Assembly (NCBI GenBank): GCA_022606135.1
Contig: JABYQN010000008.1
Location: forward strand, 2,445,153 to 2,509,152
Direction of reading: 5' to 3'
Source: Fomes fomentarius
Lineage: Eukaryota > Basidiomycota > Agaricomycetes > Polyporales > Polyporaceae
DNA length: 64,000 bases
In this document: piece by piece, positions 1 through 64,000 of the stretch
How positions within the stretch are numbered: position 1 is the first letter of the stretch
Layout of the letters: each line of letters opens with the position of its first letter
The notes under the pieces: generated by a model
Database searches by the model: none
What the model saw: the letters and a program-made list of their open reading frames with translations, nothing else
What the model was told of the DNA's origin: nothing
Translations under genes and position numbers: made by a program

Positions 1-1973
1 CCGAACGCGCTCTCAACTATGCGCACACCGGTGCAGCCAAGGTTCTCGCACGCAGTCTTATGGACCCCTTGTGGACGTCCAAAGCGCTCGTGGACGGCCT
101 GCTCCCTATGTTCTGTCCGACGCTCCAATTCGGTGGCAAGGACCACTGCATGCCCTCCTTTGCCCTTCGATCTTGGCCCATGAACCCGCAGAGCCATCTT
201 CCTCGTGTGGCCTCTAAGCGGACGCAGGAACTGACCTATGGCCCCTCTCACTTTGAGGTATGTGTTCGACTTCCGACCTCTGGGGCTCGCTAACCTTGCT
301 TCTGTCGACTCAGGGGTATCTCAGCCACTTCCATATGCGTTTCCTACTCCAAACCCCTCACGCTGATGATCGTGCACGCCTCATCACCATTGTGTCTGTG
401 GCAGTGGAGGCATTCATTCAAGACGTTCAACAGTTTGTCACAGACGAATTCCACAAGGCCACTGCGGACATCACCGCTGATGAGGCACTCGCCACCCCCC
501 ACTATCGTACCCGCCTGGCTGAACTCCAGGCTTGGCGTGCCCAAGAACACCCTCTGTCCTACGGTGACCCCCACGCCTCGAATCTGTCCCGCCTCTCCCT
601 GATCATCCACCCGACCCGGCAGGCTGCCGTCTCCTTTGGTCTCCCTCATTCCCACATAGAGCGTTGCTCGCCCGCTCAATTTGCCAAGCGCATATACACA
701 ATGGCCATCTCCGAGAATGCTCGCTCCCGCCGTGCCCCCTTCTGCAAAGATGGGGCCTTCTGGCCGGTCATCCGCACTGCCGTCGCTGAATCTTTCATCA
801 TTCTGCCCACCGCCTCCGAAAAAGACCGTGCTACTGAATTCCAGGCGGCTATAGTCTCTGCTGTCAAACAATATGCCATCAACTTCTTCCCCGATGCTAG
901 CACCCCTGGCGCTCACAACCCCTCATTCACTACGTGGACCCGATTGGACCTTCCCAACCACGCGCCGCACCTGTTGTCCACTGCTCAACCCACACTCGAA
1001 CAACGTCAGGCCAACCAGATGACCCAAAACGCCCAGCAAGTTATGGAGCACGACCCCCATGCACCCTGGTGCACCTCCGATGTCACCCTCTCGCGCTACC
1101 ACCTCTTCATGAATCGTGAAGTCCTGCCGGATGACTTCAGTGTCCGTCCTGCCCATCCGGAAGCCACCGGCGGCCTCACCCTCCAGTCCTACCAGTGGGC
1201 GGAGACATGGCTCCACAACCACATTACTGACTGGCGCTCTCGACTCGCGCAGCATCTGGCTTTCCTCCACTCCAGAATCTCCCCCAACATTGGTTACGCC
1301 CAGGAAGATGTTCCCGTGGTCTCCCAGTCCATCCTCCCTTCCTCGACACCCCAGGAGCGCGTTGACCAAGTTCGCAAGCTCGGTTGGGCCATTAAGGTCC
1401 AAAGCGGTGTCTCCCCTTCCCATTATTTCTCACAAGCGCTTGTCTTCTACCTCTGCTGGATTCACGATGGCTCCCCGTTGCGCAAGGCCCTCGGCACCTC
1501 TGATCCCGGCCTATCCGCGTGGCTATCCAAGCACAGTCCGTTTTTCTCCAGTGTGTCCAACCCTTCCAGACAACTTTCGCTGATCCAGTTTCCCAACAGC
1601 ACAAAAGTCCCTTGGCATCGTCAATCTCATCCGTTTTGGTATTGCATATCCACTGAACAATCGCATCTGGAAGGCCGGACGGTATGGCCATTGTTATACC
1701 GTCCGCCCCCAGGAGGAACTACAAACATGGTTGGGCACTGTTGCACGCCTCCTTGGCTCCAAGGACTCTCGCCCCCGGTATCAGCTCTGTGAGACCATCT
1801 TTGGCCCGCAGGGGGTTGCCCTGCTCGTTGAAGCCAGGCAATTGGAGCCCAAGCCGAGTCGGGCTTCCAATGCACGTCCCTCTGCTTCACATGCCCCTGG
1901 CCCTTCACGGGCCCATTCATGTCAGGACGACGATCAGCCAGCCCGTCCTTCCAAGCGACTCCGCACGCAGTAG
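1..1973 (+). CDS. Gene B, left copy, 3' part (unknown large protein)
   Basis: This is the C-terminal part of a large protein I do not recognise; the 5' part lies beyond the window. Exons read in frame as 1-257, 314-1550 and 1600-1973, with introns 258-313 (gtatgt...actcag) and 1551-1599 (gtgtgt...caacag), ending in TAG. The second intron is inferred because the frame must change there. The last exon encodes a Trp/Arg-rich stretch, then a Ser/Pro-rich tail ending in a basic nuclear-localisation-like RPSKRLRTQ. The same gene occurs complete but transposon-split at 38281-49568. There is no recognisable catalytic motif. The right copy of this portion appears identical. Confidence 0.75.
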
Positions 1974-2116
1974 ATGGTGCCCGGGATTGGAGTAGCTTCT
2001 GGGTCGTTCCAGGTCTCTTAGGGTTTCATACACGTGTATCTCTCGTTCAATCAATGCATGCATGTCCGAAGTCTGTTCATTCCCTTCTCCTCGTGCCACG
2101 CAGGCTCCTCTCGGTT

Positions 2117-2345
2117 CAGTTGGGCCGGAACGCACCCACAGACTTCCATTTTTCTGGCGTTAAGTTTATCTGTCACTCAAGGAGAACAAGAACTCGTCCA
2201 CCAGTTTTCTTTGCCTCTGCACACGCTCAAACCAGTAGACGAATTGCCCATCGTGCACGAAGACGCCTTATGCCCCCGGCCAACGACTCACTTGACGCAT
2301 GGCAAGCCCTTTTAGCCATACACTCGTCTGCCGCACTTGTTCATC
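2117..2345 (+). pseudogene. Relic of nuclease-kinase gene N-terminus
   Basis: This DNA aligns with the start of the intact nuclease-kinase gene (about 5327-5560). Both share the stretch around 'cagacttccattt', the 'ggcgttaagttta' block, 'tttgcctctg' and 'gaattgcccatc'. The relic lacks a promoter and start codon, carries small deletions, and stops after about 75 codons. It lies directly after the end of gene B, just as the intact gene lies after a broken B tail. It therefore looks like the remains of an older duplication of a B-then-nuclease pair. Confidence 0.7.
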
Positions 2346-2620
2346 CGCAATAGACCTGCATTAACGCAATAGAGATGCGTTTATAAAACTAGCACTAACC
2401 GCCTGTGTCATCGCACGTCCTGAAGTATGCACATAAAACAATCGGGAATGCCGGACACCGGTGTCCCCAGGTCTTTGGCAGGTGGTCCACACACACACAA
2501 AGATGTATGTGATCCCGGGCCTGCCGCGCACCAGGGCTCCTGGGTTTTTAAGTTATAGAAGACCTATAGACATGTGTTGCCAACGGTAGCACTAATCCCT
2601 TCTCTACCCACTCTTGCGAA

Positions 2621-4254
2621 CTACGCGGTCCATTCCAATCGCCTCCACAACAGCCGGTGCATGTGATCGTGGAATTCGAACCACTCGCCCATGCGGAGCA
2701 GTTCGTTAACCACCAATCTAAGGGGCCATTAGACGCTGCAGGTGTGCACAAGGACGAATGGTTGACTTGCGATATGACTTTCACATTGAAAATTCCCTCT
2801 TCGTGAAGCGCCGCTCGTGCGACCCATACCACCTCTAGAGCGTCGGCTCCCATGTAGCACTCCCCATCTCTGAATCTGTCGAGCGTCTCGTTGAGGATGC
2901 GTTGACCTGCTGGTTGATATGCTTCCTCCACCTTGAAGTCCAAGGGTGATGGGTCCCATGGGACTGAAACATACCCCACGCCCCGAACGGCCTCCCGGAG
3001 ACCGTATTCCAGCCACCAAACACGCCACTACAAGAGGTCAAATTTATTGTGCGTGTGCAAGCAGTGTATTACCACGTACCCGGATTGCAAGCTTGCGCAG
3101 CACTATGCGCATGCTGTACGCCATTCCGACCATCGCTGTGAGTTCGTCGGCATTCAGCACAGTGGGGACAGTGTCTGTGATCAGCACAATACACTTCTGT
3201 GACCACCTGTACTGTATTTCGAGCCATGCGGTAGCCTTCAGGAACACACCTGGACTTCACATTTGTCAGCTAAGTTATGCGCACGACGCTATTATGTGAC
3301 TTGCGCAATGCCTCCATACAGCACCGGTACATGGGCAGATGTCTTGTTGATGAAGTGGTGCACATGGCAGCGCCGTTTGTCTTCGTCCTCGAGCTCAAGG
3401 TAGACGCACCCCGCACTGAAATCGAATGCCACCAGGCGGCCGCAAATTTGAACCTACGGCACATGTGTTAGTGTCGACGGCGCGTTGGCATTACTGTGGT
3501 GTTCGCGGCGGCTTACCCGCTGGATCAGACGCCCCATGTAGAACCACTGGCCGCGTGACAAGTTCGGTGCGGTCGCCTGGTCTACACACCACAGGCCGCC
3601 CAGGGTGATCGGGATGTCCTCGATAACACCGCCATCGATCTGTGCACTCATCAGTCCAGATATGTCACCGGTCAAGTACACAGGTGAACGCACAACTTGG
3701 AGCTTGTAGCTAGACAGCTCCATACGTTCCTGGCCGCCTGTGCTTCGCAACGCTTGGGGTAGCCAGCTCACAACTTGCTCGCGCAATGCGGTGGGGTCAC
3801 GCCTGTGCGAACCAACTTGCCTAATCTCAGCTCGAGGGTCGTAGATGGCACATACAGCGCCACTGACCTTGCACTGCCTCGAATGCCGGGTCAGGGTTGC
3901 CGCCTGCAGACTGCGAGGCGATAACTTCTTGGGTGGGGTCCGTATCCGCGACAAGAGGTTGCCCGTCGTTGGTGCTGTGGTCCAAGTCAGCCAACGACGC
4001 CTGTTCGACATTGGCCTCCGTCTGCGTTGCCTCTGCCCCATTGTCCTCTGCTTCACGGCGCTGTGCCGCTTTCTTGCGCTCTTCCTCCTGTTCTGATCCC
4101 GCACAGTAGTACACGTCCGTTTGTTAAAGCCCATACAAGATGGGCACAAGTGGAAGGACTCACTGTGCTTTTCTTCGACTTCTAACAAATGCGCCTCCAG
4201 CTGCGAGTTCCAGGTGATCATCTCACCGTAGTCGGAGTCGGAGTCTGCGGGCAT
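2621..4254 (-). CDS. Gene C, left copy: unknown multi-exon protein
   Basis: The start is MPADSDSDYGEM at 4254, with a TATA-like box at about 4300 upstream on the minus strand. Reading leftwards, an acidic/Gln-rich second exon (about 4100-3870) is followed by a conserved-looking domain (about 3800-3540, 3470-3310, 3250-3090 and 3040-2750) rich in aromatic and hydrophobic residues, including RVWWLEYG and a following VSVPWDP. The last clear coding block is a Leu/Trp/His-rich segment ending with a stop at 2621-2623. Frames join cleanly at most GT-AG introns. The join into the last block (near 2760-2720) does not keep frame with any splice site I could find, so the 3' end may be broken or mis-modelled. 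I do not recognise the family. Confidence 0.55.
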
Positions 4255-4298
4255 GGTGGGGGTTCAGATGCTGCGGGGGGCCCTGACCTGGGTCCCAC

Positions 4299-4308
4299 TA
4301 TATATACT
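4299..4308 (-). promoter_or_regulatory. TATA-like box upstream of gene C
   Basis: A TATATATA-type stretch lies about 45 bp upstream of the gene C start codon on the minus strand. Similar boxes precede the nuclease-kinase gene, D and F, which supports those start choices. Confidence 0.4.
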
Positions 4309-4380
4309 GTTTATGCGGCTGCCTGGGGTACATCATGCAATCAAATATTGACATCAATTCGGGTTGCCAACCGGGCTTGT

Positions 4381-4938
4381 CTCCCCAGCGTCACATCCGT
4401 ATCCCCACAATTCCTTTGGCAACATGCATGGCTGCCACCCCATTGCCTCACTACGTTGAACTCATGGCGGTCAAGGGCTGGTCCTTGGCCTGCTCCCTAT
4501 GTTCTGTCCGACGCTCCAATTTGGTGGCAGCGACCACTGCACCCCCTCTTGTGCCCTTCAATCTTCGGCCATGGACCCGCAGGGCCATCTTGGTCGTGTG
4601 GCCTTTAAGCGGACGCACGAACTCACCTATGGCACCTCTCACTTTCAGGTAGCCGTTGTTATACTGTCCGCTACCAGGGCGAACTCCAAACATGGTTGGG
4701 CACTGTCGCACGCCTCCTTGGCTCCAACGATTCCGGCCCCCGGTATCAGCTGTGTGAGACCATCTTTGGCCCGCAGGGGGTTGCCCTGTTCGTTGCAGCC
4801 AGGCAATTGCAGCCCAAACCGAGTCGGGCTTCCAATCCACGTCCCTCTGCTTCACATGCCCCTGGCCCTTCACGGGCCCATTCCCGTCAGGGCGACGATC
4901 AGCCAGCCCGTCCTTCCAAGCGACTCCGCACGCAGTAG
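4381..4938 (+). pseudogene. Broken copy of the gene B tail
   Basis: This is homologous to the start of gene B exon 6 (compare 47520 onward) and to its last exon, ending in the same PSKRLRTQ and stop codon. The long internal exon (equivalent to about 47852-49290) is missing, and the 'ctcactttcaggtagccg' junction fuses the two ends. Homology continues past the stop to about 5070, matching the 3' flank of gene B at 1974-2095. This is a truncated paralog with many substitutions and is clearly older than the large segmental duplication. Confidence 0.75.
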
Positions 4939-5171
4939 ATGGTGCCCAGGTTTGGAGTAGCTTCCGGGTGGTTCCCGGTCTCTTAGGGTTCAATACACGT
5001 GTATTAATACACATCTATATCTCGTTCAATCAATGCATCGTCCGAAGTCTGTTCATTCCCTTCTCTGCCCGCTACGGAGGATCCTCTCAGTAAGGTTCGG
5101 CCGCATGCTTTAGGCGTCATGCTGCTTATCTCGTCAAGGTCCGCTGATAACGTTAGCTCTCACGCTCGCTG

Positions 5172-5179
5172 TATATAAG
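5172..5179 (+). promoter_or_regulatory. TATA box of nuclease-kinase gene (left)
   Basis: The sequence gtatataag lies about 55 bp upstream of the ATG at 5231, followed by a pyrimidine-rich stretch (cttcctccctcc). Both are typical of an active fungal core promoter. Confidence 0.5.
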
Positions 5180-5230
5180 AGTGTGGTTACCCGGCACCAG
5201 CCCCTATCTTCCTCCCTCCATTCCAACGCC

Positions 5231-7233
5231 ATGGCCGTTCACGGTAGGTCTCCAATTCCGTTTGACAACCTGTACCCTGACCCTTGGCAGTCATTGGATC
5301 CGATGGCGAGCTCGTCAGCCAGGTTCTCAGTCGGCTGGACACAGCCACAGACTTCCATTTTCCTGGCGTTAAGTTTATTTTACCTGGACACGTCGCCGGC
5401 ACACGGTTGGTCACTGAAGCAGAAAAAGAACTCATCGGCCGGTTTAATTTGCCTCTGAAAGAGCTCGTACAAGTACCCGAATTGCCCATCATGGACGATG
5501 TGGATAGATTCGAGGCCAGGGACTTGCCCCCGGCCAAGGACTTACTCGCCGCATGGGAACGCTGCCATGTTCGCGGCCCGCAGGTCCAATTCCATCAACA
5601 CCGGTCCACTCTCTCAGATGAGGCCTCTGTTGGTGATGTGTGGGTGGGCATAGGCTCCACCATCGCTGCCCTCTTCCAGGGCAGTGGTGCATTGGATGGG
5701 TTGCCCCAACATTCTCTCGATCCTGAAGGTCGGTCATTATATCCTCTCCACTTGAACCCTCTAGATGATGTCCGTTCCACAGGCCTCAATACTGTGCCAT
5801 GGGCCTTCGGCTGCGTTTACACTCCAGCTAGCAAGTCCGGCCCTACCCGCACCGATCTCGCCTTCAAATATCACATCGTGGACATCCCCAACTCTGATGT
5901 CGTCTACCTCGTCATAGAGATCAAAGGGCCCTATCAGTGGTGGTCGCGCGTGAAAGACATCCAGCAACTCATCAACGATGTCCACTTTGACATTCATACA
6001 CATCTCGACGACAAAGACCATGCCGCGCACTTCATCATCCAAGTGAGTACTCCACCAATCACATGGTTCTTCCCCGTCACACATTAACGCGACAAAGGTA
6101 TGGAACCAGATGCTCCGATACGGTGTCGACCTCGCAGTGTTTGGCTGCGTCTCTGGGACCTATCTCTTCCAACGCACTGGCCCCCAGACCCTCTCTGTCG
6201 CAGGCCCGTACTACTTTCCTCCTGACCCCCAAGCTCGCGTCGATCTCGCCATTGAAACCTACATCACAAACGCCAAAGCAAAGCCCCTTGCCTGGTCTAC
6301 GTTCTTCAAATTCGTGTATCTCGCAAGCCGTGTGAGCCATTTGCCCTGGACCCGTCGCTCTCATATTCATGGTGACTGCGCACAGCTCGCTTGGCCCAAA
6401 CTCGTCGAGAGTGTTTACGACCACCCGTGCGCACTGCCGTCTCCCGTCGTCGCGTCCGATGACGCTGACACGTCCATCACACTAGCACATCAAAGTTCTC
6501 CTGTGAGCGCATCAGTGAATATTCCATGGCTCCGCGCACTGGGTAGAGCTGTCGGGCAACTCAAGGACACGCTGCTTCGCCAGTGGCACGAGTACGAGTT
6601 GGGGCGGTGTGAGCTGGTGTGGCTGCGCACAGAGTGGGCATTGCACCCGATCCCGCTCGTACGACAGGAAAAGCCTTTGAATCTCGAGCACGGCATCTGG
6701 CTTGGATTTGTATTTTGGTGCATACATTGGCTGATGTCATTGTTTCGGACGTCGGTGGTCGAACTGCACCTGAACGGGTTGGTCGGCTCAGGCCGGAGTG
6801 CGTCGGTCATGCAAGGGCAGTATGCGTGTGCCCGTGTGGTTGTCAAATTTCCCCATGTGGCACGCCCTCGGGCCATGGCACAGGAGTGGCGTCGCTTGCG
6901 TCGCCGATTGCAGCCGCTGACATCCGCTCAGCTGGCCACGCTTCCCATCCCGAAGTATTATGGACTGTTCACGTACTGTGAGTATGCAGTCACGATGCTC
7001 TCGCACGAAGGCCAAGATTTGGCTAAGACTTCGGCACCGGACAACATCTCGTGAGTGACACCGTCATCATCTCTTGTACTGTGCTCAATGGGTCGCACAG
7101 GACTCTTCTGCACGACGCCGTCTCCAAGCTACGTCAAGTAGGTATCGAGCCGACGGATGTCAGCCATCTGAATGTGTTGTGGGATGGGGAGCGGCTCACG
7201 CTAATCGATTTCGTCGATCCGCTCTGTTCTTAG
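5231..7233 (+). CDS. Crinkler-like PD-(D/E)xK nuclease + kinase fusion, left copy
   Basis: Four exons (5231-5243, 5291-6042, 6098-7050, 7101-7233) join in frame to give 616 residues. The N-terminal half has a restriction-endonuclease-type signature: Asp193, then Glu214-x-Lys216 in VIEIKG, followed by a Gln-containing helix. The C-terminal part has protein-kinase marks: a Gly-rich loop near residue 482, Lys505 in VVVKFP, Asp592 with Asn597 five residues on, and Asp609 in IDFVDP. The protein ends just after this last motif. Kinases that stop soon after the DF(G) strand, fused behind a nuclease, are known from Crinkler-type effectors of oomycetes and fungi. The usual His of the catalytic loop is replaced (PTD), so kinase activity is uncertain. 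No signal peptide is evident. It has a TATA promoter and an intact frame. Confidence 0.65.
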
Positions 7234-7428
7234 ATCAGTGTCACAGTCACGGGCTGTTGTATATGTTTGCAAATGCCATCGCTTCAGCGCACTCTTGTGG
7301 CCAATTTCCCTAAGTCATAGCAGTGTTACTTCGCCGCACGTTTAACCATGCAGCCACCCCGGGCCGGTCAGCGCCGCGTCTGCGTCCTGATGGCATCACG
7401 GCGTTCTCATTCCTTTTCAGAGCGCCTC

Positions 7429-7436
7429 TATATAAT
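7429..7436 (+). promoter_or_regulatory. TATA box of gene D (left)
   Basis: The sequence ctctatataatc lies about 100 bp upstream of the gene D ATG at 7532. Confidence 0.45.
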
Positions 7437-7531
7437 CTCGCCACCTGCTCCGACGCCGCCCGACCCTCTTTCTCTCCCACTGCCACCGTCGGCTATCATC
7501 CCACCATCCTCACCGCTAGCCTTGGCCCCCC

Positions 7532-9396
7532 ATGCCTCTCAATCTGGTTGGCAAGAACCTCAAGAAGACGTTTGCTAATCCCGAGGGCTCACGTCAGACT
7601 GTGTTAACCCATCGTCAGTCCCACGCCGAGGCTGGCGCCCCTGATGGCGAAGCTGCCTTGCAAGGTAACTTTTGGCCAAGTTCACTGCGGTTTCAGCTCA
7701 CTCTTTCGCTCCAGCTTTCCTCAATCTCAAGCAGTTTTGTATGCCAGCTCGCATTTTTCTTAGGAGTTCGCACTCACTACCCTCTGCCCTTTAGCTGACA
7801 ATGAGCAAGACTACGACTTGTCGATTGGAGATGTCGCGTTGGCTCCCCTGGATACACGCACGTTCCAAGGTGAACGGGGCGGTGTCACCCAAGTGAGCCG
7901 TCCCACTCTGTTCGGCTTATCGTTGTGTTAACCTCGACTTGTAGTCGTGCTCCTCATGCCTTGACATCCTCTTCGTCGCCAAATGCATCACTCCCGCTTG
8001 TCCGCATGCACAGTGTGTGTGCGACCCTCACGAGCCCGAAACTGACACAGGCGGCTGTGTCATCCTGCCCGAGGGTCAGACATTCGCGCACTTTTGCAAG
8101 ACCTTCCGATGTGCGCAGTGCTATCGGCGCCTCCGCCAGCCCTTGCCTTACGAGCTCGGCCTCACTGGTGAAAACTTCCTCAATGCCAGCCCGGCCAACC
8201 AAGCGCTCGCGCTGGTCTACTTGTATGGCGTCGACTCACAGTTCAAGGATTCCGTCCTCAACACCACCAAAGCCCTTGGCTCGAGCCACAAACACAATGT
8301 GCTTCGCCCCCATCGTCCGTGTTCGCAACTACTGACTCACGCCCCTAGATTATCCACCACGCGTACAAGGTCTGTTTGAATGGGTTACGGACCATCCAAC
8401 GAAACCAGGCATTGCTCAACTTCCAGGCCGCCCTGACGAGGAGCCCGCTCAAGGCCCGCACTCCCATCGCTATCTGGGTCGACACGCACGCCGCGCCGGA
8501 TGGCAAGATAACTTTCAATTATGGCCCGACAATGGCGCACAGGCTTGGCCTGCCGTCCTCCAGCCTTCTATCGTTCACTGTGCCTCGGGTATGAATGTTC
8601 ATAGTTTGCCAGATCTCACGCACTCACCTTTTATACAGTTCCTGGAAGTCTTTCTTGGGCCGCTCCATCAAGACCTCCGCACACTAAAAGGGCTCAAAGG
8701 CCTCTTTCTGCTTGTTTGTGGCCCGGCTATCAGACTCGCGCTAGACCACATCCGCCGTCTGGTCGAATCGTGAGTGGTCACGCCATGTCCCGGCATTGCG
8801 CTGACTGCTGTTACAGCCGCCTCTTTACATTTGTGATCGCGTCCGAGTCCGACACGACCACCGTTGCAGGGGTGGGCCCCGCGTACCTCGACCTCTACAC
8901 TGCTCTCTTCCTCAAAGAACACCGCAATTCATATCCGTTGTACCAGCAGATATGCCATGGCCTGCTCACAGAAAAGGCCAAGAGCGCGCAGTCGAACTTC
9001 ATCGTGATCTATCGTGATGGCCATGACCAGGTGCACTGCAAACGTTTTGCCCACGAGCATGCCAGGACCGCGAACGCATATGGGCTCCGGGTCGTCTGCC
9101 CCACCTGCCACAACGCTAATAACGTCTTGGTCACGCGCAACCATGACCGCCGCATCGCCCTCTGTTCTGGCTGTGGTTTCCGCAGCCACGTTATACGGCC
9201 GTCTTGGGTAACGCAACCCATGTCTGGGCAGCCTTGGTTCGCGGCCGATTATCCTCTCCCGCCCACGTGGCCCACGATCAGCGACTTCAAGTCGCCCAAC
9301 CCTCCACTTCAGAAGGGGCAGAAGCGCGGCCGGCTGCCATCACCCGGAGAGACACAGGCGAAGCGCGCCTGCCCTCATTGGCAGCGCGCAGATTAA
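7532..9396 (+). CDS. Gene D, left copy: zinc-finger / caspase-like / zinc-ribbon protein
   Basis: Seven exons (7532-7664, 7715-7738, 7795-7892, 7945-8298, 8349-8588, 8639-8769, 8817-9396) give 519 residues. Exon 2 is a 24-nt microexon. From residue 86 there is a Cys/His-rich module (C-x2-C, C-x4-C-x4-C, His, then C-x2-C) of PHD-like spacing. A caspase/CHAT-like region follows. A hydrophobic strand ends in VDTH (His250), then another strand ends in LLVCG (Cys310), then a FVIASES strand; these are the positions expected for a His-Cys dyad. Near the C-terminus a zinc ribbon (CPTC...CSGC) precedes a basic tail. Gene E has the same layout and nearly the same length. The peptidase call is by motif order only. 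It could be inactive or another Rossmann-like fold. Confidence 0.55.
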
Positions 9397-9889
9397 TGCC
9401 GGACAGGGTCAGTTTTCGTGTGTCTCTGGGCCGCTCCATGCGTACGTCAATGTAGGATCATAGTATGTCAGAGTAGTCAAACATGGCCCCGCCGCGATTG
9501 GTTTGCAACGCCCACCAAGTAAGTTGCCGGTCCCCACCACTGAAATTTCTATACATTTGAAGCCCTTTGTGGTACATGCGCACGAAGCCATCGAGCAAGT
9601 CATTGTCATTATGGCTGCGTTGAGCAGGAGAGACCGACGTGTCTCAGCAGCCTCGCCAGTGCCGCGACTTTGCCCCCACTTCTTGGATGGGCCCCAGCGT
9701 TTATCCATCGGTTACGAAGCCAGCGCCGGCAACTGCCGGCTCCCTTTCAAGCTCCGATGGAGAATATCAACCCCTGCAGCCGGCCGGCAAATGCCGACCT
9801 CTCTTGACCTCGAACCACGACCATCGGTTTTCGGCGCCTACGGTTAGGCGCCCGATGCGCTGGCACTCCATCCTTGTGCACGAAGGCCA
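9397..9889 (+). other. Intergenic stretch after gene D
   Basis: I see no convincing gene. The stretch contains GC-rich palindromic bits (repeated gccggc) and the perfect hairpin at 9833-9852. Confidence 0.5.
9833..9852. other. Perfect 8-bp stem hairpin
   Basis: GGCGCCTA, a 4-base loop (CGGT), then TAGGCGCC. It is also present at 57427-57446. It lies about 40 bp before the repeat block that contains the 82-bp array. Confidence 0.8.
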
Positions 9890-10033
9890 CCGCTGCGATG
9901 CCATCCCCCGTTGACCCGTTGCGTACTTCGGAGACCACCCGTTGTGTGGACTCGGGATGGTTGCAGTGGTGGTCCGCACCAGAGGTCCCTCTTTACACCG
10001 GTTTTGCCAGTGTGCCCCTGGGTTCGCAGTGTC

Positions 10034-10926
10034 GTCGAGTGCGCTGTTAAGTGCATGCGAGGTGTCCATGGAGAGCGTACTCTCTGTGGCGGCTCGCACT
10101 CGGCCTCTTTCTCATGTCGAGTGCGCTGTTAAGTGCATGTGAGGTGTCCATGGAGAGCGTACTCTCTGTGGCGGCTCGCACTCGGCCTCTTTCTCATGTC
10201 GAGCGCACTGTTAAGTGCATGTGAGGTGTCCGTGGAGAGCGTACTCTCTGTGGCGGCTCGCACTCGGCTCTTTCTCATGTCGAGCGCACTGTTAAGTGCA
10301 TGCGAGGTGTCCATGGAGAGCGTACTCTCTGTGGCGGCTCGCACTCGGCCTCTTTCTCATGTCGAGTGCGCTGTTAAGTGCATGCGAGGTGTCCATGGAG
10401 AGCGTACTCTCTGTGGCGGCTCGCACTCGGCCTCTTTCTCATGTCGAGTGCGCTGTTAAGTGCATGTGAGGTGTCCGTGGAGAGCGTACTCTCTGTGGCG
10501 GCTCGCACTCGGCCTCTTTCTCATGTCGAGTGCGCTGTTAAGTGCATGTGAGGTGTCCGTGGAGAGCGTACTCTCTGTGGCGGCTCGCACTCGGCCTCTT
10601 TCTCATGTCGAGTGCGCTGTTAAGTGCATGTGAGGTGTCCGTGGAGAGCGTACTCTCTGTGGCGGCTCGCACTCGGCCTCTTTCTCATGTCGAGTGCGCT
10701 GTTAAGTGCATGCGAGGTGTCCATGGAGAGCGTACTCTCTGTGGCGGCTCGCACTCGGCTCTTTCTCATATGTCGAGCGCACTGTTAAGTGCATGCGAGG
10801 TGTCCGTGGAGAGCGTACTCTCTGTGGCGGCTCGCACTCGGCTCTTTCTCATATGTCGAGTGCGCTGTTAAGTGCATGTGAGGTGTCCATGGAGAGCGTA
10901 CTCTCTGTGGCGGCTCGCACTCGGCT
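10034..10926 (+). repeat. 82-bp tandem array, 11 units
   Basis: Units start at 10034, 10116 and so on to 10855, with small variants (catgcgagg/catgtgagg, ccatgg/ccgtgg, cctcttt/ctcttt, catg/catatg). Each unit begins CGAGTGCG and carries CGCACTCG about 55 bp later, so it can fold on itself. It also holds GAGAG-CGTA-CTCTC. Confidence 0.92.
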
Positions 10927-11264
10927 TGTGGGTTCATTACTTATCACCGTTTTTTCACAGGTGGGCGTTGACAGAGGTGAGGGCCACGCCGTCCCTCTGG
11001 GACGGATAGCGTCTTGCCATTCCTATCTCGGTCTTAGGACCGTTGGTTTGTGCAAGACTTGCCCGCACCTCTGTTGCCCTTTGCCGCCGTTATCGACCTC
11101 TGTTGATGCGTAAGAGGCCACCGCTGCGATGCCATCCCCCGTTGACCCGTTGCGTACTTCGGAGACCACCCGTTGTGTGGACTCGGGATGGTTGCAGTGG
11201 TGGTCCGCACCAGAGGTCCCTCTTTACACCGGTTTTGCCAGTGTGCCCCTGGGTTCGCAGTGTC

Positions 11265-11829
11265 GTCGAGTGCGCTGTTAAGTGCATGCGAGGTGTCCAT
11301 GGAGAGCGTACTCTCTGTGGCGGCTCGCACTCGGCCTCTTTCTCATGTCGAGTGCGCTGTTAAGTGCATGTGAGGTGTCCATGGAGAGCGTACTCTCTGT
11401 GGCGGCTCGCACTCGGCCTCTTTCTCATGTCGAGCGCACTGTTAAGTGCATGTGAGGTGTCCGTGGAGAGCGTACTCTCTGTGGCGGCTCGCACTCGGCT
11501 CTTTCTCATGTCGAGCGCACTGTTAAGTGCATGCGAGGTGTCCGTGGAGAGCGTACTCTCTGTGGCGGCTCGCACTCGGCCTCTTTCTCATGTCGAGTGC
11601 GCTGTTAAGTGCATGCGAGGTGTCCATGGAGAGCGTACTCTCTGTGGCGGCTCGCACTCGGCTCTTTCTCATATGTCGAGTGCGCTGTTAAGTGCATGTG
11701 AGGTGTCCGTGGAGAGCGTACTCTCTGTGGCGGCTCGCACTCGGCTCTTTCTCATATGTCGAGTGCGCTGTTAAGTGCATGTGAGGTGTCCATGGAGAGC
11801 GTACTCTCTGTGGCGGCTCGCACTCGGCT
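11265..11829 (+). repeat. 82-bp tandem array, 7 units
   Basis: This is the same unit as the array at 10034-10926, beginning after the same 'gggttcgcagtgtc' leader and ending at the same 'cggcttgtgggttcatt' spacer. Confidence 0.92.
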
Positions 11830-12429
11830 TGTGGGTTCATTACTTATCACCGTTTTTTCACAGGTGGGCGTTGACAGAGGTGAGGGCCACGCCGTCCCTC
11901 TGGGACGGATAGCGTCTTGCCATTCCTATCTCGGTCTCAGGACCGTTGGTTTGTGCAAGACTTGCCCGCACCTCTGTTGCCCTTTGCCGCCGTTATCGAC
12001 CTCTGTTGATGCGTAAGAGGCCACCGCTGCGATGCCATCCCCCGTTGACCCGTTGCGTACTTCGGAGACCACCCGTTGTGTGGACTCGGGATGGTTGCAG
12101 TGGTGGTCCGCACCACAGGTCCAACTCCGTGTAATGCTCTAACTGCCTGTCCCTAGCACGCAGGTGGCCTCCCTGTGCGCATACTTTGTACCGTTTTGCT
12201 TGTCATGTACAAATCTGTAATACTCTCGTGAAATTCACTTTGTTTCCTCCCTCACCCAATTGTGTGCAGCCCTGCTCCCCGTCAGTAGTGCCTCATTGGA
12301 CGCAAGCCTTCAATTCTTAGGTCCTACCTATCTCAGTTGTCGCCCACATGTAGCTTGTGTTTTCGACCCTGCCGCAATGTGTGCGGCCCGGCGATTTCCG
12401 TCAAGTAAGGTTCCGATCACATCCATTGC

Positions 12430-12440
12430 ATATATATATG
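12430..12440 (+). promoter_or_regulatory. TATA box of gene F (left)
   Basis: A gcatatatatatgg stretch lies about 75 bp upstream of the ATG at 12513, supporting that start rather than the longer open frame further upstream. Confidence 0.45.
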
Positions 12441-12512
12441 GTACGTGCCCTCGACCGGTCTTCCCTCAACCCCCATCATTTACGTCAACAACCACACTAC
12501 ACTCCACTCACC

Positions 12513-15372
12513 ATGTTCACCTCCGCACAAGTTGCGCAAGAAAAAAAAAAGACCTTCCGTGTATACCAACACGAGCTCCGCATGTTCGCTGACCTCGACG
12601 ATGTCGACACCCTGGCGGTCACTCAGGCTCTCAACACGTTCCATGCCCTTCTTCCCGTGCAGGACGAGGAGCTTAACTACGAACTTCGTCAGCGGGTCGG
12701 CAAACCCGGTCAGTATCAGGAATCCGAGCCTCCCATTGAGGACTTGACCCACCTCGGCTGGATTCCTCATGCCCATGGTGACGCTGTCCGCGTCATGGCC
12801 AGGATCGTCGCTCTCAACCAATTCATCTACCACCGCATCGACTGGCACAGCATTGGAGCAGAAAACAAGAGTCTCATGGGTATATGCCTAACCGCATCCC
12901 GGGACATGTTGAAGCCGTCCGAAAGACACATCAGTGACGCCATCGATGAATACCTTCGCGCGTACCACACCGGCATCGTCGCCACCATCCTCACCGGTCT
13001 CAACATCATCAAGGCAGTCGTCACAGACTGTGCCGCCGTCACCGCAACCAGTCCCACACGCGACCAAGGGCTGCTCTACCTATACCAGGCGATATGGGAG
13101 CAGTTCCAATTCAGCACCAACAACCCCCAAACACTCGACGCCCTGGACCCGTCCCCGAGGCATGGTTTGTACTACCGGTGTCCGGTCAAATGTATGCCTG
13201 CAGTCCATTAACGCCATCTGGATCATTGATACATTTCCCTAGCCCCAAAAATGTACATCAAGAACAACGAGCTCGAAGCCAAATTTTACTGGGGCACGAG
13301 CTTGGCGTCCAAGACCGAGGGCTCAGATGGATACTGGCACGACGACCATTTCGACGGCTACCTCGCCAAGGTCGATCGATACGTTCGCACTGAACTAATG
13401 TCCGACGCACGCCAAGATGGTTCTGCACGCACGGGTACCATACGCCCATCAATGTTCCTTCCTGTCGTCTGTCTTTCGCACACTTACCCATCTCCAGCCC
13501 CCCCACAGGGCCCGCTCGCCCTTCCGGGTGTGAACATGGCTGACGTTGAAGGTCTTGCAGCGCCAAGTTCCTCTGTCCCGGCCCCGCAGGTTAAGGGAAA
13601 GGGACGTGCACAGGCTCATCAGGGCCCCGCCCAACAGCGTCAGGGGCGCCACGGTAAGCAACGCCAAGGTAAGCATGGTAAAGGCAAGCAACGACTTGGT
13701 CACGATGCACCTGGTCGTTCGTCGGGTTGGGCGAAAGACGTGGACGAAGCACCTGCACCCGGCGCTGGTGACCAGCAACCCCCGCATCGTGATGCCGAAA
13801 CGGTGGACCAGCACCGACCCCGTTCTCAGCCCCCTGAGCAAAATGCGGAGGCGTCTCCCTTTTCCCCCAAACAACCACAATCCCACCTGGAGGACGAACA
13901 CACCATGGCTGGTTCCGACCGCGAACAAGACGGGCATGGTTCTCCGTCATCCAGCTACCGTGAAGAAACTCAAGTCAACGCAGTCATCGACCAGGACTCT
14001 GGGTCGTCATCTTGCTCCGCTATCAACCAAAAAGCCTTCGAGGTCACTCTCACCCCCCCCCTGGTGGATCGCAACCCTTCGTGTTCGACACGCCACTTCT
14101 CTCAAGTAAGCTCATGTGCTCAGATGTACTGAAGCTCTTCTTCACACCACACCTCCAGATATTGCCACCGCTGTGCCCGGAGGGGCCCCCTCCCCTATGA
14201 GCGGCCGTCAGTTGTCCGTGGGTCCAACTGTGCGCTCTATTTCTTTTCGCCAGTGGAGGGCATCCTTTGACACTTACGCAGGCGCAACATGATCCGCCAG
14301 CCCCTGCTACGACCGCTGAGTCCGACAGTCCTCAACCCACAGCTGAGCCCGCCGCGCCGGCCCCCATGAGCGACCGTCAGTTGTCCGTGGGTCCAACTGT
14401 GCGCTCCATTTCTTTTCGCCAGTGGAGGGCATCCTTTGACACTTACGCAGGCGCAACATGATCCGCCAGCCCCTGCTACGACCGCTGAGTCCGACAGTCC
14501 TCAACCCACAGCTGAGCCCGCCGCGCCGGCCCCCATGAGCGACCGTCAGTTGTCCGTGGGTCCAACTGTGCGCTCTATTTCTTTTCGCCAGTGGAGGGCA
14601 TCCTTTGACACTTACGCAGGCGCAACATGATCCGCCAGCCCCTGCTACGACCGCTGAGTCCGACAGTCCTCAACCCACAGCTGAGCCCGCCGCGCCGGCC
14701 CCCATGAGCGACCGTCAGTTGTCCGTGGGTCCAACTGTGCGCTCTATTTCTTTTCGCCAGTGGAGGGCATCCTTTGACACTTACGCAGGCGCAACGTGAT
14801 CCCCCAGTCCCTGCTGCGAACCCAGCGTCCGTCCAACCTCAACCCACCGCTGAGCCCCGTGGAATAGAACAGGGGCGCGGCGCCCAAGTCATACACCCTG
14901 ATCGTCGCAAGCATGTCATTGCCTTTGATGTAAGTGTGGATCATGTATCTTCATCTCCTTACGTTGGCATTCACCTCCATCCAGGATCAACCCGCCGCCA
15001 AACGCTTGGCTGTTCACCCTCCAGGTCTGCAGTCTGTATCTGCAGAGATTGCAGCCAGCAGGTCCGCCGCCACTGGCGCATGGGACAAGAGACGCCAAGG
15101 CGAGAAATCGCTCCACCCGCCATTCGCCCAGCCTTCATCTGCTCACCCTGCCGTCACCCCGACACAAACCGCCGACCCACCCATGCAACTCACACCATCC
15201 CCCGACCGAGAACAGCACTCCCCCCCCAAGGTATGTTAGCTAGGTTATATCGCTTCATGGTTCATGTCGCCAACTCGAGTCATAGACGAAAGACCGATTC
15301 CAACGCCGCAAACACGTTCCCAAGGACGTTACGCCGGTTCCTGGTCCCTCTCAGCCCCCACCCCGTCGCTGA
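12513..15372 (+). CDS. Gene F, left copy: unknown protein with repeated exons
   Basis: The start is MFTSAQVAQ, then a 10-A run that keeps frame. An N-terminal region of about 280 residues (exons 12513-13164 and 13243-13434) looks globular and largely helical but is unrecognised. Next comes a Gln/Gly/Lys-rich low-complexity exon from 13498 (KQRQGKHGKGKQ). Three identical 105-nt exons follow (14282-14386, 14451-14555, 14620-14724), each coding a 35-residue Pro/Ala repeat and each followed by an identical 64-bp intron. The last exons are 14789-14929, 14985-15230 and 15286-15372, ending in a basic RRKHVPKD stretch. The join at about 14105 into the repeats needs a frame change near a run of nine C (14052-14060), or an unseen intron. 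The function is unknown. Confidence 0.6.
14218..14788 (+). repeat. Tandem exon+intron repeat, 169-bp unit (left: 3 exon copies)
   Basis: The unit is 105 bp of exon (35 codons, phase 0 at both ends) plus 64 bp of intron (gtgggtcc...ttacgcag, branch-like ttgac). Four intron copies and three full exon copies are nearly identical; one intron copy has a single T-to-C change (gctccatttc). The right copy of the gene has one unit fewer. Confidence 0.9.
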
Positions 15373-15777
15373 ACCACCTTGCAGTGCTCCTTTTCATCGC
15401 GCCTCATCTGCATGTCTCTCATGCTCTGTCATCTCTGCATTCGCCGTTCTCTCATAATGTCGTAGTGATATACAATCACGGTCCGTCGACAATTCCATCA
15501 TTACTTCGTCCGTACTTTCTATACTAGCGGTTCATGCAATGAATGTGTATATACCGTCCTTGCAAAGTTGCACCCTATCTACCATCCCCACTTGGACAGT
15601 CGACCGTCAATCAAATTGCTAACCCTCAAAGCCACCCAGAATTAATGCTCCCTCTTCGCACTCAAACCCGCCCGCTAATATGTACTATTAGACCCATCCT
15701 CATGGCCACTGTTTCACGTAGATAGCTGGGCAGTAGTAGCGACCACGGTCACGTCACCAGGGCGTAGGGTTGATCCT
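15373..15777 (+). other. Intergenic region between F and G
   Basis: Pyrimidine-rich and AT-richer sequence. I see no gene. It probably holds the F terminator and the G promoter. Confidence 0.4.
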
Positions 15778-18463
15778 ATGAGGCGCCCACACGCGCCCTT
15801 TCAGCGTGCTCTCCGCCAATTGGCAAGCCCTCATCTCATGCCTCCCAATCTCCCAGATGTCAAGCGTAAGAAACGCCGTTTGGCCGAGGAGGTCTCCCTT
15901 GGTCTCGTTGACAACCTCATCGAAAGTCGTTGGGACCGATCTCACCCCTACTACGGCATTGGCCACGAAGATGGAGGTTGGGAGCATCCCGATTCGCCAG
16001 TCAACCTCAGTCGACTCTCTGTCTGCGGTCAGCCTGCCGCCCGGCTAGCAGTTCGATTGCAGGACCTAACATCCATTCTATCACTCCAGATGAAGTCACG
16101 CTGCACGCTTCCATCCCTCTTGCCCCCCATAGTGTGTGCACTTCCACCAATGTTTTGACCCGTTTCCTAACTTAGTGGCAGCCCTCACCCCCACCCGCGA
16201 AGATGGTATAGGTATTTTCCCGGCTGCAGCCAGTGTACTTTGTTTATTCTATATGTGTCTGTTAGGTATGCGTCGCCGCCGCGCTGACGCAGGGTTTATC
16301 CTCGCTGGGGACCCCGTCTCGCCCCCCAAATTCATGCACACGCGGTTTCGCGCCAACCGTGGCGAGCCCAGAACGCCCATCGATTACAGTTATATCAAAG
16401 CGCTCCACTATACCGTCCAGGAGGTTATCTTGTCTTGGCCCGCTTGCCCACCGCACGAAGACAGCGTCGACTCCACGGTCGTTACAGAGTTTGCCTTTTT
16501 CCACGACCGCTTCAAGCCGACTGTCGATATTCTGGTGCAAAAATGTCGCAATGGCGTGGCCACGGACCAAATATTTCGCCGCCCACCCCCGGCTGTGAGT
16601 CCTCAGCCGTTACATGGCGTAATTCGCTCACCTGTTTACACTGTTCCCCAGGGTTATGACTGGGAAAAGCTGGGCAAAGAAGTACGTCATCATTGGCGGT
16701 CGCATGGTGGCCTCCCGCCACATCCTGCTGGGGAAATAGGACGTCAACATCCCTGTTCAAAGGCTGGTAAAAGGGCACTTAGGGTTAGCCCGAGGGCATG
16801 CACCCGAGCTGGCCTTTGGATGTGGATTTTAACCGCCTTGTCTCCCCTGCGATCTGCCAGTATGCCCGCTGTATCATTTCGTTTCCCTCTGTTGCCACCA
16901 CTAAGCCACTCATTTCCAGGCTTCCTCCCTGATCAGTCAAATCTTCAACGTCTTTCACAGCATCGTCGACGCATTTGTGGCGAGCGCACCACATTCCGCC
17001 CCCGGCTCCGCAGCATGGACCCGGCTCTCTGCTGTGCCCGACGTCGTCCTAACCGCATGTGAGTACGGCAAGTTGCATGCACAACAATTGCGGTTGTACG
17101 GTGAACTTGGCGCGCTCGCCTATGACAACGCACGCTGGATACCTTGCCATAAGTATGTCAACGCTTTTCATTACTCTCCCCGTGACCACTTGGTGAGGTT
17201 TGTGTGTGTGTGTCGGTAGGATAAGCCACGACGACCAGGAGTCGCTGTCGAAGAAGTTCATTGTCGAGTCAGAGGCCATCTTCAACTTGGCACACACATC
17301 GGGTGCAGTCGACCAGGAAGATGCGATACTGGTCGATCACACCTGGCAGAAAGTCATGGCGCCTCCGCGCGATGTTGGAATGACTGCAGTAATTCTCTAC
17401 GATGCCGACGCGGACCTATCCAACTTGCCAGATGAAGCCATCGTGAGTGTCTCACATAGGTTCACACCATTCATGTCACAGACACGCCTGCAGATCGGCG
17501 CATGCATTTACAATGCAGATCAATTTGATGCTATTCTGGGGGAGGAGGTGCAGCAACTGATCGAGTTGGAAGCGTCGGCCATGGTTTCTTTCGTCTCGTA
17601 TGCACGCAGCTCTTGAAGGTGTTTCTTTCCTCATATCGACTGTTGCAGCGCCCGTGAAGCTCTCCAACGCGGTGTCGATGATCGTGGTGCCATGGTCAAG
17701 TCCCTCGGGGTACATAGCACCAATGGCATTCGCCACCGCATGGACATACCAAAAGGCACTGCTCACAGTGCCAATCCACGTCCTGCTACTCTCATGCGCA
17801 TAGCTGAGCAAAACAAGATGCGCTTCCTGGTTCGACGTGATGGCGACCGTCAGTGTCATCCCCCGTGTTGTTCATGCGCTCTCACATCCTTCGTCGAGCA
17901 GTTACTCAATCATATTCGTATGCCATGCTGGAGGGCTTTATGCCTCATTTTGCGCGTGCCCAGATGGTGAGGGGGTTCCCTTCCGCAGCGCGCCACGACA
18001 TCCTAACCAGGTATACAGGATGTCGCTCAACGCCATGGCCTATTGAACAAATTCGGACATCCGAACACGTCCGTCTTTGCGTCATTCTCATATGCCGCAG
18101 CCATGCACGTTGACCAGGACGATTCTGTCAGCTGTGGCTGGGTAAGCCGCCGTGACTTTAAGGTACACCGACTTCTATCTGTCCATCCACCATGGTCTCA
18201 CAGTCTCCCTCCATCAGATCCAGCACGACGAATCCAATTTCGTCTACGCAAGTTACAAAACCATCCTGGGATTGTCGCACCGGGCCCACTGGTACTGGGA
18301 TGCACGCAATTGTCCCCATGGTACCACTTTGGGTCGACTCATTGGGGCCCAGCCCAGCTCCTGGAAAACGTATGCCCGGGATCACGCTGATCAGGCAGCG
18401 TGGACCCGGGTCAGTGTCATTACGCACAAAGGTGTCCTTGCCAAAAACTCTGGACTCCAATAG
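15778..18463 (+). CDS. Gene G, left copy: multi-exon protein, possible 2OG-Fe(II) dioxygenase C-terminus
   Basis: The start is MRRPHAPF with a basic KRKKRR patch. Exons I can join in frame include 15778-16027, 16090-16131, about 16176-16206, and 16265-16593. A longer intron (about 16683-16788) follows, then blocks up to 18463. The C-terminal third reads through FASFSYAAAMHVDQDD, where an intron (18133-18208) separates GW from an NFVYASY...HWYWDARNCPHGTT block. An HxD motif followed by a distal His in HGT is the pattern of double-stranded beta-helix dioxygenases, and fungal TET/JBP-like proteins have similar spacing. Assignment to that group is my inference. Several central junctions (16600-16930) are uncertain. 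The right copy is cut by the telomere at 63881, so only this copy keeps the C-terminus. Confidence 0.5.
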
Positions 18464-19207
18464 ACTTCTTCAATGTATCCCTTTCCCTGAGTTACGGTTT
18501 ACATTTTCCTTGTAACCCTTCTTCTTCCGTCTTCTTGCCCGCCACACTTATACCCACCGTATCTCATATGTCGGTAGAACTACAATATCGCCGGCACGGC
18601 GTGTATTAGCCTTCGGGTAGTACACAGTATCCTCGAATATCCGTCCGTTCACCCAGGTTTGCGCCCCGCTATAATTTGAACCCAACCAACTTGGGTCAGC
18701 GCTGCACATTGTTAGGCACGTCGGTTGCGTTTAGAGCTCTTTGATGGAGGTCGATGTGCGTAAGCAAGCAAGGTGGCTCGATCCTCTTCCAATCGACGTG
18801 GTACCGCCTGCGTACACCATGTGTTCCCGTCAACCATGAAAAACGCACAAAACTATGTGTTCATGCATTAATAGTCTATACCGCCTGCATGCTTCCGTGG
18901 AAGACACCCACAAGGGCATGGGCACAGACTGCCAAAGCGCCCCAGGGTACGAGCGTAGTCGGCTATGAGTCCGACCAATCGCATCTCAACCCCTCCCGCG
19001 TCCGTAGCAATTGAGCAGACCTAAAAACGGCAAGTGTGGGTCCCGCATGGCCGAGTGTGGCACGCGGCCCGGTTACCCACGTGTTGAGCCGCGCCCGGGG
19101 CTACCTCTCTAAGTCAGTGTCCCTTTTCAGGAAGGTGGCCAAACAAAGCCCGCGTCGCCCTTATCTACGTGTGATCTTTCAAAATCTCTCCATCTCCTCC
19201 ACGTCTC
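18464..19207 (+). other. Intergenic region between G and E
   Basis: No supported gene. It should contain the gene E promoter; I see no clear TATA box. Confidence 0.4.
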
Positions 19208-21104
19208 ATGGCGCGCACTAAGCAAACTGCTCAACGTAGCACAGGCCAGGCTGCTCCCAGGGCAGCACTTACTGGTAAGGCGTTGTCTGGGACGCGCCGC
19301 ACTTATTGACAGGCCGCTGCTACACTAGGCACAATTCACCGAGTCAGTCATGCCGAGGACGAAGCCATAATAGACGCATTGACCCACTCCTCGGATGACG
19401 AACGTCTGTCGAGCTCCAAACGCAAGCGCGTTAGACGTTCCACACGCATTCGGGGCAAGGAAGACAGTAAGTCCCAGTTTTGCAGTCATCAAACTCACGC
19501 ACCGACATGTCACAGCGGACGCGCAAGTAACCACGCACACGCAACTCCCGGCAGCAGGGGCACCTCAAGAGACATCCTCCACCGATATCGGACAGACCTC
19601 TGACACGGTTAGGCGCACAGTCTCAGACATCTAACCGCACGCTGATACCACGCCACAGTTCTGCTACTTATGTACGAACGGGGGGGATGTGATCGCATGC
19701 GACGACTGCCCGCGAGTCCTGTGTATGTCCCATGTGCCTCGGGTCAAAGACATCCCCGAAAACGAGCTCGCACAGTTGGTGTTTGTATGTCCTTCCTGCC
19801 ACAATCGGGCGCAGATGCGAGATCAGCCGCACCCATACTACGTGAGTTCGATGCCGTGGTACTCCATGTGACATGCCTGATTGACATTCGACAGGGCCTG
19901 TACCGTGTGGTTAACGGACAGCGCGAGCCCTTCCTGCCGGAATTCCTGGCAGTGCACGCAGTTGGCCGTCGTCCCAGAGACGCGAGGGTGGACACGTCCC
20001 CAGTTGTCATCGTGAACCTGCACTTGGCTTCGCTAGCAGACGCTGGTTCCCCAGCACAAGTCGTGCATGCCACTTTGATGGCTTACTTCTTACGCGACGC
20101 AGCCTCGCTGCTGCATTATATTGATGCACCTTACAACCTCCGCTCGAATGCCGAAGCAGCTGCCCACCGGAATGGCCTCGACACCGCTCTGCGAGTGCTG
20201 GACAGGTCAGTCCTTGTAACAATACTCATTCGATATGAGTTCATGTCACCTCCAGGTTTGAACGTGCGCGAGTCTTGTTCTTTGTGTACACGCACTCCGA
20301 AGAGTCCACTGGAGACCTGTTCTACGCTCAAGGCCAGGCATCTCTCGACCTAAATCAGGTGTGTACGCGGTGTGAGCGCACCGCAATATCATGGCACTGA
20401 CCTCCCACAGTGGTGGGATGACGTTATATCCCCCGGTCTTCAGCAATGTGGCAAGCGGCATGAGCTGACAGTTGCCTTGTTGTCGTGCGGCGCGCTCATG
20501 GACAACCCCGCCAACTTCTCGATTATCAAGAAGCGCGCTGAACTGTCAGTCGTCTGTCTCATCTCAAATAATGTCAGGCCTCTTACGATTCTCTAGGATG
20601 TCTGCCACCCGGCTGTTCGCCTTCGGTGCGACCGCTGTTCAAGCCGCTCTCACGGTGCCCTTCTTCATCAATTTTGTGCACCGCGTCTACATTGAGGCGG
20701 GCAAGATCGACATCCATCACATCGGAGAACTGTTAACATCGTCTGTCTATCTGGGTCGACACACTCCTGTTGTGGTGCTCGCCCCCGATCCGCGCATGGG
20801 CGCTGGACTCATTGCACAACGCTACATATGGACTCATCCCACTTTGAAGCCTTTTGGATCCGAGTTGCCGCTTCAGTGCCCGAAGTGTGGCACAGTCTCG
20901 GCCTTGAAGTCAACTCAGGGAAACGCTGGCGTCATTCTCGTCACTTGTACCTATCGTGGTCCGAGGAGCAAGAGCGTCGAAGGGACAGGTACCGCCGGCC
21001 GGAAGGTGGCATGTGACTACAAGATGGAGCACCGTCTCCCGGAGCAAGCCACTTTCATCAAGGGCGGCGAACGAGGCCAGTGGGTGGCCCAGCCTATTCA
21101 TTAG
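19208..21104 (+). CDS. Gene E: histone H3 tail mimic + PHD finger + caspase-like region + zinc ribbon
   Basis: Eight exons (19208-19274, 19329-19466, 19516-19607, 19659-19841, 19895-20205, 20256-20358, 20411-20544, 20597-21104) join in frame to 511 residues. After Met, the start ARTKQTA..STG..APR..L matches 14 of the first 20 residues of histone H3. Lys4 is kept, while Lys9 becomes Arg and Lys14 and Lys18 become Ala. A basic KRKRVRRSTRIRGK stretch (nuclear-localisation-like) follows. A PHD finger spans about residues 100-155 (C-x2-C, C-x2-C, C-x2-H, C-x2-C). A caspase/CHAT-like region has His277 in VYTHSE, Cys324 in LLSCGA and a LFAFGAT strand. A zinc ribbon begins CPKC at residue 437. PHD fingers commonly bind the H3 N-terminus, so self-recognition or decoy binding is plausible. 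Peptidase activity is inferred from motif order only. Confidence 0.7.
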
Positions 21105-23470
21105 ATAGTACTACGTACATCTACTGCCAATGTGATGTTCTTCTGCCTTGCCACCCTCCGCACAACCGTCTGCCCGCTTCATCGCCGGTAGTATCTTTTT
21201 AGGGCCCGTGTATTCAAAGTCGTAACTTCTAACCTCCCTAAAGGTACTATGCCACAGGTACGCCCTCCGCTCGCCTCCCCGGACTTCCCGCCCTTGGCTG
21301 TGGCGCTATCATCGGTATGCTCCCCTTCTGCACTCGCTATACTCTCTCTCCTCTCTCTCCTCCCACGTTAATTTACCGCACCGCACAGTGCAAACCTCTC
21401 ATAGAAGCAATCTTTCAAACCAATATACGGCCCGACGCCATTCCTCGACACCTCTCAGGACGGCCACTTTGGTGAAATGCACAGGGTCACCCAACATCGA
21501 CCACTGTACAAGCACGCCAACAAGGTTCATCCGGCGGGCAGGAGCTCCAGCGTGTTGCACCAGTGTGAGCTAGGCAGACACTGCGCCGTGCAGCCTGGGT
21601 TTGTCAACCCTGCGCCATCCTGAAGGGGACGCCCTCGTTGTTCCCGATGTGCACATGGACTCGTCTCGCGTGCTCATGCTCATGCCTTGCTCCCACCGGT
21701 GCCATCGTACCGCACCGCGAGCGCCGCAGAAGGGCTTCCCGGTACTCGTGCAGAAGGGCCCAGGGACGCAGAACATGGCGCTCCCCCGCTCATGCGGAAG
21801 CATGTCCTAGATTGGCAGATTCTCGGAAACAGGAGCGGCACGCTAATTCGTGATAGTGTCCAGCGTGCATACCATGATCTCATCCAAGTGCAATGCCAGT
21901 GCGTCAGGGCTGCAACTTTGGCAGTGGAGCATCGTTGGGTTCGGTTAGGCTGGGTCCGTCACATCGGGGGCATCCCGACGGTCACGCTCCTCGTTCTTCG
22001 TAATGTCCACATCGACTCTTCTGACGTCCTCATGCGTTGCTCAACCGGTTAGCGTAGTCCCTTGCAGCTGTCGTCGCCTCAGCGGCTCTGTCTGCAACCC
22101 TTTGTATCGGACACCGACGGGCTTCCCGGTACTCGTGGAGAAGGACTGGCACTCGTGCAGTTTAGGGTTCCTTGTCCGCTGCCCGAACCTCACTCCTGAG
22201 AGGTTCTTCCTCGCGCCTCACGACAACACTGGACGTGGTCGGGCGGATCCTGCGCGCGCCTCGCCCTTGTCTCTTCAAAACCTGTGTGCGTCGCAGCACC
22301 ATACCAAAGCCCGGTCTTCTCCCCAGCGTGCGAGATATTCACTCCAGTTCAATACGCCGTCGCTCCGGCCAACGCAGCATCATCTCTATTCGTGTTTCCT
22401 CTCCCCCTTCTGCAACACAGAATGCCAGCGTCGAATGCGCGAGGCTGGTCAGCCTCCTCCCGTTGTCTTGCCTACGATCAGTTTAGCGCATATCTTCACT
22501 CCGCGGATGGAGCTGTTAGGCAAGCCGTCTAATGACTAACTCTTGTACCATGATGCGGTTAGCTTTCTCGCACTAACAACGAACTATCGGCGCGACCCGG
22601 TCGCACGTCTGTGTACGCCTCGCACTGTGCTTTATGAAGGAGGCTGTCAGAGATCTGGAGCTCACGGGCCCAATCATGATGCAGCGAACTATACCGCCAG
22701 TGTGATAGGCACAGGTCCGCCCCGACCGCAGCTCGGGGGAAAGAAACCTGAACGTTGAGCACGTTTGTGTCCCGGACGGCCCGCCAGAATTCATGAAGCC
22801 TTCCGGCTCCGAGCCCACTTCCGTCCTCCGAGCTCCAGAATCGCCAGTCGCCCGACCTGCGTCATCTGTTCTCACTTGTAACGCGGCCGGGTACACCTCC
22901 CAGTCGGCTACAGCTATAGGTCCCACTACAGGGGCGGGGTTCTGGTGGCTACTGCTCCCATCTCTCTGACCGCTTTCGCCTTTCGTCTGCCGCAACGTAC
23001 GATGGGCAAGGGAAGGGAAATCAAACATCCAGCCCTTCGACGTTAGGGTTTCGTACTATCACGCTTTCATCGGTCGGCCGTCCGCTCGCGCGTGGTCACC
23101 TCTTTATAACCGCAATGAGCACAAAGGGCAACGTTGTGGGCGGGACCTACACGGCCTCCATTGTCTTTATCGCTCGTACCCATGGCCAATTGGTCATTGG
23201 GTTCATTGCTCAGCCACGAGTAAGCAGGTACAGACTTGTGGATACTGGCAAGCAGGGTGAGGGTGTTCGGCCGTTGGGTCCCCGCCAGGTCTGCAGGGTC
23301 AGTACGTGCAGAGGTGCCTGTCGGGTGGCGCATGGTCTTCCCATTGTACCTTAGTTCATCAGTATGAGCGACGTGTAATGCAAGGGCCTTGGCACTACGG
23401 ACCAACGGGCGGGTGCATGGCACTTGTGAGCGAAATGCTGTGACAGACAGCCTTGTAAATCTTTCATAGG
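21105..23470 (+). other. Degenerate region without a clear gene
   Basis: There are many short open frames but none joins into a convincing protein. Two related stretches (about 21634-21755 and 21991-22145) share 'gggcttcccggtactcgtg' and a run around 'cacatcgactcttctgacgtcctcatgc' in diverged form. This suggests an old internal duplication of a now-decayed gene. Confidence 0.4.
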
Positions 23471-23477
23471 CATCGGC

Positions 23478-24290
23478 TAGTTGCATGAGCTTGTGCACTG
23501 CGGTGACTAACATCTATAAGCCATCCGCTGCAGCTTCGCCAGTTGTGGCAAGCGACGTTACGGCGTGTATGACAACGGAGACCCATCGGCCGCCCCGTCT
23601 ATCCCGTGTCGGATGGGCGATACAGCTGCATGAGCTTGTGCGCTGCGGTTATCTTACATCTCTAAACCCTCGGCTGCAGCCTGGGTCATTTGTGAGAAGC
23701 GACGCTACGGCGTGTATGACATCGTAGACCCATCGGCCGCCCCGTCTATCCCGTGTCGGATGGGCGATACAGCTGCATGAGCTTGTGCGCTGCGGTTATC
23801 TTACATCTCTAAACCCTCGGCTGCAGCCTGGGTCATTTGTGAGAAGCGACGCTACGGCGTGTATGACATCGTAGACCCATCGGCCGCCCCGTCTATCCCG
23901 TGTCGGATGGGCGATACAGCTGCATGAGCTTGTGCGCTGCGGTTATCTTACATCTCTAAACCCTCGGCTGCAGCCTGGGTCATTTGTGAGAAGCGACGCT
24001 ACGGCGTGTATGACATCGTAGACCCATCGGCCGCCCCGTCTATCCCGTGTCGGATGGGCGATACAGCTGCATGAGCTTGTGCGCTGCGGTTATCTTACAT
24101 CTCTAAACCCTCGGCTGCAGCCTGGGTCATTTGTGAGAAGCGACGCTACGGCGTGTATGACATCGTAGACCCATCGGCCGCCCCGTCTATCCCGTGTCGG
24201 ATGGGCGATACAGCTGCATGAGCTTGTGCGCTGCGGTTATCTTACATCTCTAAGCCATCCGCTGCAGCTTGCCCTGTTGTGGCAAGCGAC
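23478..24290 (+). repeat. 147-bp tandem array
   Basis: The unit starting 'gacccatcggccgccccgtc' begins at 23580, 23727, 23874, 24021 and 24168. Four complete units are almost identical, with a fifth partial one. The flanks (23478-23579 and about 24250-24290) are diverged versions carrying 'taagccatccgctgcagctt'. No open frame spans the array. Confidence 0.92.
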
Positions 24291-24712
24291 GAGGCAAATT
24301 CGTCAGTCTGCTTGTTGACGTTACAGCAGTCAGGCACGCATGAACTGCAGCCTTACGCTATGGCGTGTATGACAACCTACATAGGTAGTCCGCCCCGTCT
24401 ATCGTTCATAGGTACATCTCACCCTACTAGTACAGCACATGCGTGAGGAAGCATCGTATTCATCAGCTCAAGTATCCGCAGCCTCACCTAGCTGTATATC
24501 CGGATATCTCACTGGTAGAGGCGCAGCGTTCCATCTATTGTCAGTCGTGCAGCAGTTCTTTGTACGCGGAGCATTATATACGACGTTTCCATGCTCCCCC
24601 CTTACTCTTTACAACTAACCCCCCTGCTCAAACACAACTCGCCACCGTAATAGACGTCACGAACGAACGAAGGTATTACCCACAGGACCTTGTGTTGCAC
24701 AATCCCAGCCAA

Positions 24713-25541
24713 ATGGATGGATATCCGGAAAGTTGTGTATACACTTTGGGTTTTCATCGTCAACCTGGTCCCCCAAACATAAGTCCATACTCCGGTTTGC
24801 CCCAGGAAGCAGCAAATTACCAGCCCACCGAGGCTGTTCCTCCAGCCCTAGTGAGTGTCGTGTATTAGTTGCACCCACGTTGCGCTCAGCATTTGTCAGG
24901 ATATCTCTCTTTCTTGGCAGCGCATTCCATGCGTGCGTTATGCCGCGGGAAGGGTTAGCCGCGCCAAACACACAAACGTCACGGTATGTTTCAATCGTCG
25001 GGTGGGAGGAGTGTTAGAGGAAGGCGTCATGTTAGCGGCGCTGTTGGAGAAGCGCAGCTCACTAGATCTGGTGAATGGGCAAGCACCCGGGTTGCCTGAA
25101 GATGTCGCTGCCAAGATCTCCATCAGGATTGAGGTATTGACAATTACTTTACCCGCAAAAGACCCTGACTGACCAAACATGGCCCTAGTTCCCCGGGTGC
25201 GTGCCATATACCAGGCAGATCATGTCCCGCAGGTCAATTAAAACGGCCGAAACTATCTCTCTCCTGACACTCGCTGACAAGATTACGCAAGAGACCTCCA
25301 GGTTTATGGTTCGTATCTTGGCTGTTGCTCATTCCAGACCGACAGACGTGCTGACTGTCTGCAGGCTAGGACTATTCAGGCTCACAAACCTCTCATCCAT
25401 GACGGCATTGTGATAGAAACCAAGGATCTATTGCTATGCAGCCTCTACAGAGCATCGTCAGGTTCGTGGGTTCCGGAGTTCAAGGTACCCCGCTGGAATC
25501 TGCCACCTGACGGTTGTGGTTGGCAGCGTGAACTTGCTTGA
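24713..25541 (+). CDS. Gene I: small conserved agaricomycete-type protein of unknown function
   Basis: Four exons (24713-24850, 24921-25133, 25189-25308, 25365-25541), each a whole number of codons, give 215 residues. All introns are phase 0, 55-70 bp, GT-AG. The N-terminus is Pro/Tyr-rich. The body has the pattern RIPCVRYAAGR...FPGCVPYTRQI...LADKITQETSRFM. From memory this recalls a hypothetical family common in agaricomycetes, with a 'W/F-PGY-x-x-x-x-RQI' core and a following helical segment. No catalytic residues are evident and I cannot assign a function. The neighbours are repeat arrays and transposon relics. Start chosen as the first ATG that keeps all four exons in frame. Confidence 0.5.
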
Positions 25542-26880
25542 CTGACTCGCACACTTGCAGCATGTATTATATAGTTTGTGAATAGTACGTGGGATGGTTA
25601 GAGCAAACAGATTGGCGCCGCAGAGCAGGCTGCCATTGGAGACAAAGCTACATCGCTACGCATGCATGTAAGTAGGCTCTCTTGCAAGCGGCCAGTCCAA
25701 TGTGGTTATGACCATCCAGACCATCTTCAGTTTAACCAACTTGAACGCGCCAGTGTCGCCAGCTGTGTAGTTGTTCTCGGATCGACGAGTACAGGTCACT
25801 GGCATATCGCCAGGGTTAGTACCGTCGGGCTCCATGTCGTCTCCAGGCCTTCGGGCAACTCGACGGTCGTTGGATATGCGTAGATAATGAGGTGCCCACT
25901 ATGTCAAGCAACAAATCGATCAACCAGATCATACCTTGTGTGTGCTCTTCAGGCGTCGCCACCCCAACAGGTGATGTGGTTAGACTTGGCGATGCCCTCA
26001 ATGCTCACACTATACGTTATAACATCTAATTCGCGAATCAGGTTGTTCCTCAAGTGCGGCTTGGACCCATCCCTTTCCAACCACCATCTAGTCATCCCAT
26101 CCAGTCTAAATACGCACGGCCCACCGGAACGTCCTGACTGGTCCCAAGACACCTGTGGAGGTCCCTCGACCCTGACGACTTGCTTCCTGGCGGGTGCGCA
26201 TACAAGCCTACGTCCTGCTGATCCATACCTCTTCCTCCGCTTTGTTTGCGGCCGTCACCACCCTATACTTACACTCTTACCTACTACATAGTCTAGAATA
26301 GTTTGTCAGTCCGTCACATCAGCAGTGTAATTGCTGTCCATTCAAGTTCTTGGTCTGTAACGTTGCGACACCCAGGCAGGGATCGAGAACCTGGACAAGA
26401 TCTGTTTTACCGCAATGAAGATAGCCAAGATGGCCAGCGCTCCGAGATTCGCGCTTGAAGATACATCACCCGACTCCTGTGCCGTGACGGAGGGTTAATG
26501 AGGGTGTGTCCCACTTCTATGCTGTCGGACCTTGTCTCTCTTCCTCTCGTACGCCGTGCGTCAGCTGTACCAGTCTCTGTGTCCCCCTTGGCATCTACGC
26601 TCTTGTGCTTTACCGGGTTACCTCCATACGGTCACTCCAGTGCTCGTTCACGTCGGACAGCGCGCGCGACTCGCGGCACACACAATGCCCAGCGCATACC
26701 CGCCTCCGGCAGGGTTGTCGGGGAGGTTGTAGGGCATGTAGCATGGCGACCTCTCTGCAGTAGGAACTACGGGCAGCTCACGTAACTACGACCGTCTTCC
26801 GATAGGTCTCTCAGCGGCACTACCACGACTTCCACATCCCGCTACAGCGACATCACCACCACGACCACCACATTCTAACG
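25542..26880 (+). other. No supported gene
   Basis: Only short, non-joining open frames. I see nothing recognisable. Confidence 0.4.
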
Positions 26881-27171
26881 GCACCGTCACCGTGACCTTC
26901 CCATTTCGGACTCCCATAGTTACGCGCTACGATACGTCTCGTTTGTCTAGACGAACCAACGCCAGTCCACGGCGATGGCACGCGAGCCCCGTCCCACCTC
27001 GTCCTCCGTACCTCTGTACTTCGCCTTACACCTTCGAATCAAGTCTTCGTCCTCAGATCTCGCCGGGCTCGGGCCACAGCCCGTTACACACATCCCACCA
27101 CTCACAACCCTCCTCCGATCACTTCACCTGCAGTACTGCCATCGCTAACGCCTACACCATTCACCATCAAC

Positions 27172-27537
27172 ATGAATGTCACGCAGCGACCACAGTTTGC
27201 GGGCAAAATCAACAAGCACCAGCCGAAACAATTCCTGCCCGACCTCAACCAGTACATAATTGAGCGGCAGATCACGGATTGTAAGACGAGATGCTTGACG
27301 TTCGGCAAAGCGATGAAGGTCGAGAACCAGGCAGACGAACGGTTCCAGTCTTTGTATCTGACCAAGCGGGCGGCGGACTGGGACTGGCTGCAGGATAAAT
27401 TCAAGGCGAAGTGGATCAAGGTGCAGGCATCAGGGATGTCGCACCCGACGCCCTGGAGTACCTTGTTCATCAGCCAAAACCCGGATTGCCCATGGCGCTT
27501 GCGACAAGGGTGTCCGGTCAGGAACGCTTGGTAGGCC
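27172..27537 (+). pseudogene. Ty3-like retrotransposon gag relic
   Basis: The 120-residue frame has a retrotransposon capsid-like pattern: FAGKINKHQPKQFLPDLNQYI, a central TFGKAMKVENQADERF stretch, then LTKRAADWDWLQDKFKAKW. No protease, reverse transcriptase or integrase follows before the Plavaka relic, and I find no LTRs, so this is a fragment. A Pro-rich region upstream (26890-27170) may be its degraded 5' part. Confidence 0.45.
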
Positions 27538-27831
27538 TTGCGAGCGTTCGGGCCGTGCTTAGGACCGGTGAGCGCATGAGAGCGGGGCATATCAGACGTA
27601 TGGGAGTCGCACGCAGCCAGTACCGTTCGGTCAGTGTACTCGCACTTCATGATCTTCAACACGATACACATGCCGACATAGATTATTTCTGTAGGGGCCT
27701 CGGATGACAGGATCGGCCATGAGAGCTCAGCAGTTACAGTACACCGTCAATGTATATGTATTCAACTACAATGTGGTCTCGTCTCCAAGGTACATGCGGG
27801 CCCCCGCCTCATCCTCCCCGTCCTCCAGACC

Positions 27832-29560
27832 CTAGTCGGGATCGGAGTCAGTATCACTTTCACCTTCTCGGGATCCTGCCCCTCCATGATTAATCCCTAT
27901 GCCCACCCCATTATCTTCCAGATCGCACTCGTCCCCCGATGCGAAATCCACATGTGGTTCTTCCTCGTACGAGTCGGGCTCCATACCAGCAGAAGCGTCG
28001 TGTGAGCCTAATGAGACCGCATTGCCGATCTCGCTACTGCCTTCTTCCGATTCTTCTGGGCCGGATTTGTACAGAGCGGTTGACGCGATCAGATGCAAGA
28101 TGATCTGCTCATGTCCCACAGCACCCCCAAGATACGACTTGAATAGATCGCGGTCAGACCACCTAACCATCAATTAGTTAAACAGCGTCAGGTATGAGGG
28201 ACAGAACACAGTAGAGGATACAGTGTGACATACATTCCAATGTAGAGGTATTTCCAGTCATCCTGCCGACGATCACTCCGTGTAATAGTCAATCCTGGAC
28301 GACCATTGTCGGCACGAAGATGATGAAAGGCAGGGATGAGATCGACTCCACGAAGGATCTTGTCTGGGTCGATGAATGCGAACGGCTCCTCACTGATGTG
28401 CGCAAACTCCGGCCTATGTGGACGGCGGACTGCGAATTCACCTGAAGCCCAAGCATCGTAGTCTAACCAAAGTATCCCGAGCACCTGAAAAAAAGAGTCA
28501 TGCCACTGGCGCATATCGTATGATGTGTAGTTCATGCGCATGACCTTGTGTAAATACAGTCTGTTGGCCCGAATGCGAAGAGTATTGAGCTCCTCGCGCG
28601 AGGGCTCAGAGCTGTCATCGCGGCCATGCTTCTTGAGTCTGAGTACAAAATCCTGCAAAGTACATGATAGGTTGAGCTGTTCAAGTGCTGTGAGTAGATC
28701 GAAGACAGACTTTGCAAGCTGGGTCCCCGTTATTAGATGCAACAAGTTGTAAGATGTCGACAGCATACCGCTTCTCCTGCGAGATGTCGTAATGATGTTG
28801 GGGGGAGGATAAACCAAGCGGTTTGGCATCACGGAAGCGGAGACGCAGACACTCCGATCGAGCCTTCTTCGGGCCATGCATCTTCCCGATAGGGCGTGTC
28901 TTCTCAAGAATTGCACCTGAGCGTTGAGAGTATGGCTTCGCGTCTCTGCTGCGCACCGAGCTGACTAACTAATGTTGAGTTTTTGTTAGTATGCGAGTAG
29001 AAGCGTTTGATACACCGATGCTCAAGCTCTCCCTAGTAGGACAACGATGATTCAAATATTCAATACGGGTTGGTAGGCTGATGGCAACGCACCGTCTGAG
29101 TGGTGAAGTTATCAGTGGTTCTAAATGGGCGTATAGCAGCAGGGTAGTCGGCGAGGCGGTGATACTTGTACGTGCTCAAGTTGAGCTGCTTCAGCCTACA
29201 AGGGGGACTAGACTGCGTATAGCATTGAGGGGTCGAGGTCGTTGGTCGGGTCGATCGAGTCGATGGTTTGGCAGCAGATGCTGCAGTGCGACGGTGTCGA
29301 GCAAGTGTCTCCTTTGGGAGCTCGCGTGTGTCATATTCGGAGCATACATCACGGCAAAGAATGGCATGACCTACCCCAGACCACGTGTCATCGTCTCGAA
29401 GAAAGATAGAGTTGACTCCGAACGAAGGCGCAGCTTGGCGAGGGTGTGCCAAGTGGCGAGGACAAAGATCAGTTCGCGGACGACTTTGTTGGCACTTGGA
29501 GGGAGGAGACCTTCAAGCACTGGATATGCGCCCCAGTTTGGTGACCCAGTCAGTGTTTAG
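27832..29560 (-). pseudogene. Plavaka-type DNA transposase, C-terminal part
   Basis: Reading on the minus strand from about 29560 there are blocks typical of Plavaka-like proteins of agaricomycetes. They are LLPPSANKVVRELIFVLATW followed by HTLAKLRLRSESTLS, then CSEYDTRELPKE, then LNLSTYKYHRLADYPAAIR with FRTTDNFTTQ. After an intron comes a long exon (28916-28188) with NYTSYDMRQWHDS, DPDKILRGVDLIPAF and DDWKYLYIGMY. The final exon (about 28165-27832) has DRDLFKSYLGGAVGH and an acidic tail. The N-terminal catalytic half is not found upstream, so the element is incomplete. No terminal inverted repeats were found. Assignment is from memory of the family pattern. Confidence 0.6.
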
Positions 29561-30535
29561 TGCGTTGTTACATAGTTACTCCATAATACATGGTTCTTCA
29601 TGGCAGATACATTTCAGCCCAACCTCTGTATCGTGTCCCGGCCCAAGGTTGGGACTTGGGCGAAGCTGTTCGAGGGTGTTAGCTGAAGTCTTATGGGCAA
29701 CATGCACTATTTGGCTCTTACCGTCGGTCCAGCTCCTGGAAACAAGTGCCGCCAGCTGCAATAAGCATTCGAATGAAGTGAGTAAAGTTTGCCTTACATA
29801 CACCCAATTCAAACCCATGCATCAGATCAGGGAGAAGCATATATCAAGATGTACATGGCTCGCAATCAACATATGCTACGCGGACATCCCACATACACAG
29901 GATTATCAAAACAGCAGGAACAATGCAACAGCTGAGGACATTAGAGACACTTAGGGTGGCGCAAAAACAAGGTTTTTGTTGGAGGCAAGCTGTCTGCATG
30001 TGCTGGACACATTCAGTTTGATGACGGTAGACCACCATCCAAGCTCCACTGCCGAAGCACAGTAAATTTCTGAGAGTACACAAGCTAGCCAACCATGATC
30101 TACACGTGGAATCAAGATCAGAGCAATCTGGACCACAGGAAGACGGTGATGGATGTGGTACTACAGACGTAATAAGCAGAAGCTGGGTAAACATGACAAG
30201 GCATCTGATTTCAAGGCCACATGTCATAGTTTTGAGAGTGATGATCTTGAATCTATAACCCTGAACATGGAGGAGCTACTGCTTGGATTAATGACCAATT
30301 GGACAATTCAGAGCAGTGGATGGATCTTTTCAGTGTTTTCAGTATTGAATTTGACCACTGACAATAGAAAAGCTGACAATATCTTCTTTGGTGCCCCAGA
30401 ACCTTTCAAGCAACAGTGAGTAGATGCAATAATTAATGCGGTTAGGTTAGGAGATGATCTGACAAAGGTTTTTCTGTCCCATCCATTCCAAAAGAGCTTG
30501 TATAGCAACGCTAACTCTAAATTGATGTAACCCAT
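29561..30535 (+). other. AT-richer region, no supported gene
   Basis: Base composition shifts towards A/T compared with the flanks. Open frames are short and do not join. Confidence 0.4.
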
Positions 30536-30775
30536 CCCTGGTTGACCCGTTGCGTACTTTGGACACCACCCTAAGTGTGGACTAGGGATGGCAGCAGTGG
30601 TGGTCTGCACTAGGGGTCTCTGTTTGTGCTGTTGATGGTGAGCTGCACTGTCCATGGGAGGTGATGGTGAGTGGGTGTGTGTTGGGAGTGTTGGGCATGT
30701 TGTGGAGTGGGGTGTTAAGGGTGTGCAAGGTGTTCATGAAGGGCATATGGTCTATGGTGGTTTGGAGTTGATGAT
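30536..30775 (+). repeat. Diverged copy of the subtelomeric repeat block
   Basis: Positions 30536-30625 match the roughly 100-bp motif ('ggttgacccgttgcgtactt', 'gtgtggactagggatgg', 'gtggtggtctgcac'). Positions about 30700-30775 align with one 82-bp unit ('ggtgttaagg', 'aaggtgttcatg', 'tctatggtgg'), with most C bases replaced. It is a decayed remnant of the array found at 10034 and 57628. Confidence 0.7.
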
Positions 30776-31170
30776 GGAGGGGATTGAGTAATGGGGTTTA
30801 GAGGGGGGGGGGGGGGTTTACTGGAGGCAGGGAGGTAAGCTATGGAGTGTTAAGTGTTAGGGATTTACAGGAGGGAAGTGTTGAGGGGAGTGGAGGAGGA
30901 AGGGAGAGGGCAGTAGATAAGTGTTTACGTGTTACAGAGTGAGGGTAGCTCAATGGAATAAAAGATATGAAAGGAAGAGAGGACAAACTGTTTGGGAGAT
31001 ATAAGGGAGAAGGAAAGAAAGAAATGTGTGTGTAAGTTGTTTAGGGTGTAGGGATGGTAGAGGATATATATAATGAGATATGACTATATTTAGGAGGCAT
31101 GTGAGTAGGGAGAGTGTGTTAGATAGGGAAAATGGGAAGATTATGTGAGAGTAAGCATTTATAGGGAAAA
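30650..31170 (+). other. C-depleted, G/T/A-rich strand-asymmetric block
   Basis: Over about 500 bp the plus strand has very few C bases while G stays frequent, including an uninterrupted run of more than ten G at about 30807. It starts inside the decayed repeat block and stops abruptly near 31170, where C-rich sequence resumes. Confidence 0.8.
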
Positions 31171-31225
31171 GAATGCCCTGGGTCAGCTTAGGGTTACCTT
31201 CGGCTTAGATTTTCGCCCAAACAGG

Positions 31226-32145
31226 CCCGCTGACGAGGTCATTTCTCGTACCCGGCCTCTCTCATGCCCTTCTATCAGTGTCCATAGTAACAATCCACCC
31301 GCGCACGAGGTCCAATCTCGTGCCCGGGCTGACCTACATAATCCACCTACGAGGTCAGCCCTCGTGCCCGGGTTGATTCTCTCACACCTACGAGGTCAGC
31401 CCTCGTGCCCGGGTTGATTCTCTCACCCCGCCTACGAGGTCAGTCCTCGTGCCCGGGGTGACACTGTGATATACATCTCAGTCTGCTACTATGAGAGCAC
31501 CCGTGGTGCTGGAACCCCGCCTACGAGGTCAGCCCTCGTGCCCGGGTTGATTCTCTCACCCCGCCTACGAGGTCAGTCCTCGTGCCCGGGGTGACACTGT
31601 GATATACATCTCAGTCTGCTACTATGAGAGCACCCGTGGTGCTGGAACCCCGCCTACGAGGTCAGTCCTTGTGCCCGGGTTGATTCTCTCACACCTACGA
31701 GGTCAGCCCTCGTGCCCGGGTTGATTCTCTCACCCCGCCTACGAGGTCAGTCCTCGTGCCCGGGGTGACACTGTGATATACATCTCAGTCTGCTACTATG
31801 AGAGCACCCGTGGTGCTGGAACCCCGCCTACGAGGTCAGTCCTCGTGCCCGGGGTGACACTGTGATATACATCTCAGTCTGCTACTATGAGAGCACCTGT
31901 GGTGCTGGAACCCCGCCTACGAGGTCAGCCCTCGTGCCCGAGGTGACACTCCAATATACATTGTCGTCAATCTGCCACTAATCACTGCACTTCATCTACC
32001 AGAATACCGTAGTTGAATTTCTCCACCCACCCACGAGGTCCAATCTCGTCCCCAGGCTGACCTACACAACCCACCTACGATGTCATCCCTCATGCCCGAG
32101 TTGACTTTCTTAACTAATCTACGAGGTCAGGACTCTTGCTCAGCG
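31226..32145 (+). repeat. Array of palindromic hairpin repeats
   Basis: About 15 copies of a motif ACGAGG, five variable bases, CCTCGT, then GCCCGGG (first at 31233, last at 32121). Some copies are nested in a longer unit that includes 'gtgacactgtgatatacatc' and a second hairpin AGCACC-CGT-GGTGCT. The stem is kept while the five-base loop varies (TCAGC, TCAGT, TCCAA, TCATT). Confidence 0.9.
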
Positions 32146-32843
32146 CAACCCATCATGTATGCATGCCGCAGTTATATATAATGTCAGTCAGCACATACAC
32201 TTGCTAATCACGTAGTAGTCCCAGTACTAGTAACTGGAGCTCACAGCCGTTTCGCTGCAGGTGGGCGCAGGTTAGACCCCCCCTATAATGCTATCAGCAT
32301 TATCACCTTCTCAATACTACACTGCTTTCATGTTTATCCTGCCTGCACATCTATCTTGTTCTCTCCTATGCACATGTGTGCTGTCCATAGTTGATCCACA
32401 GCGTGTACTTTGTTATACGACAGACAACCTCCTTTCGATGTCTGAGCGCATCCTCCCAATTGTTGTTGTACCTCCAAACAGCGCCTGCCTCATACTCGGG
32501 CCGATTTTGAAGTCACAGGACAATCGGCTCCATATTTTGCAGCCTATACACGTCACTTAGGTGTTATCTAGGCACACAGGCAGGTGCATGCATGCCCAGG
32601 CGCTAACCGGAAATTGATGGAAATCCGACCCATAATCTGACCGACGATCTGACCAATTTGTTTATCTACACTGCCATCATGCCTGATTTGGCACACCATT
32701 GCCACACCCCCTGGCACATGTGCCACCTGGGTATAGGGTATTTCATGAGCGATTGCATAAGATACCCACATCCACACATATTTTTGTGTATAATTTCCAT
32801 TGCATTGACACTCAAGTGACAACCAACGCTCTACCAAAAAAAG
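32146..32843 (+). other. Intergenic region upstream of gene A
   Basis: No supported gene. It presumably carries the gene A promoter; there is an AT-rich stretch at about 32780-32800. Confidence 0.35.
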
Positions 32844-35800
32844 ATGTCATCAAACACGAAGGTCAATAACAAGGTTTGTCCGCTGCGCTAGTCACATAGT
32901 TGCTCCTAAAAACCTTCTGCTCCAGTCTCACAAACCGCAACCACGCGCTGTATCCCGCAAGGTCAATCGTATCAATAGCCTTGTGCCATTTGATTGCATG
33001 TACTGAAATTTTGCTCCATTCCAACAGACTGAGCGAGTCGACAACACTGAGTCCCCAGTTGAGGGTAACCCCACAGCCAGAGCCGCTGATGCTGCCAACC
33101 AGGTCAGTCCCTCATACCCATTGGTATCCATGGCGGTTATGATGATTCATTCCACCCTCTCTGCTCGCAGGTCAAAGGCAAGAAGAAGAAGGAAACCAAG
33201 CCGGTTGAGGTTGCCAAGAATGTGCAGGATGTCCAGCAGACAGCTGACCAAGCTGTCCGCATGCGTGCAGCTCTTGAGAAGGCCACCCTTGGTTGGGCAC
33301 GCATGAACACTGCCGATCCGCCGCGGAAGAATGTCAGCCTCCGTTTTGGATTCAAGAACCCACGCCCTGTCAGCATGCAGGCGGTCGACAACCTGCGCAA
33401 GTCATTCAAGCAAGGTGGCGGTCGTGACCCCAGCGTGGAGCCCCTCAATGTCCTCGTCAAGCCCAAATGGATCAACCCCTCAACTGTCGCCGGCACCCAA
33501 GCTGTTGCGTATGACAAACTGCCGCTTATCGAGTTCACTCAGGCTGCATCGGACCAGACCATCGATATCCTCTCTGGACAGCACCGCACCGTTGCAGCCC
33601 GGCAGGAACGCCAGGAAATGCTTGCCGAGGTTGAACGGCTCAAGGCCTCCCTTCAGAAGCTGCTGGACGGATCTGGTGGTGGTGAGCTTGCTACAGAGAG
33701 CCAGATTGAGGTCGACCGGCTTAAAGCCCACATCGCCAACCTGTCCAATGTCATCCAGGGGTACTGCATCTGGGCAGTCAGGTGCATCAATGCTGGTCCG
33801 TCCCACTGCCTAACCCTAAGTGTCTCCTGCTAACGTCACTTCAGAAACTGCCTCCGACGAGCTTCTGGTCTATCTATCCTCCAACTTCTACCGCCCATCG
33901 TTCAGCCGCACACCCGAAGAAGGACTGCTGATGGCTATCGACTCCATCGAGAGCATCCTCCCCACCATCAATGATCAACTCATCCAGCAGGATCCCTCCG
34001 TCAATTATGACCTCCAACCTGGCACACAACTTTGGGTCAAGGAGGTCCTCCCTCGGATCTTCACCAACAATGAGACGCGGGATCTGGACTGGCCGATACT
34101 CCTCCAAAGTGCTCCTGCCTACCAGCTTGTGCGCCACATGAGACGGTCCCACTACTTTTCGAGTCGCTACATTATTCCTGTTCCCCTACTCCGTCGCGCA
34201 CTTGCTGGTGCTAGCCGCAACAAGTCGACCATCCCCACAGTTGGCTATGTACGTTCATATCTATTCCCTGGTGCTTTTCTCACCCCACATGCGTCCACAG
34301 TGGTGGGCTGATATTCTCAACCGCACTTTTGATGACATGGAGCTCATATCAAGCAGTGCCCCCTTTCCTCATCTGTGCGACCTTGATGTGATTCAACCAG
34401 AGTACACCGCGCCTGGTACACAGTGTCCTAAGGACGCCGTCGATGCATCCACTATCACTGGCCCGGCCCTCTCACTTCTCAATGTCCTCCTCTCATCCCG
34501 CCAACAACCTCTTCTCATCAGCGACATGTGCCGTATGAACTGTGGGTTGGACTCGCCCATAACCACTGCCCGTGATTTCAGACAGGCGCAACAGGCGCAG
34601 AGCGAGTTTGTTGCCCTCCAGTTTTCTCAAACTGTTGCCAGGCTCCGTACTGACGGAGTCACCATCTCTCACATATGGAGTGATGCCGTGATCAATGTCA
34701 TTGAGGAAGCTTACAAGACGTATGTATCCCCGGCCATGGACGTCTATGGGCGCTTCACAGATCCACGGTGGAAGGCCGCCATGGAACGCTACCGCAAGGC
34801 AGTCTTGACCCAGGCAGGACAGATTTGGCGAGCTCAGGGGGACCAGCTCATGTCGTCCCAAGACTCACCACCCTCCCCTGAGATCCTTGCCTTCTCTGGT
34901 GCCCGCCGGAAGCTTGCTTACCTCTTCCAACTCCGCGAGGTCGACTATGTTCTTGACCTACCTCTTCTAAGCCCCACATACATTGAAGACTCGCTGAAGA
35001 TGCTCGAGAAGTATACTCACACCATGCGCTGGGTCAGTGTCACGTCTCACATGCTGTCCCCCAAGTCCCCACTTATGACATGGCTTCCTGCAGCTTGCTC
35101 GCACCTTGGATCCCCTGTGCGAGCCATCACTGCACTCTGTTGCAGAAAAGCACAAGGTGTTTGATTACTCGTCGTATATCGTCGAGTGCCTCAAGAATAC
35201 AGAATGCTTTCAAAGCCGCCCGGATGTTGCACTCGAGGTCAGTGTCTGTCAGAGAGGGCGAGATACATCACTTAAACCTATCCACCTGCAGTTTTGGCAG
35301 TGGTGCTTTGCACATGCACACTTGTTCTCCGATGTTGAGGTGCTTCTCACAGAGTACACCACCGCAGAGATGAGCCAGTTCTGGAACATGACGTTCGCCC
35401 GCTGGGAGGCTGCTGTCAAAGCGTTCTCCACCTCGAAAGGGCTCAAACCGTTCGATCCACACGAACCGAAGTTTCTCAAAGAACTGCCCGGGCCGGACTT
35501 CCAGGTCACAGAGGAGGAGCAAGGCTGGCTGATGGTCATGCGTGAATGGGCGGCGGTGGCCTTTTTCAACAAGCACAAGCTGTCGGACAAGGAGCTTCGC
35601 CAGTTGCACACGACGAAAGCTCTGCCGGGCGTGAAGAAGCTTGACTTGTGGTACGCGGTCAGCGACGTCGGGCTGCTGGACCAGGATCCGCTCCTCAAAG
35701 TACACCGGTTTGCTGCACCACCTCGTTTGAGGCAGTGTCCTCCTGCCCGCATGTTGTACCGCAACTTTGGCTGGAACTCACGCACCAGCAAGACTCGGCA

Positions 35801-37830
35801 GGTCACCGCTGATGCACACTGTATGCTCTGCTGCCTCGGGTTCCGCTATCATGTTGCGACCACTGGCCAACTTCTCCTGACCGAGGAAGGGCCCCAGCTT
35901 CGTGCGATGTTCCTCCAGTTTCTCTCTCGGTTCTGCCAACCGACCCTCGACAACTTCCTGGGCCCGGAGGATCAACGTTCTGCCGCTCTCAATGTTCAGT
36001 GGGTGAGCTGGGACGCCGAGTTATTGGATGACATCAAGGACCGTGCTCGCCAGCTCCCCCCACCCAGTAACCATGTGCTTGTTTCTGGTGTCAGTCTCAG
36101 CCCAGAAGCACGATTGGCAGCGCTGGAGCGGCAGCGCAAGTACGAGCCCGAGATTCAGCACATCATCGCTACTGTTGAAAAGGCCGTATCTGCTTCTGGT
36201 GCACCAGGTGAGTCGCGCCGTGTGCATGAACATGTACATCGCGCCCTGCAGGGTCTTGTTGGTGTACGTGCATCTGTTCTTCTCCTTGCATGTGGCATGT
36301 GATTGATGCAGAACTCCAGGCCCTGCTTGACAATGTCGACCGCATGGAGGAACGGCAGGCGGGATATCCTCGCTCTGCCCCCTTTGTTCCCACGAGCACT
36401 GGACGGTACGGCAGTGCCGTGCGGGTGTACATGCAAGAGCCCTACACCGATCCAGCGTGGTATGAGAGCATCGACGACTTTGCTGCCAGTGATCCTCATG
36501 CTTTCGAGGAATACCGCCAAGCGCTCGAGAAACAGTACCCCGGCACACCTATCGACGACTTGATTGCCGACACATTGCACGTCCCCCAACAGGTTGCCCA
36601 ATTTGCCACCCAGTGGCACGCAGATGAAGATCAAGATGAAGAAGAGTCTGATGCACCAGTATCCCGGGCCATGGGCAAGACTCGAGCGCCCAATGCAGCC
36701 CTCTTTGAAAGGCAGCAGCTCTACCGCAGGCGCTTGACCGCACCGATCGCTGCATCCCATCTAACACAGGTCAGGCCAAGGCCACAGGGTGAGCCTGAGC
36801 AGGTGATGCCTGTCGCGGTCCAGGAGAAGCCAGTCCACAGACACCCTGCAGCCGTCCCTGCTCTTCCCCAAGCACGAAGATCTAGGGTACCCACCAGAGA
36901 GGATGACATGCAGGTGGACGACCCCGATCTCTCCCCTCTCCCTGAGCCCCGTGTTCCCTCTCCTTCATCAGACTCCAGCCAGGGGAGTTACACACTTCAG
37001 CGTTTGCACAAGCGCACCAAAGACGACATTGAGCAGGTAAGTGGGGTGCGCAATCTCACTTTGTATGCACACACTGATCATTCGTAGCTCTATGCCGCCA
37101 ACAACGCGGAACCCCACCAGCAACTGGACAATCACGGCAGCCCCTCCTCCCCTGCATCAGACTCAAGCATGCAGCAGAGGACTGTACGCCGTTTGCACAA
37201 GCGCACAGAAGACGAGGTTGAGCAGGTCAGTCAAGTGCCCAATCACACTCTTCGCGCCAATACTGATTCTCCGTAGCTGTATGCCACTCCCAACATTGAA
37301 GTGCACAAGGGCAAACAGAGAGCAGATCAGCCGTCCAAGATTCTTGTGCCCGACTCTTCGCCCGATACTCCGTCGATGCACCCACAGCCGGATGTGTTCC
37401 AAGTGTCCCACATCCCTGACCATTACCTTGACGACTTGCCAGACTTCATTCCGTCAACATATCCAGATGAGCCCTCACTGGGTGCAGCTGTCAAGCCGCC
37501 TCCGGCTGGCCCATCTCAGTCGCTCCAAAGTAAGTCATGCTACCTTTGCCCAATGCACAGGCAACTTATTTGTTTTCGACCCCTGTGGACACAGGCTCAT
37601 CAACTGCCTCCAAGCGGCCCCGATCAGACACACTTTTGTCTACACGCCCCGATGGACACCCTGATGCAGATGGGTCAGGGCCCCCTCCATTGAAGCGGCC
37701 CCACCAGCCCCCACTCCCATTGAAGCCCTTGCTCGACAAGCATCAGGCGCAACTCGACAAGCAGCAGGCGCAACCTCGCAAGCTGACTGCAAGAATGAAA
37801 GGAGCACAGCCGCCAGGTGCTCCGTTGTGA
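32844..37830 (+). CDS. Gene A: large protein with ParB-like N-terminal motif
   Basis: Twelve exons (32844-32873, 32926-32961, 33028-33102, 33171-33795, 33845-34248, 34301-35032, 35094-35237, 35292-36207, 36312-37036, 37088-37225, 37277-37529, 37595-37830) join in frame to 1437 residues. A Lys-rich start is followed by a region with PVSMQAVDNL and later ILSGQHRTVAARQ. This resembles the ParB/sulfiredoxin nuclease box (G-x-H-R-x-x-A), then a coiled-coil-like stretch. The large middle part is unrecognised. The C-terminus is acidic, Pro/Ser-rich and has nuclear-localisation-like SKRPRSD. Exon 10 and the end of exon 9 are a diverged tandem duplication (RLHKRTKDDIEQ / RLHKRTEDEVEQ) with similar 51-bp introns. 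Gene B follows 450 bp downstream on the same strand with a similar size and basic tail, so the two may act together. Confidence 0.6.
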
Positions 37831-39267
37831 AGGAGCTGTGTGCGGTTTGACTTTCATTGGAACACCGCTCTCCCCGTTGCTCTTTACTAGGCCTGTGTAG
37901 TACGCACACTACTGTGCCTGTATGTGTATGCATCATGTCCACCAAGTGTATAAATCCAGTGCCTGTCCAAGGCACAACCGCGCGTGAGAATCAACACTGC
38001 ATATACCGGATCTGCCCCAAACAGTGCAAGTGCCGGCTCACGGGAAAACCCTGGTGCCACCTTTTACCGTCTCAGCTGATGGTGGCAACCAGACATGATG
38101 CGATACTTAGACTGTTCTCCAGGCGTCCACACTCCACATGGTTCAGGGTGTCGATCCAAATGGTGATCCGCAGCCCCAGGCAAATGGTTTCAATACTAGC
38201 GAGACAAAATATATACCATGCGACGCACGTCTGCTTCATTCTCCCCCCATCCCTAACCTTGAGAGACCACCTCACCGCACATGCCTTTGTCAGATATGCC
38301 GTTTGAACTCAGTGACCCGTACAGCAGGTGATCTAATCTATCAATTAAAAGTGCACCCAGTGAATTCCCACTGACTGTGTCATGTTTCTCGCAGTTCTTC
38401 AGACGAAGAGTCTGAGCCTATTCATGATGAAGCGCTCGGCACCCGTGCGCTCCGGGACAAGCATGCCCCCCCTCTGTACCAGCTTGACCTCGTCCCTGCC
38501 ACGCTCCAAGCTGACGATGGTTACGACCAGTCGGTGGTGACGGACAAGTTGATGGAGGCCGACGGTGATGGCCTGGGCGGCCGCAACGACTACTCGCAAC
38601 AGCCCGTCAAAGAAGTGCACCTATCCTACTTGGAGCGCCTGAGCCGCACCGGCGACAAGTATCGTGCGTTACAGTTGCTGAAGGAGAAAAACAAACTCAC
38701 CATCGACCGCAAGTACCGGGCTGTTGGAACGGACCCAAACTACACCTGGACCTTGATGGGCGTGAGTGTCTCTGTCCCCGGGCGATGCATGATTGCTGGA
38801 GTTGACCTGGTCATTGCGTAGATCAATCTTGACTACAAGTTTGCACTGGGGCGAGAATGTGGTCTCGACGCGTTTCTTCCGAACATGCGCAACCCCGGCA
38901 TCGCCAACCTCTACGCCGGTGGTAAGGCCTACTACATCTGTCCACAACACCGCCACTGGGACTTCCGTGGACGCACCAGCATCTTCCCGTTTGATCCTAC
39001 AGGACGATGCATGCACTTTGGCCATGACGGTGTCGGCGACCACTACTGGATTGTCCTCGCCCCGAAGGACTCCCTGCGCCTTGGCGCCCCCATAGACCAG
39101 CCCCCCAAGAACCCAGGGGCCGCTCTGATGCCCACGCGCGCACGCATGGTCATGTGGGCATGGCTCGCTGTGGCCTTGCAGCGCATTCAATACCGCGACT
39201 TCGCTATGGGCACCGACTATCCCAACATTTCCAATGAGAGACAATTCGGCCTTTATACCTCCATTTT

Positions 39268-39545
39268 GTGAGTCATTTGCATTTGTCCCACGGTCCCCAG
39301 GCATGAGGACATTCCTCATCGCCGGGCTGTCTGGCCACGCGCCATTCAGGCCGGTTACGAGGAATGTCCTCGCATCCGGTCACATACCCCAATGCATGCT
39401 GCATCGCCCAGACGTCATCGTCTCCAGGTAACAGTGGTGAACACCCTGCTTCCCCGCCCACGAGGGTCCCCCTGGTAGCCGGGCTGTGTTTCCTTCTGCC
39501 CCGGACTCTTCCACCTGGTTCTGACGTTCTAACATCGTACTCTAG
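39268..39545 (+). repeat. Long intron of gene B containing three palindromic repeats
   Basis: A 278-bp intron (gtgagt...tctag) keeps frame between exons, against 33-104 bp for others in the neighbourhood. Inside are ATGAGG-ACATT-CCTCAT-CGCCGGG (about 39303), ACGAGG-AATGT-CCTCGC (about 39357) and ACGAGG-GTCCC-CCTGGT-AGCCGGG (about 39460). These belong to the same family as the array at 31226-32145. The first two also form a 13-bp inverted pair with each other. Confidence 0.7.
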
Positions 39546-40388
39546 CCAAATGGCCAACTGGGAACTCAAGCTTGACCAACTGGTGGCCTTGAATGATGTC
39601 TTCAAGGAGCAATTTGCGGACTGGTATCACAACGCACCGGAAGAGTACCAGTTTGATGTGTTTCACAGTGCTGTCCCCGTCGGGTTTGTGATCCGGTACG
39701 GCCAAGACCGCCCCGTCCAACGCACTGACGGTGTCAGCAGCCGGACATTCTGGATGGAGGAGTTTGATCTTACTGTCTTGCACACGGTTGAATTAGCATT
39801 GGCCACACATTACAGGTGCACCTCTCTGCCTCGCTCATGTGTTGCTTAGCGTTAACCTCGTTCGCAGCTGTTTTCAACCTGCCGACTGGTCTGTGGACAG
39901 TCCAGAAACCATTTTGGCTGAACATGACGAAGAGGTGTATGACACACCTGACCCAGACACGCGATCACAACTGTCTGCCCAGGACCTTGAGGACCTGCCT
40001 CTGTTCACGCCCAATCGGTCCGAAGAAATCTTTGTCTATGACCGTGACGGGTCCCAGATCAAGCGTCGTCATCCTATTCCTCACGCCGACGACGAGTGGC
40101 CTGTCTGTGGCGTGATGCAGGACCTGACCCTGACCCATCTGTTTTTTGCCGGGTCTGCCCAGTTCGATGAGGAGGACGAGGAGGACGATGTCTACGATCT
40201 CCTTGACCCCGATGATCCTGACGCTGGAAGGATCAACGACGAAGACATTGCCGGAGTCGATGGTCTTCGCTCCCTCCGCCGCATCCATGACATCCACAAC
40301 GACCGGTATCCTCACTTTAATTCTGGTCACATCGGGCAATGGCAGGCGCATGGTGTACCCCTCCAGTTCCTCCCTCATCTCTTCCGCA

Positions 40389-40393
40389 TCAAC
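40389..40393 (+). other. Target-site duplication, left
   Basis: TCAAC directly before the 5' LTR; it is repeated at 46875-46879 directly after the 3' LTR. Confidence 0.95.
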
Positions 40394-40955
40394 TGTTGAA
40401 CTTCCGGACTACCGGCTGTGCTCGGACCGGAGTTGTGTACACTTGTTTATGGTCATATGATTAGATAGGCTGTGTTCCTACTTACCATTTATGGTCTTCT
40501 TTGTTCTCCTACTGTACTTTCCCATGACCATATGGTTACTGTGCATTCCTGTGCGTACCAGTGCGTTCTACACTGCACCGGACTCTTCTAGACCTTATGT
40601 CTGACTCATGCTATGACTGTATCTGACTCATACGCCGATACGGACTCTGATTCATCGTCTTATGGCTACATGTGACTGCTTTATTCGCTGACTCATGGAC
40701 TCATCCCTCATGTATATAAGCAGTCCCTTCTTCGCCTCTGCTCTTCAGTCGTTCGCTCACTGACTGAAGAGTAAGTCCCTTACATACATATGCTCTACTA
40801 CCTCTTACTGACTTAGTACTTGTAGTCTCTCTTGTTGTGACTTACAGGTACTTCACTATGCAATAAAGTCGTTCGCTCACTGACTGAAGATCTCTCTTGT
40901 TGTGACTTACAGTGACTTACAGTCGCTCCTCGCCTTACAGGTTCAGAGTTCATCA
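40394..40955 (+). repeat. 5' LTR of copia element
   Basis: 562 bp, TGTTGAAC...GTTCATCA. It contains a TATA box (tgtatataag, about 40711), a repeated 'tcgttcgctcactgactgaag' stretch after it, and an AATAAA polyadenylation-like signal near 40862. By eye it is identical to 46313-46874. Confidence 0.95.
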
Positions 40956-40979
40956 GGTTATGAGCCCTGCGCTCTAATC
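40956..40979 (+). other. Primer-binding site complementary to an internal part of tRNA-Met
   Basis: It starts GGTTATGAGCCCTGCGCTCT immediately after the LTR. Its reverse complement has the shape of a tRNA D-stem end plus anticodon arm: GAGC, a five-base stem CAGGG, then loop CTCATAA with CAT anticodon, then CC. Priming by an internally cut tRNA is known for Drosophila copia and Ty5. The stem looks like elongator rather than initiator Met tRNA. Confidence 0.7.
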
Positions 40980-42008
40980 AGTTGCTCCTCTGTCGACACT
41001 CTGCGCGCAAAACTCTGTTCGTCGACTCTCTGCCCGTGCACTCTCCTCCACTTTCCCTAACTCTTGACTGTGCCCTCCGACACTGCTGCCAGGGGGACTT
41101 TACTGCGCTCGTGACGCAGCCCTGAGCGCTTTTTAGTAGTCGCTATCTAGTATCTCTGTACAACCTTTGGTGCTTTCGCGGCACACGGGTTTTCAAGTAT
41201 CCTCAGCCAGGCCACGCACTTGCGCCCGCCAGCTGTTGTAGCCGGGGTGGTTATCACCTTTGGACCGGAGGACAACCGTTCGGACCCTCCTTACTATACT
41301 CTTTTTGATACCTAGACTCGTATAGCTTTTCTTGGGCACAGTTGGCGACTTCTATCTGGATTGTTGGGAATATCGGCTTCCTGACCTTCTGGCTCACCTC
41401 AATAGGTGTTCCTCTCTACCAGATCTCGCACGTGGCAAGTCAATCATCGCGTTTTTCTCTGAACCATCGTACTGGAGCCGCCTACTACTGCCAACAGTCC
41501 TCAGCTCAGCTCCGACTCTGAAGCTGAAGTCAACGCTGAACTTGCAGAGCATCATTCTACTGCATCAGCGTTTGATTGCTCGGAACAGCCCCATCTCTTT
41601 GATCTAGACGATCAGGTCGATCGTTATCACTACGTCTACGACGACGGAGAGCAGGAGTGGGACCAGTGCGACGTACAGCTCTGTCCCAATCGCTACAATC
41701 AACTCCCTCTTCCGTACGAACCGACCTTTCACTGGGCATATCCAGCAACTTGGCAGCAGGACACCGACCCACAACACGGAGTTCCTCTTCCCTATCTTCA
41801 GGAAGAAACTCACGCACAGCCCTCCTCGCCTCGTCCTAATTTCTATCTCCGATCGCTCTTCGGAAACTCCCCTCCTGTCAATTCAAGTCCTCTTCCTCCA
41901 GTCTACCTTCCTCCTCCTATCGTCACTGCGCCCCCTGTCGCGCCTATCACATTCACTCTAGACTTCAAGGAGGAATATCTCGATTCTCCTCAATACTTCT
42001 TATCCATC
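40980..42008 (+). other. Untranslated leader of copia element
   Basis: About 1 kb between primer-binding site and gag-pol start, without a convincing gene. It would hold packaging signals. Confidence 0.6.
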
Positions 42009-45000
42009 ATGGGAGATATCAAAGTCGACTCTATCCCTGTCCTCTCTTCGGCGAATCAGTACAACGACTGGTCTGCCAAGATGAAGGGCTATTTCATCTT
42101 CATGGACTGTTGGAGTGTTGTCAAAGGCGCTACTCGTCCTACTGAGCAAGCTGCCAAGGACAAGTGGGATAAACTTGATGGGCAAGCTCGCGGCATGATG
42201 TACATGCGTGTCGCACCAAACTTTCACTACGTTCTGGACACTCAGATTCCTGTCTCGGGTGGACAACCCAGGGACATGACTGCTGCTGAGTCCTGGGAAG
42301 CGTTACAGAACAAGTTTGGCAAGCCTAACAGTGCCCACGTCTGGGGTTTGTTCGAGTCGCTCGTCGCTGAGCCTCGGATGAACGAACAGAAGCCCCTTCA
42401 GGATCAGATGATGCGTCTTATCACACGCCTGCGCGAAATTAGTAGCAACGGCGTCACGCTCTCTGACAACATGCAAGCCCTTCTCTTGATGTCCAAGATT
42501 CCGGAGTCGTACCGGTCCATGGTTTCTGCGCTTATGGCGACCACAGACCTCGACAAGGTCACTCTCGACGACATCCAGTCGAAGACCTTGGCTGAGGAGT
42601 CCATGCGCAAGAACGGCCAGTCTGCGAACAAGGTCTCCCAGACCAAGCCGAAGCCCAAGGGTCCCTGCTCTCATTGCGGGAGTGGCTCTCATCATGAGTC
42701 CAACTGCTATCAGAAGTACCCTGAGAAGCGTCCCAAAGGCAAGGGCAAGGGTAAAGGGAAGGACAAAGACAAGGATAAGGACAAGGGGAAGAATAAGGAC
42801 ACTTCTCATAACCATGCGCACGTCACTACCGAGTCTGTATCATCTGTACTTGTAGCCGGTTCGTCTAACATCGCTGCTTCTTTCTACGATGAGGCTATGG
42901 CCTCGAACAGTGTGAACTGGACTGCATGGCTGATGGACTCTGGAGCCTCTCAACATATTACTGGTGATCTCTCTGAGTTCATTGAGTACCAACCCTTCGA
43001 TTCGCCTGTACTGTTTAACACTGCTGGACAAGGTGATAGCAGCGTCATTCAGGCACTTGGGGAAGGAACTCTGTCTGGAGAAACCTGGCTAGATGGTCAG
43101 AAGGTAGCAATTACTCTGAACCACGTCTACTACATACCAGGCACCATCGGTCACATCTTCTCGACTGGCTCCATTGAGCGCAATGGTTACTCCCTCTTTC
43201 AAGGGGATGGGCGCATGTGCATTTTTGACAAGCTGCCTGACGGCGCTGTCAAACATGGTTCGACGATTCATATCAAGGGTCGTAAGATCCTGGAGGCGCG
43301 ATACAACCCTTCGTCTAATTGTTATTGGACAATTATTGAGCTTCACAATGGCAAGCGCGTCCATCTCAATGTCCGTAAGTTCAAGACCTGGCACCGTCGC
43401 TTTGGTCATGCGGGCAAGGACGTTCTGCGCAACCTTCCTAAGCATACTAAGGGGGTTGATGCTGTTGATCCTGCAGACGAAGAACCGTGTGATGGATGTG
43501 CTTTTGGCAAATCCACTCGTAACCCCTTTCCACCTTCTGAGAAGCGCGCTACCGAAGTTCTCGAGCGAGTCCATACGGACCTCGATGGACCGATGCGCAC
43601 TCAGGCTATTGGAGGTTGGAAATACTTCGCCGGTTTCATTGATGACTATTCTGGTCTCGCTCGTGCTTACTTCCTTAAACACAAGTCTGACGCGATCCAA
43701 GCGTTCAAAGACTATAAGGCGTGGGCTGAGAACCAGACCGGCAAGAAGATCAAATCGATCCGCTCAGATCGAGGGGGGGAATACACATCAGACGAGTTCT
43801 CTACACTTCTTCGTTCGCACGGTATCGAGCACCAGAAGACTCTACCGGGTTCGCCTCAACAGAATGGACGTGCTGAGCGCTGGAATCGTACTATTACTGA
43901 AAAGGCTCTGTCTATGCTCCACCAAGCAGGCCTTAGTCATGGTTTCTGGCAACTCGCTCTTGATGCAGCCGTTCATATCTACAATCGTCAACCTATGCGA
44001 CGACACAAGTGGTCGTGCCCCATCACTGTTTGGGATGGTACCGTTCCGGACGTCTCCTACTTCAGAGTGTTTGGGTGCAAAGCTTTTGTCCACGTGCAGA
44101 AGGCAAAGCGCGAAGGGAAACTCGACAAGAAGGCTGTCGAGATGATCTTCGTTGGGTATGAGTCTGGTTCCAAGGGGTATAGGTTTTGGAATCCAGCCAA
44201 CCGCTCTATCGTCGTGTCCCGCGATGCAACATTTGACGAAGAGTCTTTCCCTGCTCGTAACTTACCTGGCAACCGTCCTTCTACCCCGGACGACAGTCCG
44301 TTCTCAGATGATCAATCGGATGATTCCTCGAACAATGACTCTGATTCGGTCGATCCCAATGATGCAATCCCTTTCATTCCTCCCAACCTCTTCGAACCAC
44401 CACAACCTGACCCTCCAGCGGATGCTGATCCCGCTCCTCCTGCAGAAGCTCCTGCTGAGCCTCCTCCTCCTCCGCAACGTCCTCCTCCTCCGCAACGTCC
44501 TCCTACACCGCCCCCTGTCGTTCCTCCTCGTCCTCCTCACAAACGTGGTCGTCACCCTCCAGTGGGAGCTAATGAACCAAGCATTGCTCGTGACCGTCCT
44601 CGTCGCGAAAAAGCTGGCATTCCCCACAAGGACAGGACTGATAACAACGTGTATGACGATCCTGCACGTGCTGATAATCAGATCGACAAGGATGGCAATC
44701 TGCGCGAAGCGGAGACGATACTCGCTTTTCTAGCTGCTGCTCAGTATAAAGCTGGCTTACCTCAGTCGCATAAGGAAGCCATGCGCTCACCTGATGCTGG
44801 GAAATGGCGCGAAGCTGAGAAGTCGGAGTTTGAGTCGCTTATGGAGAATAAGACTTGGGTTCTCGTTCCTCGTCCCAAGGGCCGGCATGTTGTCTCTAAC
44901 CGCTGGGTCTATGACATCAAACATGATGGGCGGTACAAAGCTCGTCTGGTTGCAAAGGGTTTCACTCAGGTGTGGGGAGAGGACTACCATGAGACGTTCT

Positions 45001-46301
45001 CTCCAGTGGCGCGGTTTGAGTCTATCCGGTATTTACTCGCGCATGCAGCGCTTGAGGACTGGGACATCGAGTCAATGGATGTCAAAACCGCGTTCCTGAA
45101 TGGTGATCTAGATGAGGAGATTTATATGGAACAGCCGGAAGGCTGGGTCATTCCTGGGAAGGAAGATCACGTCTGTCTACTCAAAAAGGCTATCTATGGT
45201 CTTAAGCAGGCGTCGCGTCAGTGGAATGCGAAAATCCATCAATCGCTTCTAGATCTGGGATTTACACGGACATATTCTGATGCTGGGATCTACGTATATC
45301 GGCGACAAGGGGGGGATCACGTCACGATTGTCGTTCTTTATGTCGACGATCTACTTCTGATGGGAGATCAGTCTAGTCACATCAAACAAGTCAAGCGTTC
45401 GCTTTCTAAGCAGTACAAGATGACGGACTTGGGATCTGTACAGCGCTTTCTTGGTCTTCGCATCACTCGTGATCGATCTACTCGTATGATCGACATCGAC
45501 CAGGAAGAGTACATCCAGTCTGTTCTCGAGCGCTTTCAGATGGCTGACTGTAAACCCTCACGTACACCCCTTCCTGCTGGTGCTGTCTTGGCAAGTGCCG
45601 ACGAACCAGCTTCCGATCAGTTCAGGCAACGCTACCAGAGTCTCATTGGCAGTCTTTTGTACGCCATGCTCGGAACGCGTCCTGATATCTCCTTCGCTGT
45701 CACACGGTTATCGAAGTACAATGCCAATCCCTCTGAAGCGCACATGAGTTATGCGAAGTATGTCCTGCGTTACCTTCAAGGGACAAAGGCGTATCGCTTG
45801 CGCTACAAGGGAGCGTCTAATGACGGTCTGATTTCCTATTCGGATTCAGATTGGGCCGAAGACCGTGATGATCGGCATTCTACCTCTGGCTTCGTCTTCT
45901 TGATGGCAGGTGGTGCTATATCGTGGGCTTCGAGGCGTCAGCCTACCATTTCGCTCTCCTCTACTGAGGCGGAATATAAAGCGGCCTCTGATACCTGTCG
46001 TCAGTTGATCTGGCTGAGGACGTTCGGCGATGAACTTGGTGATGATTTGACCAGGCCGACACCCATGTGTCTAGACAACCAGGGTTCGATTTTCCTGTCA
46101 GTCAATCCAGTAGTCGACCGGCGTACCAAGCACATAGAGATTCGCTACCACTTCATTCGTGAACAGGTGGAGTCTGGCTCTGTCGAGATCTTCTATGTTG
46201 CAACCGCGGATCAGTTGGCTGATTCTCTCACAAAGAACGTGCCTTATTCCATTTTGGCAAAGTTCGTTGATGAGATCGGTCTTGTTTCCGTTGCATCTTG
46301 A
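42009..46301 (+). CDS. Copia gag-pol polyprotein
   Basis: Single uninterrupted frame of 1430 residues. Order: gag (residues 1-200); zinc knuckle C220-x2-C-x4-H-x4-C233; Lys/Asp-rich linker; aspartic protease DSGAS near 310; integrase with HHCC-type zinc region (WHRRFGH...CDGC) and catalytic Asp524, Asp587 and Glu623; Pro-rich linker; reverse transcriptase with YVDD at 1111-1114; RNase H with SDSDWAED and a SSTEAEYKA motif; and the usual KHIEIRYHFIRE end. All catalytic residues seen are present, so the element may be active. Gag and pol share one frame with no stop or shift between them, as in Drosophila copia-like elements. The polyprotein is expected to be processed by its own protease. The start is the ATG beginning MGDIKVDSIPVL. 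Confidence 0.97.
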   Translation: MGDIKVDSIPVLSSANQYNDWSAKMKGYFIFMDCWSVVKGATRPTEQAAKDKWDKLDGQARGMMYMRVAPNFHYVLDTQIPVSGGQPRDMTAAESWEALQNKFGKPNSAHVWGLFESLVAEPRMNEQKPLQDQMMRLITRLREISSNGVTLSDNMQALLLMSKIPESYRSMVSALMATTDLDKVTLDDIQSKTLAEESMRKNGQSANKVSQTKPKPKGPCSHCGSGSHHESNCYQKYPEKRPKGKGKGKGKDKDKDKDKGKNKDTSHNHAHVTTESVSSVLVAGSSNIAASFYDEAMASNSVNWTAWLMDSGASQHITGDLSEFIEYQPFDSPVLFNTAGQGDSSVIQALGEGTLSGETWLDGQKVAITLNHVYYIPGTIGHIFSTGSIERNGYSLFQGDGRMCIFDKLPDGAVKHGSTIHIKGRKILEARYNPSSNCYWTIIELHNGKRVHLNVRKFKTWHRRFGHAGKDVLRNLPKHTKGVDAVDPADEEPCDGCAFGKSTRNPFPPSEKRATEVLERVHTDLDGPMRTQAIGGWKYFAGFIDDYSGLARAYFLKHKSDAIQAFKDYKAWAENQTGKKIKSIRSDRGGEYTSDEFSTLLRSHGIEHQKTLPGSPQQNGRAERWNRTITEKALSMLHQAGLSHGFWQLALDAAVHIYNRQPMRRHKWSCPITVWDGTVPDVSYFRVFGCKAFVHVQKAKREGKLDKKAVEMIFVGYESGSKGYRFWNPANRSIVVSRDATFDEESFPARNLPGNRPSTPDDSPFSDDQSDDSSNNDSDSVDPNDAIPFIPPNLFEPPQPDPPADADPAPPAEAPAEPPPPPQRPPPPQRPPTPPPVVPPRPPHKRGRHPPVGANEPSIARDRPRREKAGIPHKDRTDNNVYDDPARADNQIDKDGNLREAETILAFLAAAQYKAGLPQSHKEAMRSPDAGKWREAEKSEFESLMENKTWVLVPRPKGRHVVSNRWVYDIKHDGRYKARLVAKGFTQVWGEDYHETFSPVARFESIRYLLAHAALEDWDIESMDVKTAFLNGDLDEEIYMEQPEGWVIPGKEDHVCLLKKAIYGLKQASRQWNAKIHQSLLDLGFTRTYSDAGIYVYRRQGGDHVTIVVLYVDDLLLMGDQSSHIKQVKRSLSKQYKMTDLGSVQRFLGLRITRDRSTRMIDIDQEEYIQSVLERFQMADCKPSRTPLPAGAVLASADEPASDQFRQRYQSLIGSLLYAMLGTRPDISFAVTRLSKYNANPSEAHMSYAKYVLRYLQGTKAYRLRYKGASNDGLISYSDSDWAEDRDDRHSTSGFVFLMAGGAISWASRRQPTISLSSTEAEYKAASDTCRQLIWLRTFGDELGDDLTRPTPMCLDNQGSIFLSVNPVVDRRTKHIEIRYHFIREQVESGSVEIFYVATADQLADSLTKNVPYSILAKFVDEIGLVSVAS

Positions 46302-46303
46302 AC

Positions 46304-46312
46304 GAGTGGGAG
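46304..46312 (+). other. Polypurine tract candidate
   Basis: The sequence gagtgggag lies directly before the 3' LTR and just after the gag-pol stop. It is short and has one T. Confidence 0.6.
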
Positions 46313-46874
46313 TGTTGAACTTCCGGACTACCGGCTGTGCTCGGACCGGAGTTGTGTACACTTGTTTATGGTCATATGATTAGATAGGCTGTGTTCCTAC
46401 TTACCATTTATGGTCTTCTTTGTTCTCCTACTGTACTTTCCCATGACCATATGGTTACTGTGCATTCCTGTGCGTACCAGTGCGTTCTACACTGCACCGG
46501 ACTCTTCTAGACCTTATGTCTGACTCATGCTATGACTGTATCTGACTCATACGCCGATACGGACTCTGATTCATCGTCTTATGGCTACATGTGACTGCTT
46601 TATTCGCTGACTCATGGACTCATCCCTCATGTATATAAGCAGTCCCTTCTTCGCCTCTGCTCTTCAGTCGTTCGCTCACTGACTGAAGAGTAAGTCCCTT
46701 ACATACATATGCTCTACTACCTCTTACTGACTTAGTACTTGTAGTCTCTCTTGTTGTGACTTACAGGTACTTCACTATGCAATAAAGTCGTTCGCTCACT
46801 GACTGAAGATCTCTCTTGTTGTGACTTACAGTGACTTACAGTCGCTCCTCGCCTTACAGGTTCAGAGTTCATCA
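46313..46874 (+). repeat. 3' LTR of copia element
   Basis: 562 bp, same sequence as 40394-40955, followed by the second TCAAC target copy at 46875-46879. Confidence 0.95.
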
Positions 46875-49711
46875 TCAACCGCGCCATTCGCCACCGCCCA
46901 GGTGGTGGCTTGTGCATTGAGCCCATCTCCTCTCAATGCTACAACTTGCTTGCGCACCGTGTCCGTCCAGCCGCCCGTGTCCATCTCGCTCAAACTGGTA
47001 TCATGACCGCCGTCTCCTCTGGCGCATGGGCCCGCACCCAAAAGGCCGAACAAACCGCAAAGCGCAGTTATGACTTTGTGCGCTTGTCTCTGCCTCACAC
47101 CCGCCTCGCCACACAGATTCGGTCCGCAGGCCCGGTGCACCTACGGCTCGAGAATGTCTACCGTTTCCATCCCCTCCGGATGCACCCTGACATCGTCAAT
47201 GACATCTATGGGTTCCATGACAGGGTAATCCTCCCTCTGTTCAGCGCATCTTCTGACCCAGCCGTCGTCAACGTTGTCAAGAAGACGTCGGTCATTCTTG
47301 TGCCGGAGGTTCGTGTTCAATACTCTCCCTCCCGCTGGTCTCTGAACACCCCATCACCCACAGATATGGCCCCACATCTACAACATTGCCACGTTTCCCC
47401 TCACCACGTTCATTGAGACTCTCTGGGCCACTCGCCTTGCAGGGTCAGTCCGGAAAGCCGCAGGTGCAGCCAGCGCCGCTCCCAGTTCCCAACCGGGATC
47501 GTCTTCCCAGCAAGACGTCCCTATCGCCACGATTCCTTGGGCAGGACGCATGGCCGCCACCCCATTCCCTCAGTACGTTGAACTCATGGCAGTGGCCGAA
47601 CGCGCTCTCAACTATGCGCACACCGGTGCAGCCAAGGTTCTCGCACGCAGTCTTATGGACCCCTTGTGGACGTCCAAAGCGCTCGTGGACGGCCTGCTCC
47701 CTATGTTCTGTCCGACGCTCCAATTCGGTGGCAAGGACCACTGCATGCCCTCCTTTGCCCTTCGATCTTGGCCCATGAACCCGCAGAGCCATCTTCCTCG
47801 TGTGGCCTCTAAGCGGACGCAGGAACTGACCTATGGCCCCTCTCACTTTGAGGTATGTGTTCGACTTCCGACCTCTGGGGCTCGCTAACCTTGCTTCTGT
47901 CGACTCAGGGGTATCTCAGCCACTTCCATATGCGTTTCCTACTCCAAACCCCTCACGCTGATGATCGTGCACGCCTCATCACCATTGTGTCTGTGGCAGT
48001 GGAGGCATTCATTCAAGACGTTCAACAGTTTGTCACAGACGAATTCCACAAGGCCACTGCGGACATCACCGCTGATGAGGCACTCGCCACCCCCCACTAT
48101 CGTACCCGCCTGGCTGAACTCCAGGCTTGGCGTGCCCAAGAACACCCTCTGTCCTACGGTGACCCCCACGCCTCGAATCTGTCCCGCCTCTCCCTGATCA
48201 TCCACCCGACCCGGCAGGCTGCCGTCTCCTTTGGTCTCCCTCATTCCCACATAGAGCGTTGCTCGCCCGCTCAATTTGCCAAGCGCATATACACAATGGC
48301 CATCTCCGAGAATGCTCGCTCCCGCCGTGCCCCCTTCTGCAAAGATGGGGCCTTCTGGCCGGTCATCCGCACTGCCGTCGCTGAATCTTTCATCATTCTG
48401 CCCACCGCCTCCGAAAAAGACCGTGCTACTGAATTCCAGGCGGCTATAGTCTCTGCTGTCAAACAATATGCCATCAACTTCTTCCCCGATGCTAGCACCC
48501 CTGGCGCTCACAACCCCTCATTCACTACGTGGACCCGATTGGACCTTCCCAACCACGCGCCGCACCTGTTGTCCACTGCTCAACCCACACTCGAACAACG
48601 TCAGGCCAACCAGATGACCCAAAACGCCCAGCAAGTTATGGAGCACGACCCCCATGCACCCTGGTGCACCTCCGATGTCACCCTCTCGCGCTACCACCTC
48701 TTCATGAATCGTGAAGTCCTGCCGGATGACTTCAGTGTCCGTCCTGCCCATCCGGAAGCCACCGGCGGCCTCACCCTCCAGTCCTACCAGTGGGCGGAGA
48801 CATGGCTCCACAACCACATTACTGACTGGCGCTCTCGACTCGCGCAGCATCTGGCTTTCCTCCACTCCAGAATCTCCCCCAACATTGGTTACGCCCAGGA
48901 AGATGTTCCCGTGGTCTCCCAGTCCATCCTCCCTTCCTCGACACCCCAGGAGCGCGTTGACCAAGTTCGCAAGCTCGGTTGGGCCATTAAGGTCCAAAGC
49001 GGTGTCTCCCCTTCCCATTATTTCTCACAAGCGCTTGTCTTCTACCTCTGCTGGATTCACGATGGCTCCCCGTTGCGCAAGGCCCTCGGCACCTCTGATC
49101 CCGGCCTATCCGCGTGGCTATCCAAGCACAGTCCGTTTTTCTCCAGTGTGTCCAACCCTTCCAGACAACTTTCGCTGATCCAGTTTCCCAACAGCACAAA
49201 AGTCCCTTGGCATCGTCAATCTCATCCGTTTTGGTATTGCATATCCACTGAACAATCGCATCTGGAAGGCCGGACGGTATGGCCATTGTTATACCGTCCG
49301 CCCCCAGGAGGAACTACAAACATGGTTGGGCACTGTTGCACGCCTCCTTGGCTCCAAGGACTCTCGCCCCCGGTATCAGCTCTGTGAGACCATCTTTGGC
49401 CCGCAGGGGGTTGCCCTGCTCGTTGAAGCCAGGCAATTGGAGCCCAAGCCGAGTCGGGCTTCCAATGCACGTCCCTCTGCTTCACATGCCCCTGGCCCTT
49501 CACGGGCCCATTCATGTCAGGACGACGATCAGCCAGCCCGTCCTTCCAAGCGACTCCGCACGCAGTAGATGGTGCCCGGGATTGGAGTAGCTTCTGGGTC
49601 GTTCCAGGTCTCTTAGGGTTTCATACACGTGTATCTCTCGTTCAATCAATGCATGCATGTCCGAAGTCTGTTCATTCCCTTCTCCTCGTGCCACGCAGGC
49701 TCCTCTCGGTT

Positions 49712-49939
49712 CAGTTGGGCCGGAACGCACCCACAGACTTCCATTTTTCTGGCGTTAAGTTTATCTGTCACTCAAGGAGAACAAGAACTCGTCCACCAGT
49801 TTTCTTTGCCTCTGCACACGCTCAAACCAGTAGACGAATTGCCCATCGTGCACGAAGACGCCTTATGCCCCGGCCAACGACTCACTTGACGCATGGCAAG
49901 CCCTTTTAGCCATACACTCGTCTGCCGCACTTGTTCATC
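49712..49939 (+). pseudogene. Relic of nuclease-kinase gene N-terminus, right copy
   Basis: Same relic as at 2117-2345, with one C fewer in the run at about 49870. Confidence 0.7.
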
Positions 49940-50214
49940 CGCAATAGACCTGCATTAACGCAATAGAGATGCGTTTATAAAACTAGCACTAACCGCCTGT
50001 GTCATCGCACGTCCTGAAGTATGCACATAAAACAATCGGGAATGCCGGACACCGGTGTCCCCAGGTCTTTGGCAGGTGGTCCACACACACACAAAGATGT
50101 ATGTGATCCCGGGCCTGCCGCGCACCAGGGCTCCTGGGTTTTTAAGTTATAGAAGACCTATAGACATGTGTTGCCAACGGTAGCACTAATCCCTTCTCTA
50201 CCCACTCTTGCGAA

Positions 50215-51848
50215 CTACGCGGTCCATTCCAATCGCCTCCACAACAGCCGGTGCATGTGATCGTGGAATTCGAACCACTCGCCCATGCGGAGCAGTTCGT
50301 TAACCACCAATCTAAGGGGCCATTAGACGCTGCAGGTGTGCACAAGGACGAATGGTTGACTTGCGATATGACTTTCACATTGAAAATTCCCTCTTCGTGA
50401 AGCGCCGCTCGTGCGACCCATACCACCTCTAGAGCGTCGGCTCCCATGTAGCACTCCCCATCTCTGAATCTGTCGAGCGTCTCGTTGAGGATGCGTTGAC
50501 CTGCTGGTTGATATGCTTCCTCCACCTTGAAGTCCAAGGGTGATGGGTCCCATGGGACTGAAACATACCCCACGCCCCGAACGGCCTCCCGGAGACCGTA
50601 TTCCAGCCACCAAACACGCCACTACAAGAGGTCAAATTTATTGTGCGTGTGCAAGCAGTGTATTACCACGTACCCGGATTGCAAGCTTGCGCAGCACTAT
50701 GCGCATGCTGTACGCCATTCCGACCATCGCTGTGAGTTCGTCGGCATTCAGCACAGTGGGGACAGTGTCTGTGATCAGCACAATACACTTCTGTGACCAC
50801 CTGTACTGTATTTCGAGCCATGCGGTAGCCTTCAGGAACACACCTGGACTTCACATTTGTCAGCTAAGTTATGCGCACGACGCTATTATGTGACTTGCGC
50901 AATGCCTCCATACAGCACCGGTACATGGGCAGATGTCTTGTTGATGAAGTGGTGCACATGGCAGCGCCGTTTGTCTTCGTCCTCGAGCTCAAGGTAGACG
51001 CACCCCGCACTGAAATCGAATGCCACCAGGCGGCCGCAAATTTGAACCTACGGCACATGTGTTAGTGTCGACGGCGCGTTGGCATTACTGTGGTGTTCGC
51101 GGCGGCTTACCCGCTTGATCAGACGCCCCATGTAGAACCACTGGCCGCGTGACACGTTCGGTGCGGTCGCCTGGTCTACACACCACAGGCCGCCCAGGGT
51201 GATCGGGATGTCCTCGATAACACCGCCATCGATCTGTGCACTCATCAGTCCAGATATGTCACCGGTCAAGTACACAGGTGAACGCACAACTTGGAGCTTG
51301 TAGCTAGACAGCTCCATACGTTCCTGGCCGCCTGTGCTTCGCAACGCTTGGGGTAGCCAGCTCACAACTTGCTCGCGCAATGCGGTGGGGTCACGCCTGT
51401 GCGAACCAACTTGCCTAATCTCAGCTCGAGGGTCGTAGATGGCACATACAGCGCCACTGACCTTGCACTGCCTCGAATGCCGGGTCAGGGTTGCCGCCTG
51501 CAGACTGCGAGGCGATAACTTCTTGGGTGGGGTCCGTATCCGCGACAAGAGGTTGCCCGTCGTTGGTGCTGTGGTCCAAGTCAGCCAACGACGCCTGTTC
51601 GACATTGGCCTCCGTCTGCGTTGCCTCTGCCCCATTGTCCTCTGCTTCACGGCGCTGTGCCGCTTTCTTGCGCTCTTCCTCCTGTTCTGATCCCGCACAG
51701 TAGTACACGTCCGTTTGTTAAAGCCCATACAAGATGGGCACAAGTGGAAGGACTCACTGTGCTTTTCTTCGACTTCTAACAAATGCGCCTCCAGCTGCGA
51801 GTTCCAGGTGATCATCTCACCGTAGTCGGAGTCGGAGTCTGCGGGCAT
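50215..51848 (-). CDS. Gene C, right copy: unknown protein
   Basis: Same gene as at 2621-4254, with the same exon layout and the same unresolved 3' junction. Two substitutions change the residues before the fifth exon junction: Gln to Lys (about 51116) and Leu to Val (about 51154). Both fall close together in otherwise identical sequence. Confidence 0.55.
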
Positions 51849-51974
51849 GGTGGGGGTTCAGATGCTGCGGGGGGCCCTGACCTGGGTCCCACTATATATA
51901 CTGTTTATGCGGCTGCCTGGGGTACATCATGCAATCAAATATTGACATCAATTCGGGTTGCCAACCGGGCTTGT

Positions 51975-52532
51975 CTCCCCAGCGTCACATCCGTATCCCC
52001 ACAATTCCTTTGGCAACATGCATGGCTGCCACCCCATTGCCTCACTACGTTGAACTCATGGCGGTCAAGGGCTGGTCCTTGGCCTGCTCCCTATGTTCTG
52101 TCCGACGCTCCAATTTGGTGGCAGCGACCACTGCACCCCCTCTTGTGCCCTTCAATCTTCGGCCATGGACCCGCAGGGCCATCTTGGTCGTGTGGCCTTT
52201 AAGCGGACGCACGAACTCACCTATGGCACCTCTCACTTTCAGGTAGCCGTTGTTATACTGTCCGCTACCAGGGCGAACTCCAAACATGGTTGGGCACTGT
52301 CGCACGCCTCCTTGGCTCCAACGATTCCGGCCCCCGGTATCAGCTGTGTGAGACCATCTTTGGCCCGCAGGGGGTTGCCCTGTTCGTTGCAGCCAGGCAA
52401 TTGCAGCCCAAACCGAGTCGGGCTTCCAATCCACGTCCCTCTGCTTCACATGCCCCTGGCCCTTCACGGGCCCATTCCCGTCAGGGCGACGATCAGCCAG
52501 CCCGTCCTTCCAAGCGACTCCGCACGCAGTAG
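51975..52532 (+). pseudogene. Broken copy of the gene B tail, right copy
   Basis: Counterpart of 4381-4938, with the same internal deletion and the same terminal PSKRLRTQ. Confidence 0.75.
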
Positions 52533-52824
52533 ATGGTGCCCAGGTTTGGAGTAGCTTCCGGGTGGTTCCCGGTCTCTTAGGGTTCAATACACGTGTATTA
52601 ATACACATCTATATCTCGTTCAATCAATGCATCGTCCGAAGTCTGTTCATTCCCTTCTCTGCCCGCTACGGAGGATCCTCTCAGTAAGGTTCGGCCGCAT
52701 GCTTTAGGCGTCATGCTGCTTATCTCGTCAAGGTCCGCTGATAACGTTAGCTCTCACGCTCGCTGTATATAAGAGTGTGGTTACCCGGCACCAGCCCCTA
52801 TCTTCCTCCCTCCATTCCAACGCC

Positions 52825-54827
52825 ATGGCCGTTCACGGTAGGTCTCCAATTCCGTTTGACAACCTGTACCCTGACCCTTGGCAGTCATTGGATCCGATGG
52901 CGAGCTCGTCAGCCAGGTTCTCAGTCGGCTGGACACAGCCACAGACTTCCATTTTCCTGGCGTTAAGTTTATTTTACCTGGACACGTTGCCGGCACACGG
53001 TTGGTCACTGAAGCAGAAAAAGAACTCATCGGCCGGTTTAATTTGCCTCTGAAAGAGCTCGTACAAGTACCCGAATTGCCCATCATGGACGATGTGGATA
53101 GATTCGAGGCCAGGGACTTGCCCCCGGCCAAGGACTTACTCGCCGCATGGGAACGCTGCCATGTTCGCGGCCCGCAGGTCCAATTCCATCAACACCGGTC
53201 CACTCTCTCAGATGAGGCCTCTGTTGGTGATGTGTGGGTGGGCATAGGCTCCACCATCGCTGCCCTCTTCCAGGGCAGTGGTGCATTGGATGGGTTGCCC
53301 CAACATTCTCTCGATCCTGAAGGTCGGTCATTATATCCTCTCCACTTGAACCCTCTAGATGATGTCCGTTCCACAGGCCTCAATACTGTGCCATGGGCCT
53401 TCGGCTGCGTTTACACTCCAGCTAGCAAGTCCGGCCCTACCCGCACCGATCTCGCCTTCAAATATCACATCGTGGACATCCCCAACTCTGATGTCGTCTA
53501 CCTCGTCATAGAGATCAAAGGGCCCTATCAGTGGTGGTCGCGCGTGAAAGACATCCAGCAACTCATCAACGATGTCCACTTTGACATTCATACACATCTC
53601 GACGACAAAGACCATGCCGCGCACTTCATCATCCAAGTGAGTACTCCACCAATCACATGGTTCTTCCCCGTCACACATTAACGCGACAAAGGTATGGAAC
53701 CAGATGCTCCGATACGGTGTCGACCTCGCAGTGTTTGGCTGCGTCTCTGGGACCTATCTCTTCCAACGCACTGGCCCCCAGACCCTCTCTGTCGCAGGCC
53801 CGTACTACTTTCCTCCTGACCCCCAAGCTCGCGTCGATCTCGCCATTGAAACCTACATCACAAACGCCAAAGCAAAGCCCCTTGCCTGGTCTACGTTCTT
53901 CAAATTCGTGTATCTCGCAAGCCGTGTGAGCCATTTGCCCTGGACCCGTCGCTCTCATATTCATGGTGACTGCGCACAGCTCGCTTGGCCCAAACTCGTC
54001 GAGAGTGTTTACGACCACCCGTGCGCACTGCCGTCTCCCGTCGTCGCGTCCGATGACGCTGACACGTCCATCACACTAGCACATCAAAGTTCTCCTGTGA
54101 GCGCATCAGTGAATATTCCATGGCTCCGCGCACTGGGTAGAGCTGTCGGGCAACTCAAGGACACGCTGCTTCGCCAGTGGCACGAGTACGAGTTGGGGCG
54201 GTGTGAGCTGGTGTGGCTGCGCACAGAGTGGGCATTGCACCCGATCCCGCTCGTACGACAGGAAAAGCCTTTGAATCTCGAGCACGGCATCTGGCTTGGA
54301 TTTGTATTTTGGTGCATACATTGGCTGATGTCATTGTTTCGGACGTCGGTGGTCGAACTGCACCTGAACGGGTTGGTCGGCTCAGGCCGGAGTGCGTCGG
54401 TCATGCAAGGGCAGTATGCGTGTGCCCGTGTGGTTGTCAAATTTCCCCATGTGGCACGCCCTCGGGCCATGGCACAGGAGTGGCGTCGCTTGCGTCGCCG
54501 ATTGCAGCCGCTGACATCCGCTCAGCTGGCCACGCTTCCCATCCCGAAGTATTATGGACTGTTCACGTACTGTGAGTATGCAGTCACGATGCTCTCGCAC
54601 GAAGGCCAAGATTTGGCTAAGACTTCGGCACCGGACAACATCTCGTGAGTGACACCGTCATCATCTCTTGTACTGTGCTCAATGGGTCGCACAGGACTCT
54701 TCTGCACGACGCCGTCTCCAAGCTACGTCAAGTAGGTATCGAGCCGACGGATGTCAGCCATCTGAATGTGTTGTGGGATGGGGAGCGGCTCACGCTAATC
54801 GATTTCGTCGATCCGCTCTGTTCTTAG
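52825..54827 (+). CDS. Crinkler-like nuclease + kinase fusion, right copy
   Basis: Same four-exon model as 5231-7233 shifted by 47594: 52825-52837, 52885-53636, 53692-54644 and 54695-54827. The frame is intact. The only difference I noticed is one synonymous C-to-T change near 52987. The TATA box is at about 52766. The nuclease D...ExK and kinase Lys, Asp-x4-Asn and DF motifs are unchanged, so both copies could be expressed. Confidence 0.65.
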
Positions 54828-55125
54828 ATCAGTGTCACAGTCACGGGCTGTTGTATATGTTTGCAAATGCCATCGCTTCAGCGCACTCTTGTGGCCAATT
54901 TCCCTAAGTCATAGCAGTGTTACTTCGCCGCACGTTTAACCATGCAGCCACCCCGGGCCGGTCAGCGCCGCGTCTGCGTCCTGATGGCATCACGGCGTTC
55001 TCATTCCTTTTCAGAGCGCCTCTATATAATCTCGCCACCTGCTCCGACGCCGCCCGACCCTCTTTCTCTCCCACTGCCACCGTCGGCTATCATCCCACCA
55101 TCCTCACCGCTAGCCTTGGCCCCCC

Positions 55126-56990
55126 ATGCCTCTCAATCTGGTTGGCAAGAACCTCAAGAAGACGTTTGCTAATCCCGAGGGCTCACGTCAGACTGTGTTA
55201 ACCCATCGTCAGTCCCACGCCGAGGCTGGCGCCCCTGATGGCGAAGCTGCCTTGCAAGGTAACTTTTGGCCAAGTTCACTGCGGTTTCAGCTCACTCTTT
55301 CGCTCCAGCTTTCCTCAATCTCAAGCAGTTTTGTATGCCAGCTCGCATTTTTCTTAGGAGTTCGCACTCACTACCCTCTGCCCTTTAGCTGACAATGAGC
55401 AAGACTACGACTTGTCGATTGGAGATGTCGCGTTGGCTCCCCTGGATACACGCACGTTCCAAGGTGAACGGGGCGGTGTCACCCAAGTGAGCCGTCCCAC
55501 TCTGTTCGGCTTATCGTTGTGTTAACCTCGACTTGTAGTCGTGCTCCTCATGCCTTGACATCCTCTTCGTCGCCAAATGCATCACTCCCGCTTGTCCGCA
55601 TGCACAGTGTGTGTGCGACCCTCACGAGCCCGAAACTGACACAGGCGGCTGTGTCATCCTGCCCGAGGGTCAGACATTCGCGCACTTTTGCAAGACCTTC
55701 CGATGTGCGCAGTGCTATCGGCGCCTCCGCCAGCCCTTGCCTTACGAGCTCGGCCTCACTGGTGAAAACTTCCTCAATGCCAGCCCGGCCAACCAAGCGC
55801 TCGCGCTGGTCTACTTGTATGGCGTCGACTCACAGTTCAAGGATTCCGTCCTCAACACCACCAAAGCCCTTGGCTCGAGCCACAAACACAATGTGCTTCG
55901 CCCCCATCGTCCGTGTTCGCAACTACTGACTCACGCCCCTAGATTATCCACCACGCGTACAAGGTCTGTTTGAATGGGTTACGGACCATCCAACGAAACC
56001 AGGCATTGCTCAACTTCCAGGCCGCCCTGACGAGGAGCCCGCTCAAGGCCCGCACTCCCATCGCTATCTGGGTCGACACGCACGCCGCGCCGGATGGCAA
56101 GATAACTTTCAATTATGGCCCGACAATGGCGCACAGGCTTGGCCTGCCGTCCTCCAGCCTTCTATCGTTCACTGTGCCTCGGGTATGAATGTTCATAGTT
56201 TGCCAGATCTCACGCACTCACCTTTTATACAGTTCCTGGAAGTCTTTCTTGGGCCGCTCCATCAAGACCTCCGCACACTAAAAGGGCTCAAAGGCCTCTT
56301 TCTGCTTGTTTGTGGCCCGGCTATCAGACTCGCGCTAGACCACATCCGCCGTCTGGTCGAATCGTGAGTGGTCACGCCATGTCCCGGCATTGCGCTGACT
56401 GCTGTTACAGCCGCCTCTTTACATTTGTGATCGCGTCCGAGTCCGACACGACCACCGTTGCAGGGGTGGGCCCCGCGTACCTCGACCTCTACACTGCTCT
56501 CTTCCTCAAAGAACACCGCAATTCATATCCGTTGTACCAGCAGATATGCCATGGCCTGCTCACAGAAAAGGCCAAGAGCGCGCAGTCGAACTTCATCGTG
56601 ATCTATCGTGATGGCCATGACCAGGTGCACTGCAAACGTTTTGCCCACGAGCATGCCAGGACCGCGAACGCATATGGGCTCCGGGTCGTCTGCCCCACCT
56701 GCCACAACGCTAATAACGTCTTGGTCACGCGCAACCATGACCGCCGCATCGCCCTCTGTTCTGGCTGTGGTTTCCGCAGCCACGTTATACGGCCGTCTTG
56801 GGTAACGCAACCCATGTCTGGGCAGCCTTGGTTCGCGGCCGATTATCCTCTCCCGCCCACGTGGCCCACGATCAGCGACTTCAAGTCGCCCAACCCTCCA
56901 CTTCAGAAGGGGCAGAAGCGCGGCCGGCTGCCATCACCCGGAGAGACACAGGCGAAGCGCGCCTGCCCTCATTGGCAGCGCGCAGATTAA
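55126..56990 (+). CDS. Gene D, right copy: zinc-finger / caspase-like / zinc-ribbon protein
   Basis: Counterpart of 7532-9396 with the same seven exons (offset 47594), including the 24-nt microexon at 55309-55332. I noticed no differences. The TATA-like box is at about 55023. The His, Cys and zinc-ligand residues are all retained. Having both copies intact contrasts with gene F, whose right copy has frame-changing homopolymer differences. Confidence 0.55.
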
Positions 56991-57483
56991 TGCCGGACAG
57001 GGTCAGTTTTCGTGTGTCTCTGGGCCGCTCCATGCGTACGTCAATGTAGGATCATAGTATGTCAGAGTAGTCAAACATGGCCCCGCCGCGATTGGTTTGC
57101 AACGCCCACCAAGTAAGTTGCCGGTCCCCACCACTGAAATTTCTATACATTTGAAGCCCTTTGTGGTACATGCGCACGAAGCCATCGAGCAAGTCATTGT
57201 CATTATGGCTGCGTTGAGCAGGAGAGACCGACGTGTCTCAGCAGCCTCGCCAGTGCCGCGACTTTGCCCCCACTTCTTGGATGGGCCCCAGCGTTTATCC
57301 ATCGGTTACGAAGCCAGCGCCGGCAACTGCCGGCTCCCTTTCAAGCTCCGATGGAGAATATCAACCCCTGCAGCCGGCCGGCAAATGCCGACCTCTCTTG
57401 ACCTCGAACCACGACCATCGGTTTTCGGCGCCTACGGTTAGGCGCCCGATGCGCTGGCACTCCATCCTTGTGCACGAAGGCCA

Positions 57484-58569
57484 CCGCTGCGATGCCATCC
57501 CCCGTTGACCCGTTGCGTACTTCGGAGACCACCCGTTGTGTGGACTCGGGATGGTTGCAGTGGTGGTCCGCACCAGAGGTCCCTCTTTACACCGGTTTTG
57601 CCAGTGTGCCCCTGGGTTCGCAGTGTCGTCGAGTGCGCTGTTAAGTGCATGCGAGGTGTCCATGGAGAGCGTACTCTCTGTGGCGGCTCGCACTCGGCCT
57701 CTTTCTCATGTCGAGTGCGCTGTTAAGTGCATGCGAGGTGTCCGTGGAGAGCGTACTCTCTGTGGCGGCTCGCACTCGGCTTGTGGGTTCATTACTTATC
57801 ACCGTTTTTTCACAGGTGGGCGTTGACAGAGGTGAGGGCCACGCCGTCCCTCTGGGACGGATAGCGTCTTGCCATTCCTATCTCGGTCTCAGGACCGTTG
57901 GTTTGTGCAAGACTTGCCCGCACCTCTGTTGCCCTTTGCCGCCGTTATCGACCTCTGTTGATGCGTAAGAGGCCACCGCTGCGATGCCATCCCCCGTTGA
58001 CCCGTTGCGTACTTCGGAGACCACCCGTTGTGTGGACTCGGGATGGTTGCAGTAGTGGTCCGCACCAGAGGTCCCTCTTTACACCGGTTTTGCCAGTGTG
58101 CCCCTGGGTTCGCAGTGTCGTCGAGTGCGCTGTTAAGTGCATGCGAGGTGTCCATGGAGAGCGTACTCTCTGTGGCGGCTCGCACTCGGCCTCTTTCTCA
58201 TGTCGAGTGCGCTGTTAAGTGCATGCGAGGTGTCCGTGGAGAGCGTACTCTCTGTGGCGGCTCGCACTCGGCTTGTGGGTTCATTACTTATCACCGTTTT
58301 TTCACAGGTGGGCGTTGACAGAGGTGAGGGCCACGCCGTCCCTCTGGGACGGATAGCGTCTTGCCATTCCTATCTCGGTCTCAGGACCGTTGGTTTGTGC
58401 AAGACTTGCCCGCACCTCTGTTGCCCTTTGCCGCCGTTATCGACCTCTGTTGATGCGTAAGAGGCCACCGCTGCGATGCCATCCCCCGTTGACCCGTTGC
58501 GTACTTCGGAGACCACCCGTTGTGTGGACTCGGGATGGTTGCAGTGGTGGTCCGCACCACAGGTCCAAC
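57484..58569 (+). repeat. Higher-order subtelomeric repeat block, right copy
   Basis: Same structure as 9890-12125 but short: the 82-bp unit occurs twice at 57628-57778 and twice at 58120-58272, with the roughly 100-bp motif at about 57491, 57983 and 58475. One G-to-A change (gcagtagtgg) is seen near 58054. Confidence 0.9.
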
Positions 58570-58956
58570 TCCGTGTAATGCTCTAACTGCCTGTCCCTAG
58601 CACGCAGGTGGCCTCCCTGTGCGCATACTTTGTACCGTTTTGCTTGTCATGTACAAATCTGTAATACTCTCGTGAAATTCACTTTGTTTCCTCCCTCACC
58701 CAATTGTGTGCAGCCCTGCTCCCCGTCAGTAGTGCCTCATTGGACGCAAGCCTTCAATTCTTAGGTCCTACCTATCTCAGTTGTCGCCCACATGTAGCTT
58801 GTGTTTTCGACCCTGCCGCAATGTGTGCGGCCCGGCGATTTCCGTCAAGTAAGGTTCCGATCACATCCATTGCATATATATATGGTACGTGCCCTCGACC
58901 GGTCTTCCCTCAACCCCCATCATTTACGTCAACAACCACACTACACTCCACTCACC

Positions 58957-61647
58957 ATGTTCACCTCCGCACAAGTTGCGCAAGAAAAAAAAAGACCTTC
59001 CGTGTATACCAACACGAGCTCCGCATGTTCGCTGACCTCGACGATGTCGACACCCTGGCGGTCACTCAGGCTCTCAACACGTTCCATGCCCTTCTTCCCG
59101 TGCAGGACGAGGAGCTTAACTACGAACTTCGTCAGCGGGTCGGCAAACCCGGTCAGTATCAGGAATCCGAGCCTCCCATTGAGGACTTGACCCACCTCGG
59201 CTGGATTCCTCATGCCCATGGTGACGCTGTCCGCGTCATGGCCAGGATCGTCGCTCTCAACCAATTCATCTACCACCGCATCGACTGGCACAGCATTGGA
59301 GCAGAAAACAAGAGTCTCATGGGTATATGCCTAACCGCATCCCGGGACATGTTGAAGCCGTCCGAAAGACACATCAGTGACGCCATCGATGAATACCTTC
59401 GCGCGTACCACACCGGCATCGTCGCCACCATCCTCACCGGTCTCAACATCATCAAGGCAGTCGTCACAGACTGTGCCGCCGTCACCGCAACCAGTCCCAC
59501 ACGCGACCAAGGGCTGCTCTACCTATACCAGGCGATATGGGAGCAGTTCCAATTCAGCACCAACAACCCCCAAACACTCGACGCCCTGGACCCGTCCCCG
59601 AGGCATGGTTTGTACTACCGGTGTCCGGTCAAATGTATGCCTGCAGTCCATTAACGCCATCTGGATCATTGATACATTTCCCTAGCCCCAAAAATGTACA
59701 TCAAGAACAACGAGCTCGAAGCCAAATTTTACTGGGGCACGAGCTTGGCGTCCAAGACCGAGGGCTCAGATGGATACTGGCACGACGACCATTTCGACGG
59801 CTACCTCGCCAAGGTCGATCGATACGTTCGCACTGAACTAATGTCCGACGCACGCCAAGATGGTTCTGCACGCACGGGTACCGTACGCCCATCAATGTTC
59901 CTTCCTGTCGTCTGTCTTTCGCACACTTACCCATCTCCAGCCCCCCCCACAGGGCCCGCTCGCCCTTCCGGGTGTGAACATGGCTGACGTTGAAGGTCTT
60001 GCAGCGCCAAGTTCCTCTGTCCCGGCCCCGCAGGTTAAGGGAAAGGGACGTGCACAGGCTCATCAGGGCCCCGCCCAACAGCGTCAGGGGCGCCACGGTA
60101 AGCAACGCCAAGGTAAGCATGGTAAAGGCAAGCAACGACTTGGTCACGATGCACCTGGTCGTTCGTCGGGTTGGGCGAAAGACGTGGACGAAGCACCTGC
60201 ACCCGGCGCTGGTGACCAGCAACCCCCGCATCGTGATGCCGAAACGGTGGACCAGCACCGACCCCGTTCTCAGCCCCCTGAGCAAAATGCGGAGGCGTCT
60301 CCCTTTTCCCCCAAACAACCACAATCCCACCTGGAGGACGAACACACCATGGCTGGTTCCGACCGCGAACAAGACGGGCATGGTTCTCCGTCATCCAGCT
60401 ACCGTGAAGAAACTCAAGTCAACGCAGTCATCGACCAGGACTCTGGGTCGTCATCTTGCTCCGCTATCAACCAAAAAGCCTTCGAGGTCACTCTCACCCC
60501 CCCCCTGGTGGATCGCAACCCTTCGTGTTCGACACGCCACTTCTCTCAAGTAAGCTCATGTGCTCAGATGTACTGAAGCTCTTCTTCACACCACACCTCC
60601 AGATATTGCCACCGCTGTGCCCGGAGGGGCCCCCTCCCCTATGAGCGGCCGTCAGTTGTCCGTGGGTCCAACTGTGCGCTCTATTTCTTTTCGCCAGTGG
60701 AGGGCATCCTTTGACACTTACGCAGGCGCAACATGATCCGCCAGCCCCTGCTACGACCGCTGAGTCCGACAGTCCTCAACCCACAGCTGAGCCCGCCGCG
60801 CCGGCCCCCATGAGCGACCGTCAGTTGTCCGTGGGTCCAACTGTGCGCTCCATTTCTTTTCGCCAGTGGAGGGCATCCTTTGACACTTACGCAGGCGCAA
60901 CATGATCCGCCAGCCCCTGCTACGACCGCTGAGTCCGACAGTCCTCAACCCACAGCTGAGCCCGCCGCGCCGGCCCCCATGAGCGACCGTCAGTTGTCCG
61001 TGGGTCCAACTGTGCGCTCTATTTCTTTTCGCCAGTGGAGGGCATCCTTTGACACTTACGCAGGCGCAACGTGATCCCCCAGTCCCTGCTGCGAACCCAG
61101 CGTCCGTCCAACCTCAACCCACCGCTGAGCCCCGTGGAATAGAACAGGGGCGCGGCGCCCAAGTCATACACCCTGATCGTCGCAAGCATGTCATTGCCTT
61201 TGATGTAAGTGTGGATCATGTATCTTCATCTCCTTACGTTGGCATTCACCTCCATCCAGGATCAACCCGCCGCCAAACGCTTGGCTGTTCACCCTCCAGG
61301 TCTGCAGTCTGTATCTGCAGAGATTGCAGCCAGCAGGTCCGCCGCCACTGGCGCATGGGACAAGAGACGCCAAGGCGAGAAATCGCTCCACCCGCCATTC
61401 GCCCAGCCTTCATCTGCTCACCCTGCCGTCACCCCGACACAAACCGCCGACCCACCCATGCAACTCACACCATCCCCCGACCGAGAACAGCACTCCCCCC
61501 CCAAGGTATGTTAGCTAGGTTATATCGCTTCATGGTTCATGTCGCCAACTCGAGTCATAGACGAAAGACCGATTCCAACGCCGCAAACACGTTCCCAAGG
61601 ACGTTACGCCGGTTCCTGGTCCCTCTCAGCCCCCACCCCGTCGCTGA
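58957..61647 (+). pseudogene. Gene F, right copy, frame-altered
   Basis: Counterpart of 12513-15372. The A run near the start has nine A instead of ten, so MFTSAQVAQ reads out of frame with the conserved FRVYQHELRM segment. The C run at the third exon acceptor (about 59941) has eight C instead of seven and again shifts the frame. The exon repeat (60662-61063) has two 105-bp exon copies. An upstream open frame (from about 58704) happens to run into the correct frame, but its only ATG lies before the TATA box. Either this copy is dead or the homopolymers are sequencing errors. Confidence 0.55.
60662..61063 (+). repeat. Tandem exon+intron repeat, 169-bp unit (right: 2 exon copies)
   Basis: Introns 60662-60725, 60831-60894 and 61000-61063; exons 60726-60830 and 60895-60999. 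One unit is missing compared with 14218-14788. Confidence 0.9.
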
Positions 61648-62052
61648 ACCACCTTGCAGTGCTCCTTTTCATCGCGCCTCATCTGCATGTCTCTCATGCT
61701 CTGTCATCTCTGCATTCGCCGTTCTCTCATAATGTCGTAGTGATATACAATCACGGTCCGTCGACAATTCCATCATTACTTCGTCCGTACTTTCTATACT
61801 AGCGGTTCATGCAATGAATGTGTATATACCGTCCTTGCAAAGTTGCACCCTATCTACCATCCCCACTTGGACAGTCGACCGTCAATCAAATTGCTAACCC
61901 TCAAAGCCACCCAGAATTAATGCTCCCTCTTCGCACTCAAACCCGCCCGCTAATATGTACTATTAGACCCATCCTCATGGCCACTGTTTCACGTAGATAG
62001 CTGGGCAGTAGTAGCGACCACGGTCACGTCACCAGGGCGTAGGGTTGATCCT

Positions 62053-63881
62053 ATGAGGCGCCCACACGCGCCCTTTCAGCGTGCTCTCCGCCAATTGGCA
62101 AGCCCTCATCTCATGCCTCCCAATCTCCCAGATGTCAAGCGTAAGAAACGCCGTTTGGCCGAGGAGGTCTCCCTTGGTCTCGTTGACAACCTCATCGAAA
62201 GTCGTTGGGACCGATCTCACCCCTACTACGGCATTGGCCACGAAGATGGAGGTTGGGAGCATCCCGATTCGCCAGTCGACCTCAGTCGACTCTCTGTCTG
62301 CGGTCAGCCTGCCGCCCGGCTAGCAGTTCGATTGCAGGACCTAACATCCATTCTATCACTCCAGATGAAGTCACGCTGCACGCTTCCATCCCTCTTGCCC
62401 CCCATAGTGTGTGCACTTCCACCAATGTTTTGACCCGTTTCCTAACTTAGTGGCAGCCCTCACCCCCACCCGCGAAGATGGTATAGGTATTTTCCCGGCT
62501 GCAGCCAGTGTACTTTGTTTATTCTATATGTGTCTGTTAGGTATGCGTCGCCGCCGCGCTGACGCAGGGTTTATCCTCGCTGGGGACCCCGTCTCGCCCC
62601 CCAAATTCATGCACACGCGGTTTCGCGCCAACCGTGGCGAGCCCAGAACGCCCATCGATTACAGTTATATCAAAGCGCTCCACTATACCGTCCAGGAGGT
62701 TATCTTGTCTTGGCCCGCTTGCCCACCGCACGAAGACAGCGTCGACTCCACGGTCGTTACAGAGTTTGCCTTTTTCCACGACCGCTTCAAGCCGACTGTC
62801 GATATTCTGGTGCAAAAATGTCGCAATGGCGTGGCCACGGACCAAATATTTCGCCGCCCACCCCCGGCTGTGAGTCCTCAGCCGTTACATGGCGTAATTC
62901 GCTCACCTGTTTACACTGTTCCCCAGGGTTATGACTGGGAAAAGCTGGGCAAAGAAGTACGTCATCATTGGCGGTCGCATGGTGGCCTCCCGCCACATCC
63001 TGCTGGGGAAATAGGACGTCAACATCCCTGTTCAAAGGCTGGTAAAAGGGCACTTAGGGTTAGCCCGAGGGCATGCACCCGAGCTGGCCTTTGGATGTGG
63101 ATTTTAACCGCCTTGTCTCCCCTGCGATCTGCCAGTATGCCCGCTGTATCATTTCGTTTCCCTCTGTTGCCACCACTAAGCCACTCATTTCCAGGCTTCC
63201 TCCCTGATCAGTCAAATCTTCAACGTCTTTCACAGCATCGTCGACGCATTTGTGGCGAGCGCACCACATTCCGCCCCCGGCTCCGCAGCATGGACCCGGC
63301 TCTCTGCTGTGCCCGACGTCGTCCTAACCGCATGTGAGTACGGCAAGTTGCATGCACAACAATTGCGGTTGTACGGTGAACTTGGCGCGCTCGCCTATGA
63401 CAACGCACGCTGGATACCTTGCCATAAGTATGTCAACGCTTTTCATTACTCTCCCCGTGACCACTTGGTGAGGTTTGTGTGTGTGTGTCGGTAGGATAAG
63501 CCACGACGACCAGGAGTCGCTGTCGAAGAAGTTCATTGTCGAGTCAGAGGCCATCTTCAACTTGGCACACACATCGGGTGCAGTCGACCAGGAAGATGCG
63601 ATACTGGTCGATCACACCTGGCAGAAAGTCATGGCGCCTCCGCGCGATGTTGGAATGACTGCAGTAATTCTCTACGATGCCGACGCGGACCTATCCAACT
63701 TGCCAGATGAAGCCATCGTGAGTGTCTCACATAGGTTCACACCATTCATGTCACAGACACGCCTGCAGATCGGCGCATGCATTTACAATGCAGATCAATT
63801 TGATGCTATTCTGGGGGAGGAGGTGCAGCAACTGATCGAGTTGGAAGCGTCGGCCATGGTTTCTTTCGTCTCGTATGCACG
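62053..63881 (+). pseudogene. Gene G, right copy, truncated by telomere
   Basis: Counterpart of 15778-17606. The coding sequence is lost just after the EASAMVSFV segment, at a 'tcgtatgcacg' point that in the left copy is the start of an intron. The candidate dioxygenase C-terminus is therefore absent. One A-to-G change (Asn to Asp) lies near 62279. Telomere repeats follow directly without other sequence. Read through, they would add a Leu-Gly repeat. Confidence 0.85.
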
Positions 63882-64000
63882 GTTAGGGTTAGGGTTAGGG
63901 TTAGGGTTAGGGTTAGGGTTAGGGTTAGGGTTAGGGTTAGGGTTAGGGTTAGGGTTAGGGTTAGGGTTAGGGTTAGGGTTAGGGTTAGGGTAGGGTTAGG
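63882..64000 (+). repeat. Telomere, (TTAGGG)n
   Basis: About 119 bp of TTAGGG repeats run to the window end with the G-rich strand pointing outward, as at a right chromosome end. One shortened unit (TAGGG) occurs near 63990. Confidence 0.98.

What the first reader, a model, noticed from the sequence alone, without database searches (positions are those of the whole stretch)
19208..21104. A protein that begins with a histone H3 tail and carries its own PHD finger
Seen: after Met, ARTKQTA..STG..APR..L matches 14 of the first 20 H3 residues. The match is selective: Ala1, Arg2, Thr3 and Lys4 are intact, Lys9 becomes Arg, and Lys14 and Lys18 become Ala. A PHD finger with full Cys/His spacing follows at residues 100-155. 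Known: PHD fingers often read the free H3 N-terminus and Lys4 state, and Met before Ala is normally removed. Inference: the protein may inhibit itself through its PHD finger, compete with H3 for readers, or be a substrate of the Lys4 methyltransferase. A caspase-like region follows, so tail recognition could gate a protease. I know of no described fungal system like this.
Basis: partly seen in the sequence, partly recalled or inferred. Interest (0 to 1): 0.93.

Follow-up and report, generated by a model that had tools for sequence, protein, structure and literature searches.

The report
Fungal protease wearing a histone tail
Some mushroom-forming fungi carry a seemingly undescribed family of proteins that start like the tail of histone H3, carry a zinc finger of the type that reads that tail, and end in a caspase-like domain, so a ligand, its likely reader and a probable protease sit on one molecule.

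Summary
Window 19208-21104 (+) gives one open 511-residue protein, 8 exons and 7 GT-AG introns of 49-54 nt. After Met, 14 of 20 residues equal histone H3, although 10-11 of those 14 codons differ synonymously from each of three H3 genes of the genome. One locus was found, in a subtelomere.

Relatives settle that this is not chance. Of 51, 30 begin with an H3-like tail (8-16 of 20 H3 matches; all others score 4 or less), in Polyporales and in Suillus (Boletales), including hits of profiles that lacked the tail; 12 of the 30 read exactly ARTK. In tail-bearing proteins the tail is the best-conserved segment between the orders: 61%, against 31% finger, 24% core, 13% linker. Lys4 is kept in 30 of 31 tails; Lys14 and Lys18 are lost.

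The finger's profile matches CHD4, PHF21A, AIRE and TRIM33, recalled readers of unmodified H3. Two predicted models show a caspase/CHAT fold with a conserved His/Cys pair.

Most likely tail and finger bind each other, in cis or between molecules, and gate the protease, with nucleosomal H3 or Lys4 methylation as the switch. That step is inferred: the models showed no docking. Ten literature searches listed no such protein.

The parts
19208..21104 (+). Whole gene, 511 aa; exons 19208-19274, 19329-19466, 19516-19607, 19659-19841, 19895-20205, 20256-20358, 20411-20544, 20597-21104
   Evidence: Spliced frame open to the final stop; 7 introns of 49-54 nt, all GT-AG; the only locus matched in the genome at E <= 0.001
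19208..19270 (+). Histone H3-like N-terminal tail, residues 1-21 (Met + H3 positions 1-20)
   Evidence: 14 of 20 residues identical to H3; present in relatives
19403..19459 (+). Basic stretch around SSSKRKRVRRSTRIRGK (within residues 48-66), possible nuclear localisation signal
   Evidence: Direct reading; the NLS role is inferred
19602..19811 (+). PHD-like zinc finger, residues about 98-150, interrupted by intron 19608-19658
   Evidence: Eight-ligand spacing; profile of nine family fingers matches CHD4, PHF21A, AIRE, TRIM33
19982..20813 (+). Caspase/CHAT-fold domain, residues about 190-415, interrupted by three introns
   Evidence: Fold of two relatives, mapped by alignment
20293..20295 (+). 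Putative catalytic His277
   Evidence: Invariant in 7 of 7 rows; H in 39 of the 42 rows with a residue, of 52 rows
20486..20488 (+). Putative catalytic Cys324
   Evidence: Invariant in 7 of 7 rows; C in 43 of the 45 rows with a residue, of 52 rows
20877..21014 (+). C-terminal zinc-knuckle-like region, C437, C440, C460, C482
   Evidence: Direct reading; C440 and C460 invariant in 7 of 7 rows

Best explanation
A member of a seemingly undescribed agaricomycete family of probably nuclear caspase/CHAT-fold proteases that carry both an H3-like N-terminal peptide and a PHD-type finger of the class that reads the unmodified H3 N-terminus. Shown here: the gene model, the tail, its conservation in two fungal orders, the sequence kinship of the finger, the predicted fold of the core and its conserved His/Cys pair. 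Inferred: Met is removed to expose a free ARTK end; that end binds the family's own finger, either in cis (keeping the protease closed) or in trans (linking molecules head to tail, which could bring protease domains together); nucleosomal H3 competes for the same finger; and Lys4 methylation or Thr3 phosphorylation of either tail would switch the interaction. Protease activity and nuclear location are also inferred.
For: Open spliced gene. In 4 Polyporales by 6 Suillus tail-bearing proteins the tail is the most conserved segment: 61% against 13% linker, 31% finger, 24% core. Lys4 30 of 31, Thr3 29 of 31, Gly12 31 of 31, unchanged when each position is left out of the selection of tails. Of the 14 residues shared with H3, 10-11 have different codons from each of three H3 genes of the genome, so protein sequence was kept while silent sites changed. 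A profile of the finger alone finds CHD4 (6.5e-9), PHF21A (2.6e-6), AIRE (6.4e-5), TRIM33 (1.5e-4) and TRIM24 (5.3e-4) among solved structures; that these read unmodified H3 is recalled. The finger has no Trp, so it lacks the Trp of the aromatic cage of Lys4me3 readers (recalled). Models of two relatives give a caspase/CHAT fold. Precedents: BAZ2B, where an H3-resembling linker interacts with its own PHD and lowers H3 binding (PMC5663869: abstract and one Results section); PAF15, whose N-terminal VRTK binds the UHRF1 PHD as H3 ARTK does (PMC8034647, passages).
Against: Neither AlphaFold2 model docks the tail; tail and finger have low pLDDT. Tail positions that PHD fingers usually need (recalled) vary: Ala1 is A in 21 of 31 and Arg2 is R in 18 of 31; only part of this can be laid to decaying copies. 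Conserved distal positions (Gly12, Ala15-Pro16-Arg17, Leu20) lie beyond what a single PHD usually contacts (recalled). Tail and finger do not always go together: P0004 has an intact tail but lacks most of the finger, and P0006, P0013 and P0016 lack part of it, while P0036 and P0041 show a finger start without a tail; gene-model errors may explain some of these. The acidic residues before the first Cys and after the third are not uniform and are absent in the Ganoderma protein. The PHD ligand order is not classical. No expression data.
Confidence: 0.4

Rival explanations
1. The tail is bait or a decoy for something outside the protein: an H3-directed reader, eraser, methyltransferase or histone-clipping protease. 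Interference with the tail would then trigger the caspase-fold domain (integrated-decoy logic), or the tail would titrate chromatin readers.
For: Conservation extends to Leu20, beyond one PHD footprint, with APR..L largely kept and Lys14, Lys18 and Gln19 not kept. CHAT caspase-like domains act in fungal cell death and allorecognition (PMC12881547, passages). A subtelomeric locus and multicopy, partly decaying paralogues in Suillus resemble arms-race genes.
Against: The protein's own H3-reader-type finger then needs a separate explanation. No gasdermin or receptor gene was recognised in 30 of the 117 long frames of the window, scanned with Pfam only.
Confidence: 0.22
2. The tail marks the protein like a nucleosome: Set1/COMPASS methylates its Lys4 (or a kinase phosphorylates Thr3 or Ser10), so that it is recruited, activated or degraded with active or mitotic chromatin, while its finger reads real H3.
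For: Lys4 30 of 31, Thr3 29 of 31, Ser10 28 of 31, while acetylatable Lys14 is lost in 30 of 31 and Lys18 in 31 of 31.
Against: No modification data; position 5 varies (Q 13, N 12, M 5, H 1 of 31).
Confidence: 0.18
3. The tail is a leftover of an old fusion with an H3 gene, or a constraint on the first exon, without a role in chromatin recognition.
For: The match spans the first 20 H3 residues like a captured piece of an H3 gene; some paralogues lack it or have a degenerate version (P0002, P0007).
Against: In tail-bearing copies it is the slowest-evolving segment between two orders, and silent sites are diverged from H3. Intron positions differ: after H3 position 21 here, near position 30 in the three H3 genes.
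Confidence: 0.08
4. In Suillus the family spreads like a selfish element whose protein interferes with host silencing by imitating H3; the single gene in this window would be a domesticated or relict copy.
For: 36 of 51 relatives are from Suillus; several copies show an excess of C-to-T/G-to-A type changes, e.g. 26 forward against 5 reverse of 35 for P0018; four carry a similar C-terminal extension.
Against: One locus here; around it only a 26-nt, 73% complementary inverted pair and a 29-nt direct pair were found; the Earliella copies are on long branches, 0.35-0.7.
Confidence: 0.07

Closest known systems
PAF15 (N-terminal VRTK) binding the UHRF1 PHD finger
   Same: A non-histone protein whose N-terminus imitates H3 ARTK (PMC8034647, passages); some members here start VRTK too (P0016, P0027)
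   Different: A reader finger or protease in PAF15 itself is not known to me (recalled); here ligand and putative reader share one chain
BAZ2B PHD with a histone-mimicking linker
   Same: A PHD finger engaged by an H3-resembling stretch of its own protein (PMC5663869)
   Different: BAZ2B uses a lysine-rich internal linker, not an N-terminal ARTK end, and no protease
DNMT3A ADD domain
   Same: A domain reading H3 unmethylated at Lys4 that blocks a catalytic domain of the same protein (PMC10393158, start of abstract in listing)
   Different: No H3-like tail (recalled); methyltransferase, not protease
Fungal CHAT proteases linked to gasdermins (PMC12881547, passages)
   Different: No NLR, repeat or gasdermin partner recognised in the frames scanned; chromatin-type modules instead
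SNAG-domain factors that imitate H3 to bind LSD1 (recalled, no call)
   Same: N-terminal imitation of the H3 tail
   Different: Recruitment of a demethylase by a transcription factor; different sequence and no own reader

Membership tests
Histone H3 | Histone fold after the tail | tested here: not met
   No histone-fold match in Pfam at E <= 1; the rest is linker, finger, caspase-fold core and zinc knuckle
H3 N-terminal mimics | N-terminal ARTK-like sequence in a non-histone, conserved | tested here: met
   that Met is removed is inferred from the Ala, Val or Thr that follows it
H3 N-terminal mimics | Binding to an H3 reader or enzyme | not testable with these tools
   Needs a binding assay
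PHD finger (C4HC3) | Eight zinc ligands in PHD spacing | tested here: met
   C-x2-C-x8-C-x2-C-x4-C-x2-H-x18-C-x2-C
PHD finger (C4HC3) | His-x2-Cys at ligands five and six | tested here: not met
   Cys-x2-His here, Cys-x2-Cys in four Suillus rows; called PHD-like for that reason
PHD finger (C4HC3) | Pfam PHD above gathering score | tested here: not met
   19.8 bits against 24 for the window finger alone, 16.8 for the P0001 finger
Readers of the unmodified H3 N-terminus (CHD4/PHF21A/AIRE class) | Sequence kinship | tested here: met
   15 distinct PDB sequences at E <= 0.001: CHD4, PHF21A, AIRE, TRIM33, TIF1-alpha (TRIM24), SP140, protein kinase C-binding protein 1 (ZMYND8) and ZMYND11; the synonyms and what each reads are recalled, and for the last three I am not sure
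Readers of the unmodified H3 N-terminus (CHD4/PHF21A/AIRE class) | Acidic residue(s) just before the first Cys and after the third Cys (recalled) | tested here: inconclusive
   Window D98-T-F-C101 and C113-D114; varies among nine fingers, absent in Ganoderma P0005
Caspase-fold peptidases (clan CD) | Caspase fold with His and Cys at strand ends | tested here: met
Caspase-fold peptidases (clan CD) | Cysteine-dependent proteolysis | not testable with these tools
   Needs an assay
CHAT family | Pfam match | tested here: not met
   No CHAT or peptidase C14 match at E <= 1 for the window protein or P0001, P0005, P0007, P0008
Gasdermin-linked fungal protease clusters | Adjacent gasdermin-like gene | tested here: inconclusive
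   30 of 117 long frames of the window scanned with Pfam only; none seen

The most novel reading that the evidence does not exclude
A self-complementary chromatin sensor: the H3-like end of one molecule docks into the finger of the next, building chains that bring caspase-fold domains together and switch on a nuclear protease; free nucleosomal H3 tails, or Lys4 methylation, cap the chains. The protein would measure how much unmodified H3 is exposed and respond with proteolysis or cell death.
Probability: 0.12. Interest if true: 0.96.

Novelty: new variant of a known kind. Interest (0 to 1): 0.86.

Why it matters
Histone mimics are known singly, mostly as viral or regulatory peptides (recalled). 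Here a fungal family keeps an H3 tail, a finger of the class that reads it and a caspase-fold domain on one polypeptide, in two orders. It offers a direct test of whether a chromatin reader can be regulated by a built-in copy of its ligand, and suggests a link between histone state and caspase-type proteolysis in fungi, which lack true caspases (recalled). It also warns that H3K4 antibodies and methyltransferase assays in these fungi may see a non-histone.

Tried and rejected
Artefact or chance start: rejected by tails in relatives found with tail-free profiles, by shuffles and by the upstream in-frame stop. Pseudogene: not supported; the frame is open through all eight exons. A canonical H3 gene or recent copy of one: rejected; the three H3 genes found differ in introns and codons. 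A second mimic in the genome: two patterns gave the three H3 genes, this gene and three further hits whose match to H3 ends at position 4 or 5; a copy with a changed start would be missed by the patterns, and the protein search counts are lower bounds by the tool's note. Docking seen in models: tried twice, tail and finger too poorly modelled to tell. Mobile element around the gene: only a weak 26-nt inverted pair and a 29-nt direct pair. Known domains in the frames scanned: a myotubularin-like fragment, a copia element, and a sub-threshold DUF5774 hit. Literature: ten searches listed no paper whose title or shown abstract describes such a protein; only the listed rows were seen, and subscription papers and preprints were not searched. 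The searches scored only the 8000 and 7999 candidates sharing most words; the third scored all of its 5874, but relatives without shared words are missed, so the taxonomic range is a lower bound. The tail loss in P0002 may be a gene-model error and was not used as evidence. The zinc-ligand labels printed are off by one or two residues; the numbers here come. My first count of conserved tail positions rested on a pattern that itself asked for T/S at position 3, K/Q/R at 4, T/N/S/A at 6, S/C/T at 10 and G/S at 12; I repeated it with each position left out of the selection and the counts did not change.

Full report
The gene. Window 19208-21104 (+) holds eight exons and seven GT-AG introns of 49-54 nt; the spliced frame is open for 511 residues. 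An in-frame TGA stands at 19172 and no in-frame ATG lies between it and the start. In the genome (40.9 Mb, 24 contigs, no name given) all seven matches at E <= 0.001 lie in this gene. The window is the last 64 kb of contig C8 and ends in TTAGGG repeats.

The tail. After Met the protein reads ARTKQTAQRSTGQAAPRAAL, identical to H3 at 14 of 20 positions. Against three H3 genes of the same genome, 10, 11 and 10 of those 14 codons differ synonymously and nucleotide identity is 30-31 of 60, whereas the H3 genes agree with each other at 49-55 of 60. So the resemblance is held at the protein level and is not a recent copy. Two patterns for MARTK starts found the three H3 genes, this gene and three hits whose match ends at position 4 or 5.

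The family. One search with the whole protein (6 hits) and two with profiles lacking the tail (23 and 32 hits) returned 51 distinct proteins: 36 from Suillus, 5 from Earliella scabrosa, 1 from Ganoderma sinense, 1 from Pisolithus tinctorius and 8 without an organism name. Earliella and Ganoderma are Polyporales, Suillus and Pisolithus Boletales. An H3-like tail is present in 30 of 51: 25 of 36 Suillus, 4 of 5 Earliella, 1 of 1 Ganoderma, 0 of 1 Pisolithus, 0 of 8 unnamed. The division is sharp: with the window, 31 of 52 proteins match H3 at 8-16 of 20 Met-anchored positions and the other 21 at 4 or fewer; in 10,400 shuffled sequences the maximum was 8, and 8 reached 7 or more. Exactly ARTK follows Met in 12 of the 30, and ARTK, VRTK or TRTK in 16. 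Of the 21 without, three models begin inside the tail at a second Met (P0011, P0015, P0032) and 18 show none; 11 of these 18 have 259 residues or fewer, 7 are longer (P0002, P0012, P0036, P0037, P0041, P0044, P0047). Within the tail-free searches alone, tails are in 15 of 23 hits and 18 of 32 hits. A tree of 25 rows, rooted at the midpoint for drawing, splits Polyporales with the window (7 rows) from Boletales (18 rows) with 100/99 support; the program warns of long branches for Pisolithus and Ganoderma. Both sides hold tails, so the tail predates their split or has moved between them.

What is conserved in the tail. In 31 tails including the window: Ala1 21 (Val 6, Thr 4), Arg2 18 (His 5, Cys 4, Lys 2, Gly 1, Tyr 1), Thr3 29, Lys4 30, Thr6 29, Ala7 25, Lys9 26 (Arg 4, His 1), Ser10 28, Gly12 31, Ala15 26, Pro16 27, Arg17 20, Leu20 27; Lys14 is kept in 1, Lys18 and Gln19 in none. 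The counts are the same when each position is left out of the selection. In 4 Polyporales-side by 6 Suillus tail-bearing proteins, identity over aligned positions is 61% in the tail, 13% in the linker, 31% in the finger, 25% in residues 154-190, 24% in the core and 18% in the C-terminal part. Some Suillus copies show an excess of changes that C-to-T or G-to-A would give, relative to an intact copy: forward against reverse 26:5 of 35 changes for P0018, 17:5 of 23 for P0020, 16:2 of 39 for P0022, 16:4 of 44 for P0024, 9:2 of 15 for P0040, 7:0 of 12 for P0026, 16:5 of 29 and 20:9 of 33 for P0035; other pairs are even or weak, 8:8 of 20 (P0008-P0017), 13:11 of 46 (P0031-P0028), 5:2 of 11 (P0013-P0016). 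Decay of repeated copies may explain part of the tail variation, but Ala1 and Arg2 vary also in copies not shown to be decayed (VKSK in P0038, AKTK in P0042).

The finger. Ligands C101, C104, C113, C116, C121, H124, C143, C146. A profile of nine fingers alone matched 49 distinct PDB sequences at E <= 1; the 15 at E <= 0.001 are CHD4, PHF21A, AIRE, TRIM33, TIF1-alpha (TRIM24), SP140, protein kinase C-binding protein 1 (ZMYND8) and ZMYND11. From recall, CHD4, PHF21A, AIRE, TRIM24 and TRIM33 read the H3 N-terminus with unmodified Lys4; the first entry that I recall as a Lys4me3 reader is MLL (0.019). The finger has no Trp. A profile of seven whole proteins matched CHD4 (1.2e-7 for the chain; its second finger alone 0.12) and histone H3 tails (5.9e-7) in one search, that is, both sides of a known reader-ligand pair in one protein. 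The finger departs from the classical C4HC3 order and is below the Pfam cut-off. Tail and finger do not always occur together in the gene models: P0004 has the tail without most of the finger, P0006, P0013 and P0016 lack part of the finger, P0036 and P0041 show a finger start without a tail.

How it may work. The anatomy puts an H3-like ligand, a finger of the H3-reading class, a basic stretch and a caspase-fold domain on one chain. Occupation of a PHD by an H3-like stretch of the same protein is measured for BAZ2B (PMC5663869, abstract and one Results section). An N-terminal imitation, VRTK of PAF15, binds the UHRF1 PHD (PMC8034647, passages). A domain reading H3 unmethylated at Lys4 that blocks its own enzyme is known in DNMT3A (PMC10393158, start of abstract in listing). 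CHAT caspase-like proteases are tied to fungal cell death (PMC12881547, passages). I therefore think tail-finger binding that gates the core is the likeliest reading (0.4), with external bait (0.22) and modification-dependent marking (0.18) as rivals. Conservation of APR..L at H3 positions 15-20 is not explained by a single PHD and favours an additional or different partner.

Limits. No transcript, binding or activity data were available; the models say nothing on docking; family breadth is a lower bound; the literature check covers listed rows of open-access papers only.

Noticed in passing
window 63883-64000: Telomere repeats (TTAGGG) end the window, so the gene lies about 43 kb from a chromosome end.
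   Followed up: partly
window 1-17606 and 47596-63881: A 16-18 kb segmental duplication, 99.2-99.9% identical in its three long blocks, whose second copy abuts the telomere; the nine of its frames scanned that lie in the first copy had no Pfam match above a cut-off.
   Followed up: partly
window 40394-46874: Copia-type LTR retrotransposon with two identical 562-bp terminal repeats and a 1612-residue open frame, which suggests a recent insertion.
   Followed up: partly
window 21949-22536 (+): Myotubularin-like phosphatase fragment downstream of the gene (4.2e-8), with a 29-nt direct repeat at 21729 and 22116; looks like a remnant.
   Followed up: no
window 6047-7051 (+): Frame with a GSGRSASV...VVVKF stretch that resembles a kinase N-lobe by eye; no Pfam kinase match.
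   Followed up: no
Suillus relatives P0018, P0020, P0022, P0024, P0026, P0035, P0040: Copies with an excess of C-to-T/G-to-A type changes against intact ones, as might be expected of methylated, silenced repeats (no significance test).
   Followed up: partly
Suillus relatives P0012, P0030, P0035, P0040: A similar C-terminal extension, judged by eye; fusion, neighbouring gene or mobile element is undecided.
   Followed up: no
Ganoderma sinense P0005: Gene model continues into a sequence that its source names Peptidase S53 domain-containing; fusion or model error.
   Followed up: no
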